Of a stretch of 64,000 bases of DNA, positions 1 through 64,000 are shown in pieces; within the stretch, counting starts at the first letter, position 1; the number at the start of each line of letters is the position of its first letter. Origin of the DNA: Tumebacillus sp. BK434 (GTDB lineage Bacteria > Bacillota > Bacilli > Tumebacillales > Tumebacillaceae); assembly GCF_004340785.1 (NCBI RefSeq), contig NZ_SLXS01000001.1, positions 806,001 to 870,000 on the forward strand. The letters run 5' to 3'. Position numbers and translations under genes: made by a program. Under the pieces are notes generated by a model that worked only from the letters and a program-made list of their open reading frames with translations, ran no database searches and was not told the DNA's origin.

Positions 1-2722
1 GCACCTGTTTCCAGACCGGCGTATAGAACCACTCGTACGGCAGACGCGCCGGCGCGACTGTGGAGGCTGCAAATGCCTGTACGCCCTTCAGCGGCTCCAC
101 CCAATACCGCACGCGTTCAAACGGATAGGTCGGCAGCGGGACGCGGCGGCGCGCTTCGCAAGCGGCATACGCCACCCAGTCGACCGTGCCTCCGTACAGC
201 CAATATTTGCCGAGCGCGCCGAGCAAGAAAGCCACGTCCGACTCCGCTTCTTTCACATGGCGCAGCAACGGGATCGCCGTGGCGCCCGGGCTGTTCTGCA
301 CAGCATACCCGGACAGCGTTTTGCCGGGCCCGACTTCGAGCAGCACCGGATTGTCGGCAGCCAGCAGCGTCTGCATCCCCTCAGCAAAACGGACCGTTTC
401 GCGCAAATGGCGCGCCCAATAGTCCGGATCGACCGCCTGTTCCGCCGTGATCCACGTCCCGGTGACGTTGGAGATAAACGGAATCTGCGGAGCTTGCAAA
501 GCAAACGAGCCGACCAGTTGCAGGAAGTCTGTCAGGATGCTGTCGATCAGCGGCGAGTGGCCTGCCCGGTCGAGATGCACGGGGGAGGCTTTCACCCCTT
601 GTTGTTCCAGTTCGGCTGCGATCCGGTCGATCTCACCCGGCTCGCCGGACAGCACGCATTGCGCCGGCGCGTTGACGGCGGCGAGGCTGACCGAGCCGCT
701 CTCATAGCGGCCCGCTTCCGCTTCCGGCAGCGCGACAGCTAGCATCTTGCCCGGCACCATCTTGTGAAACAGCTGTCCGCGCAGCGCGACGAGGCGCAGC
801 GCCTCTTCCAGCGTAAAGACACCGGCCAGACACGCCGCCGTATATTCGCCCACGCTGTGCCCGATCATCGCATCGGGGCGAACGCCGAAGGAGAGCAGCA
901 GCTCGCCCAAAGCGTACTCGATGACAAACAGGGCGACCTGCGCCACTTCGGTCTCGTACAGCGAGCGTCCCGTCTCGGCAAACACGATGTCCCGCAGATC
1001 GTAGCCTGTGAGCGGCATCAACAGCTCCGCACAGCGGTCGACCGCGGCGCGGAACACCCCTTCCGACTCGTACAGCTCCCGCGCCATCTGAGGATATTGG
1101 CTGCCGGTGCCGGGGAACAAAAAGGCGGTCTTGCTGCGCGGCGCATCCTGATGGTAGCTGAAGACCCGCTTCGGATCGCGCGCTTTCAGCGTCCGCGCAG
1201 CATCTTCTGCCGATCGGCAGACCACCGCCAGCCGGTGAGCGAACGCTTTGCGCCCGACCTGCAGCGTGTAGGCGGCATCGGCGAACGGGATCTGCGGCTG
1301 ACGTTCCAGATACTCAACCAAACGGTCGGCAGAATGTTGCAAAGCAGAAGCCGTTTTCGCCGACAGCACCAACAGCTGATAGGGGCGCCCCGGCGTCCCC
1401 TCTGCTGCAGGCGGCGCTTCTTCCAGCACCACATGCGCGTTCGTGCCGCCAAAGCCGAACGAGCTCACCCCGGCCCGGCGCGGCATACTGCTCTCTGGCC
1501 ACGGGCGTGTGACGGTGTCCATGCAAAACCAGCTCGGCCAGTTCAATTTCGGGCTCGGCGTTTGGAAGTTCAGCGTGCCGGGCAGCGTTTTGGTATACAG
1601 CGCCAGCACCGCTTTGATCAGTCCGGTGACGCCGGAAGCGGCGTCGAGATGGCCGATGCTGCTCTTCACAGCGCCCAGCACCAAGGGCGAGCCGTCCGGA
1701 CGCTCGGTGAACACATCGGTCAGCGCGGCGATCTCGATCGGATCGCCCAGCGCCGTCCCGGTGCCGTGCGTCTCCAGCAGGCCGATGCTCTCCGGCTCCA
1801 CCCCGGCGACAGACAGCGCCTCCTCGATCACCGCCGCCTGCGCATCGGCGCTTGGTGCGGTAAATCCGACTTTGCGCGCGCCGTCATTGTTGACGGCCGA
1901 GCCTTTGATCACGGCGTAGATCGTGTCGCCGTCCGCCTCCGCGTCTTCATAGCGCTTCAGCACGACAACGCCCGCGCCGCTGCCAAACACCGTGCCGTCT
2001 GCCGCCGCGTCAAACGGCTTGACCCGCCCGTCGCGCGACACCATGCCGCCTTCGCTGTGCAGGTATCCGCTCGTCTGCGGCACCGCGACGGTCACACCGC
2101 CGGCCAGCGCCATGTCGCACTCCATGCTGAGCAGGCTCTGGCACGCGAGGTGCACCGCGACCAGCGAGGTCGAGCAGGCGGTTTGGACGCTGACCGCCGC
2201 TCCTTTCAGGTTCAGCTTGTAGGCGGCGCGGGTGGCGAGATAGTCCTTGTCGCCTGCGACCATGATCGGCACTTCGCCGGCCGATTCGACCAGCGCGCGG
2301 TTCGGCAGCACATTGCGCAGCAGATAGCGGTTCATCCCCGCCCCGGCGTACAGCGAGATCCTTCCGTCATAGCGCTCCGCATCCCAGCCGCTCCGCTCCA
2401 GCGCTTCCCATGCGACCTCCAAAAACAGGCGCTGTTGCGGATCGAGCAGTTCCGCCTCCCGCGGGCTGTACCCGAAAAAGGCGGCGTCAAACCCTTCCGC
2501 ATCCGGCAGCACAGGAGCTGCTTTCACATAATTGGGGTTGTGCAGCAGCGCTTCGTCCACGCCGGCTGCCAGCAGCTCCTCGTCTGTAAACTGCGTGATG
2601 CCCTGCTTCCCCGCACACAGATTGCTCCAAAACTCCTCCACATCGGCCGCTTGTGGAAAACGGCCCGACATCCCGACGATGGCGAGATCCGCACTGCGGT
2701 CGATTCCAGCAAATTGATCCAC
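1..2722 (-). CDS. Type I polyketide synthase, KS-AT-(KR...) partial, runs off left edge
   Basis: This is the N-terminal 907 residues of a modular polyketide synthase; the frame stays open to base 2. The start is GTG at 2722, chosen because AGGAGG (2731-2736) precedes it by 8 nt. A ketosynthase fills about residues 10-430, with the active-site TACSTSL (Cys183), HGTGT and KSSIGH histidine motifs. An acyltransferase at about 530-830 has FPGTGSQ and GHSVGE (nucleophile Ser623), so it is a cis-AT enzyme. After the post-AT linker the last visible residues (YTPVW region) look like the start of a ketoreductase, which is an inference. The usual HAFHS substrate motif reads RAGHS, so the extender unit is uncertain, malonyl being the default guess. 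It starts 18 nt after the FAAL-NRPS gene and probably elongates the acyl-glycyl chain made there. Domains beyond the left edge are unknown. Confidence 0.93.
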   Translation of the reverse strand, partial: MDQFAGIDRSADLAIVGMSGRFPQAADVEEFWSNLCAGKQGITQFTDEELLAAGVDEALLHNPNYVKAAPVLPDAEGFDAAFFGYSPREAELLDPQQRLFLEVAWEALERSGWDAERYDGRISLYAGAGMNRYLLRNVLPNRALVESAGEVPIMVAGDKDYLATRAAYKLNLKGAAVSVQTACSTSLVAVHLACQSLLSMECDMALAGGVTVAVPQTSGYLHSEGGMVSRDGRVKPFDAAADGTVFGSGAGVVVLKRYEDAEADGDTIYAVIKGSAVNNDGARKVGFTAPSADAQAAVIEEALSVAGVEPESIGLLETHGTGTALGDPIEIAALTDVFTERPDGSPLVLGAVKSSIGHLDAASGVTGLIKAVLALYTKTLPGTLNFQTPSPKLNWPSWFCMDTVTRPWPESSMPRRAGVSSFGFGGTNAHVVLEEAPPAAEGTPGRPYQLLVLSAKTASALQHSADRLVEYLERQPQIPFADAAYTLQVGRKAFAHRLAVVCRSAEDAARTLKARDPKRVFSYHQDAPRSKTAFLFPGTGSQYPQMARELYESEGVFRAAVDRCAELLMPLTGYDLRDIVFAETGRSLYETEVAQVALFVIEYALGELLLSFGVRPDAMIGHSVGEYTAACLAGVFTLEEALRLVALRGQLFHKMVPGKMLAVALPEAEAGRYESGSVSLAAVNAPAQCVLSGEPGEIDRIAAELEQQGVKASPVHLDRAGHSPLIDSILTDFLQLVGSFALQAPQIPFISNVTGTWITAEQAVDPDYWARHLRETVRFAEGMQTLLAADNPVLLEVGPGKTLSGYAVQNSPGATAIPLLRHVKEAESDVAFLLGALGKYWLYGGTVDWVAYAACEARRRVPLPTYPFERVRYWVEPLKGVQAFAASTVAPARLPYEWFYTPVWKQV

Positions 2723-2740
2723 GTCTTTCCCCTCCTGTAG

Positions 2741-5700
2741 CTAGCGTTTGCCTCTTCTGCGCTGCATCGCTTCCCGGCGCGCACTGCCCCGGTCCTGCGC
2801 TTCTGCTGCCGTTGCCTGCTGCTCAGCACCGCTCGCTGCGATCCGCTCGGCCAACAGCCGGACGGTCGGATAGCGGAACAGATCGGCGATGCTGATCGTC
2901 TTGGGCAGGATCGGCTGCAGGCGGCTGTACACCTGCTCCAGCTTCAGCGAATTGCCGCCCACTTCGAAAAAGGAATCGTCGATCCCCACTTGGGCGCTGC
3001 CGAGCACCTCTTGCCAAGCCGCTGCGATCTGGCGCTCCGTCTCATTCCCCGGCGGCGCAAAGACCGCGGCCGCACGCGAGCGATCCAAGGCGGGCACAGG
3101 CAGCGCCTTTTTGTCCGTCTTGCCATTCGGCGTCAGGGGCAGGCGTTCGAGGAACAGCAGATGGTCGGGCACCATGTAGCCGGGCAGCCTGCGCTTGAGC
3201 AGTTCGAACAGCTCCACCTGCAAGCCGTCCCGCTCTTCGGCGACGACATAAGCGACCAGCGAGGACGCTTGAGCGGCACAGACCGCCTCGCGCACCCGCT
3301 CATGTTCGCCCAGCACGTGCTCGATCTCTTCCAGCTCGATGCGGTAGCCCCGCACCTTGACCTGCTGATCCAGCCGCCCCAAAAATTCCAGCGTGCCGTC
3401 GCGCTTCATCCGCACGGCATCCCCCGTCTTGTACATCCGCCCGTCGGCGAACGGATCGGGCAAAAAGCGCTCGGCGGTCAGCTCCGGCCGGCCAAAATAG
3501 CCGCGGGCAATCCCGGCGCCGCCGAGGTGCAGCTCTCCGGCCACCCCGAACGGCACCGGCTGCAGCCGCTCATCAAGCACATAGGCCCGCACGCCGGCCA
3601 GCGACCGCCCGATCGGGATCGCGCCCTGCACATCGGCCACGCGCTGCGCCACCGCCCAGACGGTCGCTTCGGTCGGTCCGTACATGTTGAACAGCTGCAC
3701 GTCCGGCAGCCGACTGCAAATATCAGCCGCCTGTTGCGCCGAAAGCGCCTCGCCGCCGAGCAGCAGCGCCCGCAGTCCTTGCAGCGCCTGCACCGTCTCA
3801 TGGTCGGCAAACGTCAGCCTGGCCAGCGACGGCGTGCACTGCAGCAGCGTGGCACCGTGCGCACGGGCTTGGCTCTGCAACGAGTACCGTCCGCCGCCCG
3901 CGCCTTTCGCTTCCTGCTCCGACAAGAGGATCACTTTCGCGCCCGAAGCCAGCGTCCAGAACAGTTCCAAGACCGAGATGTCAAAGCAGATGCTCGTCAC
4001 CGCCAGCAGCGCATCGCTGGCCGTGCAGCCGATCCGCTCGTCCATGCCCGCGTAAAAATGAGCGGTGTTGCCATGCGTGACCACGACCCCTTTCGGCCGC
4101 CCGGTCGAACCGGACGTGTAGATCAGATACGCGGCCTGCTCCGTGCTCACCGCCGGCAGATTCTCTGCCGGTTCGCTCAAAAACGCAGCGGGATTGTCCA
4201 CGCAGACCGTCTCACAGGCAGGAGTCGGCAGGAGCGCTTGCAGATCTTCCGTGGTCAGCACCACCGATGCCCGGCAATCTGCCAGCATGTACGCGATGCG
4301 CTCCGCCGGATAATCCGGGTCGAGCGGCACATACATCCCGCCCGCCTTCAAGACGGCGAGCAAGGCGATGAGCAGCTCCGGCGAGCGGCGCAGGCAGACA
4401 CCGACCGGCGTTTCCGCCCCGACGCCCAGCCGCCGCAGGCGGTGCGCCAAGCGGTTGGCGCGCGCGTTCAGCTCCGCATAGGTCAGCGTCTCCGCTTCAA
4501 ACACGAGCGCCGTGCGCTGCGGCGCGCTCTGCGCGTGCCGCTCAAACCGCGCATGCATCCAGCGCTGTTCCTGCGGCATCGTTTCCGCCCCCAGCCCGGC
4601 GAGCAGCAGTTGCTCTTGCTGCTCGGCATTGTAGAGCGGCAAAGCCCCGACCGGGCATGCATCCTCTTCCACTGCGGCCAGCAGCAGATGCTGGTAGGAC
4701 TGCATCATGCGCTCGACCGTCTCCGGCAGATACAGATCGGCGTTGTAGGCGAACACCCCGCAGTACCTTCCCTCCGTCTCTGCCGCCGACAGCTCCAGTT
4801 CGTACTGGACCGTCTGCAGCGGCAGCGCGAACGATTCCAGCGCCAGCTCTCCGCTGTCCACGGCGACGCCGTCCAGTCCCAGCGCCCAGCCGGACAGCCC
4901 CGGCAGCTCGCGCAGCGGGGAGGTCTGATACGTAAACAACGTCTGGAAGAGCGGCGGATGGGCCGGGTCGCGCTTCGGCTGCAGCAGGTCGACGAGCAGC
5001 GGGAACGGCAAGTCCTGATGTTCGAGCGACAGCGTCACCCCCTGCCGCACTTGGGCCAGCAACCCGGCAAACGTCAGCTCGCGGTCATCAAAATCGGCGC
5101 GCTGCACCACCGGATTGACAAAATAGCCGATCGTGCGGGCGTCCTGCAGCCCGGTGCGCCCGGCGGCCGGCGTGCCGACCGCCACCGTCTCCTGTCCGGT
5201 ATAGCGGTGCAAGAGCAACAGATAGGCGGCGAGGAACAGCATGTTCATCGTCACACCCTGCCGCTTCGCATATGCCTTCAATCGCAGGCTGTCTTCTGCG
5301 GAGAAGCGAAAGGCCAGGGCGCTGCCCCGATGGGTCTGCACCGGCCGGCGCGGGTAGTCTGCCGGCAAGTCGAGCACCGGCAGCTCTGCACCGAGCTGAC
5401 TCTGCCAAAAGGCGGCCAGCTCTTCCCGGCGCGATCCGGCCAGACGCAGCGCCTGCTCCTTGGCAAACCCGGCGAACGAACGCTTCGGCGCCGGCAGATC
5501 GGCCGCTGCTCCATCGCGCAGCGCCGCATAGAGCGCCGTCAACTCCTGCATCATCAGCCCGAGCGACCAGAAATCGCACACGATGTGGTGCAGGATCAGC
5601 AGCAGAACGGACGGCTCGTCCTCACGCCGATACAACCGCGCCCGCACCAGCGCCTCGCCTTCGAGGGCAAACGGCCGCACCGCCTCCTCCTGCAGGCGTG

Positions 5701-8089
5701 AACGCAGTTCATCATCGCTCAGCCCCGTAACGTCTTCCACCTGCCACGGCGCAACAGGCTCTGCATGGACCATCATCTCCGGGCCGTCTGCCCCGTCTTG
5801 CATCGCGGCGCGCAGCAGCGGATGGCGTTTGCACAGCTCGGCGAACGCAACTGCCAGCAGTTCGGCATCCAGCGCCTGCCCCACCCGCACCGCTTTGGCG
5901 ATCTGATACGCGGCGCTCTGCGGCTCCATCCGCTGCAAGAGCCACATCGCCCGCTGCCCGTGCGTCAGCGCAACGGCTCCGCTTGGCAGCTCCTCCGCTT
6001 CATTTGCGATTCGCCCATCCCCGTCCTCACGCTGCATAAGCTGCGCTCCGACCTCCCCGGCCAGCTCGTCGAGGCTCGCCCCGCCGAGCAGCCGGGCGAA
6101 CGGCAGGTTGACGTGCAACCGCTCCTCCAGCTCCTGCTTGATCTCCGCCGCCATCAGCGAGTCCAGGCCGAGCAGGTCAAGCGACCCGGCCTGCAACACC
6201 TCTTGCAGCGGCACGCGCATTGCGCGCGCGGCCGTCTGCGCCAACAGCAACGTCAGGGCATGGCGGCGCGCAGGCTCATCCATGTCAGCCAGCACATCGC
6301 GCGTCAGCACCGCTTCTTCGGCCACTTCGGCAGTCGCTGCCGTTTCCAGCGTCAGGATCGGCCGGTCGGCATACAGCACGTCCAGCGTCCGCTCCAGATA
6401 GCGATTGCGGCAGGCATGCCGCTGCACTTTGCCGCTCGTGGTCTTCGGGATGCTCATCGGGCGGAGCAACACGATGTCTGCCGCCTGCAGGCTGTGCTCT
6501 TGCGAGACGCGCTTGCGGATCTCAGCCGCCACTTCCGCCAGATTGGAGCGGCGGTGCGAGCGCTCCACTTCCTGCACGATCACCAGCCGCTCCTCCCCGT
6601 CCACTTCGACAGAAAAGGCCGCCCCGTTGCCGTTGTGCACCGCCGGATGGCTCTCTTGCACCGTCTGTTCAATGTCTTGCGGATAATAATTGCGCCCGCG
6701 CAAGATCAGCAGATCTTTCAGCCGGCCGGTCACATACAGCTCGCCCTCCCAGACAAAACCCAGATCTCCGGTGCGCAAAAAAGTGCTTTCTGCCGCGTCC
6801 GCACCCGCCAGGCGCGCGCCGAACGTCTCGGCCGTCTGCGCCTCGCGCTGCCAATAGCCTTGCGCCACGCTCGGCCCGGACAGCCAAATCTCGCCCACCT
6901 GCCCCTCCGGGCAGGCTGTGCCGCCCTGCGGATCGGCGATGATGATCCGCTGCCCGCTTTCCAGCGCCCGTCCACTGCTGACCAGACGACGGTCGCCTTC
7001 CTGTTCCTCAGCCACAGGAACCGCGCATTTCTCAAGCAAAGCTGCCCCTGCGAACGAGCGAACCACCGGGGCCTGCCCTTGGACACCGCCCGCCGCAAAC
7101 AGCGTGCCTTCCGCCAACCCGTAGCAGGGATAAAACGCCCGCTCCTGAAAACCGCAGCTTCCAAACACCTCGGCAAAGCGGGCCAGCGTCGCCGCCCGCA
7201 CCGGTTCCGCACCGGAAAACGCCACTTCCCAGGAGGAGAGATCAAGCCCATCCCGTTGCTCCGGACTGATTTTTTGCACGCACAGATCGTAGGCAAAATT
7301 GGGCCCGCCGGAGACGGTCGCCCGCGTCGCCGTGATCAATTCCAGCCACCGCAGCGGCTTTTGAATGAAATCGACAGGCGCCATCAGCGTCACCGGGTAA
7401 CCGGTGTACAGCGGCTGCAGAATCCCGCCGATCAGTCCCATGTCATGGTAGGGAGGCAGCCAGATCACACAGCGGCTGTCGGTGGAAGTTCTGAATTTTT
7501 GTTGCATTAATTCTAAATTGTGCAATAAATTTTCATGTGTCAGCATGACTCCCTTTGGCAGCGCCGTCGAGCCCGATGTATATTGCAAAAACGCGAGACT
7601 GGCGCGCTCCGTTTGCACCGGCTGCCACGCCGTCCGTTGCATCCGCACCGTCTCCCGGTCCGGAGCCATCCAAGCCAGCTTGGCAAGCCCCGGCAGTTCG
7701 GCCAGGCGGCTTTGCACTCCTTGCAGAATCTCCGGGGTCGTCAGCGCCGCCGACGCCTGCGCATCGGCCACGATCGCCTGCAACCGGGTCAAGTGGCCGT
7801 TCGAGCGCGGCGGATAGGCCGGCACCGGCAGAATGCCAGCGTACAAACATCCAAAAAAGGCGTACAAATAGTCGAGCCCTGGCGGATACAGCAGCAAGGC
7901 ACGCTGCCCAGCCGTATGTTGCTGTTGCAAAACGGCCGCCATCCCGCGCGCCGCCGCGTCCAACTCGCCATAGCTGCAGCGTTCCTCCCGGCCATGTTCC
8001 AGCAAAAACGTGTAAGCTATCCGCTCCGGCTCAGCTACAGCCCGATGCATCACCAACTCGACGAGCGTCTTCCATTCCCTCTGTTCCAT
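2741..8089 (-). CDS. Lipopeptide initiation NRPS: FAAL-T-C-A(Gly)-T
   Basis: A 1782-residue synthetase that should activate a fatty acid as acyl-AMP, load it on a carrier protein and condense it with glycine. Domains: fatty acyl-AMP ligase about 1-570 (TSGSTALPKG near 170; LPPYHDMGLIGG and YYPQDIEQTV are typical of FAALs); carrier near 636 (LGLDSL); condensation about 690-1120 with an intact HHIVCDFWS motif near 833; adenylation about 1150-1640; carrier near 1708 (GGNSL). The adenylation pocket reads D-I-L-Q-L-G-M-V-W by alignment to GrsA, which fits the known glycine code DILQLG(L/M)(I/V)W. ATG at 8089 is preferred over ATG 8098 because GGAGG (8099-8103) is 9 nt from 8089 but directly abuts 8098. 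It is the first gene of its transcript, behind a terminator and a promoter-like region, and feeds the downstream PKS. Confidence 0.95.
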   Translation of the reverse strand: MEQREWKTLVELVMHRAVAEPERIAYTFLLEHGREERCSYGELDAAARGMAAVLQQQHTAGQRALLLYPPGLDYLYAFFGCLYAGILPVPAYPPRSNGHLTRLQAIVADAQASAALTTPEILQGVQSRLAELPGLAKLAWMAPDRETVRMQRTAWQPVQTERASLAFLQYTSGSTALPKGVMLTHENLLHNLELMQQKFRTSTDSRCVIWLPPYHDMGLIGGILQPLYTGYPVTLMAPVDFIQKPLRWLELITATRATVSGGPNFAYDLCVQKISPEQRDGLDLSSWEVAFSGAEPVRAATLARFAEVFGSCGFQERAFYPCYGLAEGTLFAAGGVQGQAPVVRSFAGAALLEKCAVPVAEEQEGDRRLVSSGRALESGQRIIIADPQGGTACPEGQVGEIWLSGPSVAQGYWQREAQTAETFGARLAGADAAESTFLRTGDLGFVWEGELYVTGRLKDLLILRGRNYYPQDIEQTVQESHPAVHNGNGAAFSVEVDGEERLVIVQEVERSHRRSNLAEVAAEIRKRVSQEHSLQAADIVLLRPMSIPKTTSGKVQRHACRNRYLERTLDVLYADRPILTLETAATAEVAEEAVLTRDVLADMDEPARRHALTLLLAQTAARAMRVPLQEVLQAGSLDLLGLDSLMAAEIKQELEERLHVNLPFARLLGGASLDELAGEVGAQLMQREDGDGRIANEAEELPSGAVALTHGQRAMWLLQRMEPQSAAYQIAKAVRVGQALDAELLAVAFAELCKRHPLLRAAMQDGADGPEMMVHAEPVAPWQVEDVTGLSDDELRSRLQEEAVRPFALEGEALVRARLYRREDEPSVLLLILHHIVCDFWSLGLMMQELTALYAALRDGAAADLPAPKRSFAGFAKEQALRLAGSRREELAAFWQSQLGAELPVLDLPADYPRRPVQTHRGSALAFRFSAEDSLRLKAYAKRQGVTMNMLFLAAYLLLLHRYTGQETVAVGTPAAGRTGLQDARTIGYFVNPVVQRADFDDRELTFAGLLAQVRQGVTLSLEHQDLPFPLLVDLLQPKRDPAHPPLFQTLFTYQTSPLRELPGLSGWALGLDGVAVDSGELALESFALPLQTVQYELELSAAETEGRYCGVFAYNADLYLPETVERMMQSYQHLLLAAVEEDACPVGALPLYNAEQQEQLLLAGLGAETMPQEQRWMHARFERHAQSAPQRTALVFEAETLTYAELNARANRLAHRLRRLGVGAETPVGVCLRRSPELLIALLAVLKAGGMYVPLDPDYPAERIAYMLADCRASVVLTTEDLQALLPTPACETVCVDNPAAFLSEPAENLPAVSTEQAAYLIYTSGSTGRPKGVVVTHGNTAHFYAGMDERIGCTASDALLAVTSICFDISVLELFWTLASGAKVILLSEQEAKGAGGGRYSLQSQARAHGATLLQCTPSLARLTFADHETVQALQGLRALLLGGEALSAQQAADICSRLPDVQLFNMYGPTEATVWAVAQRVADVQGAIPIGRSLAGVRAYVLDERLQPVPFGVAGELHLGGAGIARGYFGRPELTAERFLPDPFADGRMYKTGDAVRMKRDGTLEFLGRLDQQVKVRGYRIELEEIEHVLGEHERVREAVCAAQASSLVAYVVAEERDGLQVELFELLKRRLPGYMVPDHLLFLERLPLTPNGKTDKKALPVPALDRSRAAAVFAPPGNETERQIAAAWQEVLGSAQVGIDDSFFEVGGNSLKLEQVYSRLQPILPKTISIADLFRYPTVRLLAERIAASGAEQQATAAEAQDRGSARREAMQRRRGKR

Positions 8090-8098
8090 GATCTGCAT

Positions 8099-8282
8099 CC
8101 TCCGACAATTTTTACTATACGATTAAATTAAATTCATAATATTATACCGATAACTATGCTACAACTTAATTTTCCTACCCCTTAATTCTTACCACAAAAA
8201 TCTTCCAAATTGAAGAGAAAGAGCGACAAATTTTCGCAATAATTTAGGACTTTTCGACAAAAACTTTAATTGCACGCATGAA
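8099..8282 (-). promoter_or_regulatory. AT-rich promoter region of the FAAL-NRPS/PKS unit
   Basis: This gene-free stretch is clearly AT-rich compared with its flanks. Read on the minus strand it contains a consensus -10 hexamer TATAAT at 8141-8146, about 50 nt before the chosen start; no good -35 sits at 17 nt. A CodY-like box is visible at 8229-8243 (11 of 15 matches by eye to AATTTTCWGAAAATT). A short inverted repeat TCTTC/GAAGA lies at 8201-8216. Promoter assignment is likely; the regulator is only a suggestion. Confidence 0.5.
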
Positions 8283-8310
8283 AAAGCCCGACTCTTAAAA
8301 GTCGGGCTTT
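8283..8310. terminator. Intrinsic terminator after the rhodanese gene
   Basis: A perfect 11-bp inverted repeat, AAAGCCCGACT (8283-8293) and AGTCGGGCTTT (8300-8310), has a 6-nt loop and A/T runs on both sides. It lies just after the rhodanese stop and would end the long NRPS transcript. The FAAL-NRPS unit therefore needs its own promoter. Confidence 0.9.
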
Positions 8311-8325
8311 CTTATTTCAATTAAA

Positions 8326-8649
8326 TTACGGGTAATACTCTTCCAGTTCACCTTTCCAGGCAAGCATGCCGTCTTCCATATTCAAGAGCTTGGAAAATCC
8401 CTGCTGCAGCAAAAAATTGCACGCGGAACGGCTGCGGCGTCCGCTGCGGCAGACGACGACCGTCTCCCGCTCAGGATCAAGCTCGCCGTACCGGCTCTCC
8501 ACGTCCGGCAGCCGGATGTGCAGCGCGCCGGGGATCAGGCCGCGCGCGACTTCGCTGTCTTCGCGCACGTCGAGGATCTGCAGCGTATCCCCTGCGTCCA
8601 GGCGGGCCTGCACGTCTTCAGCTTTGATGTTTTTCGGTTTTGCCAATGA
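8326..8649 (-). CDS. Single-domain rhodanese-like sulfurtransferase
   Basis: About 107 residues comprising one rhodanese domain. It has the LDVRE strand near the N terminus and the active-site loop CRSGRRS, whose cysteine would carry the persulfide; the fold ends with DGMLAWKGEL. Rhodaneses of this size move sulfane sulfur in the cytoplasm. The start is uncertain. GTG at 8658 has an AAAGAG only 2 nt upstream, while TTG at 8649 has GGTGA 5 nt upstream; TTG is used here. Either start lies inside the 3' end of the upstream NRPS gene (stop 8618), so the two genes overlap and are likely coupled. It is the last gene before a strong terminator. A role in making the peptide is possible but unproven. 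Confidence 0.88.
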   Translation of the reverse strand, partial: SLAKPKNIKAEDVQARLDAGDTLQILDVREDSEVARGLIPGALHIRLPDVESRYGELDPERETVVVCRSGRRSRSACNFLLQQGFSKLLNMEDGMLAWKGELEEYYP

Positions 8650-11600
8650 AATCACCACTCTTTAGATTTACCGAACAGTGTATCACTTTTTCCAGTTCTT
8701 GCGCCAGCCGTTCGACGTGCGGCAGGCGGACGATCGAGAAGTGTGTGCCGGGCAGCGGATGTGTGGTGATCTCCCCCTGCACCAGCTCGCCCCAGCCCAT
8801 CGTCGGCTCGTCGTTGATCTTGGTGGCGAGCTCGATGGAGACGAACTCGGTCGCTTTGAACAGCGTGATGTCGCCTGCGTACGCCTGCGGCGTGTAGTCG
8901 TGCACGGAGAGCAGGTTGGCACGGAAAACGCGATACAGGCGGTAGAACTGCTGGAAGCTGATGTCTCGCGGCAGGATGTTCTGCCGGATCGTCTGTTCGA
9001 GCACGAAGCGGAACGCCGCATCGTCTTGCAACGTGTACAGATGCTCCTCCATGCCGTCGGCGATCTCCACGCCGGAAGAGGCGGCAAGGTACTCGGAGAA
9101 ACCGGCCAGGATGCTCGCTTCCGTCGGAAACTCGCGGCGGTTGTGCAAAAGCGGTGCGAAGCTGTCGAAGATCGCCAAGAGCGCGACCTCTTCGCCCGCC
9201 TGCCGCAGCTGCTGGGCCATCTCAAACGCCATCACGCCACCGAGTGACCAGCCGCCGAGATGATACGGGCCGAGAGGTTGGACGCGGCGCAGCTCCTCGA
9301 TGTAATGCGCGGCCATGCGGGTGATGTCGGTGAACGGCTCGCGGTCGTCATCAAGACCTGGCGACTGCAAGCCGTAGAACGGCTGCTCCGGCCCGAGCAG
9401 CTTGGCGAGATGGACGTAGGACAGCACAGAACCGCCGACCGCATGCACACAGAAAAACGGCGGTCTCGTTCCTTCCGCTTGCAGCGGGATCAGCGAAGAG
9501 CGTCTGTGCGTGCCGCCTTCGCGGAGCATGACCGCCAAGTCTTCGATCGTGCCGCCTTGGGACAGCGCGGAAAACGGCAGGTCTTGCCCCCATTTTTTCT
9601 GAATCATCGCCATCATCCGCACGGCGAGCAGCGAATGGCCGCCGAGCAGGAAGAAGTTGTCGCGGATGCCGATCGGCGCGATGTGCAAAAGCGACTCCCA
9701 AAGCTGCACCAGCTCCAGCTCCAGCAGGTCGCGCGGCGCCGCATACTCGCTCTCGCCCGGCGGTCGCACGCCGATCGGCACGGGCAAGGCGCGGCGGTCG
9801 ATCTTGCCGTTCGGGGTCAGCGGCATCGCCTCGAGCAGCAGGATGTGAGACGGCACCATGTGCTCGGGCAGCCCTGCCTGCAAAAAGCCGCGCAGGTCGT
9901 CGGCCGTCGCCTGTCCCGCCTCGTCGCGCAGGACGACATAGGCGGCGAGGCGCTTGTCGCCGGGGACGTCTTCGCGGACGAGGACGATCGCGTGTCCGAC
10001 CGCCGGGTGCTGGCTGAGCCGGTTTTCGATCTCGCCCGTCTCGATGCGGAAGCCGCGGATCTTGACTTGGTGGTCGCGGCGCGAGATGTATTCGAGGCGG
10101 CCGTCCGGGAGCCAGCGCACGAGGTCGCCCGTCTTGTACAGGCGCTCGCCGTCCCGTTCCTGGAAGGAGGCGGCATTCAGCTCCGGCCGGTCGTGGTAGC
10201 CGCGCCCGACGCTGATCCCGCCGACGTGGAGCTCGCCCGGCGTGCCGGCCGGAACGGGCTGGCCGTGTTCGTCAAGGACGTACACATCGACCCCGGCGAA
10301 GGGACGGCCGATCAGCACCGCTTCCGTGCCGTTCGCGTCGCGGTACTCCTCTGCGCTGGTGCAGCAAGTCGCTTCCGAAGGGCCGTAGCCGTTGATGAAC
10401 GCCCTGCCTTGCGACCAGCGGGCGATCAGCTCGGCGGTGCAGGCTTCCCCGGCGGAGATGATCGTCTGCAAGTCGGGCAGGCCGTCATCTTCCATCACCG
10501 CCAGCGCCGAGGGCGGCAACGTGACGGTGGTGATCCGGTGTCGGCGCAGCGTGTTCAGCAGGTCGACGCCTGGCATCAGCTCGTCTTGGCCCGCGAGGTA
10601 CAAGGTGCCGCCGTGGACGAGCGCCATGAAGATCTCCGAGACGGAGGCGTCGAAGGAGAACGAAGCGAACTGCAGGACGCGGCTGGTGGCGTCGACATGG
10701 AAGGTCTTGTGCTGGGACAGCGCCATGTTGTTCAGCCCTTTGTGCTGTAGCAGGACGCCTTTTGGCCGACCCGTCGAGCCGGAGGTATAGATGACGTACG
10801 CCAGGTCGTCGGCACCGGCTCGGTGCGGGACGGGGTCGGCCGCTTGCTGCCCGATGATCGGCCAGTCCGCATCCAACCGGAGGAGAGCAAGACTGCCGCC
10901 CGGCTGCAAGTTCTGGAGTTTGTCTGCAAAACGCGCTTGGGTGAGCAGCAGGCGAAGTCCGGCGTCTCCGATCATGTAGGCGAGGCGCTCTTCCGGATAG
11001 TTCGGGTCGAGCGGGACGAAAGCGCCGCCCGCCTTGAGAATGCCCAGCACGCCGACGATCATCTCCAAACAGCGCTCGACGGAGATGCCAACCAGCGTGT
11101 CTGGGCCAACGCCGCAGGAGCGCAGATGGCGGGCCAGGCGGTTGGCGCGCGCTTCGAGCTCGCGGTACGTGAGCTGCTCGTCTCTGAAGACGACGGCCGG
11201 CTTGTCGGGCGTCTGCGCGGCCCAGAGCGCGATCCGTTCGTGGACGCTCAGATCGGCCGGGTGCGGCGGATCCGACCGTTTCCACTCGCGCAGCTTTTGC
11301 AGGTCATCGGCAGCCAGCAAGCTGTGCGTTTCGTAGCGGGACGCGGCGTTTTCTGCCATCGCTTGGAAGCAGCGCCGGTAGTAGCCGGAAAGCGCGGTGA
11401 TCTGCTCCGCGCCGAACTCGCCGCCATCGTAGCGCAAGAGCAAGCTGAGCTCGCCGCTGTCCACGTTTTGGCTGAATTCGGCGCTGAGCGCAAAATTGGT
11501 GTCTGCGATGCCTGCCGCCTCGAGCACCTCGACTTGGGGCAGCTCGGCAAACGCGCTGTAGACGTGAAAATGCGTAAAGTTGAACGCCGTTTCGAACAAG

Positions 11601-14600
11601 GTATGGCCGCCGTGATCCTGCTGGATCTGCATCATCGGGTAGCGGCGGTGCGGGAGCAGATCCTGTTCGGCATGGAACGTGTCGCGGATCAGGTCGAGCC
11701 AAGTGCCGCCTCGGAGCTTTTGGCGCAGCGGCAAGGTGTTCAGGAACAGCCCGAGGGCGCGCTCCCCTCCCTCCTGCTCGGGGCGGCCGTTGGCGACCAC
11801 GCCGGTCGTGACGTCCTGATGTCCGCTGATGAAGCTGAGCACGCGCAGGTGTGCGGCGAGCAGCACGCTTTTCAGCGGGACGCCGGCGCTGTGCGCAAGC
11901 TGCTTGAGCACCTGCGCTTGGGCCGGGTCGAACGGGAGGTTGACAGACAACTGCTGCCCGGCAGCGGCGGACGACACGGTTCGCGGGAGCCGCGGGACTT
12001 TGGTGAAGGTGAATTCGTCGAGCTGTCGGAGCCAGAAGTTTTTCTGCTCATCGCTTGACACCGCTGCGCTTTCCAAAGCGCAATAGTCGCGGAACAGCGG
12101 GGGCGGCTGCTCCATCGGCAACCCGGTCAGGTAGCTGCGGAAAAACGCGGTGATCATCGTCGCCACGCTCCAACCGTCAAGGATGGCGTGGTGTTCGGTG
12201 AAGCTGAACTGGAACGTCTCCTCCGTCCGGCGATGGATCTTCAGGCGCAAGAGCGGCGCTTGCGTCCAGTCGAAGTGGCGGGCCTTCTCCTGTTCGAACC
12301 AGTCGGCGATGTGCCGCTCTTGTTCGGCTGCCGGGAGCTGGCGCAAGTCTTCGATGTCCAGCGGAATGCGGACCGCGCGGTGCACCAGCTGCAGCGGCTC
12401 GCTGTACGAGGTCAGGTCGAACGAAGTGCGCAGCACCGGGTGCTGTTGGGCCAGAGCGTCCACCGTACGTGCGAGCTGCTCTGCAGCAAACGGCGCGCGG
12501 AGGTGGTAAGTGTTGACGTTGTGGTAGACCGATGCGTCACCGCTGGCTGCGCTGTGGAAGAGCATCCCCGCCTGAAGCTTGGTCAGCGGATAGGCGTCTT
12601 CAAGATCCTCAGGCAGCAGCTCGCGATCGGATGCGGCGATCTGGCCGAACGGCGCTACGGTTCCCTTTTGGCAGGAGGCCGTCTGCATGGTGGCGGCCAA
12701 GTCGCGGACGGTCGGCTGGCGGAACATCTCCTGTAAAGAGAGCTCATAACCTTGCTTGCGTGCAGCTGCAACCGCTTGGATGCAGAGGATCGAGTCGCCG
12801 CCCCGCTCAAAAAAGTTGTCTTCGCAGCCGACTTGCCCGGTGCCGAGCACTTGTTGGAAAATGGCGCACAGCGCTCGTTCAGCGTCGGTCTGCGGAGCTG
12901 CGTACGCGTTCGCGCGGCTCTGTCCGTCCGGCTGCGGCAGGGCGCGGATGTCGACTTTGCCGTTCGGGGTGAGCGGCAGGCGGTCGATGTAGACGAAAGC
13001 GGACGGCAGCATGTATCCGGGCAGCTTTTGTTGCAGGAAGCTGCGCAGGTCGCCCGTTTCACAGTCCGTTTCAGGGACAAGGTAGGCGATCAGGCGGTCG
13101 TTTTGCGCGGTGACGACCGCTTCGCGGATCGCCGGTGACTGAACGAGCGCCGCTTCGATCTCGCCAAGCTCAATGCGGAAGCCGCGGATCTTCACCTGCT
13201 GATCGATGCGGCCGAGGTATTCCAGATCGCCGCCGGGCAGCAGGCGCACCAGGTCGCCCGTCTTGTAGAAGCCGTCTGTGAAGCGCTCGGCGGTCAGCTC
13301 CGGGCGATTCAGATAGCCTTGGGCCACTCCGGCCCCGCCGACGTGCAGCTCGCCGGGAATGCCGAGCGGCACCGGCTGTCCGAAGCGGTCGAGGATGCGC
13401 ACGCTCAGGTCAGGGATCGGCACGCCGATGATGCTGCCGCGCGACAAGTCTGCTTGGGTCAACGGACGGTAGGTGACGTGGACGGTGGTTTCGGTGATGC
13501 CGTACATGTTGATCAACTGCGGGCGCTCGTCGCCATGTCGTTCGAACCATGGGGCGAGGCTATGCATGTCCAGCGCTTCGCCGCCGAAGATGACATAGCG
13601 GAGAGTGTCGGCGCTCGTTCCGGCTACCGCGTCGGCTTGGAGCAATTGGCGGAAGGCGGACGGGGTCTGGTTGAGCACGGTGACCCCTTCTGCGCAGAGC
13701 AGACGGTAGAACTGCTCGGGGGAACGGCTGGTCAGATACGGCACGATCACCAGACGGCCGCCATAGAGCAAGGCACCCCAGATCTCCCAGACTGAGAAGT
13801 CGAAGGCGTACGAATGGAACAGCGTCCACACGTCGTCCGCACGGAATTGGAACCAGTGTTCGGTGGCGGTGAACAGACGCGCCACGTTGGCATGCGGGAT
13901 GAGCACTCCTTTTGGCTGTCCGGTCGAGCCGGACGTGTAGATGACATAGGCCAGGTTGTCCGGCGTGGTGTGGCAAGGCGGGTTGAGCGGGCTCCTGCCG
14001 TCTGTGATCAAGATCGCATCCGCCGTGTGTGCGGGCAGCGCTGTCTGTTCCTGGGTGACGATGATGCGGATGTCGGCATCGGCGAGCAGGAACGACAGCC
14101 GTTCGCTCGGATAGGCTGGATCGAGCGGGAGGTAGGCGCCGCCCGCTTTCAAGATGCCGAGCAGCCCCACGATCATCTCCGGATCGCGCTCCGTGCACAG
14201 CCCGACAAGCTGATCCTGCCCTACCCCTTTGGCGCGGAGAAGATGCGCAAGGTGGTTGGCACGTTCGTTTAGTTCGCGGTAAGTCATACTGATGCCGTTG
14301 TACGTGACAGCCGGTGCGTCTGGTGTTAGCACAGCTTGCGCCTCGAAGAGTTGATGGAGGCACAAGTTGGTCTCTTCCCCGGCTGATGACAAGTGCGGAT
14401 GATGGCTCCAGTCGTTGTTTTGGTGTTGAGCTTGGTTTTGGTTATAGATCTGGTCTTTCATCTGGGCATGATGCAAATTCGTGCCCCAAAGCGTTTGTAC
14501 ATGGTCTTTTTCAGATTCTGTCATGATATTCAGCAGACCGATGAGTTGGGTCGAATCCATAGCAATGCTCGCCAGCAGTGTTTCGAAATGCCCCGCCATG

Positions 14601-17600
14601 CGCTTGATAGTCGCAGCCTCGAAGAGATCGGCGTTGTATTCGAAGTGGCAGAGCAGGCCAGCTTCTGTTTCCATGACTGACAGCGTGAGGTCGAACTTGG
14701 CCGCACCGCTGTTCACGTCGAGCGGTGTGAGCGTCAAGCCGGGGAGTTCGAACGCGGCCCGCGGCGTATTTTGCAGGACGAACAGGGTCTGAAAAAGCGG
14801 CGTATGGCTCAGATCGCGCTCCGGCTGCAGCTCTTTGACCAGTTGTTCAAACGGCACCTCTTCATGCGCAAACGCATCCAGCGCAGTTTCGCGCACTTGG
14901 CGCAGCAGCTCGCGGAAGCTGAGCGTGCCGCTGACGTCGGCGCGCAGGACCAGCGTGTTGACGAAAAAGCCGATCAGCTCCTCCACTTCCACCCGGCTGC
15001 GGTTGGCGACCGGCGTTCCGATGCGCAAGTCCTCCTGTCCGGTGTAGCGGTAAAGCAGCGTCTGGTATGCGGCCAACAGCGTCATGAACAGCGTCGCCGC
15101 CTCCTGATCGCCGACCTGCCGAAGCTGAGCGACCAGCTCTGTCGGTAGCAGCGTCCGCTCCACCGCCCCGCGATAGGTCTGCACCGCCGGGCGCGGACGG
15201 TCGGTCGGCACTTGCAGGACGGGCTGGGTGCCGCCGAGCTGCCCTCTCCAATAGGCGAGCCCCGCTTCGAGCGCGTCGCCTTGGAGCTGCTCGCGCTGCC
15301 AGCAGGCATAGTCGGCGTACTGCACCGGCAGCGCGGGCAGCGTGTGCACCGCATTTCCATACAGCGCGGTCAGCTCGCGGATCAGCACGTCCATCGACCA
15401 GCCGTCCGCCACGAGATGGTGCAGGGTCAGCAGCAGCGTGTGCTCCGCCTCCCCATGCTGCACCAGCGCGGCGCGCAGCAGCGGGCCTTTTTCCAGATCG
15501 AAGGGGCGCGCGGCTTCCGCTTCCAACTCCTGCTCCCCGATGCGGCCGAGCGCAATCGGCATCGCTTCCTGCACGACCTGCCTCGGCTGTCCCTCCACCT
15601 CCGTAAACGTGGTGCGCAGCGCTTCATGCCGGTCGACGATCGCCTGCAGGCTCGCCGTCAGCCGTTCCAGATCCAGTTGCCCTTCCAGCCGCACCGCGCT
15701 TGGAATGTGGTAGGCTGCCGTCCCCGGCTGCAGCTGCTCGAAGAACCAGAGCCGCTCCTGCGCAAACGACAGCGGCAAATGCTCGCCGCGCGGCGCTTTT
15801 GGCATCGCAGACAACCCTTCCACCTGCTGCGCCCCTGCCACGGCAGTAGCCAGATCGGCAACGGTCGGCGCATCGAACAGACGTCGCAGCGGCAGATCGA
15901 CGTTGAACTGCTGTCGAAGCCGCGCCATCACCTGCGAAGCGAGCAGTGAATAACCGCCCAGCTCAAAAAAGTTCGCCTCGACGCCGATGCGCTCCACCGC
16001 GAGCACCTCGCGCCAAATGGCGGTGATCTCCTCTTCCAGCGACGTGCGCGGTGCGATGAACTCCACAGCCGCCACCTCGGGGACGGGCAGCTGGGCCCGG
16101 TCGATTTTGCCGTTTGCTGTGCGCGGGAAGACTTCGAGCTGCACGATGGCAGAAGGCACCATGTACTCAGGCAGTTTTGCTAGCAGCCCCTGCTTCAGCT
16201 GCGCGACATCCGCACCTCCCGTCACATAAGCGATCAGACGGTGGTCCTTCGCCAGCACCAACGCATCGCGAACGCCCGGCTGGACCAAGATCGCCGCTTC
16301 CACTTCCCCGGTCTCGATGCGGAAGCCGCGCACTTTTACCTGCTGGTCGATCCGCCCGAGGAACTCCAGCGCGCCGTCCGGGCGGTATCTCACCAAATCG
16401 CCCGTCTTATACAGCCGCCCGGCCCCGAACGGATTGGGCACAAACTTCTCCTCCGTCAGCTTCGACTGCTGCCAATACCCCTGCGCCAGCCCCGCGCCGC
16501 CGATGTGCAGTTCACCGGCCACGCCGATCGGCACCGGCTGCAGGCGGGGATCTAAAACATGCGCCTGCGCATTGTGAATCGGCCGCCCGATCGGCACCTG
16601 TCCCGACGGGTAGGCCTCACCGCGCTGGCAAGTCCAAGCGGTGGCGTCGATGCAGGCTTCCGTCGGGCCGTAGAGGTTGTGCAGCGAAACGTGCGGCAAG
16701 CGGTCAAAGCAGCGCTCCTGCAGCTCGCAGGACAGGGCTTCCCCGCCGCAAAACACATGGCGCAGCGCAGTGCACGCCGCCATCCCCGGCTCCTCCAGCA
16801 ATACCTTCAGCAAGGACGGTACAACAGCCAGCACCGTGATCTCCTGCTCGGCGATCAGTTGCGCCAGATACGCGCTGTCCTGGCTCTGTTCCGGATCGGC
16901 CAGCACCAGCTGCGCGCCCGACAACAGCGCCCCGTAAAACTCAATCCCCGACGCATCAAAACCGAACGAGGTCTTCTGCACCACCCGGTCGTCCACCATG
17001 ATCCCGTAGGCCGCCAACAACCACTGCATGTGGTTGCAGATCGCCCGATGCGGCACGGCGACGCCTTTAGGCTCGCCTGTCGAGCCTGACGTGTACAGCA
17101 GATACGCCAGCGAGTCGGCAGCAGCACCCGACTCGATTTTTTCAACAGGCTCAGTTGCAGACTCCGCCATCAGGCCGTGGGTAAGCGTCACCGCCACACC
17201 AGCATCCTGTTCCAAAAAGCGCAGGCGATCCGGCGGCAAGGACGGGTCGAGCGGCACATACGCCGCGCCCGTTTTCAGCACGCCGAGCAGGGCGGCCACT
17301 TGCTCCGGCGAACGCGGGATGCGAACGCCGACCGTCTGCCCTGGCACCACTCCCCTTTTCCGCAGCAGCCGTGCCGTTTGGTTGGCGCGCTGATCCAGTT
17401 CGCCGTATGTCCATCGTACCGTTCCCGCCACCACCGCAATCGCATCAGGCGTGGCCTCCGCCTGCCGCTCAAACAGCTCGTGCAGGCAGAGATCATCGGG
17501 ATATGCTACGGCCGTCTCATTCCACGAGGCCAGCGCGTTCCGCTCCGCCGCCGTCAACAGCGGCAACGTTCCCACCGCCGCATCCGGCCGTTCGGCCATC

Positions 17601-18862
17601 GCTTCGGCCAGCGTCACAAAGTGTCCGGCCATCCGTGCAATCGTCTCCGCCGCAAACAAGTCGGTGCGATATTCAAAGGCGCACTGCAGCGTCCCCGGCT
17701 CCCCTTCGACCATCAGCGACAGGTCAAATTTGGCCAGGCCGCTCTCCACCTGCAGCGGTTCGACTTTCACGCCCGGCAGCGCCAGCTCGCCCGCCGTCGC
17801 GCTGTGCAGCATGAACATCACCTGGAACAGCGGCGAATAGGCGCGGCTGCGCTCCGGCTGCAGACGCTCGACCACCTTTTCAAACGGAACGTCCGCATGG
17901 GCATATGCGTCGAGCGCCACGCGGCGCACTTCGCGCAGCAGATCGCAAAACGACAGGTCCTGCTCCACGCGCGTCCGCATCACCAGCGTGTTCACAAACA
18001 GCCCGATCAGCCCTTCGATCTCCTCACGGCCGCGCCCGGCGACCGGCGTCCCGACCGGCACATCCGTTTGCCCGGTATAGCGGTGCAGCAGCGCTTGAAA
18101 CGCAGCGAGCAGCACCATGTACAGCGTCGCCCCTTCCCCGGTTGCGAGCGCGGTCAGCTTATGAAAAAGGGACGTGGGCAGCGCAAAGCGATAGACAGCA
18201 CCTTCCTGCGACGCTTCGGCCGGACGGGGAAAATCGGTCGGCAGCGCGAGCAGGGCCAACTCGCCGCCAAGCGTTCGCTCCCAGAACGCCAACTGCTCAT
18301 CCAGCACCTCGCCAGCCAGCCATTCCTGCTGCCACAACGTGTAGTCCGCATACTGCAAAGGCAGTTCCGGCAGCTCCTCTCCCGCATACAAGGCCGAGAT
18401 CTCCCGAATCAGCACCCCGACCGACCAGCCGTCCGAAATGATGTGGTGCAGGTTGACCAGCAGCACATGCTGCTCCGCCGCGGTCTGCACGAGAACGGCT
18501 CGCAGCAAGGGCCCTGTTTCCAGATCGAAGCGGAAGAGCGCTTCTTCCCGCGCCAGACGGGTCAGCTCCGCCGCGCGCGCTTCCGGCGGCAGGATTTGCA
18601 GATCGATCCGCTGCAGCACGGCCGTCCGCTCCGGGTTGACGACTTGCATCGGCACCCCTTCGATCAGCTCAAACGTCGTCTGCAACGCTTCGTGGCGGAG
18701 GACGACCTCCTGCAGGCTGTGCGCAAGGCGGTCAGCATCCAGCCGCCCGGTCAACTTCACGGCGGCCGGGGTGTTGTACAGCGGGTTGCCCGGCGACAAC
18801 TGGTCCAAGAGCCACATGCGCTGCTGGGCAAACGATGCCGGGAACTCGTAGATCTCGATCAT
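8618..18862 (-). CDS. Three-module NRPS with thioesterase: C-A-T-C-A(Thr)-T-C-A-T-TE
   Basis: 3414 residues. Module 1: C (HHIISDGWS near 140), A (TSGSTG near 588; pocket D-A-I-A-F-G-L-I-D, not assigned), T near 971 with GGYSL. Module 2: C from about 1010 (HHLVADGWS), A (near 1641; pocket D-F-W-N-I-G-M-V-H, the threonine code), T near 2022 with GGDSI. Module 3: a divergent C from about 2065 ([22 protein letters not shown] near 2222), A (near 2691; D-A-S-T-I-A-G-C-C, resembling Phe/Tyr codes), T near 3074, then a type I thioesterase with GWSLGG near 3202. No epimerization domain is present. A Gln/Asn/His-rich insert lies in the second C-A linker. ATG 18862 overlaps the stop of the upstream NRPS (ATGA), with AGGAGG upstream, so the two subunits are co-translated and the TE would release a five-module product. 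Confidence 0.95.
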
Positions 18863-21800
18863 TTCGAACCGTCCTCCTTCACTGGCTTTCTGCGGTATGA
18901 ATCACGGGAATAGCGGGCCATCTTCGGCTCCTCTGGACTCGGCGCGGCGGCGGCCTGCAATCGTTCGATCAGCAGGGCGAGCTCAGCGACGGTCGCCACT
19001 TCGAACAGGTGGCGCAGCTGCACCTCGACGCGGAAGGCGCTGCGCAGGCGCGACACCAGTTGCGAGGCGAGCAGTGAATGTCCGCCGAGTTCGAAAAAGT
19101 TGTCATCGATGCCGACCGGCTCCACCTGCAGCAGCTGGGCCCAGATCGCGGCCAGCCGTTCCTCAAGCGCCGTGCGCGGGGCGGTGTACGCCGGACGCGA
19201 CGCGCTGTGCTCAGGTGCGGGCAAAGCCGTTTTGTCGACTTTGCCGTTGACGGTCAGCGGCAGATGATCGAGCTGGAGCATCGTCGACGGCAGCATGTAG
19301 TCGGGCAGTCTGTGTTTGAGGAAACTGCGCAGGTCTGCGGTTTCACCGACGATGTAGGCGATCAGCTGACCGTCGCGGGCGATCACGACCGCTTCCCGCA
19401 CCGTCGGATGCTCGAGGAGCGCGCTTTCGATCTCGCCAAGCTCGATGCGGAAGCCGCGCACTTTGACCTGCTCATCGGTGCGGCCGAGGAATTCCAGCTG
19501 GCCGTCTGGACGCAGGCGTGCAAGGTCGCCTGTTTTATAAAGACGGCCCGGCCCGAACGGATTCGTCAGGAAGCGTTCCGCCGTCAGCTCCGGGCGGTTG
19601 AGGTAGCCGCGCGCCACGCCGGCGCCGCCGATGTACAGCTCGCCGGTCACGCCAAACGCCACCCGTTGCAGATGCCCGTCGAGGATGTAAAGCTGCGTAT
19701 TGGCGATCGGCTTGCCGATCGGCACGATGCCCGTGACGGGCGTGTCGGCCGTGACGGTGTAGACACTGCAGCCGACGACCGTCTCCGTCGGGCCGTACTC
19801 GTTGACCAGCAGCGTATCCGGGGCGTGTTCGCGCCAGGCGGCGAGCAGCTCGGCCGGCAGCGCTTCGCCGCCGATGACGAGTGTTTTCGTGCGTCCGGCG
19901 AGTTGGTCGGGGCGCAGATGATCGCCGAGCAGCTGCAGATGCGCCGGGGTGATCTTGACCACGCCGAAGTTGCCCTCGGCTGTCAGCACATCGCCAAGCG
20001 CCGTCAGATCGTCCGTCTCCGGCACCAGCACCACGCGTCCGCCGCAGATCAGCGGCGTGAGCAACGAAGTCACGGTCAAGTCGAACGCCAGCGAGGAGTG
20101 CACAGGCGCGCCGCTTCCTGCCTCGACCGCGTAGGCGCGCACCGCCCAGGTCAGATAGTTGACGAGGCCGCGATGTTCGATCATCACACCTTTGGGGCGA
20201 CCTGTCGAACCTGACGTGTAGATCACATAGGCGAGTTCGGCAGCGGTCACCCTGCTCTCCGGCGGCGTTGCGCACTCCTCTGCTGCGCCGTCGATGCACA
20301 GCACGGTTGCCGGTACGGCGGGCAAACGCGCACTCAGCTTCTCTTGGGTGAGCAAAACGGGCACTTGCGCATCCTCCAGCATAAACGCCGTCCGCTCCGG
20401 CGGATAGGCCGGGTCGATCGGTACGTACGCCCCGCCCGCTTTCCAGACGGCGAGCACGGCGACCGTAAGCTCCAGCGAGCGCTCCAAGTACAGCCCGACC
20501 CGCACATCCGGGCCGACGCCTAGCTCGTACAAGCGGTGCGCGAGCGCATTGGCTTTGCGGTCGAGCTCGCGGTAGGTCAGGCTCGCTTCTTGGCAGACCA
20601 CTGCGACCGCGTCAGGCGTGCGGGCCGCCTGCCGCTCGATCAATTGATGCGCACAGAGCTTTGTCTCCTCCTCCGCTTCGGTCTCGTTCCAGGCATCCAG
20701 CGCCGCCTGCTCCTCTGCTGTCAACAGCGGCACCCGCGAGACGGAACGCTGCGGCTCCTGCACCAACTCCTGCAGCAACAGCTGCCAATGCGCGGCCATC
20801 CGCTCCACCGTCTCGCGGTCGAACAGGTCGGCGTTGTACTCCAGCGCTGCGCTCAATCGTCCCGCATCCTCCGCCACAAACAAGGTCAGGTCAAACTTCG
20901 CCGTCCCCGCGTCCACGTCGACCGGGGTCAGCGTAAGTCCAGGGAAGGACAGGCGTTCAAAAGGTGCCTTTTGTAACGCGAACATCACTTGGAACAGCGG
21001 TGAGACGCTGCGGTTGCGCTCCGGTTGCAGCTCTTCGACCAGCTTCTCAAACGGCAGGTCTTGATGCGCGTAGGCCGCGACTGCCGTGTCGCGCACGCGG
21101 GCGAGCAATTCGGCAAACGTTGGCACGCCGGACAGATCGGTGCGCAGGACGAGCGTGTTGACGAAAAAGCCGATCAGCCCTTCGGTCTCTTGGCGGCTGC
21201 GGCCTGCGACCGGGGTACCGACGAGGATGTCGTCCTGCCCCGTATAGCGGTGGAGCAGAGTCTGGAAGGCGGCGAGCAAGGCCATGAACAGGGTCACGCC
21301 TTCGCGCTGGCAGAGCCCGTGCAACTGAGCGGTGACCGCATCGGCGACCTGACACCGCAGCGTTTCGCCGCGATAGGTCTGCACCGCCGGGCGCGGGCGG
21401 TCGGTCGGCAGCTGCAGGATCGGCAGCGGGCCGTGCAGCTGCTCTTTCCAAAACGACGTCTGCTCCTGTCCGTGCCCGTGCGCTTTTTGCCAAGCGGCAT
21501 AGTCGGCGTACTGCACAGGCAGCAGCTTTGGCTCCGCGCTTCCGTAGAGCGCCGAGATCTCTTCCATCAGCACGCCGAGCGACCAGCCGTCGGCGATGAT
21601 GTGGTGCAAAGTCAGCGCCAGCAGGTGATCGTGTGCATGTTTGCGATAGAGGCGGACCCGCAGCAGCGGCCCGTTCGCGAGATCGAACGCTTGGCGCACT
21701 TCCTGTGCGGCGAGCTGCAGGATCTGCTCATCAGCAAGGTGCCGGACGTCTTCGATCGGCACGTCGAAGGTGAGGTTCGGCAGCACAGCCGCTTTTGTCA

Positions 21801-24800
21801 CGCCTTCCTCTTGCGGAAAGACGGTGCGCAGCGATTCATGACGCTGGATGACGCTGCGGAAGGCAAGCGTCAATTGTTCCACGTTCAGTTCGCCTTGCAT
21901 CCGCAGCGCGCCTGCGATGTGGTAGATCGGCGTCCCCGGCTCCAGCTGTTCAAAAAAGAGCACCCGCTCTTGGGCGAACGAGAGGGGCAAAGCACCGTCG
22001 CGTGCGACCGGCACCACCGGCGGCGTGCGCGATTCCTGCGCCTGTTCGACGCAGCGGGCAAACGCTTCGAGGGTTGGAGCTTCGAACAGCTTTTTCAGCG
22101 GCAGGTCTACCTCCCACTGCGCAGCGATCCGCGACGTCACTTGCGTCGCCAGCAGCGAATGACCGCCGAGGGCGAAAAAGTGGTCGTGCGCGCCGACTCG
22201 TTCCACACCCAATACTTCCTGCCAGATCGCAGCAAGGGCGGTTTCGGCAGGCGTGCGCGGCTCGACATGCGCCGTTTCGCTGCTCTCCGGCTCCGGCGCA
22301 GGCAAGGCGCGGCGGTCGATCTTGCCGCTGGCGGTCAGCGGCAGCCGGTCGAGCGTTACGATGGCGCTGGGCAGCATATAGGCAGGAAGCTTGCCTTGCA
22401 GGTCGCGCAGCAGCTCAGCAGGCTGGGCAGCGCCGACCACATATGCCACCAGTCGCTTGTGCCCCGGTCTGTCCTCGCGCGCCGCGACCGCCGCTTCCTT
22501 GACGGCGGGGTGCTCGCAGAGCCGCGCTTCCACTTCACCCGGCTCGATCCGATACCCGCGGATCTTCACCTGCTGATCGGTGCGGCCGAGATACTCCAAG
22601 TGGCCGCCGGCGAGCCAGCGCGCCAGATCGCCTGTGCGGTAGAGACGTTCGCCTGCTGTGAACGGATGTGCCACGAACCGCTCTGCGGTCAGGTCTGCTC
22701 GGCGCCAGTAGCCGCGCGCCAACGCAGCCCCGCCGATGTACAGCTCGCCTTGAACGCCGATCGGCACAGGCTGCAGTGCTTCGTCCAGCACGTAGGCCTG
22801 CACGTTGGCGATCGGCCGGCCGATCGGAGGCAGCGCGGTCTGCTCGCTTTCCTGCAAGGTGTAGGCGGTGACGACATGCGTCTCCGAAGGGCCGTACTGA
22901 TTGTGCAGCACGCAGCCCGGCATGCTGTCCAGAAAACGCACGATCTGCGGCGTCATCTGCAGTTGCTCCCCCGCCGTGATGATCTCGCGCAGCCGGAGCT
23001 TCAGCCCGCGGGCCGATTCTGCCAGCTGCTGCAAGGCGATAAACGGCAGGAACACCCGCTCGACGCCTTCCTGCGCCACCAGTTCCAACAGTTGCCGGGG
23101 CTCGCTCCGCACTGCTTCCGACGGCACGACCAGCGTCCCGCCCGAGGCGAGCGTGGAGAAGATCTCCTGACAGGCCACATCAAAATGCAGGGCGGTATAC
23201 TGCAGCGTCTTGAGCGCACCTTGCCGGGCAAACGTTTGGCGCTGCCAGGACAGCAAGTTGCTGACCGCCCGGTGCGGCATCGCCACGCCTTTGGGCACGC
23301 CCGTCGATCCGGACGTGTACAGCACGTACAAGAGATGATCAGGCGTCACGTCGCTCACCGGGTTGGCCTCGCTCCCTGCGGCGCACGCGGCATCTTCGAT
23401 CAGCACGACCTCAGCCCTGTGGGTCGGGAGCACCGCTTGCAGATGCGCCTGGGTCAGCACCACCAGCACCTGCGTGTCTTCCAGCAGGAAGGCCAGCCGG
23501 CGCTCCGGGTACCCCGGATCGAGCGCCACATAAGCGCCGCCCGCTTTCAGCACGGCGAGCAGCGCGACGATCATCTCGGCCGACCGGTCCAGGCACAGCC
23601 CGACCGGCACGTCCGGTCCGACCCCTTTGGCCCGCAACAAGTGCGCCGCCCGATTCGCCCGGCGGTTCAGCTCATCGTACGTCAGGCGCTCATCGCCGTA
23701 TTGCACCGCCACCGCTTCCGGCGTCCGCTCCACCTGCCGTTCCAACCACTCCTGCAAACACAGCGCTTCAACATCAGCCCCGGTCGCGTTCCACGCCCCG
23801 AGCAACTGGTTTCGCTCCGCTTCCGGGAGCAGCGTCAATCGGCTCAGCGGCGCATCCGGCAGGGAGAACAGGCTTGCGGCGAGCACTTGCAGATGCCCGG
23901 CCATCCGCTCGGCCGTCGCGCGGTCGAACAGATCCGCGTTGTATTCCAGCGTCAACTTCAGCGCCGACGCCTCTTCCAGCGCGTACAGCGTCAGGTCGAA
24001 CTGCGCCGTCCCCGTCTCCGCCGCTTCCCGCGTCACCGTTACGCCTTGCAATGCGGGCGGCGCTTCCGGGGCGATCTGGTGAACGAACATCACTTGGAAC
24101 AGCGGCGGCGCGCTGAGATTGCGTTCCGGCTGCAGCTCCTCGACCAATTTTTCAAACGGCACGTCCTGATGCTGATCGCCTTCGAGGCTGGCCTGCCGCA
24201 CTCGCGCCAGCAGTTCGCGGAAGGACATGTCCTTGGAAACGGTCGTCCGCATGACCAAGGTGTTGACGAAAAAGCCGATCAGCCCTTCCACTTCCTGCAG
24301 TCTGCGCCCGGCAACAGGCGTGCCGACGCGGAGATCTTCCTGCCCTGTATAGCGGAACAGCAAGGTCTTGAACAGCGCCAGCAGCACCATGTTCAGCGTC
24401 GCTCCGCCCGCATGGCCCAGCGCCTTCAGCCCGGCGGTAAGCTCTGCCGACAGTGCAAAGCACACCGTACCGCCGAGCGTCGTCTGCACTGGCGGGCGCG
24501 GTCGGTCGGTCGGAAGCTGGAGCAGCGGCAGCTCGCCGCCCAACTGCTCCTTCCAGTACCGCAGCCCGCCTGCCAGCGCCTCCGCCTGCAACTGACCGCG
24601 CTGCCATTCGGCAAAATCGGCATACTGCACCGGGAGGGCGGGCAGACTCTCGCCGCTGTAGAGGGCGGCCAGTTCCTTGATCAGCACGCCAAGCGACCAG
24701 CCGTCGGCGACGATGTGGTGCAGCGTCAGCAAGAGCAGATACTCCTCCTCCCCCGCGCGCGCCAACGCTGCGCGCACCAGCGGACCGCGAGCCAGATCAA

Positions 24801-25242
24801 ACGGCCTCCGCGCCTCCAGCTGCAATTGCCCCGCTTCAAGATTCATCAGTTCCAGCTTCGTCTCTTCTGCGATCACCTGCACCGGTTCGCCGTCCACTTC
24901 CCCAAACGTCGTGCGCAGCGCTTCATGGCGGCGCACGATCTCCTGCAGGCACCCGGTCAGCTTTTGCACATCCAACGGCCCGGTCAACCGCACCAGCGTA
25001 GGGATGTGATACGCGGCGCTTCCCGGCTCCAGCCGCTCCAGAAACCACAGGCGCTGCTGGGCAAACGACAGCTTGGCCGCGCCCATCCCCTTTCGGCGCG
25101 GAATGACCGGCGCAGACCCAAGCACATCCTCTGCAAAAATCCCGTTCATGCGCTGTTCCAGCAAGATCCGCTTCTCCGGCGACAACCTTTCGCGGCGCGC
25201 CAGCACGCGCTGCATCAACTCCGAATTGCTCATCCTCTTCAT
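18859..25242 (-). CDS. Two-module NRPS: C-A(Pro-like)-T-C-A(Asn)-T
   Basis: About 2127 residues. After an N-terminal helix (LSPEKR..LLEQR) come C1, A1 (TSGSTG near 637), T1 (GGHS near 1024), C2, A2 (near 1673) and T2 (GGHS near 2053), with a basic 30-residue tail that may dock onto the next subunit. Pocket A1 is D-V-Q-F-I-A-Q-V-V, close to the proline code DVQ(L/F)IAHVV except Q for H. Pocket A2 is D-L-T-K-V-G-E-V-G, one change from the asparagine code DLTKLGEVG. The frame could extend to ATG 25317, but that places the start inside a terminator-like hairpin and has no ribosome-binding site. GGAGGT at 25245-25250 instead points to ATG 25242 or ATG 25233. There is no TE, and the gene overlaps the following NRPS by 4 nt. 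Confidence 0.95.
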
Positions 25243-25251
25243 CCACCTCCG

Positions 25252-25305
25252 AAAAAAAGGCAAAGGTGTTATTGAAGATCTTACAGACTCTTCCACCTTT
25301 GCCTT
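25252..25305 (-). terminator. Intrinsic terminator/attenuator between two NRPS genes
   Basis: Read on the minus strand, a 12-bp perfect stem (arms 25257-25268 and 25294-25305) is followed at once by seven T residues (25252-25258). A second 5-bp stem (25274-25278 with 25289-25293) stacks inside. It lies between the stop of the first NRPS (25322) and the ribosome-binding site of the second (25245-25250), so read-through is needed to express the downstream genes unless they have their own promoter. Confidence 0.8.
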
Positions 25306-25321
25306 GTCGTTCATCATGTTG

Positions 25322-28300
25322 TTATTGGCTCACGCTTTTGACCTGCTCCAGGTACTTGTGCAGGCGCTCGGCCAGCGACTGGACGTGCGGCTGCTGCAAG
25401 ATGCTGAAGTGGTGTCCTTCCGCTTCGCTGACCTCCACTCTGGAGCACAGCTGGCTCCATCCGTAGGTTGGGTCTTGGCGGATATGGTCAAAATCGGCGA
25501 GTTCGGGCGTGGTGCTCGCCCGGAAGAAGGCAACGCGCACCGCTTCATCCAGACCGTCTGCCGGCTCGTAGGAGGTCATGGCGTCGGTGTTCGCTTTGAA
25601 GACTTTGTACAGGCGGCGCACATGATCGAACTTCAGTCCCGGCGGCAAGCTGCCTGTCGACATCGCCGAGTGATAGATCATCTCCAGGGCATTCTCTGCA
25701 CCGAGCGCCTCCAACTGCGCAGACATTTCGCCCAAGTTCGAGAAGTCCAATCCGCTCGTGCCGGCCAGATCGCCGGCAAAATTCATCAAGGCGCGGAGGT
25801 CATCCATCGGTTCTGCGCGGTTTTGTTCCACCGGCGCCATCGTGTCGAGCATGATCAGCAGTTCGACCGCTTCTCCCTGCGCGCGCAGTTGACGGGTCAT
25901 CTCGAAGGCGATCGCGCCGCCGAGCGACCAGCCGCCCAGACGGTACGGGCCCTCCGCCTGCACGCGGCGGATCTCCTCGATGTACCAGGCCGCCATCTCT
26001 TCGAATGTCGAAAGCGGCAGGTTGTCATCATCGAAGCCCAGCGCCTGCAGGCCGTAGAACGGCTGGTCTGCGCCCAAGCGCCGCGCCAGTTCGAAGTAGG
26101 AGAAGATCCCGCCGCCGACCGGATGGACGAAGAAGACGGGCGGCTTGCTGCCTGTGGCCTGCACCGGCACCAGCGACGTGCCGGTGCGCGTGCCGACGCC
26201 TTGGCGCAGCAGCTCGGCAAGGCCCGCGATCGTACCGTCCTGGAACAGAACGGACAGCGGCAGGCTGAACCCGAGGCGCTGTTCGATCAGCGCCATCATC
26301 CGCACCGCGAGCAGCGAATGCCCGCCGATCGCAAAGAAGTCGTCTTTCACCGAAGGCGCGGCGCCAAGCAGCTCTTCCCAGATCGCGGCCAGCTCCGTCT
26401 CAAGTTCATCGCGCGGGGCGACAAATTCGATCTCGCGCTCAATGCCGAGCTCTTCCGGCACCGGGAGGGCGCGGCGGTCGACTTTACCGTTGTCTGTGAG
26501 CGGCAGGTGTTCCATCACGACGAACGCTGACGGGATCATATATTCCGGCAGCGACTGGCGCAGGTGTCCGCGCAGCTCCGTCGTCAAACCTTCCGCTGCC
26601 TCCGCCTCCACATAGGCGACCAGACGCTTCTCGCCGTGGAGATCGTCCAGCGCGACGACCGTCGCCAGCGCCACCTGCGGGTGAGCGGTGAGCAGCGATT
26701 CGATCTCGCCGATCTCGATGCGGAATCCGCGGATCTTGACCTGATGGTCGATTCGGCCGAGGAATTCCACATCCCCGTTCGGCAGAAAGCGCACCAAGTC
26801 ACCGCTCTTGTACCAGCGTTCGCCGTCCAGCTCGACGAACTGCGCTGCTGTCAGCTCCGGCTGACCGAGGTAGCCGCGGCCGACACCGGCGCCCCCGATG
26901 TACAGTTCGCCGGCGATGCCGAGCGGCACGCGCGCGACCTGTGCGTCATAGACGCGCAGCTTGGCATTGCTCAGCGCGCGGCCGATGACGAGACGCTCCG
27001 ATGTCTGTACTTCCGCATCGTGGAAGGTGCAGAGGATCGTCGTTTCGGTCGGCCCGTAGGCGACGACGACACGGGCGTTCGGGAACGCTTGGCGCAGCAC
27101 CACTTGCAAGTCGGCCGGCACCGCTTCGCCGCCGACAAACAGCGTGCCAAGCGACGTGACCGGCGCGCCTTGCTGCAAGATCTCCTGTGCGACATGGCGC
27201 ATCAGGCTCGGCACCGACATGCAGACGTTCGAGCTGCGCAGTTCGCGCACGAGCTGCGGGATGTTCAACACCTGCTCTTTGGCGAGCAGCACGGTCGTAC
27301 CGCCCACAAACAGCGGTGCCCAGATCTCTGCTACGTTGATGTCGAACGTCATCGTCGTCACCGAGAGCTTGCACGTGCTGCTGTCATAGCCAAACTCGCC
27401 GATCAACGCCCACATGGTGCTGACCAGTTGGCGATGCTCGATCATCACCGCTTTCGGCTTGCCGGTCGAGCCGGACGTGTACAGCAGGTACGCGAGATGA
27501 TGCGGCTGTACCGCCGTCTGCGGTGCGGTCGCCGGATATCCGGCGCAGCTGTCTTCCCGGTCGACGCAGACGACGGCCGCACCTGTGGCGGGCAGGTTCG
27601 GCGCCTGATGCTCTTTGGTCAAGAGCACGGTCAGCCCGGCATCTTCCAGCATGTAGGCGATGCGGTCCTGCGGATGCGCCGGGTCGATCGGCACGTACGC
27701 TCCGCCTGCCTTGTGCACGGCAAGCAGCGAGACGATGAACTCCGGCGACTTCTCCATGCACACGCCGACCAGCACATCAGGCGCGACGCCAAGGCTTTGC
27801 AGACGGTGCGCCAGCGCGTTGGCGCGGGCATCGAGCTCCGCATAGGTCAAGCTCTCGCCGCCGTACTCGACAGCGGCCGCCTCCGGCGTGCGGGACGCGT
27901 GTACGGCGACAAAGTCATGCGCGCACTTGTCCTGCGGGAACTCGAGCGCACCGGGGTTCCAGGCGTCGAGCTGCTCCGCTTCCGCTGCGCTCAGCAGCGG
28001 CAGTTCGGCGATCTTGCGGTCCGGATCGGCAACCAGTGCAGCGATCAGCGATTGCAGATGCTGCCCCATGCGCTCGATCGTCGCCGCCTCGAACAGGTCG
28101 GCCTGGTAGTTGAAGGCGTGGAGTTGCCCTTCTTCCGACTCGTAGACCATCAGGGCCAACTCGAAGTTCGCCACGCCGCCGCCCGCTTCGAGCGCCGACA
28201 TCGTCACGCCCGGCAGCGACAGATCGCCCATCGGCGCGTTTTGCACGGCGAACATCACCTGGAACAGCGGCGATACGCTCATGTCGCGGTTCGGCTGCAC

Positions 28301-31300
28301 CTCTTCGACCAGCCGCTCGAACGGCAGATCCTGATGCGCGTAGCTGTCGAGCGCCGTCTGGCGGACGCGCTGCAAAAGCTCGCGGAATGTCGGCTGTCCG
28401 GACAGGTCGGTGCGCAGGACGAGCGTGTTGACGAAAAAGCCGATCAACGGCTCGATCTCCGAACGGTTGCGTCCGGCGATCGGCGAGCCGACGAGAATGT
28501 CATCCTGCCCGGTGTAGCGATAGAGCAGCACGTTCAGCGCAGCGAGCAGCGTCATGTACATCGTGACGCCTTCCTGTTGGCACAAAGCCTGAAGCTGATC
28601 GGTCAGCTCTTTGGACAGGCGGTGCGCATGCGAGCCGCCACGCAAAGTCGGCACCGGCGGACGCGGGTGGTCGTGCGGCAGCGGCAAGACCGTTTTCGCG
28701 CCGCTCAGCTTGTCTTTCCAATGCGCCAGCTGCGCCTGCAGGTTGTCCCCTTCCAGCCATGCGCGCTGCCAGTGCGCAAAGTCGGCATACTGCACCACAA
28801 GTTCCGGCAGCGGCGACGGTCTGCCTTCCGCAAACGCCGCGTACAGGTCGCCCAGTTCGCTGACAAACACGCCGATCGACCAGCCGTCCGAGACGATATG
28901 GTGCATCGTGAACAGGAGCACCGCTTCGTCATCTGCTGTGGTCAGCATCGTCGAGCGGAACAAAGGACCTTGGCTCAGGTCAAACGGCTTGCGGGCTTCC
29001 AGTTCGGCGAGGCGCAGGGTTTGCGCTTCCCGCTCTGCCTCCGGGAGCTTACGCAGGTCGATTTTTTCCAGCTCGTGGATCATGTCGGCATGCACCACTT
29101 GCACCGGGCTTCCGTCGACCAGCGAGAAGGTGGTGCGCAGCACTTCGTGCCGGCGCACGATCTCCTGCAGCCCGCGCTCCAGCGCTTCTGCGTTCAAGTC
29201 GCCCTTGAAGCGCACTCCGCTGAACATGTTGTAGCTGGACTGTTGAGTCAGGCGGTCGATGAACCACAAGCGCTGCTGCGCGAAGGACAGCGGCAGATCG
29301 CGGTCGCGTCCCACCGGGACGATCGGCGGCGCCGCGGCACCTGTGGCAAGCTCGCTGTGGCGTTTCATGTAGTCGACGAGGCTCGCCACCGTCGCCGCTT
29401 CGAACAGCGCGCGCACCGGCAGCTCCATGCCAAACACCTGGCGGATGCGCGAGATCATCTGCGTGGCGAGCAGCGAGTGCCCGCCCATGTCGAAGAAGTG
29501 GTCGTGGATGCCGATGCGCTCCACTTTCAGCACGTCGCGGAAGATGCCGGCCATCAGCTCTTCGGTCGCCGTGCGCGGCGCGACGAAGCTCTCGTTCAGC
29601 TCCGGGCGCAGGCCGTCTGGCGCCGGAAGCGCTTTGCGGTCGATCTTGCGGTTCGGCGTCAAAGGCACGGCGTCAATCGCCATGAACAGCTGCGGCACCA
29701 TGTACTCCGGCAGGCGCTCTTTCAAGAAGCTGCGCAGCTCATGCGTGCTCGGTTCCTGTTCTTGGTCGAGCACGACATAGGCAACGAGCATCGTCTTCGC
29801 GCCGCCTTCCGTCTGTTCGCGCGCCATGACCACCGTTTCCAGCACGCCCGGATGCTGACCGAGGATCGTCTCGATCTCGCCGAGCTCGATGCGGTAGCCG
29901 CGGATCTTGACCTGTGTGTCGATTCGGCCGTAGAACTCGATGTTCCCATCCGGCAGATAGCGGGCCAGGTCGCCGGTGCGGTACAGGCGGGCGCCCGGCT
30001 TACCGCTGAACGGATCGGCGACAAATTTTTCGGCGGTCAGCTCGTCGCGGCCCAGATAGCCGCGGGCCAGCGACATGCCGCCGATATAAACTTCGCCCGG
30101 CACGCCGACCGGCACGGGGCGCATCAACGGGTCGAGGATGTAGATCTGCGTGTTGCCGATCGGGCGTCCGATCGGCGGCAGGAGCGGCCATGTTTCCTGC
30201 TCCAGCGGCAAGGTGTACGACGTGACGACATGGCACTCGGTCGGGCCGTACTGGTTGTACAGACGGCAACCTTCGAGGCTGGCCAGCCAGTTGCGCACCG
30301 GGCGGGTGGTCTGCAGTTGGTCGCCTGCAGTGGTGATCTCTTTCAACTGCAAAGGCAACGCTTCCGGCAGCCCTTCCGCCACTTCGCACAGCTGTTGGAA
30401 GGCGACGAACGGCAGGTAGATGCGGTGTACCCCTTTTGCGGCCAGATAGCCGAGCAGTCGCACCGGATCGCGGCGCACCTCTTCGCTGACCAGCACCAGC
30501 GTGCCGCCGGTCGACAGGGTGCAGAAGTACTCCTGGAACGAGATGTCGAAAGTCATCGACGCATATTGCAGCGTCCGCTCGCCAAACGCATACGGCGTCT
30601 CCTCCAGCTGCCAGGAGATCATATTGCGCAGCGGGCGGTGTGTCATCATGACGCCCTTCGGCTTGCCGGTCGTGCCCGAAGTGTAGATGACGTACAAGGC
30701 GTTGTCCAGCGTCTCACCGCTGTTCGGGTTGTGCGGCGGCTGCTGGGCGATCTCCGGCCAGTCGCCATCGACTGCGACCACGTTCACACCGTCGGTCGGC
30801 AGGTGTTCGACCAGGCCGGCCTGCGTGACCAGCACGCCAACCTGCGCATCTTCCAAAATAAAACCGATGCGGTCCTTCGGATGCGCGGGGTCGAGCGGCA
30901 CATACGCTCCGCCCGCTTTCATAATGCCAAGCGTCGCCACGGCGAGGTCGATCGATCGCTCCATGCACAATCCGACGAGGACTTCCGGGCCGACGCCGCG
31001 CGCTTTCAGGTGATGCGCCAAACGGTTCGCCCGCTCGTTGAGCTCAGCGTACGTCAGCTGCTCCTGCTCCAGCACGACCGCCACCGCTTCCGGCGTGCGA
31101 ACGACTTGCGCTTCAAACATCTGATGCGCACAGAGGCCATCCGCGTAGTCGAGCGAGATGCCGTTCGACAGCGTAAGCACCTGCTGCTCCTCTTCTGCGC
31201 TCATCAGCGGCAGCGCGGAGATCGGCAGCGACGGGTCTTGCACAGCCGCTTCGAGCAGTGTCCGGAAATGGCGCGCCATCCGCTCGATCGTAGCCCCGGT

Positions 31301-34300
31301 GAACAAGGCCACATTGTATTCCAGCGAGACGGACAGCCCGTCTTCCCGCTCGGCCATCGTCCAGAGCAGGTCGAACTTCGCCGTCTTGCTCTCCTGCGAT
31401 ACGCCGACCAGCTGGATCTCGTCGGTCATCGAGCCTTCCGCCGCGAAGTTTTGCAGAGCGAACATCACCTGGAAGATCGGCGAATGGCTCTGGTCGCGCT
31501 CCGGCGCCAGCTCTTCGACGAGCTTCTCGAACGGCACATCCTGATACTGATACGCTTCCAGCGCTGTGCCGCGCACCCGCTGCACCATCTCTTGGAAGCT
31601 CGGATCACCCGACAGGTCGGAGCGCATCACCAAGGTGTTGACGAAGAATCCGATCAGCCCTTCGATGCCGCTGCGGTTGCGGTTCGCAATCGGCGTGCCG
31701 ACCAGGATGTCGTCCTGTTTCGTGTAGTGGAACAGCAGCGCCTTAAACGCGGCGAGCAGTGTCATGAACAGCGTGCTGCCCTCCTGTTTGCTCAGCGCTT
31801 GCAGCTTGTGCATCAGCTCTTTGGGCAGCGTGACATGCAAGCCTTCCCCGACGTGCGTCTGTACAGCCGGGCGTTTGAAGTCGGTCGGCAGCTCAAGGAT
31901 CGGCAGCGTGCCGCCGAGCTGCTTGCGCCAGTAGTTGAGCTGCGTTTCCAGCACTTCGCCCTGCAGGTAGTTGCGCTGCCACACCGCAAAGTCGGCGTAT
32001 TGCAGCGGCAGCTCCGGCAGCGGCGACGGCTGCCCTTTGACAAACGCCTGGTACAGCTGGGTCAGTTCGCTGATCAGGACGCCATACGACCAGCCGTCAG
32101 CGATGATGTGATGGATCGTGAACATCATCAGGTGATCGTTTTCCGACAGGCGCACCAGCTTGGCGCGCACCAAAGGTCCTGTGCTGAGATCGAACGGCTG
32201 TCGCGCTTCGGCGTCGGCGAGGCGCTTCACTTCCGCTTCCCGTTCCGCTTCCGGCAGATGCTCGATCGAGGTCAAAGGCACGGGTAGTTCCAGCTCCGGC
32301 GCGATCACCTGCTCCGGCATCGTGCCGCGCATGCGGAACGTCGTGCGCAGCGTTTCGTGGCGGCGGGCGATCTCGTTGAAGCTGGCCCGCAAGGCGTCCA
32401 CATCGAGCGGCCCGTACACGCGGTAGGCCATTGGGATGTTGTAGAGCGGCGAGTTCGGAATCAGCTGATCGAGGAACCACAGGCGCTGCTGCGCGAACGA
32501 GGTCGGGTAGCCTTGATCCTCCTCTTCCTCATCCTCCGCGCGCACGCCGTGCAGCGGACCCTGCTCCGCCGCGACCGCACCGCTGCCCAGCGCCTCGGTG
32601 ATGCGGCCGGCCAGTTCGGACAAGGTCGGTGCTTCGAACAGCATGCGCAGCGGCAGGTCGACGCCGAAGTCATCGAGCACGCGCGACATCAGGCGGGTCG
32701 CCAGCAGCGAGTGTCCGCCCATTTCAAAAAAGTTGTCCTGCTGCCCGATGCGGTCAACGCGCAAAATGTCGGCCCAGATCTCGGCCAATTTTTGCTCAAC
32801 GTCTGTGACCGGCGCCACGTATGCTTGTTCTTCCGTACGCGCGCCATCGGGCATCGGCAGTGCTTTGCGGTCAATCTTGCCGTTCGGAGTCAGCGGCATT
32901 TCGGCGAGCACGACAAAGGCGGACGGCACCATATACTCCGGCAGCAGTTCTTTCGCGCGGGTGCGCAGCTCCGCCACCGACACGTCTGCGCCGTGCGGCA
33001 CCACATAAGCGGTGATCCGCTTGTCGCCCGGCACGTCTTCACGGACGATGACGATCGCTTCTTTGACCGCTTCCTGCTGGCCGATCACCGCCTCGATCTC
33101 GCCGAGCTCGATGCGGAAGCCGCGCACTTTGACCTGGTGGTCGATGCGGCCCATGAATTCCAGCATCCCGTTTGGCAGCAAGCGGACCAGGTCGCCCGTC
33201 TTGTAGAGGCGGGAACCGTCTGCGCGGAACGGATGCGAAATGAACGCTTCAGCGGTCAGCTCCGGGCGGTTCAGATACCCGCGCGCCAGACCCGGGCCGC
33301 CGACATACAGTTCGCCCGGCACGCCGAGCGGCAGCGGCTGGCGATGCAGATCGAGCACGTACAGCTCATTGTTGCGGATCGCCCGCCCGATCGGCACAAC
33401 CGGCGTGACCTGCTCTGCAGCGGTGAGCCAGTTTGTGGTTGAAGCGACCGAGTTTTCGGTCGGCCCGTACGCGTTTGCCAAAATGCACCCGGGCAGCTTT
33501 TGCAAAAATTTCTTCGCGTGCGGGGAGGACATCACATCGCCGCCCACGGAGAGCAGTTTGAGGTGGCCGATGCTGCTCAGATCCGCTTCTGCCAGCTGTG
33601 GCAACAGACCCGAGGTGAGCAGCGCCACGGTGATCTGCTCTTCGGATAGCACGCGCACCACTTCGTCGACCGTCGGCGTCTGCGCCGGGAAGACGACCAG
33701 CTTCGCGCCGTGCAGGAGCGCGCCCCACACTTCAGGCGTCGCCGCGTCGAAGGAGATCGCCGCGATCTGCAGGAACACTTCCTCCGCGCCGAAGATCAGG
33801 TAATCGCTGTTTATCACGAGGCGCACAACGCCGCGGTGCGGGATCAGGACGCCTTTCGGTCGGCCCGTCGAGCCGGACGTATAGATCATGTACGCCAGAT
33901 GATTCGGCGTGATCGATACGTCAGGCGCTGCCGGGCTCTCCGCCGCGATCAGATGCCAATCGCGGTCGAGGCAGATCATCTCCGCGCCGTGGTCAGGCAG
34001 CTCCGGGAGCAGTTTCTCCTGAGTCAGCAGGACACCAACGGCGCTGTCTTCCAGCATGTAGGCGATGCGGTCTTTCGGATAAGCCGGATCGAGCGGCACA
34101 TAAGCACCGCCCGCCTTGACGATCGCGAGCAGGCCGATGATCATCTCCAGCGACCGCTCCATGCACAGGCCGACGAGCACATCAGGTCCGACGCCTTTTC
34201 GCTGCAGGACGTGCGCGAGCTGGTTGGCGCGTTCGCTGAGCTCGCGGTAGGTCAGCACGCTGCCTTCAAACGACACCGCCGCTTTGTCCGGATATTGGCC

Positions 34301-35752
34301 GGCGATCTTCGCAAACAGCGCGGGTACGGTCTCCTCCGGATAGTCGACCTTGTTTTGGTTAAAGTCGATCAGTTGGGTATGCAGCTCTTCCTGGGTCAAC
34401 AGGGGCAGTTTGGCCACTTGAAGACCGGGGTTGGCGACGATGCTTTCCAGCAGGTTGATGAAATGATCGGTCATCCGGGCGATCGTCGATTCGTCAAACA
34501 GGTCGGTGCTGTATTCCAAGCTGCCGGAGATGCCTTCCGGATGCTCCGACAAGCCCATGTTCAAGTCAAATTTTGCTGTGCGGTCGCCCGTGTCCAGCGT
34601 GCTCATCTCCAGGCCCGGCAGCTGATGCGAGCCGGAGGGCGCGTTTTGCAGCGCAAACATCGTCTGGAACAGCGGCGTGTAGCTCATGTTGCGCTCCGGC
34701 TGCACCTCTTCGACCAGCCGCTCAAACGGCAGGTCCTGATGCGCGTACGCATCGAGCGCCGTCTGGCGGACGCGCGCGAGCAGATCGCGGAACGTCAGCA
34801 AGCCGGAGAGGTCGGTGCGCATGACGAGCGTGTTGACGAAGAAGCCGATCAGCCCTTCGATCTGCCCGTTGTTGCGCCCGGCGATCGGCGTGCCGACCGC
34901 GATGTCGGTCTGCCCGGTGTAACGGCTGAGCAGCGCGGAAAACGCCGCCAAAAGCGTCATGTACAGCGTGGCGCCTTCCTGCTGGCTCAGCTGCGCCAGC
35001 TTGTCAGACAGCGCTTTGCTCAGCTGAAAGCGCAGCGACCCGCCTTGATGGCTCGGCAGCGCCGGGCGCGGACGGTCGGCCGGCAACTGCAGCACGGGCG
35101 GATGATCACCGAGCTGTTTCTTCCAATAGGAAAGCTGACGGTCCAACTCAGCGCCGGAGAGATGTTCCATCTGCCAGGCGGTAAAGTCGATATATTGAAT
35201 CGGCAGATCCACAAGCGGTGACGACTGGCCGCCGGAAAACGCTTCGTACAGCACGGCCATCTCATTCATCATCACGCCGCACGACCAGCCGTCCGAGATG
35301 ATATGGTGCATATTCAAAAGCAGGACATGCTCCTGCTCGTCCAGTTTCAGCAGCGTCGTCCGCATCAGCGGACCTTGGGTCAGATCGAACGGGCGGTTCG
35401 CATCCTCCCGCGCCAGATCGTGCGCCTTGTCCATCCGCACTTCGGTGGGCAGACGGCGCAAGTCGAGCAACGGCATGGCGAACGCCATCTGCGGGTATAC
35501 GACCTGCATCGGCGCGCCGTTCTCTTCCGCAAATACCGTGCGCAACGTCTCGTGGCGCGCCACGATCTCCTCCAGACTCCGCTTGAGCGCGTCGACATTC
35601 AACTGCCCCTGCATCCGAATGGCAAACGGAATGTTATACATCGCGCTGCCCGGCATCAGCTTGTCCAGAAACCACAGCCTTTGCTGGGCAAACGATGCAG
35701 GAAACGTGAATGCTCCTTCCACAGCCGTCTGGTTTCCTGTATGGTTCATCAT
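25322..35752 (-). CDS. Three-module NRPS with thioesterase: C-A-T-C-A(Pro-like)-T-C-A-T-TE
   Basis: 3476 residues. Module 1: C (HHIISDGWS), A (TSGSTG near 620; pocket D-A-P-L-S-G-A-V-A, unassigned), T near 1011. Module 2: C preceded by a glutamate-rich linker, A (near 1687; D-I-Q-Y-T-A-Q-V-V, Pro-like), T near 2087. Module 3: C, A (near 2756; D-I-A-M-F-G-A-I-L, unassigned; the usual PKGV reads PKAV), T near 3141. The thioesterase has GWSLGG near 3272 and a C-terminal GHHFSI histidine motif. The chain starts with a condensation domain and no loading module, so it should accept an acyl or peptidyl group made elsewhere or act as an acylating starter C domain. AGGAGG lies 5 nt before ATG 35752 (8 nt before the adjacent second ATG). 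No epimerization or methylation domain is seen. Confidence 0.95.
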
Positions 35753-35770
35753 GAAGACCTCCTAGCCAGA

Positions 35771-35839
35771 TCACAGTCTTAGTGCATTCTCATCGAATTC
35801 GTAATTGTTCTCTATCTGATCTATTTCTTTGTTAAACAT
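35771..35839 (-). CDS. Candidate 22-residue acidic leader peptide upstream of the NRPS operon
   Basis: A mini-ORF runs from ATG 35839 to TGA 35771. It begins MFNKEIDQIE and ends DENALRL, with seven Asp/Glu against two Lys/Arg. AGGAAGG sits 7 nt before the ATG. Its stop is 18 nt before the NRPS start codon and just before that gene's own AGGAGG, the arrangement of a leader peptide or a coupled small gene. No hydrophobic signal segment and no family was recognised. The ribosome-binding site and placement support translation, but chance cannot be excluded at this length. Confidence 0.4.
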   Translation of the reverse strand: MFNKEIDQIENNYEFDENALRL

Positions 35840-35972
35840 GCATAAACCTTCCTGAAGTTCTAAAGTTTTTATTGCGATTGCATTCCTAAAAATTTACCCC
35901 AGCTTTTCGGCTTCGTTAGTCTCGTTTCAGATTGAAGCAATTGACGGATTTATTGTTTTAATTGTCCAGCTG
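35840..35972. other. Non-coding, AT-rich divergent intergenic segment
   Basis: This is the central part of a roughly 300-bp gap between the NRPS operon (minus) and the symporter gene (plus). It must hold the NRPS operon promoter, but I could not pick a convincing -35/-10 pair on the minus strand. No terminator, repeat or riboswitch-like structure was seen. Confidence 0.4.
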
Positions 35973-36001
35973 TTGACTTCCGACAAAATTGTGACTATCA
36001 T
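35973..36001 (+). promoter_or_regulatory. Housekeeping sigma-type promoter of the symporter gene
   Basis: The -35 TTGACT (35973-35978) and -10 TATCAT (35996-36001) are separated by exactly 17 nt. They lie about 54 nt before the symporter start, on the plus strand. Confidence 0.7.
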
Positions 36002-36054
36002 ATTCCCAAGTAATCCGAGCATCATTATCAACTTTTGAATGGGAGGTGCCCAAC

Positions 36055-37368
36055 ATGCTGGCAAGCTTGTTGATTGCGCTTGTTATCCTGATCTTCTTGT
36101 ATTTCTTAAAAGCGAAAAAAGTCGGCTTCGGCACCCGTGTCATCCTCGCGATGCTGCTGGGTGTCGGGCTCGGGGCAATCTTTGGTGAGGAGGCGCAGAA
36201 AGTCGGCACGATCGGCTCGATCTACGTCTCGCTGATCAAGATGATCGTCATGCCGCTGGTGATCGCGATGATCATCACGGCGGTCACCCAACTGACCGAT
36301 CCGACCCAACTCCGCAAACTCGGTCTGAAAACGGTCGCCCTCTTCCTCGCCACCACGGGGATCGCGGCGGTGATCGGCATTCTGGTCGCCCTGGCGATCG
36401 ATCCGGGCGCCGGTGTGCAATTTGTGAAAGACGCGTCGTTTGAAGCGCGCGAGATCCCGACGTTCGACAAAGTCTTGCTCGACCTCGTGCCGTCCAACCC
36501 GGTCAATGAGATGGCGAACGGCAAGGTGATCCCGGTGATCATCTTCTCCCTGTTCCTCGCCGTCGCGATCCTGATCGAGCGTTCCCGCAAGCCGGAGACG
36601 GTGCAGCCGGTGATGGACTTCCTGAACTCGTTTGCGAAAATCATGTTCCGCGTCGTCAAACTGGTCATCGCCCTCACCCCGTACGGCGTCTTCGGCCTGA
36701 TGACCTCGATGGCGGCCAAATACGGCTTGTCATCCCTGTTGCCGCTCGGCGAAGTGATCCTCGCCGTCTATGTGGCCTGCCTGCTGCACTTTGTGATCAC
36801 CTACGGCTCGCTGGTGACGTTTGTGGCGCGCGTGAACCCGCTGCGCTTCCTGAAGAAAATCTACCCGGTCATCGCCGTCGCGTTCACCACGCGCAGCTCC
36901 TACGCGACGCTGCCCGTGAACATGGAAGTGATCACCAAGCGCGTCAAAGTGTCTGAAAAGATCGCATCGTTTGTCGCGCCGCTCGGCGCCACGATCAACA
37001 TGAACGGCTGCGGCGGTCTGTACCCGGCGATCGTGGCGATCTTCGTCGCCCGTGTCTTCAACATCGACCTCGGCTTCACCGACTACTTGCTGATCGTCGG
37101 TTCGGCGATGATCGCTTCGATCGGCACGGCTGGCGTCCCCGGTCCGGCGACGATCTCGACCACCGTCGTGCTGACCTCGCTGGGTCTGCCGCTGGAAGGC
37201 TTTGCGCTGGTGCTCGGCATCGACGCGATCATCGACATGGCCCGCACCGCAATCAACGCGACCGGCACGACCGTGTCCTCGCTGATCATCGCCAACTCCG
37301 AAGGCGAATTCGACCGCGAAGCGTTTAACAACGGCACCGATGAAGACTTGGAAACGAAAATCGCATAA
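36055..37368 (+). CDS. Dicarboxylate/amino acid:cation symporter (DAACS), cystine-carrier-like
   Basis: A 437-residue integral membrane carrier of the SLC1/DAACS family, which takes up acidic amino acids, dicarboxylates or cystine with Na+ or H+. Many hydrophobic segments run through the protein. The hairpin motif reads FTTRSS rather than the TSSS of glutamate carriers, and NMNGCGGLYPA resembles the NGCAG of TcyP-type cystine transporters, so cystine is a reasonable but unproven substrate. The C-terminal region has the conserved D-A-I-I-D-M-A-R-T-A-x-N helix. ATG 36055 is used because GGGAGGTG (36041-36048) sits 6 nt upstream; an in-frame GTG at 36046 would lie within that site. It is transcribed away from the NRPS genes from its own promoter and is followed by a terminator. 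Confidence 0.9.
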   Translation: MLASLLIALVILIFLYFLKAKKVGFGTRVILAMLLGVGLGAIFGEEAQKVGTIGSIYVSLIKMIVMPLVIAMIITAVTQLTDPTQLRKLGLKTVALFLATTGIAAVIGILVALAIDPGAGVQFVKDASFEAREIPTFDKVLLDLVPSNPVNEMANGKVIPVIIFSLFLAVAILIERSRKPETVQPVMDFLNSFAKIMFRVVKLVIALTPYGVFGLMTSMAAKYGLSSLLPLGEVILAVYVACLLHFVITYGSLVTFVARVNPLRFLKKIYPVIAVAFTTRSSYATLPVNMEVITKRVKVSEKIASFVAPLGATINMNGCGGLYPAIVAIFVARVFNIDLGFTDYLLIVGSAMIASIGTAGVPGPATISTTVVLTSLGLPLEGFALVLGIDAIIDMARTAINATGTTVSSLIIANSEGEFDREAFNNGTDEDLETKIA

Positions 37369-37380
37369 CTGCGCACATCA

Positions 37381-37408
37381 AAAAGGCTCCCTGCCCAGGG
37401 AGCCTTTT
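37381..37408. terminator. Bidirectional intrinsic terminator
   Basis: AAAAGGCTCCCT (from 37381) and AGGGAGCCTTTT (ending 37408) form a 12-bp stem with a very short loop. It serves the symporter on the plus strand and the ABM gene on the minus strand. Confidence 0.9.
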
Positions 37409-37409
37409 G

Positions 37410-37736
37410 CTAGTTGTTGAATGAATAGTCCCGCTCTACTTTGCAAATGCGCGTCACGTAGCGGCTGTACCAGTCGCTGCGGCCTTTCGCCTGCGCTTGC
37501 TGATGGTCGACGTTCTCTTTCCACGCCTTGATCGCCGCGAGCGACTCCCAGTAGGAGACGGTGATGCCAAGTCCTTCCTCGCGCGCGCTTTCCACGCCCA
37601 AAAAGCCGGGCTGCTGCTCGGCCAGCCGCACCATCCGTTCCGCCATCTCCCCATAGCCATTGTCGCCTGCTGTGCGTTGCGACGTGAAGATGACCGCGTA
37701 GTAAGGCGGCTGCGGAGTGTTCACAGGCTGTGTCAT
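37410..37736 (-). CDS. Antibiotic biosynthesis monooxygenase (ABM) domain protein
   Basis: A 108-residue protein of the ferredoxin-like dimeric alpha/beta barrel type. YYAVIF at the start, AERMVRLAEQQPGFLGVESAR in the middle and ITVSYWESLAAIKAWKEN are the usual ABM landmarks. Family members include small monooxygenases and haem-degrading proteins, and many have no known reaction; the substrate here cannot be told. ATG 37736 is preferred over longer frames because AAGGGGGG lies 7 nt upstream. It stands alone between the symporter and the YeiH-type gene, convergent with the former. The name does not by itself tie it to the peptide locus. Confidence 0.85.
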   Translation of the reverse strand: MTQPVNTPQPPYYAVIFTSQRTAGDNGYGEMAERMVRLAEQQPGFLGVESAREEGLGITVSYWESLAAIKAWKENVDHQQAQAKGRSDWYSRYVTRICKVERDYSFNN

Positions 37737-37807
37737 CGCGAATCCCCCCTTCCTGCAACTTCGTCCCATGATTAGCATTGCTTATGGATCGCATTAAAAG
37801 TTCCGAT

Positions 37808-37836
37808 TTCAAATCATTTCTGACAACCTCTATACT
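37808..37836 (+). promoter_or_regulatory. Probable promoter of the YeiH-type gene
   Basis: TTCAAA (37808-37813) and TATACT (37831-37836) have a 17-nt spacer and lie about 35 nt before the start codon. The -10 is strong, the -35 moderate. Confidence 0.5.
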
Positions 37837-37870
37837 CAAGATAGCACATTACGGACGAAAGAAGGGGATC

Positions 37871-38869
37871 ATGATGGATATCATCGCCAAACTCCGGCTC
37901 CCGAACCACCGCCATCTGCCCTTTATATCTGGCATCTTGTTTACGCTCCTGCTCGCGCTGCTCGGCTTCGGACTCGCCCAACTGCCCGGCCTGAGCCAGA
38001 TCGGTCCACTGGCCTGCGCCATCTTGCTTGCAGTGCTCTACCGGCAAAAATTCGGCTACCCGGACACGCTGCGCAGCGGCATCCAATTTTCCTCCAAGCG
38101 CCTGCTGCGCCTCGCGATCATCCTGTACGGCCTCAAACTTAACCTGCAGCTCTTGATCAGCAAAGGCCTGCCGCTCTTGGCGCTCGACGCGCTGGTCATC
38201 CTGTTTGCGATCGGGCTGACCGTCCTGCTCGCCAAGTGGTGGAAAGCCGACTTTTCTTTGTCGCTGCTACTCGGCATCGGCACCGGCATCTGCGGCGCGG
38301 CCGCCATCGCGGCGGTGACGCCGATCCTGCGCAGCAAGCAGGAAGACTCGGCCCTCTCCGTCGGCATCATCGCGCTGACCGGGACGCTTTTTGCGGTCGG
38401 CTATGTGCTGTTGCGCCCGGTGCTTCCGCTCGCGGACGGCGTATACGGCATCTGGGCCGGCCTGTCGCTGCATGAGCTGGCCCACGTCGCGCTCGCCGCC
38501 GCCCCGGCCGGGCAAGACGCGGTGGCGCTCGCATTGCTCGCCAAGCTCGGCCGCGTGCTATTGCTCGTCCCGTCCTCCTTCCTGCTGCTGTTTTGGCAGC
38601 GTAAAAAAGCGGGGACTTCCGCACCGATCGAGTTCCCGTGGTTCCTGCTCGGCTTCCTTGCGCTCAGCATCGCCGGAACGCTGTTCCCGCTGCCGGCGGA
38701 CGTCCTCCAGATCCTCTCCACGCTGACCACGCTCCTGCTCGCCATGGCGATGGTCGGCCTCGGCCTCAATGTCGCCCTCCGCGACCTGCGCGCCAAAGCA
38801 TTGCGCCCGCTTTTGATCATCGCCGTCACTTCGACTCTGCTCTCCACTTTGACTTTCTGGTTGCTCTAA
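37871..38869 (+). CDS. YeiH/UPF0324-type putative anion exporter membrane protein
   Basis: About 332 residues with roughly ten hydrophobic segments. The family signature GIGTGICGAAAIAA near the middle and GLSLHELAHV after it identify the YeiH group, often annotated as putative sulfate exporters although the substrate is not established. ATG 37871 and ATG 37874 are both possible; AAGGGG at 37862-37867 favours the second. In many bacteria a LysR regulator is next to yeiH; none is here. The gene ends just before a bidirectional terminator. Confidence 0.85.
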   Translation: MMDIIAKLRLPNHRHLPFISGILFTLLLALLGFGLAQLPGLSQIGPLACAILLAVLYRQKFGYPDTLRSGIQFSSKRLLRLAIILYGLKLNLQLLISKGLPLLALDALVILFAIGLTVLLAKWWKADFSLSLLLGIGTGICGAAAIAAVTPILRSKQEDSALSVGIIALTGTLFAVGYVLLRPVLPLADGVYGIWAGLSLHELAHVALAAAPAGQDAVALALLAKLGRVLLLVPSSFLLLFWQRKKAGTSAPIEFPWFLLGFLALSIAGTLFPLPADVLQILSTLTTLLLAMAMVGLGLNVALRDLRAKALRPLLIIAVTSTLLSTLTFWLL

Positions 38870-38876
38870 ACAAACA

Positions 38877-38903
38877 AAACCACCGCCTACACAGCGGTGG
38901 TTT
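38877..38903. terminator. Bidirectional terminator between YeiH-type and GNAT genes
   Basis: AAACCACCGC (38877-38886) and GCGGTGGTTT (38894-38903) form a 10-bp stem with a 7-nt loop. The right arm lies within the last codons of the GNAT gene on the other strand. Confidence 0.85.
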
Positions 38904-39348
38904 CCCCTATCTTCTTCACAAACAGCACGCGGCTCTGCCCCTGCCCGTCGTACTCCTCCGCCACTTTTTCAATCGCAAAGCCCATCCGCGTATGAAAGGC
39001 GACCGACCCTTGATTGACCGGCGAAGTCACACAGCGCACCGTGTCACAGCCCCGCGCCTGCACCCGCTGGAAAAACGTTTCATACAAGCGGTTGCCGAGG
39101 CGCATGCTCCGGTACTCCGGATGCACGCCGACAAAATGGATATACGCCTCGTTTGGAAACGTCTGCGAGACGAAACCGATCAGAAAGGCCACGATCTCGC
39201 CCGCTTCTTCCAGCACGAAGCTCGTATCCCGAAAATGGACAAAAAACAGCTTGGGCAGCATCGCCGCCATGGGACGTCCGCCCCACCAGCTGTCGATCAC
39301 CCGCATCACGTACGCATAGTCCGCTTCCGCAACCTCACGCAGCTCCAT
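38887..39348 (-). CDS. GNAT family N-acetyltransferase
   Basis: 153 residues of the GCN5-related fold, which transfers acetyl from acetyl-CoA to an amine. The acetyl-CoA loop is recognisable as VHPEYRSMRLGNRLYE (R/Q-x-x-G/A region), followed by NQGSVAFHTRMGF, the usual beta5-alpha4 segment. The substrate is unknown. ATG 39348 has GAGG directly before it and GGTGGG further upstream; the frame extends only six codons further. It is the last gene of the minus-strand run that starts with pelD. Confidence 0.85.
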   Translation of the reverse strand: MELREVAEADYAYVMRVIDSWWGGRPMAAMLPKLFFVHFRDTSFVLEEAGEIVAFLIGFVSQTFPNEAYIHFVGVHPEYRSMRLGNRLYETFFQRVQARGCDTVRCVTSPVNQGSVAFHTRMGFAIEKVAEEYDGQGQSRVLFVKKIGETTAV

Positions 39349-39375
39349 CCTCTTCCCACCTTGCACACTCGTTTA

Positions 39376-39675
39376 TTACTCGGTCTGCTGACCGCCGTCG
39401 AGCAGCTGTTTGGCGTCGGCCAGCCCTTGGCGATGGCTTTCGATGTAGTTGATAATCTGGTCTTTCAGCTCGCCCACGCTATTGGCATACAGGAAATCGT
39501 CGTTGATCACCACGTACGCATAGCGCATGCAGATCCCGCAGCGGTCGAGACAACCGTCCGGTTCGATCGCCAGCTCCGGGTAGGTGGAGGACAGCCAGTC
39601 CACCACCGCGATATCATCTAAAAACGCATTGCTCGAACAGCATTCCAGCGTAAACTGTTTTTCCGTCTCCGCCAC
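39376..39675 (-). CDS. DUF1450 family protein
   Basis: 99 residues. A conserved cysteine pattern (ECCSSN near residue 12, then GCLDRCGICM) places it with the DUF1450 family, small proteins common in Bacillales whose function is not known; the cysteines suggest metal or redox chemistry. The start is GTG 39675 with AAAGGAG overlapping the stop of the pseudouridine synthase gene. A long acidic and amide-rich C-terminal helix follows the core, longer than in short relatives such as YuzB. Confidence 0.8.
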   Translation of the reverse strand: MAETEKQFTLECCSSNAFLDDIAVVDWLSSTYPELAIEPDGCLDRCGICMRYAYVVINDDFLYANSVGELKDQIINYIESHRQGLADAKQLLDGGQQTE

Positions 39676-39681
39676 GCGCCT

Positions 39682-40602
39682 TCACTCCTTTCCCTCATCC
39701 GCCTGGCGCAGTTTCTCCACCAGACGGGTCATCTCCTCAGGCAGCGGGGATTCAAAACGCAGTGGCTCCCCGCTTCTCGGATGCACGAAGCCAAGCAGCT
39801 TGGCATGCAGCGCCTGCCGCTCAATCCAAGCGGCATCGTCTGTCGTGCCGTACATCGCATCCCCAAACAAAGGATGCCCGATATGCTTCATATGCACGCG
39901 TATTTGGTGCGTCCGCCCGGAATGCAGCTTGAGATCGACCTGCGTCCCTGCAACAAAACGCTCCGTCACCCGATATTCCGTGCTCGCGGGCTGGCCGTCC
40001 TCCCGCACCACGCGCACTCGAAAATCTTCGTCGCTGCGCCCAATCGGGCCGACAACCAACCCTTCCTCCAAGTCCAGCCGCCCGTGCACGACCGCCGTGT
40101 ACGCCCGCTCGATCGTGCGCGCCATCATCTGCTGGCTCAAAAACTGATGCGCATGATGATTTTTGGCGATCACGATCAGCCCCGACGTCCACTGGTCGAT
40201 GCGGTGCACCGGGCGAAAGCGGGCGACGACGCCCCGCTGTTTCCAATCGTACACAACCCCGTTGGCCAGCGTGCCTGTCCAATGACCCGACGTCGGGTGC
40301 ACGATCAGCCCGGCGCGCTTGTCGACGACCAGCACGTCTTCATCTTCATAACAAGTTGCAAAAGGGATCGGCTCCGGCAAAATATCGACCGACTCTTCCG
40401 CCGGCAGCAGCAGGCGCAGATGATCGCCTTCCGCCACCCGCCAGGAGGTCCAGATCGGTTCGCCGTTTAACAGCACCCCTTGTCCTTCGGTCAGCTTGCG
40501 GATGACTTTGCGCGACATCTTGAGCTGCTTTTGCAGCACATCTTTGATCTTGCGCCCTGCCAGCTCCTCGCCGATCGTCAAGGAGTACAATTCGTCTTTC
40601 AT
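39682..40602 (-). CDS. RluA family RNA pseudouridine synthase
   Basis: 306 residues. An N-terminal S4-like RNA-binding segment (about 15-80; VIRKLTEGQGVLLNGEP) precedes the catalytic domain. The conserved HRIDQWTSGL motif contains the aspartate that attacks the uridine, and HSGRTHQIRVHM is the second family signature. It should convert specific uridines in rRNA or tRNA to pseudouridine; the target site cannot be told from sequence. ATG 40602 has AGGAG upstream, within the 3' end of pelG. It follows pelG by 7 nt and so is likely co-transcribed with the pel operon. Confidence 0.92.
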   Translation of the reverse strand: MKDELYSLTIGEELAGRKIKDVLQKQLKMSRKVIRKLTEGQGVLLNGEPIWTSWRVAEGDHLRLLLPAEESVDILPEPIPFATCYEDEDVLVVDKRAGLIVHPTSGHWTGTLANGVVYDWKQRGVVARFRPVHRIDQWTSGLIVIAKNHHAHQFLSQQMMARTIERAYTAVVHGRLDLEEGLVVGPIGRSDEDFRVRVVREDGQPASTEYRVTERFVAGTQVDLKLHSGRTHQIRVHMKHIGHPLFGDAMYGTTDDAAWIERQALHAKLLGFVHPRSGEPLRFESPLPEEMTRLVEKLRQADEGKE

Positions 40603-40609
40603 GGAACGG

Positions 40610-42178
40610 CTACTCCTCCTTTTCCTGCTTGCGGTTGTGCTTTTTGCTTCGCGGCGGCAGTTTCATCTCCGGGTACCATTTATTCTCTTCTTCTTCCCGC
40701 TGCTTAAACCGCTCCGCTTCCTCCGCATCGAGCACCGGATAGCCCAGGCGCTGCTGACGGCGGTTCGCCGTCGCCGCCGGAGGCAGCCAGCGCTTGCGCA
40801 CCCCGTTTGGATCGTAAAACGCATAGAACAACAGCCGATCGAGCTGGCGGTTTAGCATCCACAGCGTGACGAGCAGCATCAGCACCGAGCCGAGCAGATA
40901 GCCGGCACCCGGCGACCAGTTGTACTCGGTCGCGATCTCGCCGCCGAGGAGCAGCGACAACATGGCGATCCCGGCCGCCCACATCGCCTGTTTGCGCGCG
41001 TCGAAATACAACAGCAGCAAAAACGCCGTGATCCAGACCATATGCGGCACCGAGCCGATGATCGTCCACTGGAAGATGTCGATCACGTCCGGATAGATCT
41101 GTTTAACCTGCTGGGCGAACACCCAGGCCAGCAGCGCCACAAACGCTTGGATCTTCATCATCCGCAGCAAGGACGCTTTGGTCTCCAGCCGCAGCTCCTC
41201 TTCGAACATGCGGACGGGAGCCAACGTGTCGCCGCTTTCGATCGCATCATAAAAACGCCGGAATACTTTGTAGAAATCGGTCTCGATATTCACCGAAAAC
41301 AGCGTAAACGCCGGAATCAGCGCCAAAAACGTCCAGAACTTCGCCAGATCATACCCAGGCGACAACAGGTAGCTGCCGCCGACGATCAAGCTGTGCTCCG
41401 ACAGCCAATACATCCCGTTGTCGATCCACAAGGTCATCGCGTAACAGAAGCCGATTCCGATCAACTCCGGGTAGCGCTTGAATTGCGGCTTGACCTCATA
41501 CACCGCCGGAGTCTGGCCTGGGAAGTCGCGCACGACGACGCTGCCCAGCCAGAAAAACGCCACGCCTTGCCCGAGCGTAAACATCGCCATGACGACCGTT
41601 TCATTCGCCTGCAGTCCGTTCAGCTTCATATATACGCCGTAGATCAGCACCATCACGCCAAGCGAGGCCAGACCAAACAAAAAGCCGCGGGCGATGTCCC
41701 AATACGCTTTTGCAGCCGACAGCAGAATCATGATCAGCCCGAGCTGTGTCAGGATCACCGTCAAGAGCACCGTCCAGACCTTGTAGGCGACCGGAAGTGG
41801 TAAAAACCACTGAATCCCCGTCCCGATCAGAGTCGCCGCCAGCCCCGTGTACAGATACACGCCGGTAAAGCCGCTGAGCAGACGTTCCGGCGCTTCCACA
41901 TAGAGCGCATCGGCCAGATAGCGAGTCAAAAAGAACTGCGCCGTCGTCGAGATCAGATTGGACGTGATCATCGCATAGGTAATCGTCGCGAAAAACAGAT
42001 CGCGCTGCGCGTTTTGCAAGCCGAACGCCTTGCTCCACGACAAGAGCAAAAACAATGCGATCAGCGTCAGGAGCCACGGCCCGGCCGCCACAAAAGCGGC
42101 CGCGCCGTACACTTTCCACTTGCCGGAGCGTCCGGCGTCACCGATCGCCTTGCGCAGCGTAAAACCAATGCCCGCCAT
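40610..42178 (-). CDS. pelG: Pel exopolysaccharide membrane transporter PelG
   Basis: 522 residues with about a dozen hydrophobic segments. It opens with MAGIGFTLRK, the hallmark of PelG, a flippase-like protein of the MOP superfamily that moves the Pel polymer across the cytoplasmic membrane with PelD, PelE and PelF. A highly basic C-terminal tail of about 30 residues (ending KKHNRKQEKEE) lies in the cytoplasm. The ATG shares its A with the pelF stop (TAATG), so translation is coupled. Confidence 0.93.
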   Translation of the reverse strand: MAGIGFTLRKAIGDAGRSGKWKVYGAAAFVAAGPWLLTLIALFLLLSWSKAFGLQNAQRDLFFATITYAMITSNLISTTAQFFLTRYLADALYVEAPERLLSGFTGVYLYTGLAATLIGTGIQWFLPLPVAYKVWTVLLTVILTQLGLIMILLSAAKAYWDIARGFLFGLASLGVMVLIYGVYMKLNGLQANETVVMAMFTLGQGVAFFWLGSVVVRDFPGQTPAVYEVKPQFKRYPELIGIGFCYAMTLWIDNGMYWLSEHSLIVGGSYLLSPGYDLAKFWTFLALIPAFTLFSVNIETDFYKVFRRFYDAIESGDTLAPVRMFEEELRLETKASLLRMMKIQAFVALLAWVFAQQVKQIYPDVIDIFQWTIIGSVPHMVWITAFLLLLYFDARKQAMWAAGIAMLSLLLGGEIATEYNWSPGAGYLLGSVLMLLVTLWMLNRQLDRLLFYAFYDPNGVRKRWLPPAATANRRQQRLGYPVLDAEEAERFKQREEEENKWYPEMKLPPRSKKHNRKQEKEE

Positions 42179-43584
42179 TACGACATCACCGCCTCATCGT
42201 ACAGCTTGCGATACTCGCGCATCACCTGGCGCAGCGTGTAAAAGCGCTGCACGCGCTCCCGGCCGATCCGCCCCATCTCGCGGCGCAGCTCCGGGCCGTT
42301 CGCCAGCTTGAGCAGCGCCGCCCCCGTGTCATCGGGCGTCATCAGCTTGGTGACATACCCGCAGTCACCGAGCGTATCGCCGTCGTAGCCTTCGATCAGC
42401 TCGCGGCAGGCGCCGACATCTGTGGCGACGACCGGCAATCCTGCCGCCATCGCTTCCAGCATCACGAGCGGTTGCCCTTCGGAGATCGACGTCAGCAGAA
42501 TGCAATCCAACTGCGACAAGTACTGCAAGATATTGACCGGCCCCGTCCAGATCACCGCCGAGGCGATGCCGAGCGAGTCGATCAAGGCCAGACATTCTGC
42601 ATAATACTCCTTGTCCTCATCTTGCGGCCCGATCAGCATCAGCTTGGCGTCCGGCTTCTGGCGCAGCACGACCGCCATCGCGCGGAGCAGCGTTTTGACG
42701 TCTTTGATCGGCACCACCCGCAAGATCGCGCCGACCGTAAACGGGCGGTCTGGCGTCGGGGAGATGTCTGCAAACAAGTCGGGATTGACCCCGTTTGGGA
42801 TCAGACGCATCTTCTCCCGCTCCACGCCGTAATGCAGCTGCGCCTTCTGGTTGCCTTGCGACAGCGTGGTCACAAACTTCGCGCGTTCATATCCGGTCAG
42901 GCCGACGCGGGCGAAAAAGCGGTTCCACCAGCTCTTCAGCGGCATCGACACCCAGTCGGCGCGCACGATCTCCTCTTCGCGTTCCCGCGTGTAGATGCCG
43001 TGCTCCGTGATGATCAGCGGCAGTCCGGTCAGCCGGTTCATCACCGCGCCGTACCAGCCGGCATAGCCGGTCGAAGCTGCGTGCATCAACTGCCCCGGCG
43101 GCAGCGGCGCGCGCAAAAGGCGCAGCATCGGCAGCCACATCGACCGCCAGTTCCAGACGAAGTCGACCAGCGCAGGCGCGTTCGGCAATTCACGATACAC
43201 TTCCAGCGTTACGTCCCAGGCCCATCTTTCCTCCAGGATCGCTTCCACCGTCGGCGTGTGCCGCTTCGAGCGCACGGTGAGCAAAGTTTCCCGGCTCGGC
43301 AGTTCGCCCGTCTTGAAAAAGTGGCGCATCTCTTCGCGGTGCCGCTTCTTCCAGCGCCACAGCCCGCCGCTCACTTCGTCCTGCTCATGCAGATAGATCT
43401 CCTGCACCCCGCTGACGTTTGGCGGCAGCTCATATTTGTATTTCGCATCGGGCTGGCGGGTAGCACCGATATAGACGATAGAAAATTCGCAGTCGGAGAG
43501 CGTCCGGATCAGCTGGTGCGTCCAAGACGAAACGCCGCCCTGCACATACGGATAGGTACCTTCCAGCAGCAAGGTTACTTTCAC
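42178..43584 (-). CDS. pelF: Pel polysaccharide glycosyltransferase PelF (GT4)
   Basis: 468 residues. The N terminus LLLEGTYPYVQGGVSSW is characteristic of PelF, the cytoplasmic GT4 synthase that polymerises Pel from UDP-N-acetylhexosamine. The C-terminal half has the GT4 donor-binding elements, including TSISEGQPLVMLEAMAAGLP with its two glutamates. The start is GTG 43584, with GGAGGTG 6 nt upstream and a GTGA overlap with the deacetylase gene; a longer frame inside that gene has no support. Confidence 0.94.
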   Translation of the reverse strand: MKVTLLLEGTYPYVQGGVSSWTHQLIRTLSDCEFSIVYIGATRQPDAKYKYELPPNVSGVQEIYLHEQDEVSGGLWRWKKRHREEMRHFFKTGELPSRETLLTVRSKRHTPTVEAILEERWAWDVTLEVYRELPNAPALVDFVWNWRSMWLPMLRLLRAPLPPGQLMHAASTGYAGWYGAVMNRLTGLPLIITEHGIYTREREEEIVRADWVSMPLKSWWNRFFARVGLTGYERAKFVTTLSQGNQKAQLHYGVEREKMRLIPNGVNPDLFADISPTPDRPFTVGAILRVVPIKDVKTLLRAMAVVLRQKPDAKLMLIGPQDEDKEYYAECLALIDSLGIASAVIWTGPVNILQYLSQLDCILLTSISEGQPLVMLEAMAAGLPVVATDVGACRELIEGYDGDTLGDCGYVTKLMTPDDTGAALLKLANGPELRREMGRIGRERVQRFYTLRQVMREYRKLYDEAVMS

Positions 43585-45446
43585 TTTGCCACCTCCAGCA
43601 CCAGTTTCGGCTCGGTCGCTTCCACCCACAGCAGGCCGTACTCCTCATTGCGCGCCAGAATCTCGCCGCCGGAGACTGCCTGCCAGGCAAACGGATCGTT
43701 CACATGAACTTCCAGCACCATCGGTCCTTGCAGCGGCGATAGATAGGCGGTCAAGCGATCCTGCTCCGAGCGGTCGAATTGCACCTGTGTCGCATGGTAC
43801 ATCCGCAGCTTGTCGGACAGCTCGGTCGCCGTCAGCGGCTGCAGCCATTGGAAGCGCGAGTTCACGTCCCCGACCAGTTTGGCATAATCATCGCGCAGCT
43901 CGAGCCAGGTCTTGCCTTTGTTGCGGTCACCATGAAACACGTCGTCCGGGTGGTTGAAGTGCGAGACGATGCCGAGGTTGGCGATCGCGCTGTACAGGTC
44001 GAACTTCTCATCGTCGGTCAGCGAATAACCATAGGTGACCCGCGGCGTGCCCATGATCTGCGGAATGTCCGGGTCGGCCAAGAATTCCTGTGAGAACTCG
44101 CCGCCCTTGCCCGGTGTCGCGTACAGCGCCGAGATCGTCTTTAGCTCCGGGAAAGCATTGTACAGCTGCATCTTCCCTTCGCGGCTGAGCACGTTGGACG
44201 GCGGAATGTACATCGTCGGCAGCGGGGCTTTGATCTCCTGCTGCCAGAGCTTGCGCGCCGTCAGCAAAGCCGCGAGCATCTCCTGCTCCGACGGCCACGG
44301 TTTGTAGCCGTACAGCTGCTTTTCATAGTCGGTATAGCTCTTGCGCAGCGACAGGTGATTGTAGCCGTGCAGGCCGAGCTCACCGCCGCTTTTGACCAGC
44401 TCTACCTCGAGGTCGAACAGGTTCTCCTGCCCGTTTTCCACATACTCGAACGGCCCCTTGACCTGATCGTTGTACATGAAGATCACGCCTGCCGAGTACC
44501 GGATGCCGTATTTCTTGGCGATCTCCTGCATGTCCGGGTCCCAGCGCTTCAGCCTGAACATGTAGTCGGACATGCCGGTCGTATTGCCGGGCGAGACCAG
44601 ACCGTACGCAGGCGACGGGAAATCGTCGATGAACCAGACTTGCGCCCCGACAGACGCTTTGGCACCGCCTTGCGCTTTTAGCATCGTCTGGATGAACGCG
44701 CCGCGCATCGGGGTCTCCTGCAGCGCGGTGGTGTTCCAGTAGATCACTTTGCCTGCCCCGCGCTCGATCACCCAGAGATAGGGCACGCTCCCCTCATCGT
44801 CCGACTCTGCCCAGACCACCGCGTCATCCTCCAGCGCCGGTTGCAGCGTGAGCGATGACGATGTGAGCTTGTCGCCGCTCAGCGTCACTTCCGACAGCCC
44901 GGGATAGATGTTCGTCTCAGCCCAATGCAATCCGATCGGCGGTTGCACCGCAAACTTCGGCGTCCCTTCGATTCCGAAAAAGGGGTTCAGCGGCGAGCGG
45001 GGGCTGCGCAGTGCGTTGATCAGCAGGCCGCCCTGCTCGGTCACATATTTTTGCAGCAGGTCCTGATGGGGCAGTTCTTCCTGCCGCTCTCCGACGATCA
45101 CCACCGCGCCTTGCTGATAGCGGGCGAGCGGCGTGTTCAGCTTCTTGTATTCGGCAAATGACATCACATCATAAGGAAGCTTGGCGTAGCGCAGCGCCAT
45201 CGACAGGTTGTCAACTGTCGCCAACACTTCCGGGATGTCGCCTCTTTCATGGTACAAGATCAGATAGCGCTGATGCGGCGCATCGGGAAACTCCGTGCGC
45301 TTGACTTCGTCAAACGTCAGCAGCGGCTCAAAGCGCCGGTCATCGGCCACCCATTCCTGCACGCGGGGTGGCACGGTCACCGCCACGACCGTCAACAGCA
45401 CCGTATAAATGGCGATGCGAAAAAGGGGCAGCTTGCGTTTTCTCAT
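43581..45446 (-). CDS. PelA-type polysaccharide deacetylase (DUF2194), membrane anchored
   Basis: 621 residues. One N-terminal membrane segment (about 8-26) puts the rest outside the cell. A glutamine-amidotransferase-like region precedes a carbohydrate-esterase fold: WFIDDFPSP near 270 supplies the metal-binding aspartate pair and HGYNH near 357 the histidine pair. In Pel systems the deacetylase removes acetyl groups to make the polymer cationic. No glycoside hydrolase domain is attached, as in the deacetylase-only PelA of Gram-positive pel operons. ATG 45446 overlaps the pelE stop (ATGA). Confidence 0.85.
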   Translation of the reverse strand: MRKRKLPLFRIAIYTVLLTVVAVTVPPRVQEWVADDRRFEPLLTFDEVKRTEFPDAPHQRYLILYHERGDIPEVLATVDNLSMALRYAKLPYDVMSFAEYKKLNTPLARYQQGAVVIVGERQEELPHQDLLQKYVTEQGGLLINALRSPRSPLNPFFGIEGTPKFAVQPPIGLHWAETNIYPGLSEVTLSGDKLTSSSLTLQPALEDDAVVWAESDDEGSVPYLWVIERGAGKVIYWNTTALQETPMRGAFIQTMLKAQGGAKASVGAQVWFIDDFPSPAYGLVSPGNTTGMSDYMFRLKRWDPDMQEIAKKYGIRYSAGVIFMYNDQVKGPFEYVENGQENLFDLEVELVKSGGELGLHGYNHLSLRKSYTDYEKQLYGYKPWPSEQEMLAALLTARKLWQQEIKAPLPTMYIPPSNVLSREGKMQLYNAFPELKTISALYATPGKGGEFSQEFLADPDIPQIMGTPRVTYGYSLTDDEKFDLYSAIANLGIVSHFNHPDDVFHGDRNKGKTWLELRDDYAKLVGDVNSRFQWLQPLTATELSDKLRMYHATQVQFDRSEQDRLTAYLSPLQGPMVLEVHVNDPFAWQAVSGGEILARNEEYGLLWVEATEPKLVLEVAK

Positions 45447-46483
45447 GCCTGTTCCTCTCCCCCTTTCCACAGCTGGATCAAACCGCGCACCGCTTCCGGC
45501 AGGTTCTGCCCGTCAGACACCCGCTCAGCCAACTCCGCCAAGCGCTGCTGATCGTTGCGTTCAAAGGCGATCTGCATCAACACGCCAATCGCGCGGTCAG
45601 CATGCGCGCCGCCGCTTTTTTCATACCACAGGACGGCCAGTTGCTCCGCCTCGTCATAGCGGCCGAGTTGGAACAGAGTCTGCGCCTGCTCCACCCCGGC
45701 CGTCGGCTGATCGGGCTCCAGGCGCAGCGACTGGTCCAGGACGGCCAGCCGCTTGTCCAGATAAAAGCGGGACAGCTCCGCCCCGGCGATCCCTTCCTCG
45801 ATGATCTGCCCGTACTCGCCGGCGAGCTGGTTCCAGAGCTCTACATCATCCGGCTTGTACTCCAGCTCGCTCTCCAGCTTGCGGATTTGCAGCGAATGCA
45901 CCGCTTCAGCGCGAGAAAGCAACGAGGCTCCGTAGTAGCGCACTTCCGGGTCAGCATCATCGAGCGCCTTGCGCACGACCGGCACCTGAATGCCCGACTG
46001 CATCGACTGCGCCTGCAAGAGCACACTTTTTTTGCGCTGCGGATCGCCGCCTTCCAGCACGTCGATCATCGGCACGACATCCAAGACACCGCCCCAGTCG
46101 ATCGGCGAGCGGTACACGTCTTGCGCCACCGGCACGTCCTGCCAGGCGCCTTGCACCTTTGTCACCCGCGTCGACCAATAAGCTGCCATCAAACCGCCGA
46201 TTCCCGGCATCAAAAAGCAGGTCAGCGCCGTCAGCGCTTGCCGGGAGCTCCACGGGCGCAGCGAAGAGATCGGCTGCGCGAAGTGTGCGAACAGCAAAGC
46301 CAGCCCGCCGCGCACGAGGAGCAGCCAGACAGCCCCTTGCAAAGCCAGGATAAACAACACGACATCCAGCACGCCAAACAGGGCAAACAGCACGATGGAG
46401 CGCTGATGACGAGCGTCGCTCCCCCGCTCTTTGCCTGTTTGCTTGCTGTATTTCACCTTGCGGGACTGAAGTTCTGCTTTCAT
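45443..46483 (-). CDS. pelE: Pel biosynthesis membrane/TPR protein PelE
   Basis: 346 residues. Three hydrophobic segments (about 30-110; IVLFALFGVLDVVLFILAL and following) precede a soluble helical-repeat region with an alanine-rich, TPR-like pattern (ADPEVRYYGASLLSRAEAV; QTLFQLGRYDEAEQLAV). PelE helps assemble the PelD-PelE-PelG membrane complex that holds PelF. The basic cytoplasmic N terminus precedes the first membrane helix. Its ATG overlaps the pelD stop by one base (TGATG). The family is divergent, so the call rests on architecture and position between pelD and the deacetylase. Confidence 0.85.
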   Translation of the reverse strand: MKAELQSRKVKYSKQTGKERGSDARHQRSIVLFALFGVLDVVLFILALQGAVWLLLVRGGLALLFAHFAQPISSLRPWSSRQALTALTCFLMPGIGGLMAAYWSTRVTKVQGAWQDVPVAQDVYRSPIDWGGVLDVVPMIDVLEGGDPQRKKSVLLQAQSMQSGIQVPVVRKALDDADPEVRYYGASLLSRAEAVHSLQIRKLESELEYKPDDVELWNQLAGEYGQIIEEGIAGAELSRFYLDKRLAVLDQSLRLEPDQPTAGVEQAQTLFQLGRYDEAEQLAVLWYEKSGGAHADRAIGVLMQIAFERNDQQRLAELAERVSDGQNLPEAVRGLIQLWKGGEEQA

Positions 46484-47778
46484 CAGGCTTCTACCCGCAT
46501 TTCCGTTCGAATTTCACACTCGTTGTGCAAGACGCGCGTGTCGAGCACTTGGAAGTCATCGCTCGCCAGCCGCTCCCAGACCCGCTGCGCCACCCCGCTC
46601 GCATCCTGATGATCAAGGGTCGGGAACAGCAACATCAGCCGATTGCTCTCCGGCTCCCACGTCGCCATGTCGAACGTGCGCATCTTGCCGCGCAGCAGCT
46701 CGCTCAGCGCGCCGGGCACGTCTTCATCGCGCAGCACGGTGTGCAGCGTCGCTTCGAGGATCGTGTACGGGATGCCGTAGCGGACATAGCGGTCATGCTC
46801 CAGCCCGCACTGCTCATGAAAATACGGCGCGCGCAGGAAGCGCGAATTCGGATAGGTCGCGTCATTCAGCAGCGCCGCTTCAAAGGCGGTCGCCCGCTCC
46901 AGCGACGCGGAGGCCCATTTGGCCAGCACTTCGAGCAGTTGCGTCGTGTCGGCCGTCACTTTGGCGAGCGGCAGACGGTGGATGGCGATCAAAGCGTAGG
47001 TGCGATTCTGCCGGAAGATCGGCACCATGTAGATCGGTGCCGGGCGCTCCGTGGCATCTTTGAACGTCAGCACTTTGCCCTGCTCGATCGCCTTTTTGAC
47101 CAGTTCGTGCGTGTCGATCGTCACCGAGTTCGACCACGTCGGCTGCCCGACGCGCACGGCGAGGCGTGCAAAGCGGTTGCTCTCTTCCACGCGGTAGATG
47201 CTCGCCTGCTCGACTTGCAGCAGGTCTTCCAGCACGCCGAGCAGCTCGGTCAAGATCTTTTCAACCGACAGCACGTTCAAGCTCTGGGCGATCTGATACA
47301 GGCGTGTCATCGTCGCCGTCTGCCCGAGCACCCGCCCCTGCAATTCGAACAGGGCCGTTTCCGCCTGCTGCAGGCGGCTTCGCGCTTCGCTCGCTTCCTG
47401 TTGCATCAGCGACGCCTGATCGCGCAGTCGCTGCATCCGGCGCTCCAGCGTCGTGCGCAGCTCCCCGAACACGTAGCCTGCGACCAACAGAAACATCGGA
47501 GTCAGATAGTGAGACGGGTCGGCGATGATAAACGTCCACAGCGCGTTGAAGGGGAACGCGGTTGTCGTGGTAAGCATCGCCAAATACAGCACCGAGGAGA
47601 GCAGTCCCGAAAACAGCCCGATCACAGGACCGGCCACCCATGCACCGTAGATCACCAAGAGAAAAAACGGAGAGGGGTTCACATTTAACAATGTCGAAGC
47701 GGGGAAAAAGCCAACGATAAGTCCTAACCCGATAATTACTTCGAGGAGTCCTGTCAGCTTCCGACGAAACGATATCAT
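46483..47778 (-). CDS. pelD: c-di-GMP receptor PelD (GAF plus degenerate GGDEF)
   Basis: 431 residues: four N-terminal membrane helices (about 1-100), a coiled coil (about 105-150), a GAF domain and a C-terminal degenerate GGDEF domain. In place of GGDEF is WEPES, so it cannot make c-di-GMP. The inhibitory-site motif RxxD is kept as R-T-F-D (Arg367 and Asp370 counted from ATG 47778), consistent with binding c-di-GMP to switch on polymer synthesis. ATG 47778 has AGGAGG 7 nt upstream, preferred over the longer TTG start. It heads the pelD-E-A-F-G operon. Confidence 0.92.
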   Translation of the reverse strand: MISFRRKLTGLLEVIIGLGLIVGFFPASTLLNVNPSPFFLLVIYGAWVAGPVIGLFSGLLSSVLYLAMLTTTTAFPFNALWTFIIADPSHYLTPMFLLVAGYVFGELRTTLERRMQRLRDQASLMQQEASEARSRLQQAETALFELQGRVLGQTATMTRLYQIAQSLNVLSVEKILTELLGVLEDLLQVEQASIYRVEESNRFARLAVRVGQPTWSNSVTIDTHELVKKAIEQGKVLTFKDATERPAPIYMVPIFRQNRTYALIAIHRLPLAKVTADTTQLLEVLAKWASASLERATAFEAALLNDATYPNSRFLRAPYFHEQCGLEHDRYVRYGIPYTILEATLHTVLRDEDVPGALSELLRGKMRTFDMATWEPESNRLMLLFPTLDHQDASGVAQRVWERLASDDFQVLDTRVLHNECEIRTEMRVEA

Positions 47779-47841
47779 CTTTTGACCTCCTGAAGTCAAT
47801 GCCTTTATCTCAACTGACGCTTTTCTCTGCTGTTAGTCAGA

Positions 47842-47870
47842 AGCACCCTGCCTATGACGGCGAGGGTGCT
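47842..47870 (-). promoter_or_regulatory. Stem-loop in the gap before pelD
   Basis: AGCACCCT (47842-47849) and AGGGTGCT (47863-47870) form an 8-bp stem, with a short inner GCC/GGC pairing. There is no following T run, so it is not a standard terminator. It could be a processing or regulatory element in the pelD leader, or a weak stop for the upstream genes. Confidence 0.35.
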
Positions 47871-47874
47871 CGCA

Positions 47875-48066
47875 TTACCAAACTTTGCGGTTGCCGTCCG
47901 GACGCTTGTCCCGGCGGACGATGGTGTTCGGCGCATCGTGATGCTGCCATTCAAAATGATCGCGGGTCTGCTCGCGGCGCGCGTCGTCCATCAGACGTCC
48001 GCAGCGGGAACAGCGGTTGTTGGTGACATGGTTCTCTTCATAGCAGTCGGTGCATTTGATAATCAT
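47875..48066 (-). CDS. Small zinc-ribbon protein
   Basis: 63 residues. Two cysteine pairs, CTDC near residue 5 and CSRC near 19, make a zinc ribbon; the rest is strongly charged and rich in His, Arg and Asp. No specific family was recognised, and similar small ribbons bind nucleic acid or act as metal-bound scaffolds. The ATG overlaps the OsmC gene stop (ATGA), so the two are co-translated. Confidence 0.75.
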   Translation of the reverse strand: MIIKCTDCYEENHVTNNRCSRCGRLMDDARREQTRDHFEWQHHDAPNTIVRRDKRPDGNRKVW

Positions 48067-48497
48067 TGCTTGCCTCCCATTTCATAGCGCTCTCCGTTCA
48101 GTTCATAGGAGGCCGTCAAGGTCGCGTTTAGCGACGCAGAAGCGGAGCAGTACTTCTCGTTGGAGAGCACGATCGCCCGCTCGACTTTGTCCGGGGTCAG
48201 ATCCGGACCTTTCAGAATGTAATGGATATGTATGTCGGTGAAGCGCTGCGGCATTTCCTCCGCTCTCGTCCCGGACAGCTCCATGCGGAACTCTTCCAGC
48301 GTGAGACGGCCCTTTTCCAAGATCATCGCCACGTCGATGCCCGAGCAGCCGCCCAGACCCATCAAGAGCAGTTCCATCGGGCGCGCGCCGGTATCCTCGC
48401 CGCCGACATCCGCCTTTGCGTCCATCGTGATATGATGGCCGGAATTGCCCACCGCATCAAATTTGCGTTTGCCCTTCCAGTCAATGCTTACGTTCAC
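48063..48497 (-). CDS. OsmC/Ohr family peroxiredoxin-like protein
   Basis: 144 residues with the OsmC fold. The two redox cysteines are visible in GLGGCSGIDV and in NEKYCSASASL; family members reduce organic hydroperoxides with thiols. The start GTG 48497 (VNVSIDWKGKRKF) is chosen because the fold begins there and AAGGA lies 9 nt upstream; longer frames read into the DUF2663 gene. It overlaps that gene by 17 nt and the zinc-ribbon gene by 4 nt. Confidence 0.9.
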   Translation of the reverse strand: MNVSIDWKGKRKFDAVGNSGHHITMDAKADVGGEDTGARPMELLLMGLGGCSGIDVAMILEKGRLTLEEFRMELSGTRAEEMPQRFTDIHIHYILKGPDLTPDKVERAIVLSNEKYCSASASLNATLTASYELNGERYEMGGKQ

Positions 48498-48948
48498 TGT
48501 GCTCCATCCTTTCCATTGCGGGATGGGGCCATGCCCCAATACTTTCCTCTTCCAATTGTACAGCACCGCCCGCATTTTGGGAACGTTCTTTCATGATCTC
48601 GTCCACAAGCCAGAGGTCGAGGTGCACCCGTCCCTTTTGCCGGAAGTGATGGTTGATCGACCAGACGATGACGAGGATCGACGCGACCGCCACGATCATC
48701 CAGCGCAGCGAATCGTGTGGAAAATACTTGTTGACCTGCGCGCCGAAGATCAGAAAGACGATCGGCATCGTCGACGCGAGCAGCGGAATGTTGCCGAGCA
48801 TGTGCCGGCGGCGGTTCAGCTCCGCACGGATCAGCCAGAGCTCCTTCTTGCTCTTCGCCCGGTAATAGTGGCACAGTTCCTTCACGATCCCCTCATGCGC
48901 CCGGAAATAGCCGTCCAAGACTTTGGGTCTCGTCTCCGTGCTTTTCAA
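48481..48948 (-). CDS. DUF2663-like two-helix membrane protein
   Basis: 155 residues with two adjacent membrane helices (about 52-72 and 82-100: IPLLASTMPIVFLIFGA; WMIVAVASILVIVWSI) between charged cytoplasmic ends. The arrangement and length resemble the DUF2663/YpbF group of Bacillales; function is unknown and the family call is tentative. It starts with TTG 48948 behind a GGAAGGAG site, and is the first gene of a three-gene overlapping set (this, OsmC, zinc ribbon). Confidence 0.65.
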   Translation of the reverse strand: MKSTETRPKVLDGYFRAHEGIVKELCHYYRAKSKKELWLIRAELNRRRHMLGNIPLLASTMPIVFLIFGAQVNKYFPHDSLRWMIVAVASILVIVWSINHHFRQKGRVHLDLWLVDEIMKERSQNAGGAVQLEEESIGAWPHPAMERMEHSERKH

Positions 48949-49054
48949 GTCGCCTCGCTCTCCTTCCCGAGTTGCCCGTAGTCGTTAGTCTATACGTTCC
49001 CATCTTTTTCATGTACGATAAGGTCTGTATTTTCTCATTCGGGAGGTTCTGCTG

Positions 49055-49438
49055 TTGTCTGTGTTTTTGATTGTCATTTCCTACCTCTTGCTCCTGCTCT
49101 CCATCCTTTCGCTGTGGCAAACTTTCAAGCACAAGCCGGAGGGCTACTTTCGCCAGTTGGAGGAAGCCGGATTTGCGAACGTCACGCGCCAGATGATGTA
49201 CGGTCTCTCCGGTCTGTTCCTGCTCTATGTGCTGACCGTGATGAACCACGTGCGCCCGCTGACTTGGTTTGGCGTGCTGACCATTGCGGAAACGCTGTTT
49301 TTTGTGCTTGCGATGCGCGGTGACTTGCAGAGCGGCTTGGCCGTCCGCTGGTACCGCCATAGCATCGGGATGTACGTGTCGAGCCTGCTGAACGTCCTGT
49401 TCCCGCTCGCCGCGCTCTATTTCCTCCAGTTTTCATAA
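49055..49438 (+). CDS. Unrecognised four-helix membrane protein
   Basis: 127 residues with four hydrophobic segments (about 2-20, 47-65, 68-88 and 105-124) and short charged loops such as KHKPEGYFRQLEE. No family was recognised. The start is TTG 49055, with GGGAGG 8 nt upstream. It stands alone on the plus strand between two minus-strand genes and shares a terminator with the large cyclase gene. Confidence 0.75.
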   Translation: MSVFLIVISYLLLLLSILSLWQTFKHKPEGYFRQLEEAGFANVTRQMMYGLSGLFLLYVLTVMNHVRPLTWFGVLTIAETLFFVLAMRGDLQSGLAVRWYRHSIGMYVSSLLNVLFPLAALYFLQFS

Positions 49439-49471
49439 AAAGACCGTCCGGCCGGAGCCGGGCGGTCTTTT
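49437..49471. terminator. Bidirectional intrinsic terminator
   Basis: AAAAGACCGTCCGG and CCGGGCGGTCTTTT form a 14-bp stem with one G-T pair and a short loop. It ends the membrane-protein gene on the plus strand and the cyclase gene on the minus strand. Confidence 0.88.
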
Positions 49472-49474
49472 GCG

Positions 49475-52400
49475 TTAGAGGTCAAAATCATCATGCGGAA
49501 GTTCCCAATAGCAGACGACGCGGTCTTTGCCAAAACGCTTGGCAAACGTCTCCGCCTGATCCGCTTTGTCAAACAGGTCGGTCGCATCTTGCGGCTGGTC
49601 CATATCATACGAGGAGACACCGATCGAGGCGGTGATCTGATAGCGGTCGCCTTCGATCGGAATGTTGCGCAGGTTGTTCAGCACCCGCTCTGCGACGATG
49701 CGCGCCGCCGTGCCGTTCGTATTCGGCAGGATGACGATCAGTTCTTCCCCGCCGAAGCGCCCGACGATGTCGACATTGCGCACCGAGCGCTGCAAAGTCT
49801 TCGCCACCGTGCGCAAGGCGCGGTCCCCTTCGTTGTGCCCGAAGCGGTTGTTGATCGACGAGAAATTGTCGAGGTCGATCATCAGGAAGGAGAGGTCGAT
49901 GCCGTAGCGCTTGACTTTGCTGAACTCTTCGGTCAGTCGCTTCATGAAGTAATTGCGCTGGTACAGGCCGGTCAGGTTGTCGGTGATCATCACTTCGTAC
50001 ATGATCGCGTTCTCGACGTTGGACGAGACCAGTTGTGCAAACGAGTTGATGAAGCGTTTGTCGCGCAGGGAGAACGGTGTTTGCAGGCTCAGTTTTTCCA
50101 GCACCATCACCGCGATCACCTGCTGGTCATGCGAGAACACCGGCAGGCCGTAGAGGTACGACGTGCGCCCTTCAGACTCCATCGCCTTCTCCTGTCCAAC
50201 GACGCTCGCGATCATCTCGTCAACTTCCAGATTGGTCGTCGGCACCGCTTGTAGCTGCTCGTTCAGATGGATCAATTCCACCCGCTCCGGCGCCAGTTTC
50301 ACCAACAGGTGAATGTTGTCGAAGAGCAGGTTCTCGAAGATGACGGCGGCGAGGTTCTCACAGACCGTCTTCACCATGATCGAGGAAGAGACGCGGCGGA
50401 TCGCGTCGAGCAGAATCTCATTGTCGGTCAGCGTGTCGATCAGCTCTTGGCGCTCCTCGACCATCCGGCTCGACCAGGTGCGCAGCTTCGAACCGTTCGC
50501 TTCGACTCTGTGCACCAGCCGCGGCGCCGCTTCGATGACGACATTCTTCATCTCGTCGATCGCTTCGTTCGCCTGCGAGACCAGCTCCTGGTTGGTCTGG
50601 CGCATCAGCTGGTCGATCTTCCCGAGACGCGCCTGCTGGTTGAGCTTGCGATAGCCCATCAGCGCGCGCTTGTAGTTGAGGTTGGCTTCTACAAACTGGC
50701 GCGTCTGCTGGTACAAGCGGCCGAGGTAGTAATGCGCCTGAGCCAGATACCCGATGTAGCCGGTGTTGTGGATCAGTTTTTGCACCGCCAGCGCCGCTTG
50801 CAGGCCTTCTTCATTCCGGCCCGACTCCCGGCAGGCCACAGTCAGCATCAGATAGCGCTCGATCCGCACTTCGGTCGCCACATCCTGCTCCTGCACCAGT
50901 TGTCTAAACTCGGAGATGATCTCCTCGTAGCGCTCATGCATCAGGTAGTAGCTTCCGCGCAGCAATTGATGCTCCTCGCCAAAATCACGGCTTTGGCAGA
51001 TCTGTTCGACCATCGGCCACATCCGCTCGCAGCGCTTCCGCTTGCCGAGGGCGAGCGATGTGCGGAAGCGGTAGAGGAAGGCGTGGTCGCGCATCAGTTT
51101 GCGCCCTTGCTTCTTCGCCGTCTTGATCAGCGTGTCGATGACGCGGTCCGCCTTTTCGAACTCTTCGATGAACAGGAAGTGTTCGATCTCATTGCACAAG
51201 AGCGCCGTATCTTCGCCCGAGAATACCGCCTGGCAGGTCTCGCGGGCTTTCTCGATATAGCGCTGCGCATGGTACATGTCGCCCAGCAAGCGGTAGATCT
51301 CGACGAGGTTGATGTAGGCGATCGCCTCTTTCATCCGGTTGCCGAGGTCGGCCGCGAGGTTGGCCGATTGCAGGTAATAGTCTTTCGCCCGCAGCGGATC
51401 GGTCTTCTGGAAGCCGATCGCCATGCAGTTGTAGATGCCGATCAGCGCCTGGCGGTTGTTCGCATGCTCCGCCAGCGAGGCCGCTTCGTGCAGGTAATGC
51501 GAACTTTCCTCAAACGACACGCCCGGCACGCTCATCAAGAGCACCTGCAGGTTGTAAAGCCAGGACACGTAGTGGCGGCTCTTCAGCGTTTCGCGCAGGC
51601 GCTGCCCGTGCTCCTGCTGATAGCGCTCCATGGCGTGGATGTGCTCGTAGTCGCCGTCCGCCTCCAGGTAATACATGGCGATGGCGACCATCGCATAGAG
51701 CTTGTCCTGCTCGGAGACGTGGTCGGTCTGAATCTGCTCTTCCAGATACGCCAAGTGCGGCTTGATCGCCTGGAAGTTCCCCATGTTGACATAGACCAGC
51801 AGCAAGGAGATCAGCACGTGCGTCGATCCGGTGCGCTCGTACAGCGCGGTCATCACCCCGGTCGCATCGTCGAGCAGCCCGAGCAGGCGCAAGATGCGCG
51901 CGCGGAACGTGATCAGGGAATTCGGGCATTTGCGCAGCGGAACGTGCTCATACAGCTCGATCGCCTTTTTGATCTGCAGATCCGCTTCCGCAAACAAACC
52001 GCGGCGGTACCAGCGGCGTCCCCCGATAATGTTCAGGTAGATCGCCTGCTCCCACTCGTGCCCCGCTTCGAAGTGGTACGCCACTTCCATATAGGACGTG
52101 GAACCGACGTCGAGCAGGCAGGCCGCGAGCGTGCGGTGCATCTGCAAGCGCTTCTCCGGCGAAATCGTCTGGAAGATGTGGTCTTTGATGTTGTTCGAAG
52201 TAAAGCCGTACAAGTTGTGCATCTGCCAGACCAAGCCCTGCTCCTCCAGTTGGCGCAGCACCGGCAGCAAGTCTTGCGGCTTGTCGTAGCCGCAGGCTCT
52301 GGCCGCCGCTTCGACGATCATCGAGCCTTTGAACAGCGACAGCACCTGGCAGACCTCTTTGGCGTGCGGCGGCAGCGACTGCAGGCGGAAGAGAATCAAC

Positions 52401-54058
52401 GATTCCATCCCTTGCGGAATCTCGAACTTCTCCACCGATTCCGGCACCATGTGCCAGACATAGCGCTCCTGATAGATCTGCTTGGTGTCGGCAAGATATT
52501 CGATCAGCTGGAACACCTGCTCCAGCGACCCCCGGCCGTGATAGTTCAGCCACTGGATAAACTCATCGCTCAGGAAATCGGCGCTGCCAAAGCGCGAGCG
52601 CACCGCCTCCCGCATCATGTCGAGCGGCAGCGGCTCCAGATGCAGATGCTCTTGGAACAGCGCCGTCAGCTGCGGTTGCGGCGCATCGGTCACACCGACA
52701 AACCCGAGGGCCAGCGTCTCTTGCCCGAGCAGCTTTTTGAAAAATTGCAGCGATTCCGCGTCGAGCAGGTGCGCATCGTACAGTTCGAACACCATCGGTT
52801 CGCCGTAGGTCTCTAAAATTTCTGAGAAAAAGTCGAACAGCAAGTTCTCCGGCTCCTGATGCTTCGGCAGCGCCATCGGCTCGGCGGTGAGCATATCGCG
52901 ATACTCGAACGCCACGCGCGGCAACACGCCGCTGAGCAGGTTCACGTACACGCGCCCCAGGCGCTCCAGCTTCGGCACGGCAAAGCAGAGCAGGAACAGC
53001 TTCATGACGAGCAGTTCCACGGCGCCAAACGGCGTTTCCCGGACGGTCGCCGAAATGACGGACACGTTGTGCATATAGCGCCCGGAGACTTCATAGATCA
53101 GGCGCTTGCGGCCGACACCGGTCTGGCCGGTGATCAGCATCGAATTGCGGGTGAACTGCATCATCCGCTCATAGAAGTTGGACAAGGTCTCCACTTCCTG
53201 CTCGCGGCCGGTAAACTCCGCCGAGAACAGGTATTGCGATCCGTACGTTGGCAGGTCCGCCTTGCAGCCCCCGTCGTGGCTGCCCAAGGTGCGCGTCAGT
53301 TCGTCGATGATCTGGCCGACCCACTGAAAGCGTTTGCTTGGCTTGCGGTTGATCATCTTCAGCACCAGGCGGTCGAGGTGCGGCGGTACGTGTTCGTTAT
53401 AGCGCGACGGCGGGTGCAGCGCACCATCGCCATCTGCCGTAAACGGGAAGTTCCCGGTCAGCACGAGATAAAACAGCACGCCGAGGTTGTAGATGTCGGT
53501 CCGCGCATCGAGCGGGCTCATCGTCATCGTCTCCGGCGCAAAATACTGCAGCGCATCGTCCGGCCCGCAGGCGTTGTACAGCGACAACGGCGCATCGGTC
53601 AGCATCGTCAACAGGCGCACCGAACCGTCCGGCTGCACCAGCACGTAATCGGGCGCGATCCCGCCGTGCCACATCGTCCGTCCATGCAGCTCGGCAATCG
53701 CCGTGCACAGTTCCTTGAGCACCTCGAGCACCGCCGTCAGCGGCTTGCCTTCCGCATAGGAAAGCAGCGTCTGTTCCCCTTCCTGCCAATCATAGACGAC
53801 ATAGCTTGCGCCTTCTGCGGAGAAGACGTCGCGCACCCGTGCCATCGGGAGACCTGCTTCCTGAAACAAACGGGCGCGCAGCGCGATCTGGTCATGACCA
53901 AGGAAAGACACCACATGAGGTGCCAGGCGCACGAGCTGAACTTTTTCATTTGTCGATTGATCCCAACCTGCCAAGTGCTCCCCAAAATAGGGGTTCGCGC
54001 CGATTTGCTCCACGATGGCAAAGCGGCCGTTCACCTTCGTCTGCAGGGTCTCCGTCAT
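49475..54058 (-). CDS. Giant pseudokinase-ATPase-repeat-GAF-GGDEF diguanylate cyclase
   Basis: 1527 residues in one frame. Residues 1-265 have a protein-kinase fold with the APE and DIYNLGVLFYLVLTG landmarks, but the catalytic loop reads HGGIAPDY instead of HRDLKPxN and no DFG is present, so it is a pseudokinase. An AAA/STAND-like region follows, with a degenerate P-loop GQTGVGRKR near 308. About 600-1150 is helical, TPR-like repeat. A GAF-like domain precedes the C-terminal GGDEF domain (DNLTGLYQRNYF near 1358). The signature is GGEEL near 1433 with an upstream inhibitory RxxD (R-N-V-D); GGEE is compatible with activity. It probably makes c-di-GMP in response to ligand or partner binding, and PelD encoded 1.7 kb away is a natural target. 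ATG 54058 is used; its ribosome-binding site is weak. Confidence 0.9.
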   Translation of the reverse strand: MTETLQTKVNGRFAIVEQIGANPYFGEHLAGWDQSTNEKVQLVRLAPHVVSFLGHDQIALRARLFQEAGLPMARVRDVFSAEGASYVVYDWQEGEQTLLSYAEGKPLTAVLEVLKELCTAIAELHGRTMWHGGIAPDYVLVQPDGSVRLLTMLTDAPLSLYNACGPDDALQYFAPETMTMSPLDARTDIYNLGVLFYLVLTGNFPFTADGDGALHPPSRYNEHVPPHLDRLVLKMINRKPSKRFQWVGQIIDELTRTLGSHDGGCKADLPTYGSQYLFSAEFTGREQEVETLSNFYERMMQFTRNSMLITGQTGVGRKRLIYEVSGRYMHNVSVISATVRETPFGAVELLVMKLFLLCFAVPKLERLGRVYVNLLSGVLPRVAFEYRDMLTAEPMALPKHQEPENLLFDFFSEILETYGEPMVFELYDAHLLDAESLQFFKKLLGQETLALGFVGVTDAPQPQLTALFQEHLHLEPLPLDMMREAVRSRFGSADFLSDEFIQWLNYHGRGSLEQVFQLIEYLADTKQIYQERYVWHMVPESVEKFEIPQGMESLILFRLQSLPPHAKEVCQVLSLFKGSMIVEAAARACGYDKPQDLLPVLRQLEEQGLVWQMHNLYGFTSNNIKDHIFQTISPEKRLQMHRTLAACLLDVGSTSYMEVAYHFEAGHEWEQAIYLNIIGGRRWYRRGLFAEADLQIKKAIELYEHVPLRKCPNSLITFRARILRLLGLLDDATGVMTALYERTGSTHVLISLLLVYVNMGNFQAIKPHLAYLEEQIQTDHVSEQDKLYAMVAIAMYYLEADGDYEHIHAMERYQQEHGQRLRETLKSRHYVSWLYNLQVLLMSVPGVSFEESSHYLHEAASLAEHANNRQALIGIYNCMAIGFQKTDPLRAKDYYLQSANLAADLGNRMKEAIAYINLVEIYRLLGDMYHAQRYIEKARETCQAVFSGEDTALLCNEIEHFLFIEEFEKADRVIDTLIKTAKKQGRKLMRDHAFLYRFRTSLALGKRKRCERMWPMVEQICQSRDFGEEHQLLRGSYYLMHERYEEIISEFRQLVQEQDVATEVRIERYLMLTVACRESGRNEEGLQAALAVQKLIHNTGYIGYLAQAHYYLGRLYQQTRQFVEANLNYKRALMGYRKLNQQARLGKIDQLMRQTNQELVSQANEAIDEMKNVVIEAAPRLVHRVEANGSKLRTWSSRMVEERQELIDTLTDNEILLDAIRRVSSSIMVKTVCENLAAVIFENLLFDNIHLLVKLAPERVELIHLNEQLQAVPTTNLEVDEMIASVVGQEKAMESEGRTSYLYGLPVFSHDQQVIAVMVLEKLSLQTPFSLRDKRFINSFAQLVSSNVENAIMYEVMITDNLTGLYQRNYFMKRLTEEFSKVKRYGIDLSFLMIDLDNFSSINNRFGHNEGDRALRTVAKTLQRSVRNVDIVGRFGGEELIVILPNTNGTAARIVAERVLNNLRNIPIEGDRYQITASIGVSSYDMDQPQDATDLFDKADQAETFAKRFGKDRVVCYWELPHDDFDL

Positions 54059-54189
54059 GGAACGTCACATCCATTCTGCCGATACAGTTCTTCTAGATTA
54101 ATCTTAACACAAAAATTAATCAAAGTCATAGATCGAGATAGGAAGTTTATAGATTCTGGGCGAATTTGCAACGTAAATCGCGCACACAG

Positions 54190-54228
54190 CCAAAAAAGTG
54201 TACGTTTTTGGACACAAGTTTCCAAAAA
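54190..54228. promoter_or_regulatory. CCAAAAA repeats upstream of the cytochrome c gene
   Basis: CCAAAAA (54190-54196), its inverse TTTTTGGA (54205-54212) and TCCAAAAA (54221-54228) alternate within 39 bp. The last two form an 8-bp inverted repeat with an 8-nt spacer. A -10-like TAAAAT (within GGTAAAATGG, about 54259-54264) lies just downstream. The layout suits an operator for a dimeric regulator; the regulator is not identified. Confidence 0.4.
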
Positions 54229-54294
54229 ATCAAGTGTGTGTATTTTCATATGGTCATGGTAAAATGGTTGATGTAGAAGAAAGGAGTGTGAACT

Positions 54295-54633
54295 ATGAGC
54301 TTACGTGGTATCGGTATCGTACTTGTTCTGTTCGTATTGGGCGTCGCCTTCAGCGGCTTCGCATCTTATTCCGCAGACACCTTCCAGCACAAGGAAGAAA
54401 AAGCAATTGACGCTGAAAAGCTCGTGATGCAAAACTGCGCTTCTTGCCATGGCAAGGACCTGAAGGGCACCGATCTGGCTCCGAGCCTGCACGAAAAAGG
54501 TCAGAAGCTGTCCGCTGAAACGATCCAACAGATCATCACTGATGGTGTTTCGCCGAACATGCCGGGCGGCCTCCTGAAAGACCATAAAGAAATTAGTGCA
54601 GTAGCCAATTACATTACCAATCTCGACAAATAA
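54295..54633 (+). CDS. Membrane-anchored class I c-type cytochrome
   Basis: 112 residues. An uncleaved N-terminal membrane helix (about 5-24) anchors a small haem domain outside the membrane. The haem-binding motif is CASCH near residue 48, and the Met ligand is in NMPGG. It resembles the c550/c551 cytochromes of Bacillales, which pass electrons between the bc complex and terminal oxidase. ATG 54295 has AAAGGAG upstream. It is monocistronic and followed by its own terminator. Confidence 0.93.
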   Translation: MSLRGIGIVLVLFVLGVAFSGFASYSADTFQHKEEKAIDAEKLVMQNCASCHGKDLKGTDLAPSLHEKGQKLSAETIQQIITDGVSPNMPGGLLKDHKEISAVANYITNLDK

Positions 54634-54642
54634 GCGAACAAT

Positions 54643-54675
54643 AGGATTCTTGCGCACTGCGCACGAATCCTTTTT
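54643..54675 (+). terminator. Terminator of the cytochrome c gene
   Basis: AGGATTC (54643-54649) and GAATCCT (54665-54671) form the stem, with further GCGC pairing in the loop, followed by a run of T residues on the plus strand. Confidence 0.8.
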
Positions 54676-54708
54676 GTTTGACTGTGCACGCAAGCCGCTC
54701 AAGATGGG

Positions 54709-54741
54709 AAAAAGGACTGCCCGCAAGGGTCAGTCCTTTTT
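54709..54741. terminator. Second strong hairpin terminator
   Basis: AAAAAGGACTG (54709-54719) and CAGTCCTTTTT (54731-54741) form an 11-bp stem. CCC/GGG closes a GCAA tetraloop at the tip. It works on either strand and would stop minus-strand read-through from cheR. Confidence 0.8.
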
Positions 54742-55072
54742 CTTGACGTCAGTAGCTGCATCTGGAGTCTATATGGTAGCTCGTCTAAGCTTGGTGCAAT
54801 ATTTTTAAGATATGCCTCCCAGGCCCCGTTTTTTTGGTGGGGCTCTCTGCGCGATTTGGCTAAAACTAAATCAGATTAAACTCAATATGACTCAGATTTG
54901 AAAACCAATCGCTATTCCTATTTCATTCTAAGTCGAAATTCTTTGAAAGTAAATAGGAAATCTGCAGGATTTCTAAAATTATTGGATGTAAATTACACGA
55001 CAGGATTCGGGGAGTTTCGACACTCAAAAGAGGTCGTAGGACACCCTCCCTCTCACATAGGGTATAGAGGCA
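54742..55072. other. Gene-free AT-rich interval
   Basis: No convincing gene on either strand. Base composition is far more AT-rich than the flanks. A frame at 54898-55110 lacks a ribosome-binding site and overlaps cheR. A weak GCCCC/GGGGC hairpin sits at 54823-54845. Nothing recognisable as an RNA gene or mobile element was seen. Confidence 0.5.
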
Positions 55073-55852
55073 CTATTGACGCTGATAGAAGAAAGTGTCG
55101 TAAGTCGTAAATCGAAAAGACTGCGGGTTAAATATCTGTTCCGTACTGCCTACAAACAGCACGCCGCCGGGACGCAGCGCATTTGAAAATTTATGATACA
55201 AAATGTCTTTGGCGTCTTCGGTGAAGTAGATGATCACGTTGCGGCAGACGATCAGATCAAAATCGGAGTCGAACGGATCTTCGAGCAAGTTGTGTTTCTT
55301 GAAAGTCACACATTTTTTGACGTCATCCGACACGGCAAACAGGTGGTGCGGTGTCTTCGTGAAATATTTTCGCTTATACTCTTCCGGCACAAAGTGCAGG
55401 GAGCGTTCCGAGTACAGGCCCTGTTTGGCCTTGCTCAGAGCATTTTCATCAAGGTCGGTGGCGAGAATCTGGATGTCGGACAGCGGCATGAATTTGCTGA
55501 GCAGCATGACCAGCGTGTACGGCTCCTCTCCGGTCGAGCAGGCGGCGCTCCAGATTTTCAAGCGGCGTTTGCCGGCCAACATCTCCGGGACCACCCGGTC
55601 GCGCACCACGTCCCAGCGGTTCGGGTTGCGGAAGAACTCCGACACGTTGATCGTCATGCGGTCGAGAAACTCGGCGAACATCTTGTCGTCTTTCTTCAGC
55701 CCGTCAAAATAGGACATAAAATCACGAAAGCCCCGCTTGTCACGCAGCGCAGTCAAGCGCCGCTGCATCTGGGGACGTTTATATTTGCGTAAGTCGATCC
55801 TCGTGTATTTGAAGATGCTTTCCATAAACAGATCAAAATCATCAATCGGCAA
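55073..55852 (-). CDS. cheR: Chemotaxis protein methyltransferase CheR
   Basis: About 259 residues. An N-terminal helical domain (residues 1-70) precedes an SAM-dependent methyltransferase domain with AACSTGEEPY (SAM loop), ILATDLDENAL and DLIVCRNVIIYF. CheR methylates glutamates on chemoreceptors to reset signalling. The start is taken as TTG 55852 (PIDDFDLFMES), because AAGGAGGT lies 7 nt upstream; the longer GTG frame would contain that site. In Bacillus cheR follows ndk; here a phospholipase gene on the other strand lies between them. Confidence 0.92.
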   Translation of the reverse strand: MPIDDFDLFMESIFKYTRIDLRKYKRPQMQRRLTALRDKRGFRDFMSYFDGLKKDDKMFAEFLDRMTINVSEFFRNPNRWDVVRDRVVPEMLAGKRRLKIWSAACSTGEEPYTLVMLLSKFMPLSDIQILATDLDENALSKAKQGLYSERSLHFVPEEYKRKYFTKTPHHLFAVSDDVKKCVTFKKHNLLEDPFDSDFDLIVCRNVIIYFTEDAKDILYHKFSNALRPGGVLFVGSTEQIFNPQSFRFTTYDTFFYQRQ

Positions 55853-55953
55853 AGCGGGTACCTCCTTAGTTCCATCTGATGCCACGCTTACCTATTCGTC
55901 CAGCAAAGTCGAAAGTCCTGCCTCCATCCGCTTGCCGCAAGGGAGGAATTTGC

Positions 55954-56850
55954 ATGAAACTGGGCTTGGCATTAAGCGGTGGCACGTTGCGCGGCTCGGC
56001 GCACATCGGGGTGCTGGAGGCGCTCTGGGAAGCGGGCATCCGGCCGGACATGATCGCCGGCACCTCCGCCGGGTCGGTCATCGCCTCCCTGTATGCGAAC
56101 GGTCTTCCTCCGGCCACGCTGCGCAAGATCGCCTTGAGCCTGAAAGGGCGCGAGCTGATCGACTGGACGACGAGCGCGTTCGACATTATCAAACTGCTCG
56201 CCCTGCTGCCGCTGCAATACCTCGGACTGACCAAAGACTGGACCCGGCTCCTGCCGCAGGGCTTGATCCGCGGCGCCAATTTCGAGCGCTTCCTCAACCA
56301 GCTGTTCACCCTCCCTCCCACCCATCCGAAAATCCCGTTGTTCATCACCGCTGTTGACATCGTCACCGCCGAAACGATCATCTTCACCGAGCCCCTGTTC
56401 GCGAGAAGCTACGAGCTCGGCGGCTGGATCTATCAGCCGATGCGCGACAAAGGCGCCTGTGTCCGCGCCTCCTGCTCCCTGCCCGGCCTCTTTACGCCGC
56501 GCGTGATCGACGGGCGCTCGCTCGTCGACGGCGCGGTGCGCATGAACATCCCGGCCGAAGTGCTCGTGCAGGCCGGCTGTGACAAAGTGATCGTTGTCGA
56601 CCTGCATGACACGGAAATGAAAAACGTCACCGTGCCCCCGAAAACGTTTCTTGATGTGTTTATGCGCGGCGTGGACATCATGCAAAACGAGATCATCTCC
56701 CTCCAACTGTTCGATGAAAACGTGTTTGCCCTGCAACCGGTGATCAAAAACGTCACCTTCACCTCATTTGACAAGATCAGCTACTGCATCGAGCAGGGCC
56801 GCCAAGCGACGCTGGAAAAAATGGCGGAACTAAAAGCGTATCTTCAATAA
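55954..56850 (+). CDS. Patatin-like phospholipase (RssA/NTE type)
   Basis: 298 residues with the patatin serine hydrolase fold. The oxyanion loop is GGTLRGSAHIG, the nucleophile motif GTSAG near residue 40 and the catalytic aspartate in DGAVRMNIP. No secretion signal is seen, so it should act on acyl esters of membrane lipids from the cytoplasmic side. ATG 55954 has GGGAGGA 6 nt upstream. It is divergent from cheR and ends at a terminator shared with ndk. Confidence 0.92.
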   Translation: MKLGLALSGGTLRGSAHIGVLEALWEAGIRPDMIAGTSAGSVIASLYANGLPPATLRKIALSLKGRELIDWTTSAFDIIKLLALLPLQYLGLTKDWTRLLPQGLIRGANFERFLNQLFTLPPTHPKIPLFITAVDIVTAETIIFTEPLFARSYELGGWIYQPMRDKGACVRASCSLPGLFTPRVIDGRSLVDGAVRMNIPAEVLVQAGCDKVIVVDLHDTEMKNVTVPPKTFLDVFMRGVDIMQNEIISLQLFDENVFALQPVIKNVTFTSFDKISYCIEQGRQATLEKMAELKAYLQ

Positions 56851-56880
56851 AAAAGAAAATCAAACAGCAAAAGCAAATCA

Positions 56881-56912
56881 AAAAGCCCGCCTCCATCAGG
56901 AAGCGGGCTTTT
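56881..56912. terminator. Bidirectional terminator between patatin gene and ndk
   Basis: AAAAGCCCGC (56881-56890) and GCGGGCTTTT (56903-56912) form a 10-bp stem with a 12-nt loop and flanking A/T runs. Confidence 0.9.
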
Positions 56913-56925
56913 GCTGTTCAGCCGA

Positions 56926-57372
56926 TTAGATCCACTTGTTGATCGCTTTGTCGTAGGACAAAGTCTCGCCGCCGAACCACAGGTTGATTTCGCGCTGTGC
57001 GTTCTCCGGGGAGTCGGAGCCGTGGATGATGTTCATGCCAACGGAGATCGCGAAGTCGTTGCGGATGGTGCCCGGTGCTGCGGAAGCCGGGTTGGTTGCG
57101 CCCATCATCGCACGAGCGGTGGAGATCACGTTTTCACCTTCCCAGATCATGCCGAATACCGGGGAGGAAGTGATGAAGTCAACCAGTTCGCCAAAGAACG
57201 GCTTGTCGGAGAGTTCAGCGTAGTGGGACTCTGCCAGTTCGCGCGGAACTTGGATCAGTTTCGCGTTGACGAGCTTGAAGCCTTTGTTTTCAAAACGGGA
57301 AACGATTTCACCGATCAGACCGCGTTGTACGCCGTCCGGTTTTACCATGAGGAAAGTTTGTTCAACTGCCAT
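56926..57372 (-). CDS. ndk: Nucleoside diphosphate kinase
   Basis: 148 residues, full length. It transfers the gamma phosphate between nucleoside triphosphates and diphosphates through a phosphohistidine, His117 in NIIHGSDS. The N terminus [20 protein letters not shown] is the standard family opening. AAAGGAG precedes the ATG. It is the last gene of the hepS-to-ndk set, but a promoter-like pair in the 91-nt gap suggests that it can also be transcribed alone. Confidence 0.97.
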
Positions 57373-57420
57373 TGGTTAAGACAACTCCTTTATGTACGCA
57401 TTTCTTTACAATCCTTGTCC

Positions 57421-57449
57421 ATTTTACCAAGGTGGAAGCCGATACGCAA
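57421..57449 (-). promoter_or_regulatory. Probable promoter of ndk
   Basis: On the minus strand TTGCGT (57444-57449) and TAAAAT (57421-57426) are separated by 17 nt, about 49 nt before the ndk ATG. The -10 is preceded by TGG, close to an extended -10. Confidence 0.5.
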
Positions 57450-57450
57450 G

Positions 57451-57479
57451 CGAACGCGATCAATTAATGATCGCGTTCG
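57451..57479 (-). promoter_or_regulatory. 12-bp stem-loop with the hepT stop codon in its loop
   Basis: CGAACGCGATCA (57451-57462) and TGATCGCGTTCG (57468-57479) are perfect inverse complements, and the hepT stop (57464-57466) lies in the 5-nt loop. No T run follows, so it is not a standard terminator; it could protect the 3' end or slow ribosomes or polymerase. Confidence 0.5.
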
Positions 57480-58429
57480 TTGATGAAATGAGCGATGCCT
57501 TCCAGCTTTGAGCGGGCGTCCTTGTCCGGAAGCTGCTGCAGAGCGTGCAAGCATTTCTCCATATAGCGGTCGGCCATCCGACGGGCATATTCGATGCCGC
57601 CCGAGGCCTTGACGATCTTCACCGCTTCTTCCACTTCCGCCGCTGTCATGTCGCGGCCGATCAACTGGCGCAGACGCAGTGCATCGCGCGAATTTTGCAG
57701 CGCAAACAGCACAGGAAGCGTCAAATTGCCTTGGCGAAGGTCGGAGCCGACCGGCTTGCCAAGCTTTTTCGGAGTCGAGGTCAGGTCGAGAATGTCATCG
57801 ATGATCTGAAACGCCATCCCGGCATAGTAGCCGTAGCGCTCCAAGAGCCGCACTTCACGCGGCGTACATTCGGCGACCATGGCGCCCAAGGTGCAGGAGA
57901 TCGACAGCAGGAGCGCCGTCTTGCGCTTGATGCGGCGCAGATAGGTGCGCAAGGTCTGCTCCTTGTTGTAGAAATCGCGAATCTGCTCGATCTCCCCTTC
58001 ACACATGGCGACGATCGACTCCGAAAGAAGTTGATGGATTCGAACATCCGAGAACTCGGCGAGCATGACGAGCGCCCGAGCAAAGATGTAGTCGCCGGTG
58101 TACATCGCCATCCGGTCGCCCCATTCCGACTTGACGGTGGGCGTGCCGCGCCGCGTGGCGGCATCGTCGATCACGTCATCGTGAACGAGAGAGGCCATGT
58201 GAATCAGCTCAAGCGCGGCGGCGACCCGGGTCAGCTGGGCGGCATCATAGCGGCCAAACTTCCCGGCGAGCAAGACGAAGATAGGACGAATCCGCTTCCC
58301 GCCTGCTTTCAACAGATGAGAAGATGCTTTCTTCAGGTTGTACTGGGAAGTGTGCACCTCGTCAAGAAGCCGACGCTCCACCATGTCAAGATCCGATTTG
58401 AGCGAAAAATAGATGTCCATCAACTTCAT
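57464..58429 (-). CDS. hepT: Heptaprenyl diphosphate synthase component II (HepT)
   Basis: 321 residues, an all-helical trans-polyprenyl synthase. The first aspartate motif DDVIDDAATRRG and the second, IIDDILDLTSTPKKLGKPVGSDLRQG, bind the Mg-diphosphate substrates. With the small subunit HepS it elongates farnesyl diphosphate to the menaquinone side chain. It starts 12 nt after mqnC, with AAGGTGG overlapping the mqnC stop. Chain length cannot be fixed from sequence. Confidence 0.95.
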   Translation of the reverse strand: MKLMDIYFSLKSDLDMVERRLLDEVHTSQYNLKKASSHLLKAGGKRIRPIFVLLAGKFGRYDAAQLTRVAAALELIHMASLVHDDVIDDAATRRGTPTVKSEWGDRMAMYTGDYIFARALVMLAEFSDVRIHQLLSESIVAMCEGEIEQIRDFYNKEQTLRTYLRRIKRKTALLLSISCTLGAMVAECTPREVRLLERYGYYAGMAFQIIDDILDLTSTPKKLGKPVGSDLRQGNLTLPVLFALQNSRDALRLRQLIGRDMTAAEVEEAVKIVKASGGIEYARRMADRYMEKCLHALQQLPDKDARSKLEGIAHFINERDH

Positions 58430-58441
58430 TCAAAATCCACC

Positions 58442-59530
58442 TTAGAAAATGTTCAGAATGTTGTATTGCGTGTCGCGCTGTGCCGGGATGCGACCTGCAT
58501 CGCGGATCAAGCGGATCAGTTTTTCCTTGTCACTGCGGTTGTGCGCGCCGGCTGCCGAGACGACGTTTTCCTCGATCATCGTCGAGCCCATGTCATTGCA
58601 GCCAAATTCCAGCGCCAACTGCCCGATCTTGTCGCCCATCGTCACCCAGGAGGACTGGAAGTTGCGCACGTTGTCGACCATCAGGCGGGAGATCGCCAGG
58701 TTCTTGAGGTACTCCGCCGCCGTCGCGCGGGTGCCTTTGAGCGCGGTGTTGTCCGGCTGGTACACCCAGGAGATAAAGGCGGTGAAACGACCGGTCTTAT
58801 CCTGCTGTTCACGCACGCGGATGAAGTGCAGCAGACGCTCTTCGATCGATTCGCCAAAGCCGATGACCATCGTCGCCGTCGTGTTCATCCCGTGGCGCTG
58901 TGCCGCATCATGGACATCCATCCACTTCGTCCACGATTCTTTCAGCTTGGAGATGCGCATGCGGGTTCTGTCATCGAGGATCTCCGCGCCGCCGCCCGGC
59001 AGCGAGTCGAGTCCCGCCGCTTTCAGTTGCACGATCACTTCATCGAGCGGCAAGCCGGACACTTCGACCATCTTCAAGATCTCGGCCGACGAGAAGGAGT
59101 GCATGGTGATGTCAAAACGCGACTTGATCTTCTTCAGCAGGTCGAGGTAGTACGAGAACGGCAGGTTCGGGTTGGTGCCGCCCTGCATCAGGATCTCCGT
59201 GCCGCCGAGGTCGATCGTCTCCTGAATTTTATCAAAAATCACTTCATCCGACAAAACGTACGCGTCCGCATCTTTCGCCGTGCGGTAGAAAGCGCAGAAA
59301 CGGCAGTAGGTGTCGCAGATGTTCGTGTAGTTGATGTTGCGGTTGATGACAAACGTGCCCAGGTTGTCCGGGACATGCTTTTGCGTGATCTTCTTCGCTG
59401 CTGCGCCAAGTTTGGTCAGGTCGTTCGACTCGTACAAGATCGTGCCTTCTTCGAGCGACAGGCGTTCGCCTTGCAGTGCCTTGTCCAGCACCTCATCCAC
59501 CTTGGTCGTCTTCGTGTTCACAAAACTCAT
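58442..59530 (-). CDS. mqnC: Cyclic dehypoxanthine futalosine synthase MqnC
   Basis: 362 residues, a radical SAM enzyme with the cluster motif CDTYCRFC (CxxxCxxC) near residue 70. It cyclises dehypoxanthine futalosine in the futalosine route to menaquinone. LPGGGAEILDD and SWVYQPDNT are shared with the MqnC/MqnE/CofH family, and the family assignment rests on these plus position. Its ATG overlaps the mqnA stop (ATGA). Confidence 0.94.
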   Translation of the reverse strand: MSFVNTKTTKVDEVLDKALQGERLSLEEGTILYESNDLTKLGAAAKKITQKHVPDNLGTFVINRNINYTNICDTYCRFCAFYRTAKDADAYVLSDEVIFDKIQETIDLGGTEILMQGGTNPNLPFSYYLDLLKKIKSRFDITMHSFSSAEILKMVEVSGLPLDEVIVQLKAAGLDSLPGGGAEILDDRTRMRISKLKESWTKWMDVHDAAQRHGMNTTATMVIGFGESIEERLLHFIRVREQQDKTGRFTAFISWVYQPDNTALKGTRATAAEYLKNLAISRLMVDNVRNFQSSWVTMGDKIGQLALEFGCNDMGSTMIEENVVSAAGAHNRSDKEKLIRLIRDAGRIPAQRDTQYNILNIF

Positions 59531-60363
59531 TCCTCGTCACCCCACAGTTCCAGCTTGACCGGTTTTTTGAGCAGACCATGACGGTAGGCAGCGTCAAAAT
59601 AGGCATTGGCGCCGACCGCCCACTCTTCATCCAGGTCATGACGTAATTTATTGAAATAAGCGCGCCAGAATTCTTCCGTCTGGCCGAGCATGCGCTTCGC
59701 CTGCGCAATCACCGCATCCATATCGGCCAGGCCTTTCTGCTTCCCTTCAAGGAAAAAGCGGTGGATCTTGCGCACTTTCTCCGGGTTCTCTTCAATCAGA
59801 CGCTTGGGAACGGCGCAAACGGCAAAGGTCATCGAATGGCCGGTGCGTTTGTTCCATTCTTCCCCCAGGTCGTACAGATAGCAGCCGTGCTCCTGCACCG
59901 ACCAGTACAGCGCATCATCGGCGATCAACAGCGCCGCATCGGCCTGATCCAGCATCGCATGCAGATCATCGGACGGCAGCGTGACGTATTCAGCAGGCGC
60001 GATCCCCGTCTCAGCGAGCAGGATCTTCAGCAGGTTGGAGCTCGACTTGGAGATCGTCGGCAGCGCGATCACCGCGCCGTTCAGCTCCTCCCATGGACGC
60101 TTCGAGAAGAAGAAGATCGAGCCGACCGGGCCTCTTGCTGACACGGACAAGCCGCGCAACGCCACAAAGTCATCGGCCAGCTCCGCATACGCCAGCGAGG
60201 AGCACAGCCCGGCATCGACCGTGCCTTCCGCCAGCCACCGGTTCAGATCGCTCGGCGCGCCGGGGATAAATTCGATCTCAGGGTCAGACTTGTCAAGAAA
60301 ATGGCAGATCGGCAGCGCGTTGGTAAACTTGATGTGGCCGATCCGCACATGGAGCGGATTCAT
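59527..60363 (-). CDS. mqnA: Chorismate dehydratase MqnA
   Basis: 278 residues with a periplasmic-binding-protein-like fold. It dehydrates chorismate to 3-enolpyruvyl benzoate, the first committed step of the futalosine pathway. RIGHIKFTNALPICHFL and GTVDAGLCSSLAYA are family landmarks. ATG 60363 shares one base with the mqnE stop (TAATG). A longer in-frame reading to 60591 adds 76 residues of arginine-rich shadow from mqnE and is rejected. Confidence 0.94.
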   Translation of the reverse strand: MNPLHVRIGHIKFTNALPICHFLDKSDPEIEFIPGAPSDLNRWLAEGTVDAGLCSSLAYAELADDFVALRGLSVSARGPVGSIFFFSKRPWEELNGAVIALPTISKSSSNLLKILLAETGIAPAEYVTLPSDDLHAMLDQADAALLIADDALYWSVQEHGCYLYDLGEEWNKRTGHSMTFAVCAVPKRLIEENPEKVRKIHRFFLEGKQKGLADMDAVIAQAKRMLGQTEEFWRAYFNKLRHDLDEEWAVGANAYFDAAYRHGLLKKPVKLELWGDEE

Positions 60364-61520
60364 TAGAGAACCGGAAGCTCCTCGACCGGGGCAGTTTTCT
60401 TGCCCTCGAGGTGCGAGAAATCGGTGTTGACGACATTGTACAGCGTGTCGCGTTCCACCGGCATGCGGCCTGCGTCGCGGATCAATTTTACCAAGTCTGC
60501 TTTTGCCATACCCTGAGATGTCTGCGCGCCCGCAGCATGGTAGATCTTTTCTTCCACGACGTTGCCGTCGAGGTCGTCTGCGCCAAACCACAGCGCCGTT
60601 TGCGCCAGCTTCTCGCCGACCTGCATCCAGTAGGTCTTGATGTGATCGATGTTGTCGAGCATCAGGCGAGCCACCGCGATGACTTTCAAGTCTTCAAAGC
60701 CGGTCGAGATGTGCAGGTGCGGGAACTTTTTGATCAGTTCCGTGTTGTCCGGATGCCAGGACAGCGGGATGAACGTTTGGAAACCGCCCGTCTTGTCCTG
60801 CAGGTCGCGCAGGCGGATCATATGGTCGATGCGGTCTTCGAGCGACTCGACATGGTTGTACAGCATCGTCGAGTTGGTGCGCAGGCCTTTTTTGTGTGCG
60901 ATCTCATGGATCTCCAGCCAGCGCTCGCCGCTGGTCTTGTGGTCGCAGATGATCGAGCGCGGCTCTTCGGCGAAGATCTCGGCGCCGCCGCCCGGCATCG
61001 AGTCGAGGCCGGCTGCGATCAGGCGGTCGAGCACTTCTTCTGCCGTCATCTTGTTGACGCGGGTGAAATGGTCGATCTCGACGCCGGTGAGCGCCTTGAC
61101 ATGCAAGTTCGGACGTTTTTCCTTGACTTTGCGCAGGATGTTTTCATAGTAATCGATGCGCAGCGCCGGGTTGTTGCCGCCGACGATGTGGACTTCGGTC
61201 GCTTCCGGGTCGATCATGTCGATGCGGTGCTCAACTTCTTCCATCGTCATCGTGTACGCAGCCGGATCTTTCATGCGCACGCCAAACGCGCAGAAATCGC
61301 ACAGCGTCTGGCAGATGTTCGTCGGGTTGATATGGCGGTTGGTGTTGAAAAACGTCTTGTCGCCATGCTTCTTCTCCCGAACATAGTTGGCCATGTAGCC
61401 GAGCGCCGTGATGTCGTTGGACGACATCAGCTTCACGCCGTCTTCAAAGGTCAGACGCTCTTCGCGCTGCACCTTCTCCCAAATCGCTGCAAATGGGTGG
61501 TCTTTGGTGATGATTTCCAC
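60363..61520 (-). CDS. mqnE: Aminofutalosine synthase MqnE
   Basis: 385 residues, a radical SAM enzyme with CQTLCDFC near residue 70. It joins 3-enolpyruvyl benzoate to SAM-derived adenosine to give 6-amino-6-deoxyfutalosine. EVHIVGGNNP and SMPGGGAEIFAEE are typical of the family. The start is GTG 61520 with GGGGGAAG 4 nt upstream. The next enzymes of the pathway (futalosine hydrolase or deaminase, MqnD) are not in this window. Confidence 0.94.
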   Translation of the reverse strand: MEIITKDHPFAAIWEKVQREERLTFEDGVKLMSSNDITALGYMANYVREKKHGDKTFFNTNRHINPTNICQTLCDFCAFGVRMKDPAAYTMTMEEVEHRIDMIDPEATEVHIVGGNNPALRIDYYENILRKVKEKRPNLHVKALTGVEIDHFTRVNKMTAEEVLDRLIAAGLDSMPGGGAEIFAEEPRSIICDHKTSGERWLEIHEIAHKKGLRTNSTMLYNHVESLEDRIDHMIRLRDLQDKTGGFQTFIPLSWHPDNTELIKKFPHLHISTGFEDLKVIAVARLMLDNIDHIKTYWMQVGEKLAQTALWFGADDLDGNVVEEKIYHAAGAQTSQGMAKADLVKLIRDAGRMPVERDTLYNVVNTDFSHLEGKKTAPVEELPVL

Positions 61521-61535
61521 AGTACTTCCCCCCGT

Positions 61536-62144
61536 CTACTCCTTCTCCCGATCGCCCCAACGGCGAAACAGAGCATGTTCCACTTGCATGCTGTCGAGCA
61601 CTTTGCCGACGACAAAATTGATCAGATCGTCCATCGTCTCCGGGCGGTGGTAGAAGCCCGGCATCGCCGGGACGATCTTCGCGCCGGCATCGGCGGTGGC
61701 CAGCATGTTCTTCAGATGAATTTTATTAAACGGCGTCTCCCGAGGCACAAGAACGAGCGGACGCCCCTCTTTGAGGTGCGTGTCCGCTGCCCGTTCCAGC
61801 AGGTTGTCAGAGGAGCCGTTGGCGATCGCTGAAAGCGTTCCCATCGAACACGGAATCACGACCATGCCGGCCGTGAGGTGCGACCCGGACGCCACCGGCG
61901 CTCCGTAGTCGCGGCTGCCATGGATCTGTAAGTCAGCATCTTCCGGCAGTTCAAACAAGCGGGGAATCGCAGTCAGATCGCCGTGCAAGACATCCCATCC
62001 CATCTCCAGGGTGAACACCTGCCAGACCGACTCGGAGAGCAAAAGGTGTACGCGATGACCGGCCCGGCAGAGTTCCTGCACCAGCCGAATCGCATACACC
62101 GCACCGCTCGCTCCCGTCATTCCGACGACATATTCCTTACTCAT
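61536..62144 (-). CDS. ubiX: UbiX-type flavin prenyltransferase
   Basis: 202 residues. GMTGASGAVYAIRLVQEL near the start is the FMN-binding loop, and IPCSMGTLSAIANGSSDNLL and VLVPRETPFNKIHLKNM are conserved UbiX segments. The enzyme adds dimethylallyl to FMN, making the prenyl-FMN cofactor of UbiD decarboxylases. In futalosine-pathway bacteria a UbiX-type protein serves the late menaquinone steps; the partner UbiD and UbiA-like genes are not in the window. ATG 62144 overlaps the menG stop by 8 nt, with AAGGA 8 nt upstream. Confidence 0.92.
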   Translation of the reverse strand: MSKEYVVGMTGASGAVYAIRLVQELCRAGHRVHLLLSESVWQVFTLEMGWDVLHGDLTAIPRLFELPEDADLQIHGSRDYGAPVASGSHLTAGMVVIPCSMGTLSAIANGSSDNLLERAADTHLKEGRPLVLVPRETPFNKIHLKNMLATADAGAKIVPAMPGFYHRPETMDDLINFVVGKVLDSMQVEHALFRRWGDREKE

Positions 62145-62874
62145 TGCGCAGATCCTTTTGCACCGGCTTTTTGCCGATGTGCAGGGCGCAGATGCCGCCA
62201 AAGAAATTCCAGACCCGGACGTCGGTCATGCCGACCTCTTCCATGATCTTCTTCAGTTCCTGTTGGTCCGGGAAGTTGGTCAGCGACTCCGGCAGCCACG
62301 AGTACGAGATGCTGTCGCGAGATGCCAGGTTGCCGATCGCCGGCAGGATTTTATAGAAATAGAAGAAATAGAGGGCCCGGAACGGCTTCCAGACCGGTTT
62401 GGACAGTTCGAGCGACACGACCTGCCCGCCCGGTTTGACGACGCGCATCATCTCGGACAAGACCTTGCGGATGTCCGGCACGTTGCGCAGCGCAAAGCCG
62501 ATCGTCGAGTGGTCAAACGTGTTATCCTCATACGGGAGATCCATCGCATTGCCGTAGATCATCGACGCCTGTTTGCCGACGCCGGCCTTTTCGATCTTCG
62601 GATACGAGTATTTCAGCATCTCCTGCGAGAAGTCCAGACCGACCACCTTGCCCTCCGCCCCGATCTGTTCGGCCAGCGCAACCGTCCAATCGCCGGTGCC
62701 TGCGCACACGTCGATCGCCGATTGTCCCGGCTGTATATTCATGCGCTTCATCGTGATCTTGCGCCAGCGCTTGTGAAAACCTGCACTCAAAACGGAGTTC
62801 ATCAGGTCGTAGCGTTTGGCGATGCGCTCAAAGACGTAATGAACTTTTTCTTCTTTCGAAGCGAACTTATCCAT
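62137..62874 (-). CDS. menG: Demethylmenaquinone methyltransferase MenG (UbiE family)
   Basis: 245 residues. It methylates demethylmenaquinone with SAM as the last step of menaquinone synthesis. DVCAGTGDWTVALAEQIG is the SAM-binding motif, FHKRWRK an N-terminal family signature, and IGFALRNVPD and GGQVVSLELSKP are further UbiE landmarks. ATG 62874 is chosen because GAGGGG lies 6 nt upstream; the frame extends back only into hepS. It starts 10 nt after hepS. Confidence 0.96.
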   Translation of the reverse strand: MDKFASKEEKVHYVFERIAKRYDLMNSVLSAGFHKRWRKITMKRMNIQPGQSAIDVCAGTGDWTVALAEQIGAEGKVVGLDFSQEMLKYSYPKIEKAGVGKQASMIYGNAMDLPYEDNTFDHSTIGFALRNVPDIRKVLSEMMRVVKPGGQVVSLELSKPVWKPFRALYFFYFYKILPAIGNLASRDSISYSWLPESLTNFPDQQELKKIMEEVGMTDVRVWNFFGGICALHIGKKPVQKDLRNE

Positions 62875-62884
62875 TGAATTCCCC

Positions 62885-63775
62885 TCAACCTTCTTCGCAA
62901 ACTCGACGCGGGTAGGCCCCCGGAGCCAGCAGTTGTTCCGGCAGGGCGCGCAGCTCATCACGCAAGCCATGCATCATCATCATCGCCGGTTCGGCGAGAG
63001 AAGCCGCTTCTTCCAGCAAGGAGAACAAGTATATCGATGTGCCATATTTCACATAGAGGGACATGAGCCGTTTGTCCGGCTCGCCGCTCGCTTTGATCGC
63101 TTTCAGCCACTTCTTCTCTTCACCGTTCGCCTGTTGCCAAAGCGACAGGTTGGCCGCGCCGCGCACCCAAGTCTGGTCAGACATTTTGTCAAGTTCCGCC
63201 TTGAGGACGCTCGCCCGCACCAGATGGGTGACGAGCTGCTCCCATTGCGCCTGTTCCGGCAGCAGTGCCGCGCAGAGCGTGCGGAGCAGGGCTCCGTGGA
63301 TCGTCTCCTGCATATGCAGATATCTTTCCACAGAAAGGGTGAAATCACCCGGAACGCGAACCAGTTCCGCCTTTACCTCATTGATCGACTGGATGGCGCG
63401 GGCAAACTGACCAAGCAGCTTGATCTGTCCGCTCTCTGCCAACAGCCGGTAATATTTGCTGGAATAATAGGCCCCGCCGAGCACGCCAAGCTGGCGGTAC
63501 CGCTCATCTTCATGGCGGGCTAACGTCTCGATCTCTTCATGCAAGGCCAGACCGTGATAGATGAGCAACAGAGTGGAAACGATCGTTTCCGTCTCCTTCC
63601 CATTCAGGCCGGCCGCCTCGCACATCGCTTCACTGAGTGCCAGTTGCAGCTTTTCCGGGGTCGGATGAGCAATGATCGCAGATAAATACTTATGATCCAT
63701 TTCAGCGTAAAGCTTCGACCGGATGTCCTGCACGCAGGTCTCTTCGATGCGTTGTTGTACTTGCAATGGTTCCAT
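62885..63775 (-). CDS. hepS: Heptaprenyl diphosphate synthase component I (HepS-like)
   Basis: 296 residues, predicted all helical, of the HEPPP_synt_1 family, the regulatory small subunit that pairs with HepT. LLIYHGLALHEEIETL and VLGGAYYSSKYYRLLAESGQI are the recognisable conserved segments. It lacks aspartate-rich catalytic motifs, as expected. ATG 63775 lies only 1 nt from GGAG, while TTG 63766 (codon 4) is 10 nt away and may be the true start. It is the first gene of the menaquinone operon. Confidence 0.9.
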   Translation of the reverse strand: MEPLQVQQRIEETCVQDIRSKLYAEMDHKYLSAIIAHPTPEKLQLALSEAMCEAAGLNGKETETIVSTLLLIYHGLALHEEIETLARHEDERYRQLGVLGGAYYSSKYYRLLAESGQIKLLGQFARAIQSINEVKAELVRVPGDFTLSVERYLHMQETIHGALLRTLCAALLPEQAQWEQLVTHLVRASVLKAELDKMSDQTWVRGAANLSLWQQANGEEKKWLKAIKASGEPDKRLMSLYVKYGTSIYLFSLLEEAASLAEPAMMMMHGLRDELRALPEQLLAPGAYPRRVCEEG

Positions 63776-63810
63776 CTCCTACTCAGACTGGCTGCCAAAC
63801 CCCGATACAA

Positions 63811-63833
63811 AAGAAAAAGGCCCGACCAGCCCT
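63811..63833 (-). terminator. Possible attenuator in the hepS leader
   Basis: On the minus strand a 6-bp stem with two G-T pairs (arms 63828-63833 and 63817-63822) and a 5-nt loop is followed by TTTTT, C, TTTT-like sequence. It lies between the promoter and the hepS start. The stem is weak, so its effect is uncertain. Confidence 0.35.
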
Positions 63834-63876
63834 AGGATACAAAGCTACTAAACCAAGTTTAACATGGTCTTTTTCG

Positions 63877-63899
63877 ACAGGAAATATGAAGTTTCCTGT
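63877..63899. promoter_or_regulatory. Inverted repeat at the start of the hepS leader
   Basis: ACAGGAAA (63877-63884) and TTTCCTGT (63892-63899) form a perfect 8-bp inverted repeat with a 7-nt spacer. It lies 10-30 nt downstream of the expected transcription start, so it could be an operator or a leader hairpin. Confidence 0.45.
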
Positions 63900-63915
63900 A
63901 ATGTTCATTAGACTT

Positions 63916-63921
63916 AGTATA
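63916..63921 (-). promoter_or_regulatory. -10 element of the menaquinone operon promoter
   Basis: TATACT on the minus strand is preceded by TGC, giving an extended -10 element. No good -35 stands at 17 nt. The surrounding 63840-63960 is AT-rich and gene-free. Confidence 0.5.
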
Positions 63922-64000
63922 GCATTATTCTTTTGGGAAGCATATAGTATCGTACAGTTTCATTTTGATAACCGTGGTGCGGATTTCCAAAGGGGTAACG

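Follow-up and report, generated by a model that had tools for sequence, protein, structure and literature searches.

A 64,000-nucleotide stretch of DNA from Tumebacillus sp. BK434 (hereafter, the window) encodes on its minus strand a protein of 1527 residues which, on balance, we favour reading as a large one-component protein, probably cytosolic, of signalling by the biofilm signal c-di-GMP, with a dead input platform and a cyclase end. The gene is more than a chance reading frame, because full-length matches occur in all seven family genomes and dN/dS lies at 0.00-0.14 everywhere along the protein.

Results

Two upstream enzyme domains have lost their signature residues

The gene is a single frame that runs from an ATG at 54058 to a stop ending at 49475 without an internal stop, with the extent and length that an earlier note on this DNA had given (Table 1). 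The domain search proposed in that note yielded matches above the Pfam cut-offs for Pkinase (36.5 bits versus 31.7), AAA_16 (34.8 versus 32.6), which identifies an NTPase domain by profile, and GGDEF (PF00990; 139.4 versus 23.8). Its labels pseudokinase, STAND and GGDEF were thereby borne out, whereas its TPR and GAF labels drew only sub-threshold matches (TPR_2, 23.1 versus 27; TPR_12, 20.9 versus 30.1; GAF_3, 17.9 versus 27). GAF also stayed below the cut-off in two relatives tested (best 21.5 bits, in L011), and we regard both labels as plausible but weak. Pfam gave no match to EAL and, at E 0.01, none to a HisKA/HATPase output, in whose place the GGDEF domain stands. There is no obvious membrane anchor, because the 19-residue window of highest hydrophobicity (mean 2.03, residues 343-362) falls within the AAA_16 match.

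Table 1. Features of the 1527-residue protein gene and of its surroundings (window coordinates).
Feature	Position	Strand	Remarks
Whole gene: pseudokinase, pseudo-STAND, helical middle, GAF-like, GGDEF	49475..54058	-	1527 aa; 7/7 family genomes
Pseudokinase	53273..54058	-	residues 1-262; Pfam and alignments; PknB-like fold of model
Pseudo-STAND NTPase	52379..53236	-	residues 275-560; AAA_16 match and alignments
Middle region, TPR-like	50489..52378	-	residues 561-1190; sub-threshold TPR_2 and TPR_12
Hinge	50309..50488	-	residues 1191-1250; 44/60 invariant in 7 sequences; helical in low-confidence model
GAF-like part	49991..50308	-	residues 1251-1356; sub-cut-off GAF_3 and model
GGDEF domain	49514..49990	-	residues 1357-1515; GGEEL 1436-1440; I-site RNVD 1427-1430
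Conserved gene next downstream, for a small protein with hydrophobic stretches	48481..48948	-	7/7 genomes
Small c-type cytochrome, divergent neighbour	54295..54633	+	7/7 genomes
CheR methyltransferase, conserved neighbour	55073..55885	-	7/7 genomes
pel operon	40610..47799	-	4/7 family genomes
PelD	46483-47799	-	presumptive label, from position and domains
PelE	45443-46483	-	presumptive label, from position and domains
PelA (DUF2194)	43581-45470	-	presumptive label, from position and domains
PelF	42178-43629	-	named model
PelG	40610-42178	-	named model

A structure model of residues 1-560, built on 17 rows, had a mean pLDDT of 75.4 and a pTM of 0.48; in a fold search PknB-type kinase structures matched it first, and the best 50 rows were kinase entries. 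The model of residues 1150-1527 (15 rows; mean pLDDT 75.9, pTM 0.54) was confident for the GGDEF domain, which matched 3ign with a TM by target of 0.92, less certain for the GAF-like fold, and of low confidence for the hinge helices ahead of it.

In alignments of the seven family sequences, none retained the VAIK Lys, the HRD Asp or the DFG of an active Hanks-type kinase. The VAIK Lys is replaced by R44 and the catalytic-loop Asn by Y/H138 in 7/7, DFG is absent from all seven, and HRD reads H131-G-G/A, with G/A133 at the Asp position. The earlier note had read HGG for HRD; within the family, HGG occurs in four sequences and HGA in three. Likewise, no sequence keeps GxxxxGK[ST] or both Walker B acids of a STAND NTPase. 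Walker A is GxxGxGRKR in 7/7 (Lys to R317, Ser/Thr to K318), so that the reported loss of the P-loop Lys and Ser/Thr is directly visible, and Walker B is hhhhY[DN] in 7/7, its first Asp being Y427. With these losses fixed in 7/7, the note's picture of a dead-enzyme scaffold joined to a cyclase-type output is well supported at the sequence level. Motif loss alone is no proof that either domain has lost nucleotide binding.

The GGDEF domain keeps its signature and I-site but not all catalytic positions

GGEEL and the RxxD site, both noted earlier, are indeed kept: the signature is GGEEL in five family sequences and GGEEM in two, and the R and D of the I-site are invariant in 7/7. Measured against the PleD residues D327, K332, N335, D344, D370, K442 and R446, as listed in the available text of PMC6629876, the family keeps five of seven positions in every sequence (D1395, N1403, D1412, E1438 and K1507), PleD numbers being assigned by motif order rather than by structure superposition. 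K332 is replaced by S1400 and R446, conservatively, by K1511; the ND motif has become NN1404, all in 7/7. Among eight comparison GGDEF domains, seven from the same genome and one from P0002 (a protein of another family of the class), K332 and the D of ND were present in 8/8 and R446 in 7/8, the eighth having Lys.

Because K332 is lost and R446 altered in 7/7, c-di-GMP synthesis is less secure than the earlier note had stated; what speaks for it is the retention of GGEEL, of the metal and base residues and of the K442 equivalent. Judged by its residues, the domain is likely, not assured, to have cyclase activity: it would be a working, perhaps slower, cyclase, and catalysis may also be weak or absent. 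Hypr (cGAMP-making) GGDEF domains carry Ser or Thr at the PleD D344 position; such a specificity change was ruled out, since the equivalent residue is D1412 in 7/7.

Alternatively, the GGDEF domain could be impaired as well, the whole protein being a scaffold that binds c-di-GMP at the I-site and relays this to a partner in the manner of PelD or BcsE. We consider this a lesser but real possibility. Every nucleotide site of the protein is altered, the three GGDEF changes (K332 to S, R446 to K, ND to NN) being fixed in 7/7, and the invariance of I-site R and D in 7/7 contrasts with their joint retention in only one of four intact GGDEF-bearing relatives on the same chassis (see Discussion). Thus the family has one trait of PelD/BcsE-type receptors, an intact RxxD I-site, without the other, a degenerate signature: in the PelD and BcsE domains the GGDEF signature itself diverges (available text of PMC7439463), whereas here GGEE[LM] and the metal, base and K442-equivalent residues stay in place. 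The strong constraint on the GGDEF domain fits catalysis equally.

The pel operon is an inherited neighbour

Whole-genome searches of 61 relatives' genomes (E 1e-60), of 14 genomes of the order (1e-50) and of 398 class genomes (1e-55) each returned the same seven genomes, the source genome and six others, which make up the whole family sample examined. The six other copies are full-length and 58-91% identical to the source protein. A named-genome scan gave four loci, all in Tumebacillus (T. avium, T. lacus, T. flagellatus and T. permanentifrigoris). The N-terminal profile alone matched 17 of 398 class genomes at 1e-20; the 10 genomes outside the family had the kinase only or, in one case, the kinase and the start of the NTPase. 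A search of plasmids at E 1e-30 drew no match, and plasmid carriage was rejected.

Locus order is alike in 7/7: menaquinone genes, patatin, CheR, cytochrome c, the 1527-residue protein gene and the small conserved gene, on whose product Pfam placed nothing over cut-off, followed by OsmC (6/7) and RluD (7/7). The block of menaquinone-type genes (57464-63775, minus), which are presumably MqnE, MqnA, MqnC, UbiX, UbiE, HepS and HepT, adjoins the locus in all seven genomes. A 141-residue minus-strand ORF (54301-54726) was discarded as a conserved neighbour; it overlaps the cytochrome c gene and is probably its reverse reading. T. lacus (G005) has ~7 kb inserted between the 1527-residue protein gene and the small conserved gene, including an ORF of 1884 residues (G005:C1 563310-568964). 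Elsewhere in the window (2741-35752, minus) lie four adjacent ORFs of 1785, 3414, 2152 and 3476 residues, the size of peptide or polyketide synthases. Rfam gave no match at gathering score over the 64-kb window, and hence no c-di-GMP riboswitch link. Beside the gene, scans for promoters and terminators showed no clear excess over shuffled sequence; a terminator-like site follows the stop, one of three such sites against a shuffle mean of 2.1 (sd 1.6).

The gene lies upstream of pelD and on its strand, with 1.7 kb between its end and pelD, which confirms the nearness to pel, the genes of the Pel sugar polymer, pointed out earlier; an OsmC gene and a gene for a small probable membrane protein lie between. 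(The names PelD, PelE and PelA are presumptive.) From this position the earlier note had suggested a dedicated local activator of the operon, and had offered co-occurrence and synteny with pel in relatives as a check. The check went against it. PelG was found by whole-genome search in four of the seven family genomes, and PF16933 exceeded its cut-off in 4/7, with one weaker match in G004, on another contig (23.8 bits versus 29). In 4/7 genomes pel lies between OsmC and RluD, and all pel-bearing family genomes (4/4) have it in this same interval; in 3/7 it is missing from there, PelD, PelE, PelA and PelF having been sought in these three near the locus only. The 1527-residue protein gene is kept in all seven. 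Constraint on its GGDEF domain does not slacken where pel is missing: dN/dS was 0.031 and 0.048 in comparisons among pel-less genomes and 0.037-0.057 among pel-bearing ones.

In a tree of one gene, MqnE, for which three genomes of the order served as outgroup, the pel-bearing T. lacus groups with the three pel-less genomes (97/96); an unrooted tree of the cyclase also sets these three apart from the rest, T. lacus being flagged as a long branch. Apparently, pel was lost in three of the seven genomes, and one loss explains the pattern. Since the MqnE tree implies a single loss, the adjacency is one inherited arrangement rather than a repeated association. The T. lacus pel locus (L023) has two adjacent PelA-like ORFs (G005:C1 554471-556318, judged by eye, and 556372-558213), against one in the window.

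A dedicated pel activator is therefore unlikely, and the link is mostly one of inherited neighbourhood. What remains in its favour, besides strand, distance and the shared interval, is PelD itself. A sequence comparison of PelD with the PDB gave no useful match, but its R374, D377 and R406 share the +32 spacing (R374 to R406) of R363, D366 and R395 in the published B. cereus protein, as given in the available text; as this spacing is kept, Pel of the source genome is probably activated, and in this sense controlled, by c-di-GMP. A DGC/PDE gene is also reported inside bifidobacterial pel loci (available text of PMC7112168). Against it stand, in addition to the pel-less genomes and the inherited adjacency, the intervening genes, the terminator-like site after the stop (no commoner than in shuffles) and the 15 GGDEF matches in 13 frames of the source genome, the 1527-residue protein included, so that other cyclases could feed PelD.

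All domains are under purifying selection

We estimated dN/dS by the Nei-Gojobori method for five genome pairs; dS exceeded 1 in several cells, and the values are rough. They were 0.063-0.128 for the pseudokinase, 0.073-0.080 for the pseudo-STAND domain, 0.069-0.144 for the middle region, 0.00-0.053 for the hinge, 0.030-0.110 for the GAF-like part and 0.031-0.057 for the GGDEF domain. Every domain is thus under purifying selection, strongest on hinge and GGDEF (0.00-0.06, versus 0.06-0.13 on the dead domains), and no domain's dN/dS suggests decay. Invariant positions in the seven sequences numbered 44/60 in the hinge, 110/159 in the GGDEF domain and 109/262 in the pseudokinase. That the protein is a decaying remnant, an old dual sensor that is losing function while its GGDEF end alone is still used, is highly improbable: missing active-site residues in two domains and low Pfam scores for kinase and AAA_16 would fit it, but dN/dS of 0.06-0.14 over pseudokinase, pseudo-STAND and middle region in five pairs, a frame open in 7/7 and the many invariant pseudokinase residues largely refute it.

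Discussion

We propose that the protein derives from a kinase-STAND-TPR-GAF chassis that is widespread and usually ends in a histidine kinase, an output here exchanged for GGDEF. Its kinase and NTPase would no longer bind or turn over ATP normally; their folds may persist as an input platform, sensing a ligand or partner protein through its shape. A change of shape would be relayed along the helical middle and the nearly invariant hinge into the GAF-GGDEF end, where two GGEEL domains could pair and make c-di-GMP, with feedback at the I-site limiting output. The general role in these bacteria would be to supply c-di-GMP to the common pool, Pel being one target at most; we prefer this to a role confined to pel because the gene is kept and constrained in genomes without pel.

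A more speculative extension, which we consider rather unlikely, is that all three modules that handle nucleotides (kinase, STAND NTPase and GGDEF) have swapped the Lys that grips phosphate (R44, R317 and S1400) and that selection holds these swaps across the family. The protein would then handle c-di-GMP allosterically and independently of ATP, as a low-gain cyclase or as a scaffold reading c-di-GMP; the basic RKR patch, invariant in the dead P-loop, and the pocket of the dead kinase might have been reused for a ligand that is not ATP.

Proteins of the kinase-STAND-GAF type are found repeatedly in Bacillota. For the control that the upstream enzymes of such proteins exert on the output, a conserved chain in which both upstream active sites are lost offers a natural test of the need for ATP turnover, with relatives that are intact and share the GGDEF output as a comparison. 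The locus also counsels caution in inferring function from gene neighbourhood: the pel adjacency was inherited, and the 1527-residue protein gene outlives pel.

How the protein differs from others on its chassis is seen in 20 long relatives, a non-random sample (19 from one match list, one from the N-terminal-profile search) drawn among the matches listed, with the long frames G676, G585 and G762 left out. At E 1e-5, AAA_16 was found in 20/20, GAF in 19, Pkinase in 18, HATPase_c in 14 and GGDEF in one, the kinase counts being rough, as the choice of first ATG may shorten the kinase end in several. GxxxxGK[ST] and the Walker B DD are kept in all 20, the HxD aspartate in only six by alignment (shortened starts may hide some). 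On these counts (6/20 versus 20/20) a worn kinase is common on the chassis, and a worn P-loop is found only in the 1527-residue family among those compared; pseudokinases seem common on kinase-STAND chassis, judging from the alignments. L092-L094, L097, L098, L101-L105 and L107, from other Bacillota, lack the HxD Asp and keep the P-loop.

Counterparts with the same output come from other Bacillota. P0002 (locus L109, from another family of the class) scores 106 bits for Pkinase and 133 bits for AAA_16, passes the GAF cut-off and carries GGDEF; a search with it matched 34 of 398 phylum genomes at 1e-100, with 20 loci among the matches listed. Six of these were inspected by motif pattern: L132, L129 and L131 end in GGEEF, one is L032:467-5812, and two have none of the three output motifs sought. 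P0002, L132, L129 and L131, all from other Bacillota, share the kinase-AAA_16-GGDEF order and GGDEF output of the 1527-residue protein, GAF being confirmed by Pfam for P0002 only. Unlike it, all four retain the Lys and HKD of the kinase, Walker A and B, K332 and R446, and they are only 14-21% identical to it in kinase, STAND and middle regions. L032:467-5812, from the source genome (G000:C1 about 154466-159811), has the same Pkinase-AAA_16-GAF-cyclase plan; it differs in its intact kinase and P-loop and in its output, a class III cyclase (Guanylate_cyc). A nearby ORF, L032:6635-7777, appears by eye to combine GAF with HD-GYP.

Outside this chassis, Rv3910 (MviN) is a membrane protein of cell-wall synthesis. 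Its intracellular domain (PDB 3otv), which we take to be a pseudokinase, has the kinase fold and ranked 35 in our fold search; Rv3910 is without a cyclase, whereas our protein ends in GGDEF. CdgF of B. cereus is, like the presumed cyclase here, a c-di-GMP enzyme of a pel-bearing Gram-positive, but the earlier note's analogy to it is loose: CdgF is predicted to combine GGDEF and EAL, and no adjacency to pel is stated in the available text of PMC7112168, whereas the 1527-residue protein has no EAL match and occurs also without pel. HstK-type dual kinases, according to the available text of PMC1262709, also join a Ser/Thr kinase and GAF in one long chain; their output is a histidine kinase, in contrast to a GGDEF output behind a dead kinase. 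Described in the same source is an 1826-residue Clostridium thermocellum protein, reported in 2005, which combines an N-terminal kinase, six TPRs and a C-terminal GGDEF at similar size. Titles and abstract beginnings in the open-licence literature yielded no report of a pseudokinase-GGDEF cyclase fusion, of c-di-GMP in Tumebacillus or of the 1527-residue protein, which does not imply absence from print. Fusion of a kinase to GGDEF is thus already known, because P0002, L132, L129, L131 and the C. thermocellum protein exist; what sets the 1527-residue family apart is that, within a single chain, all nucleotide sites are altered and the alterations conserved.
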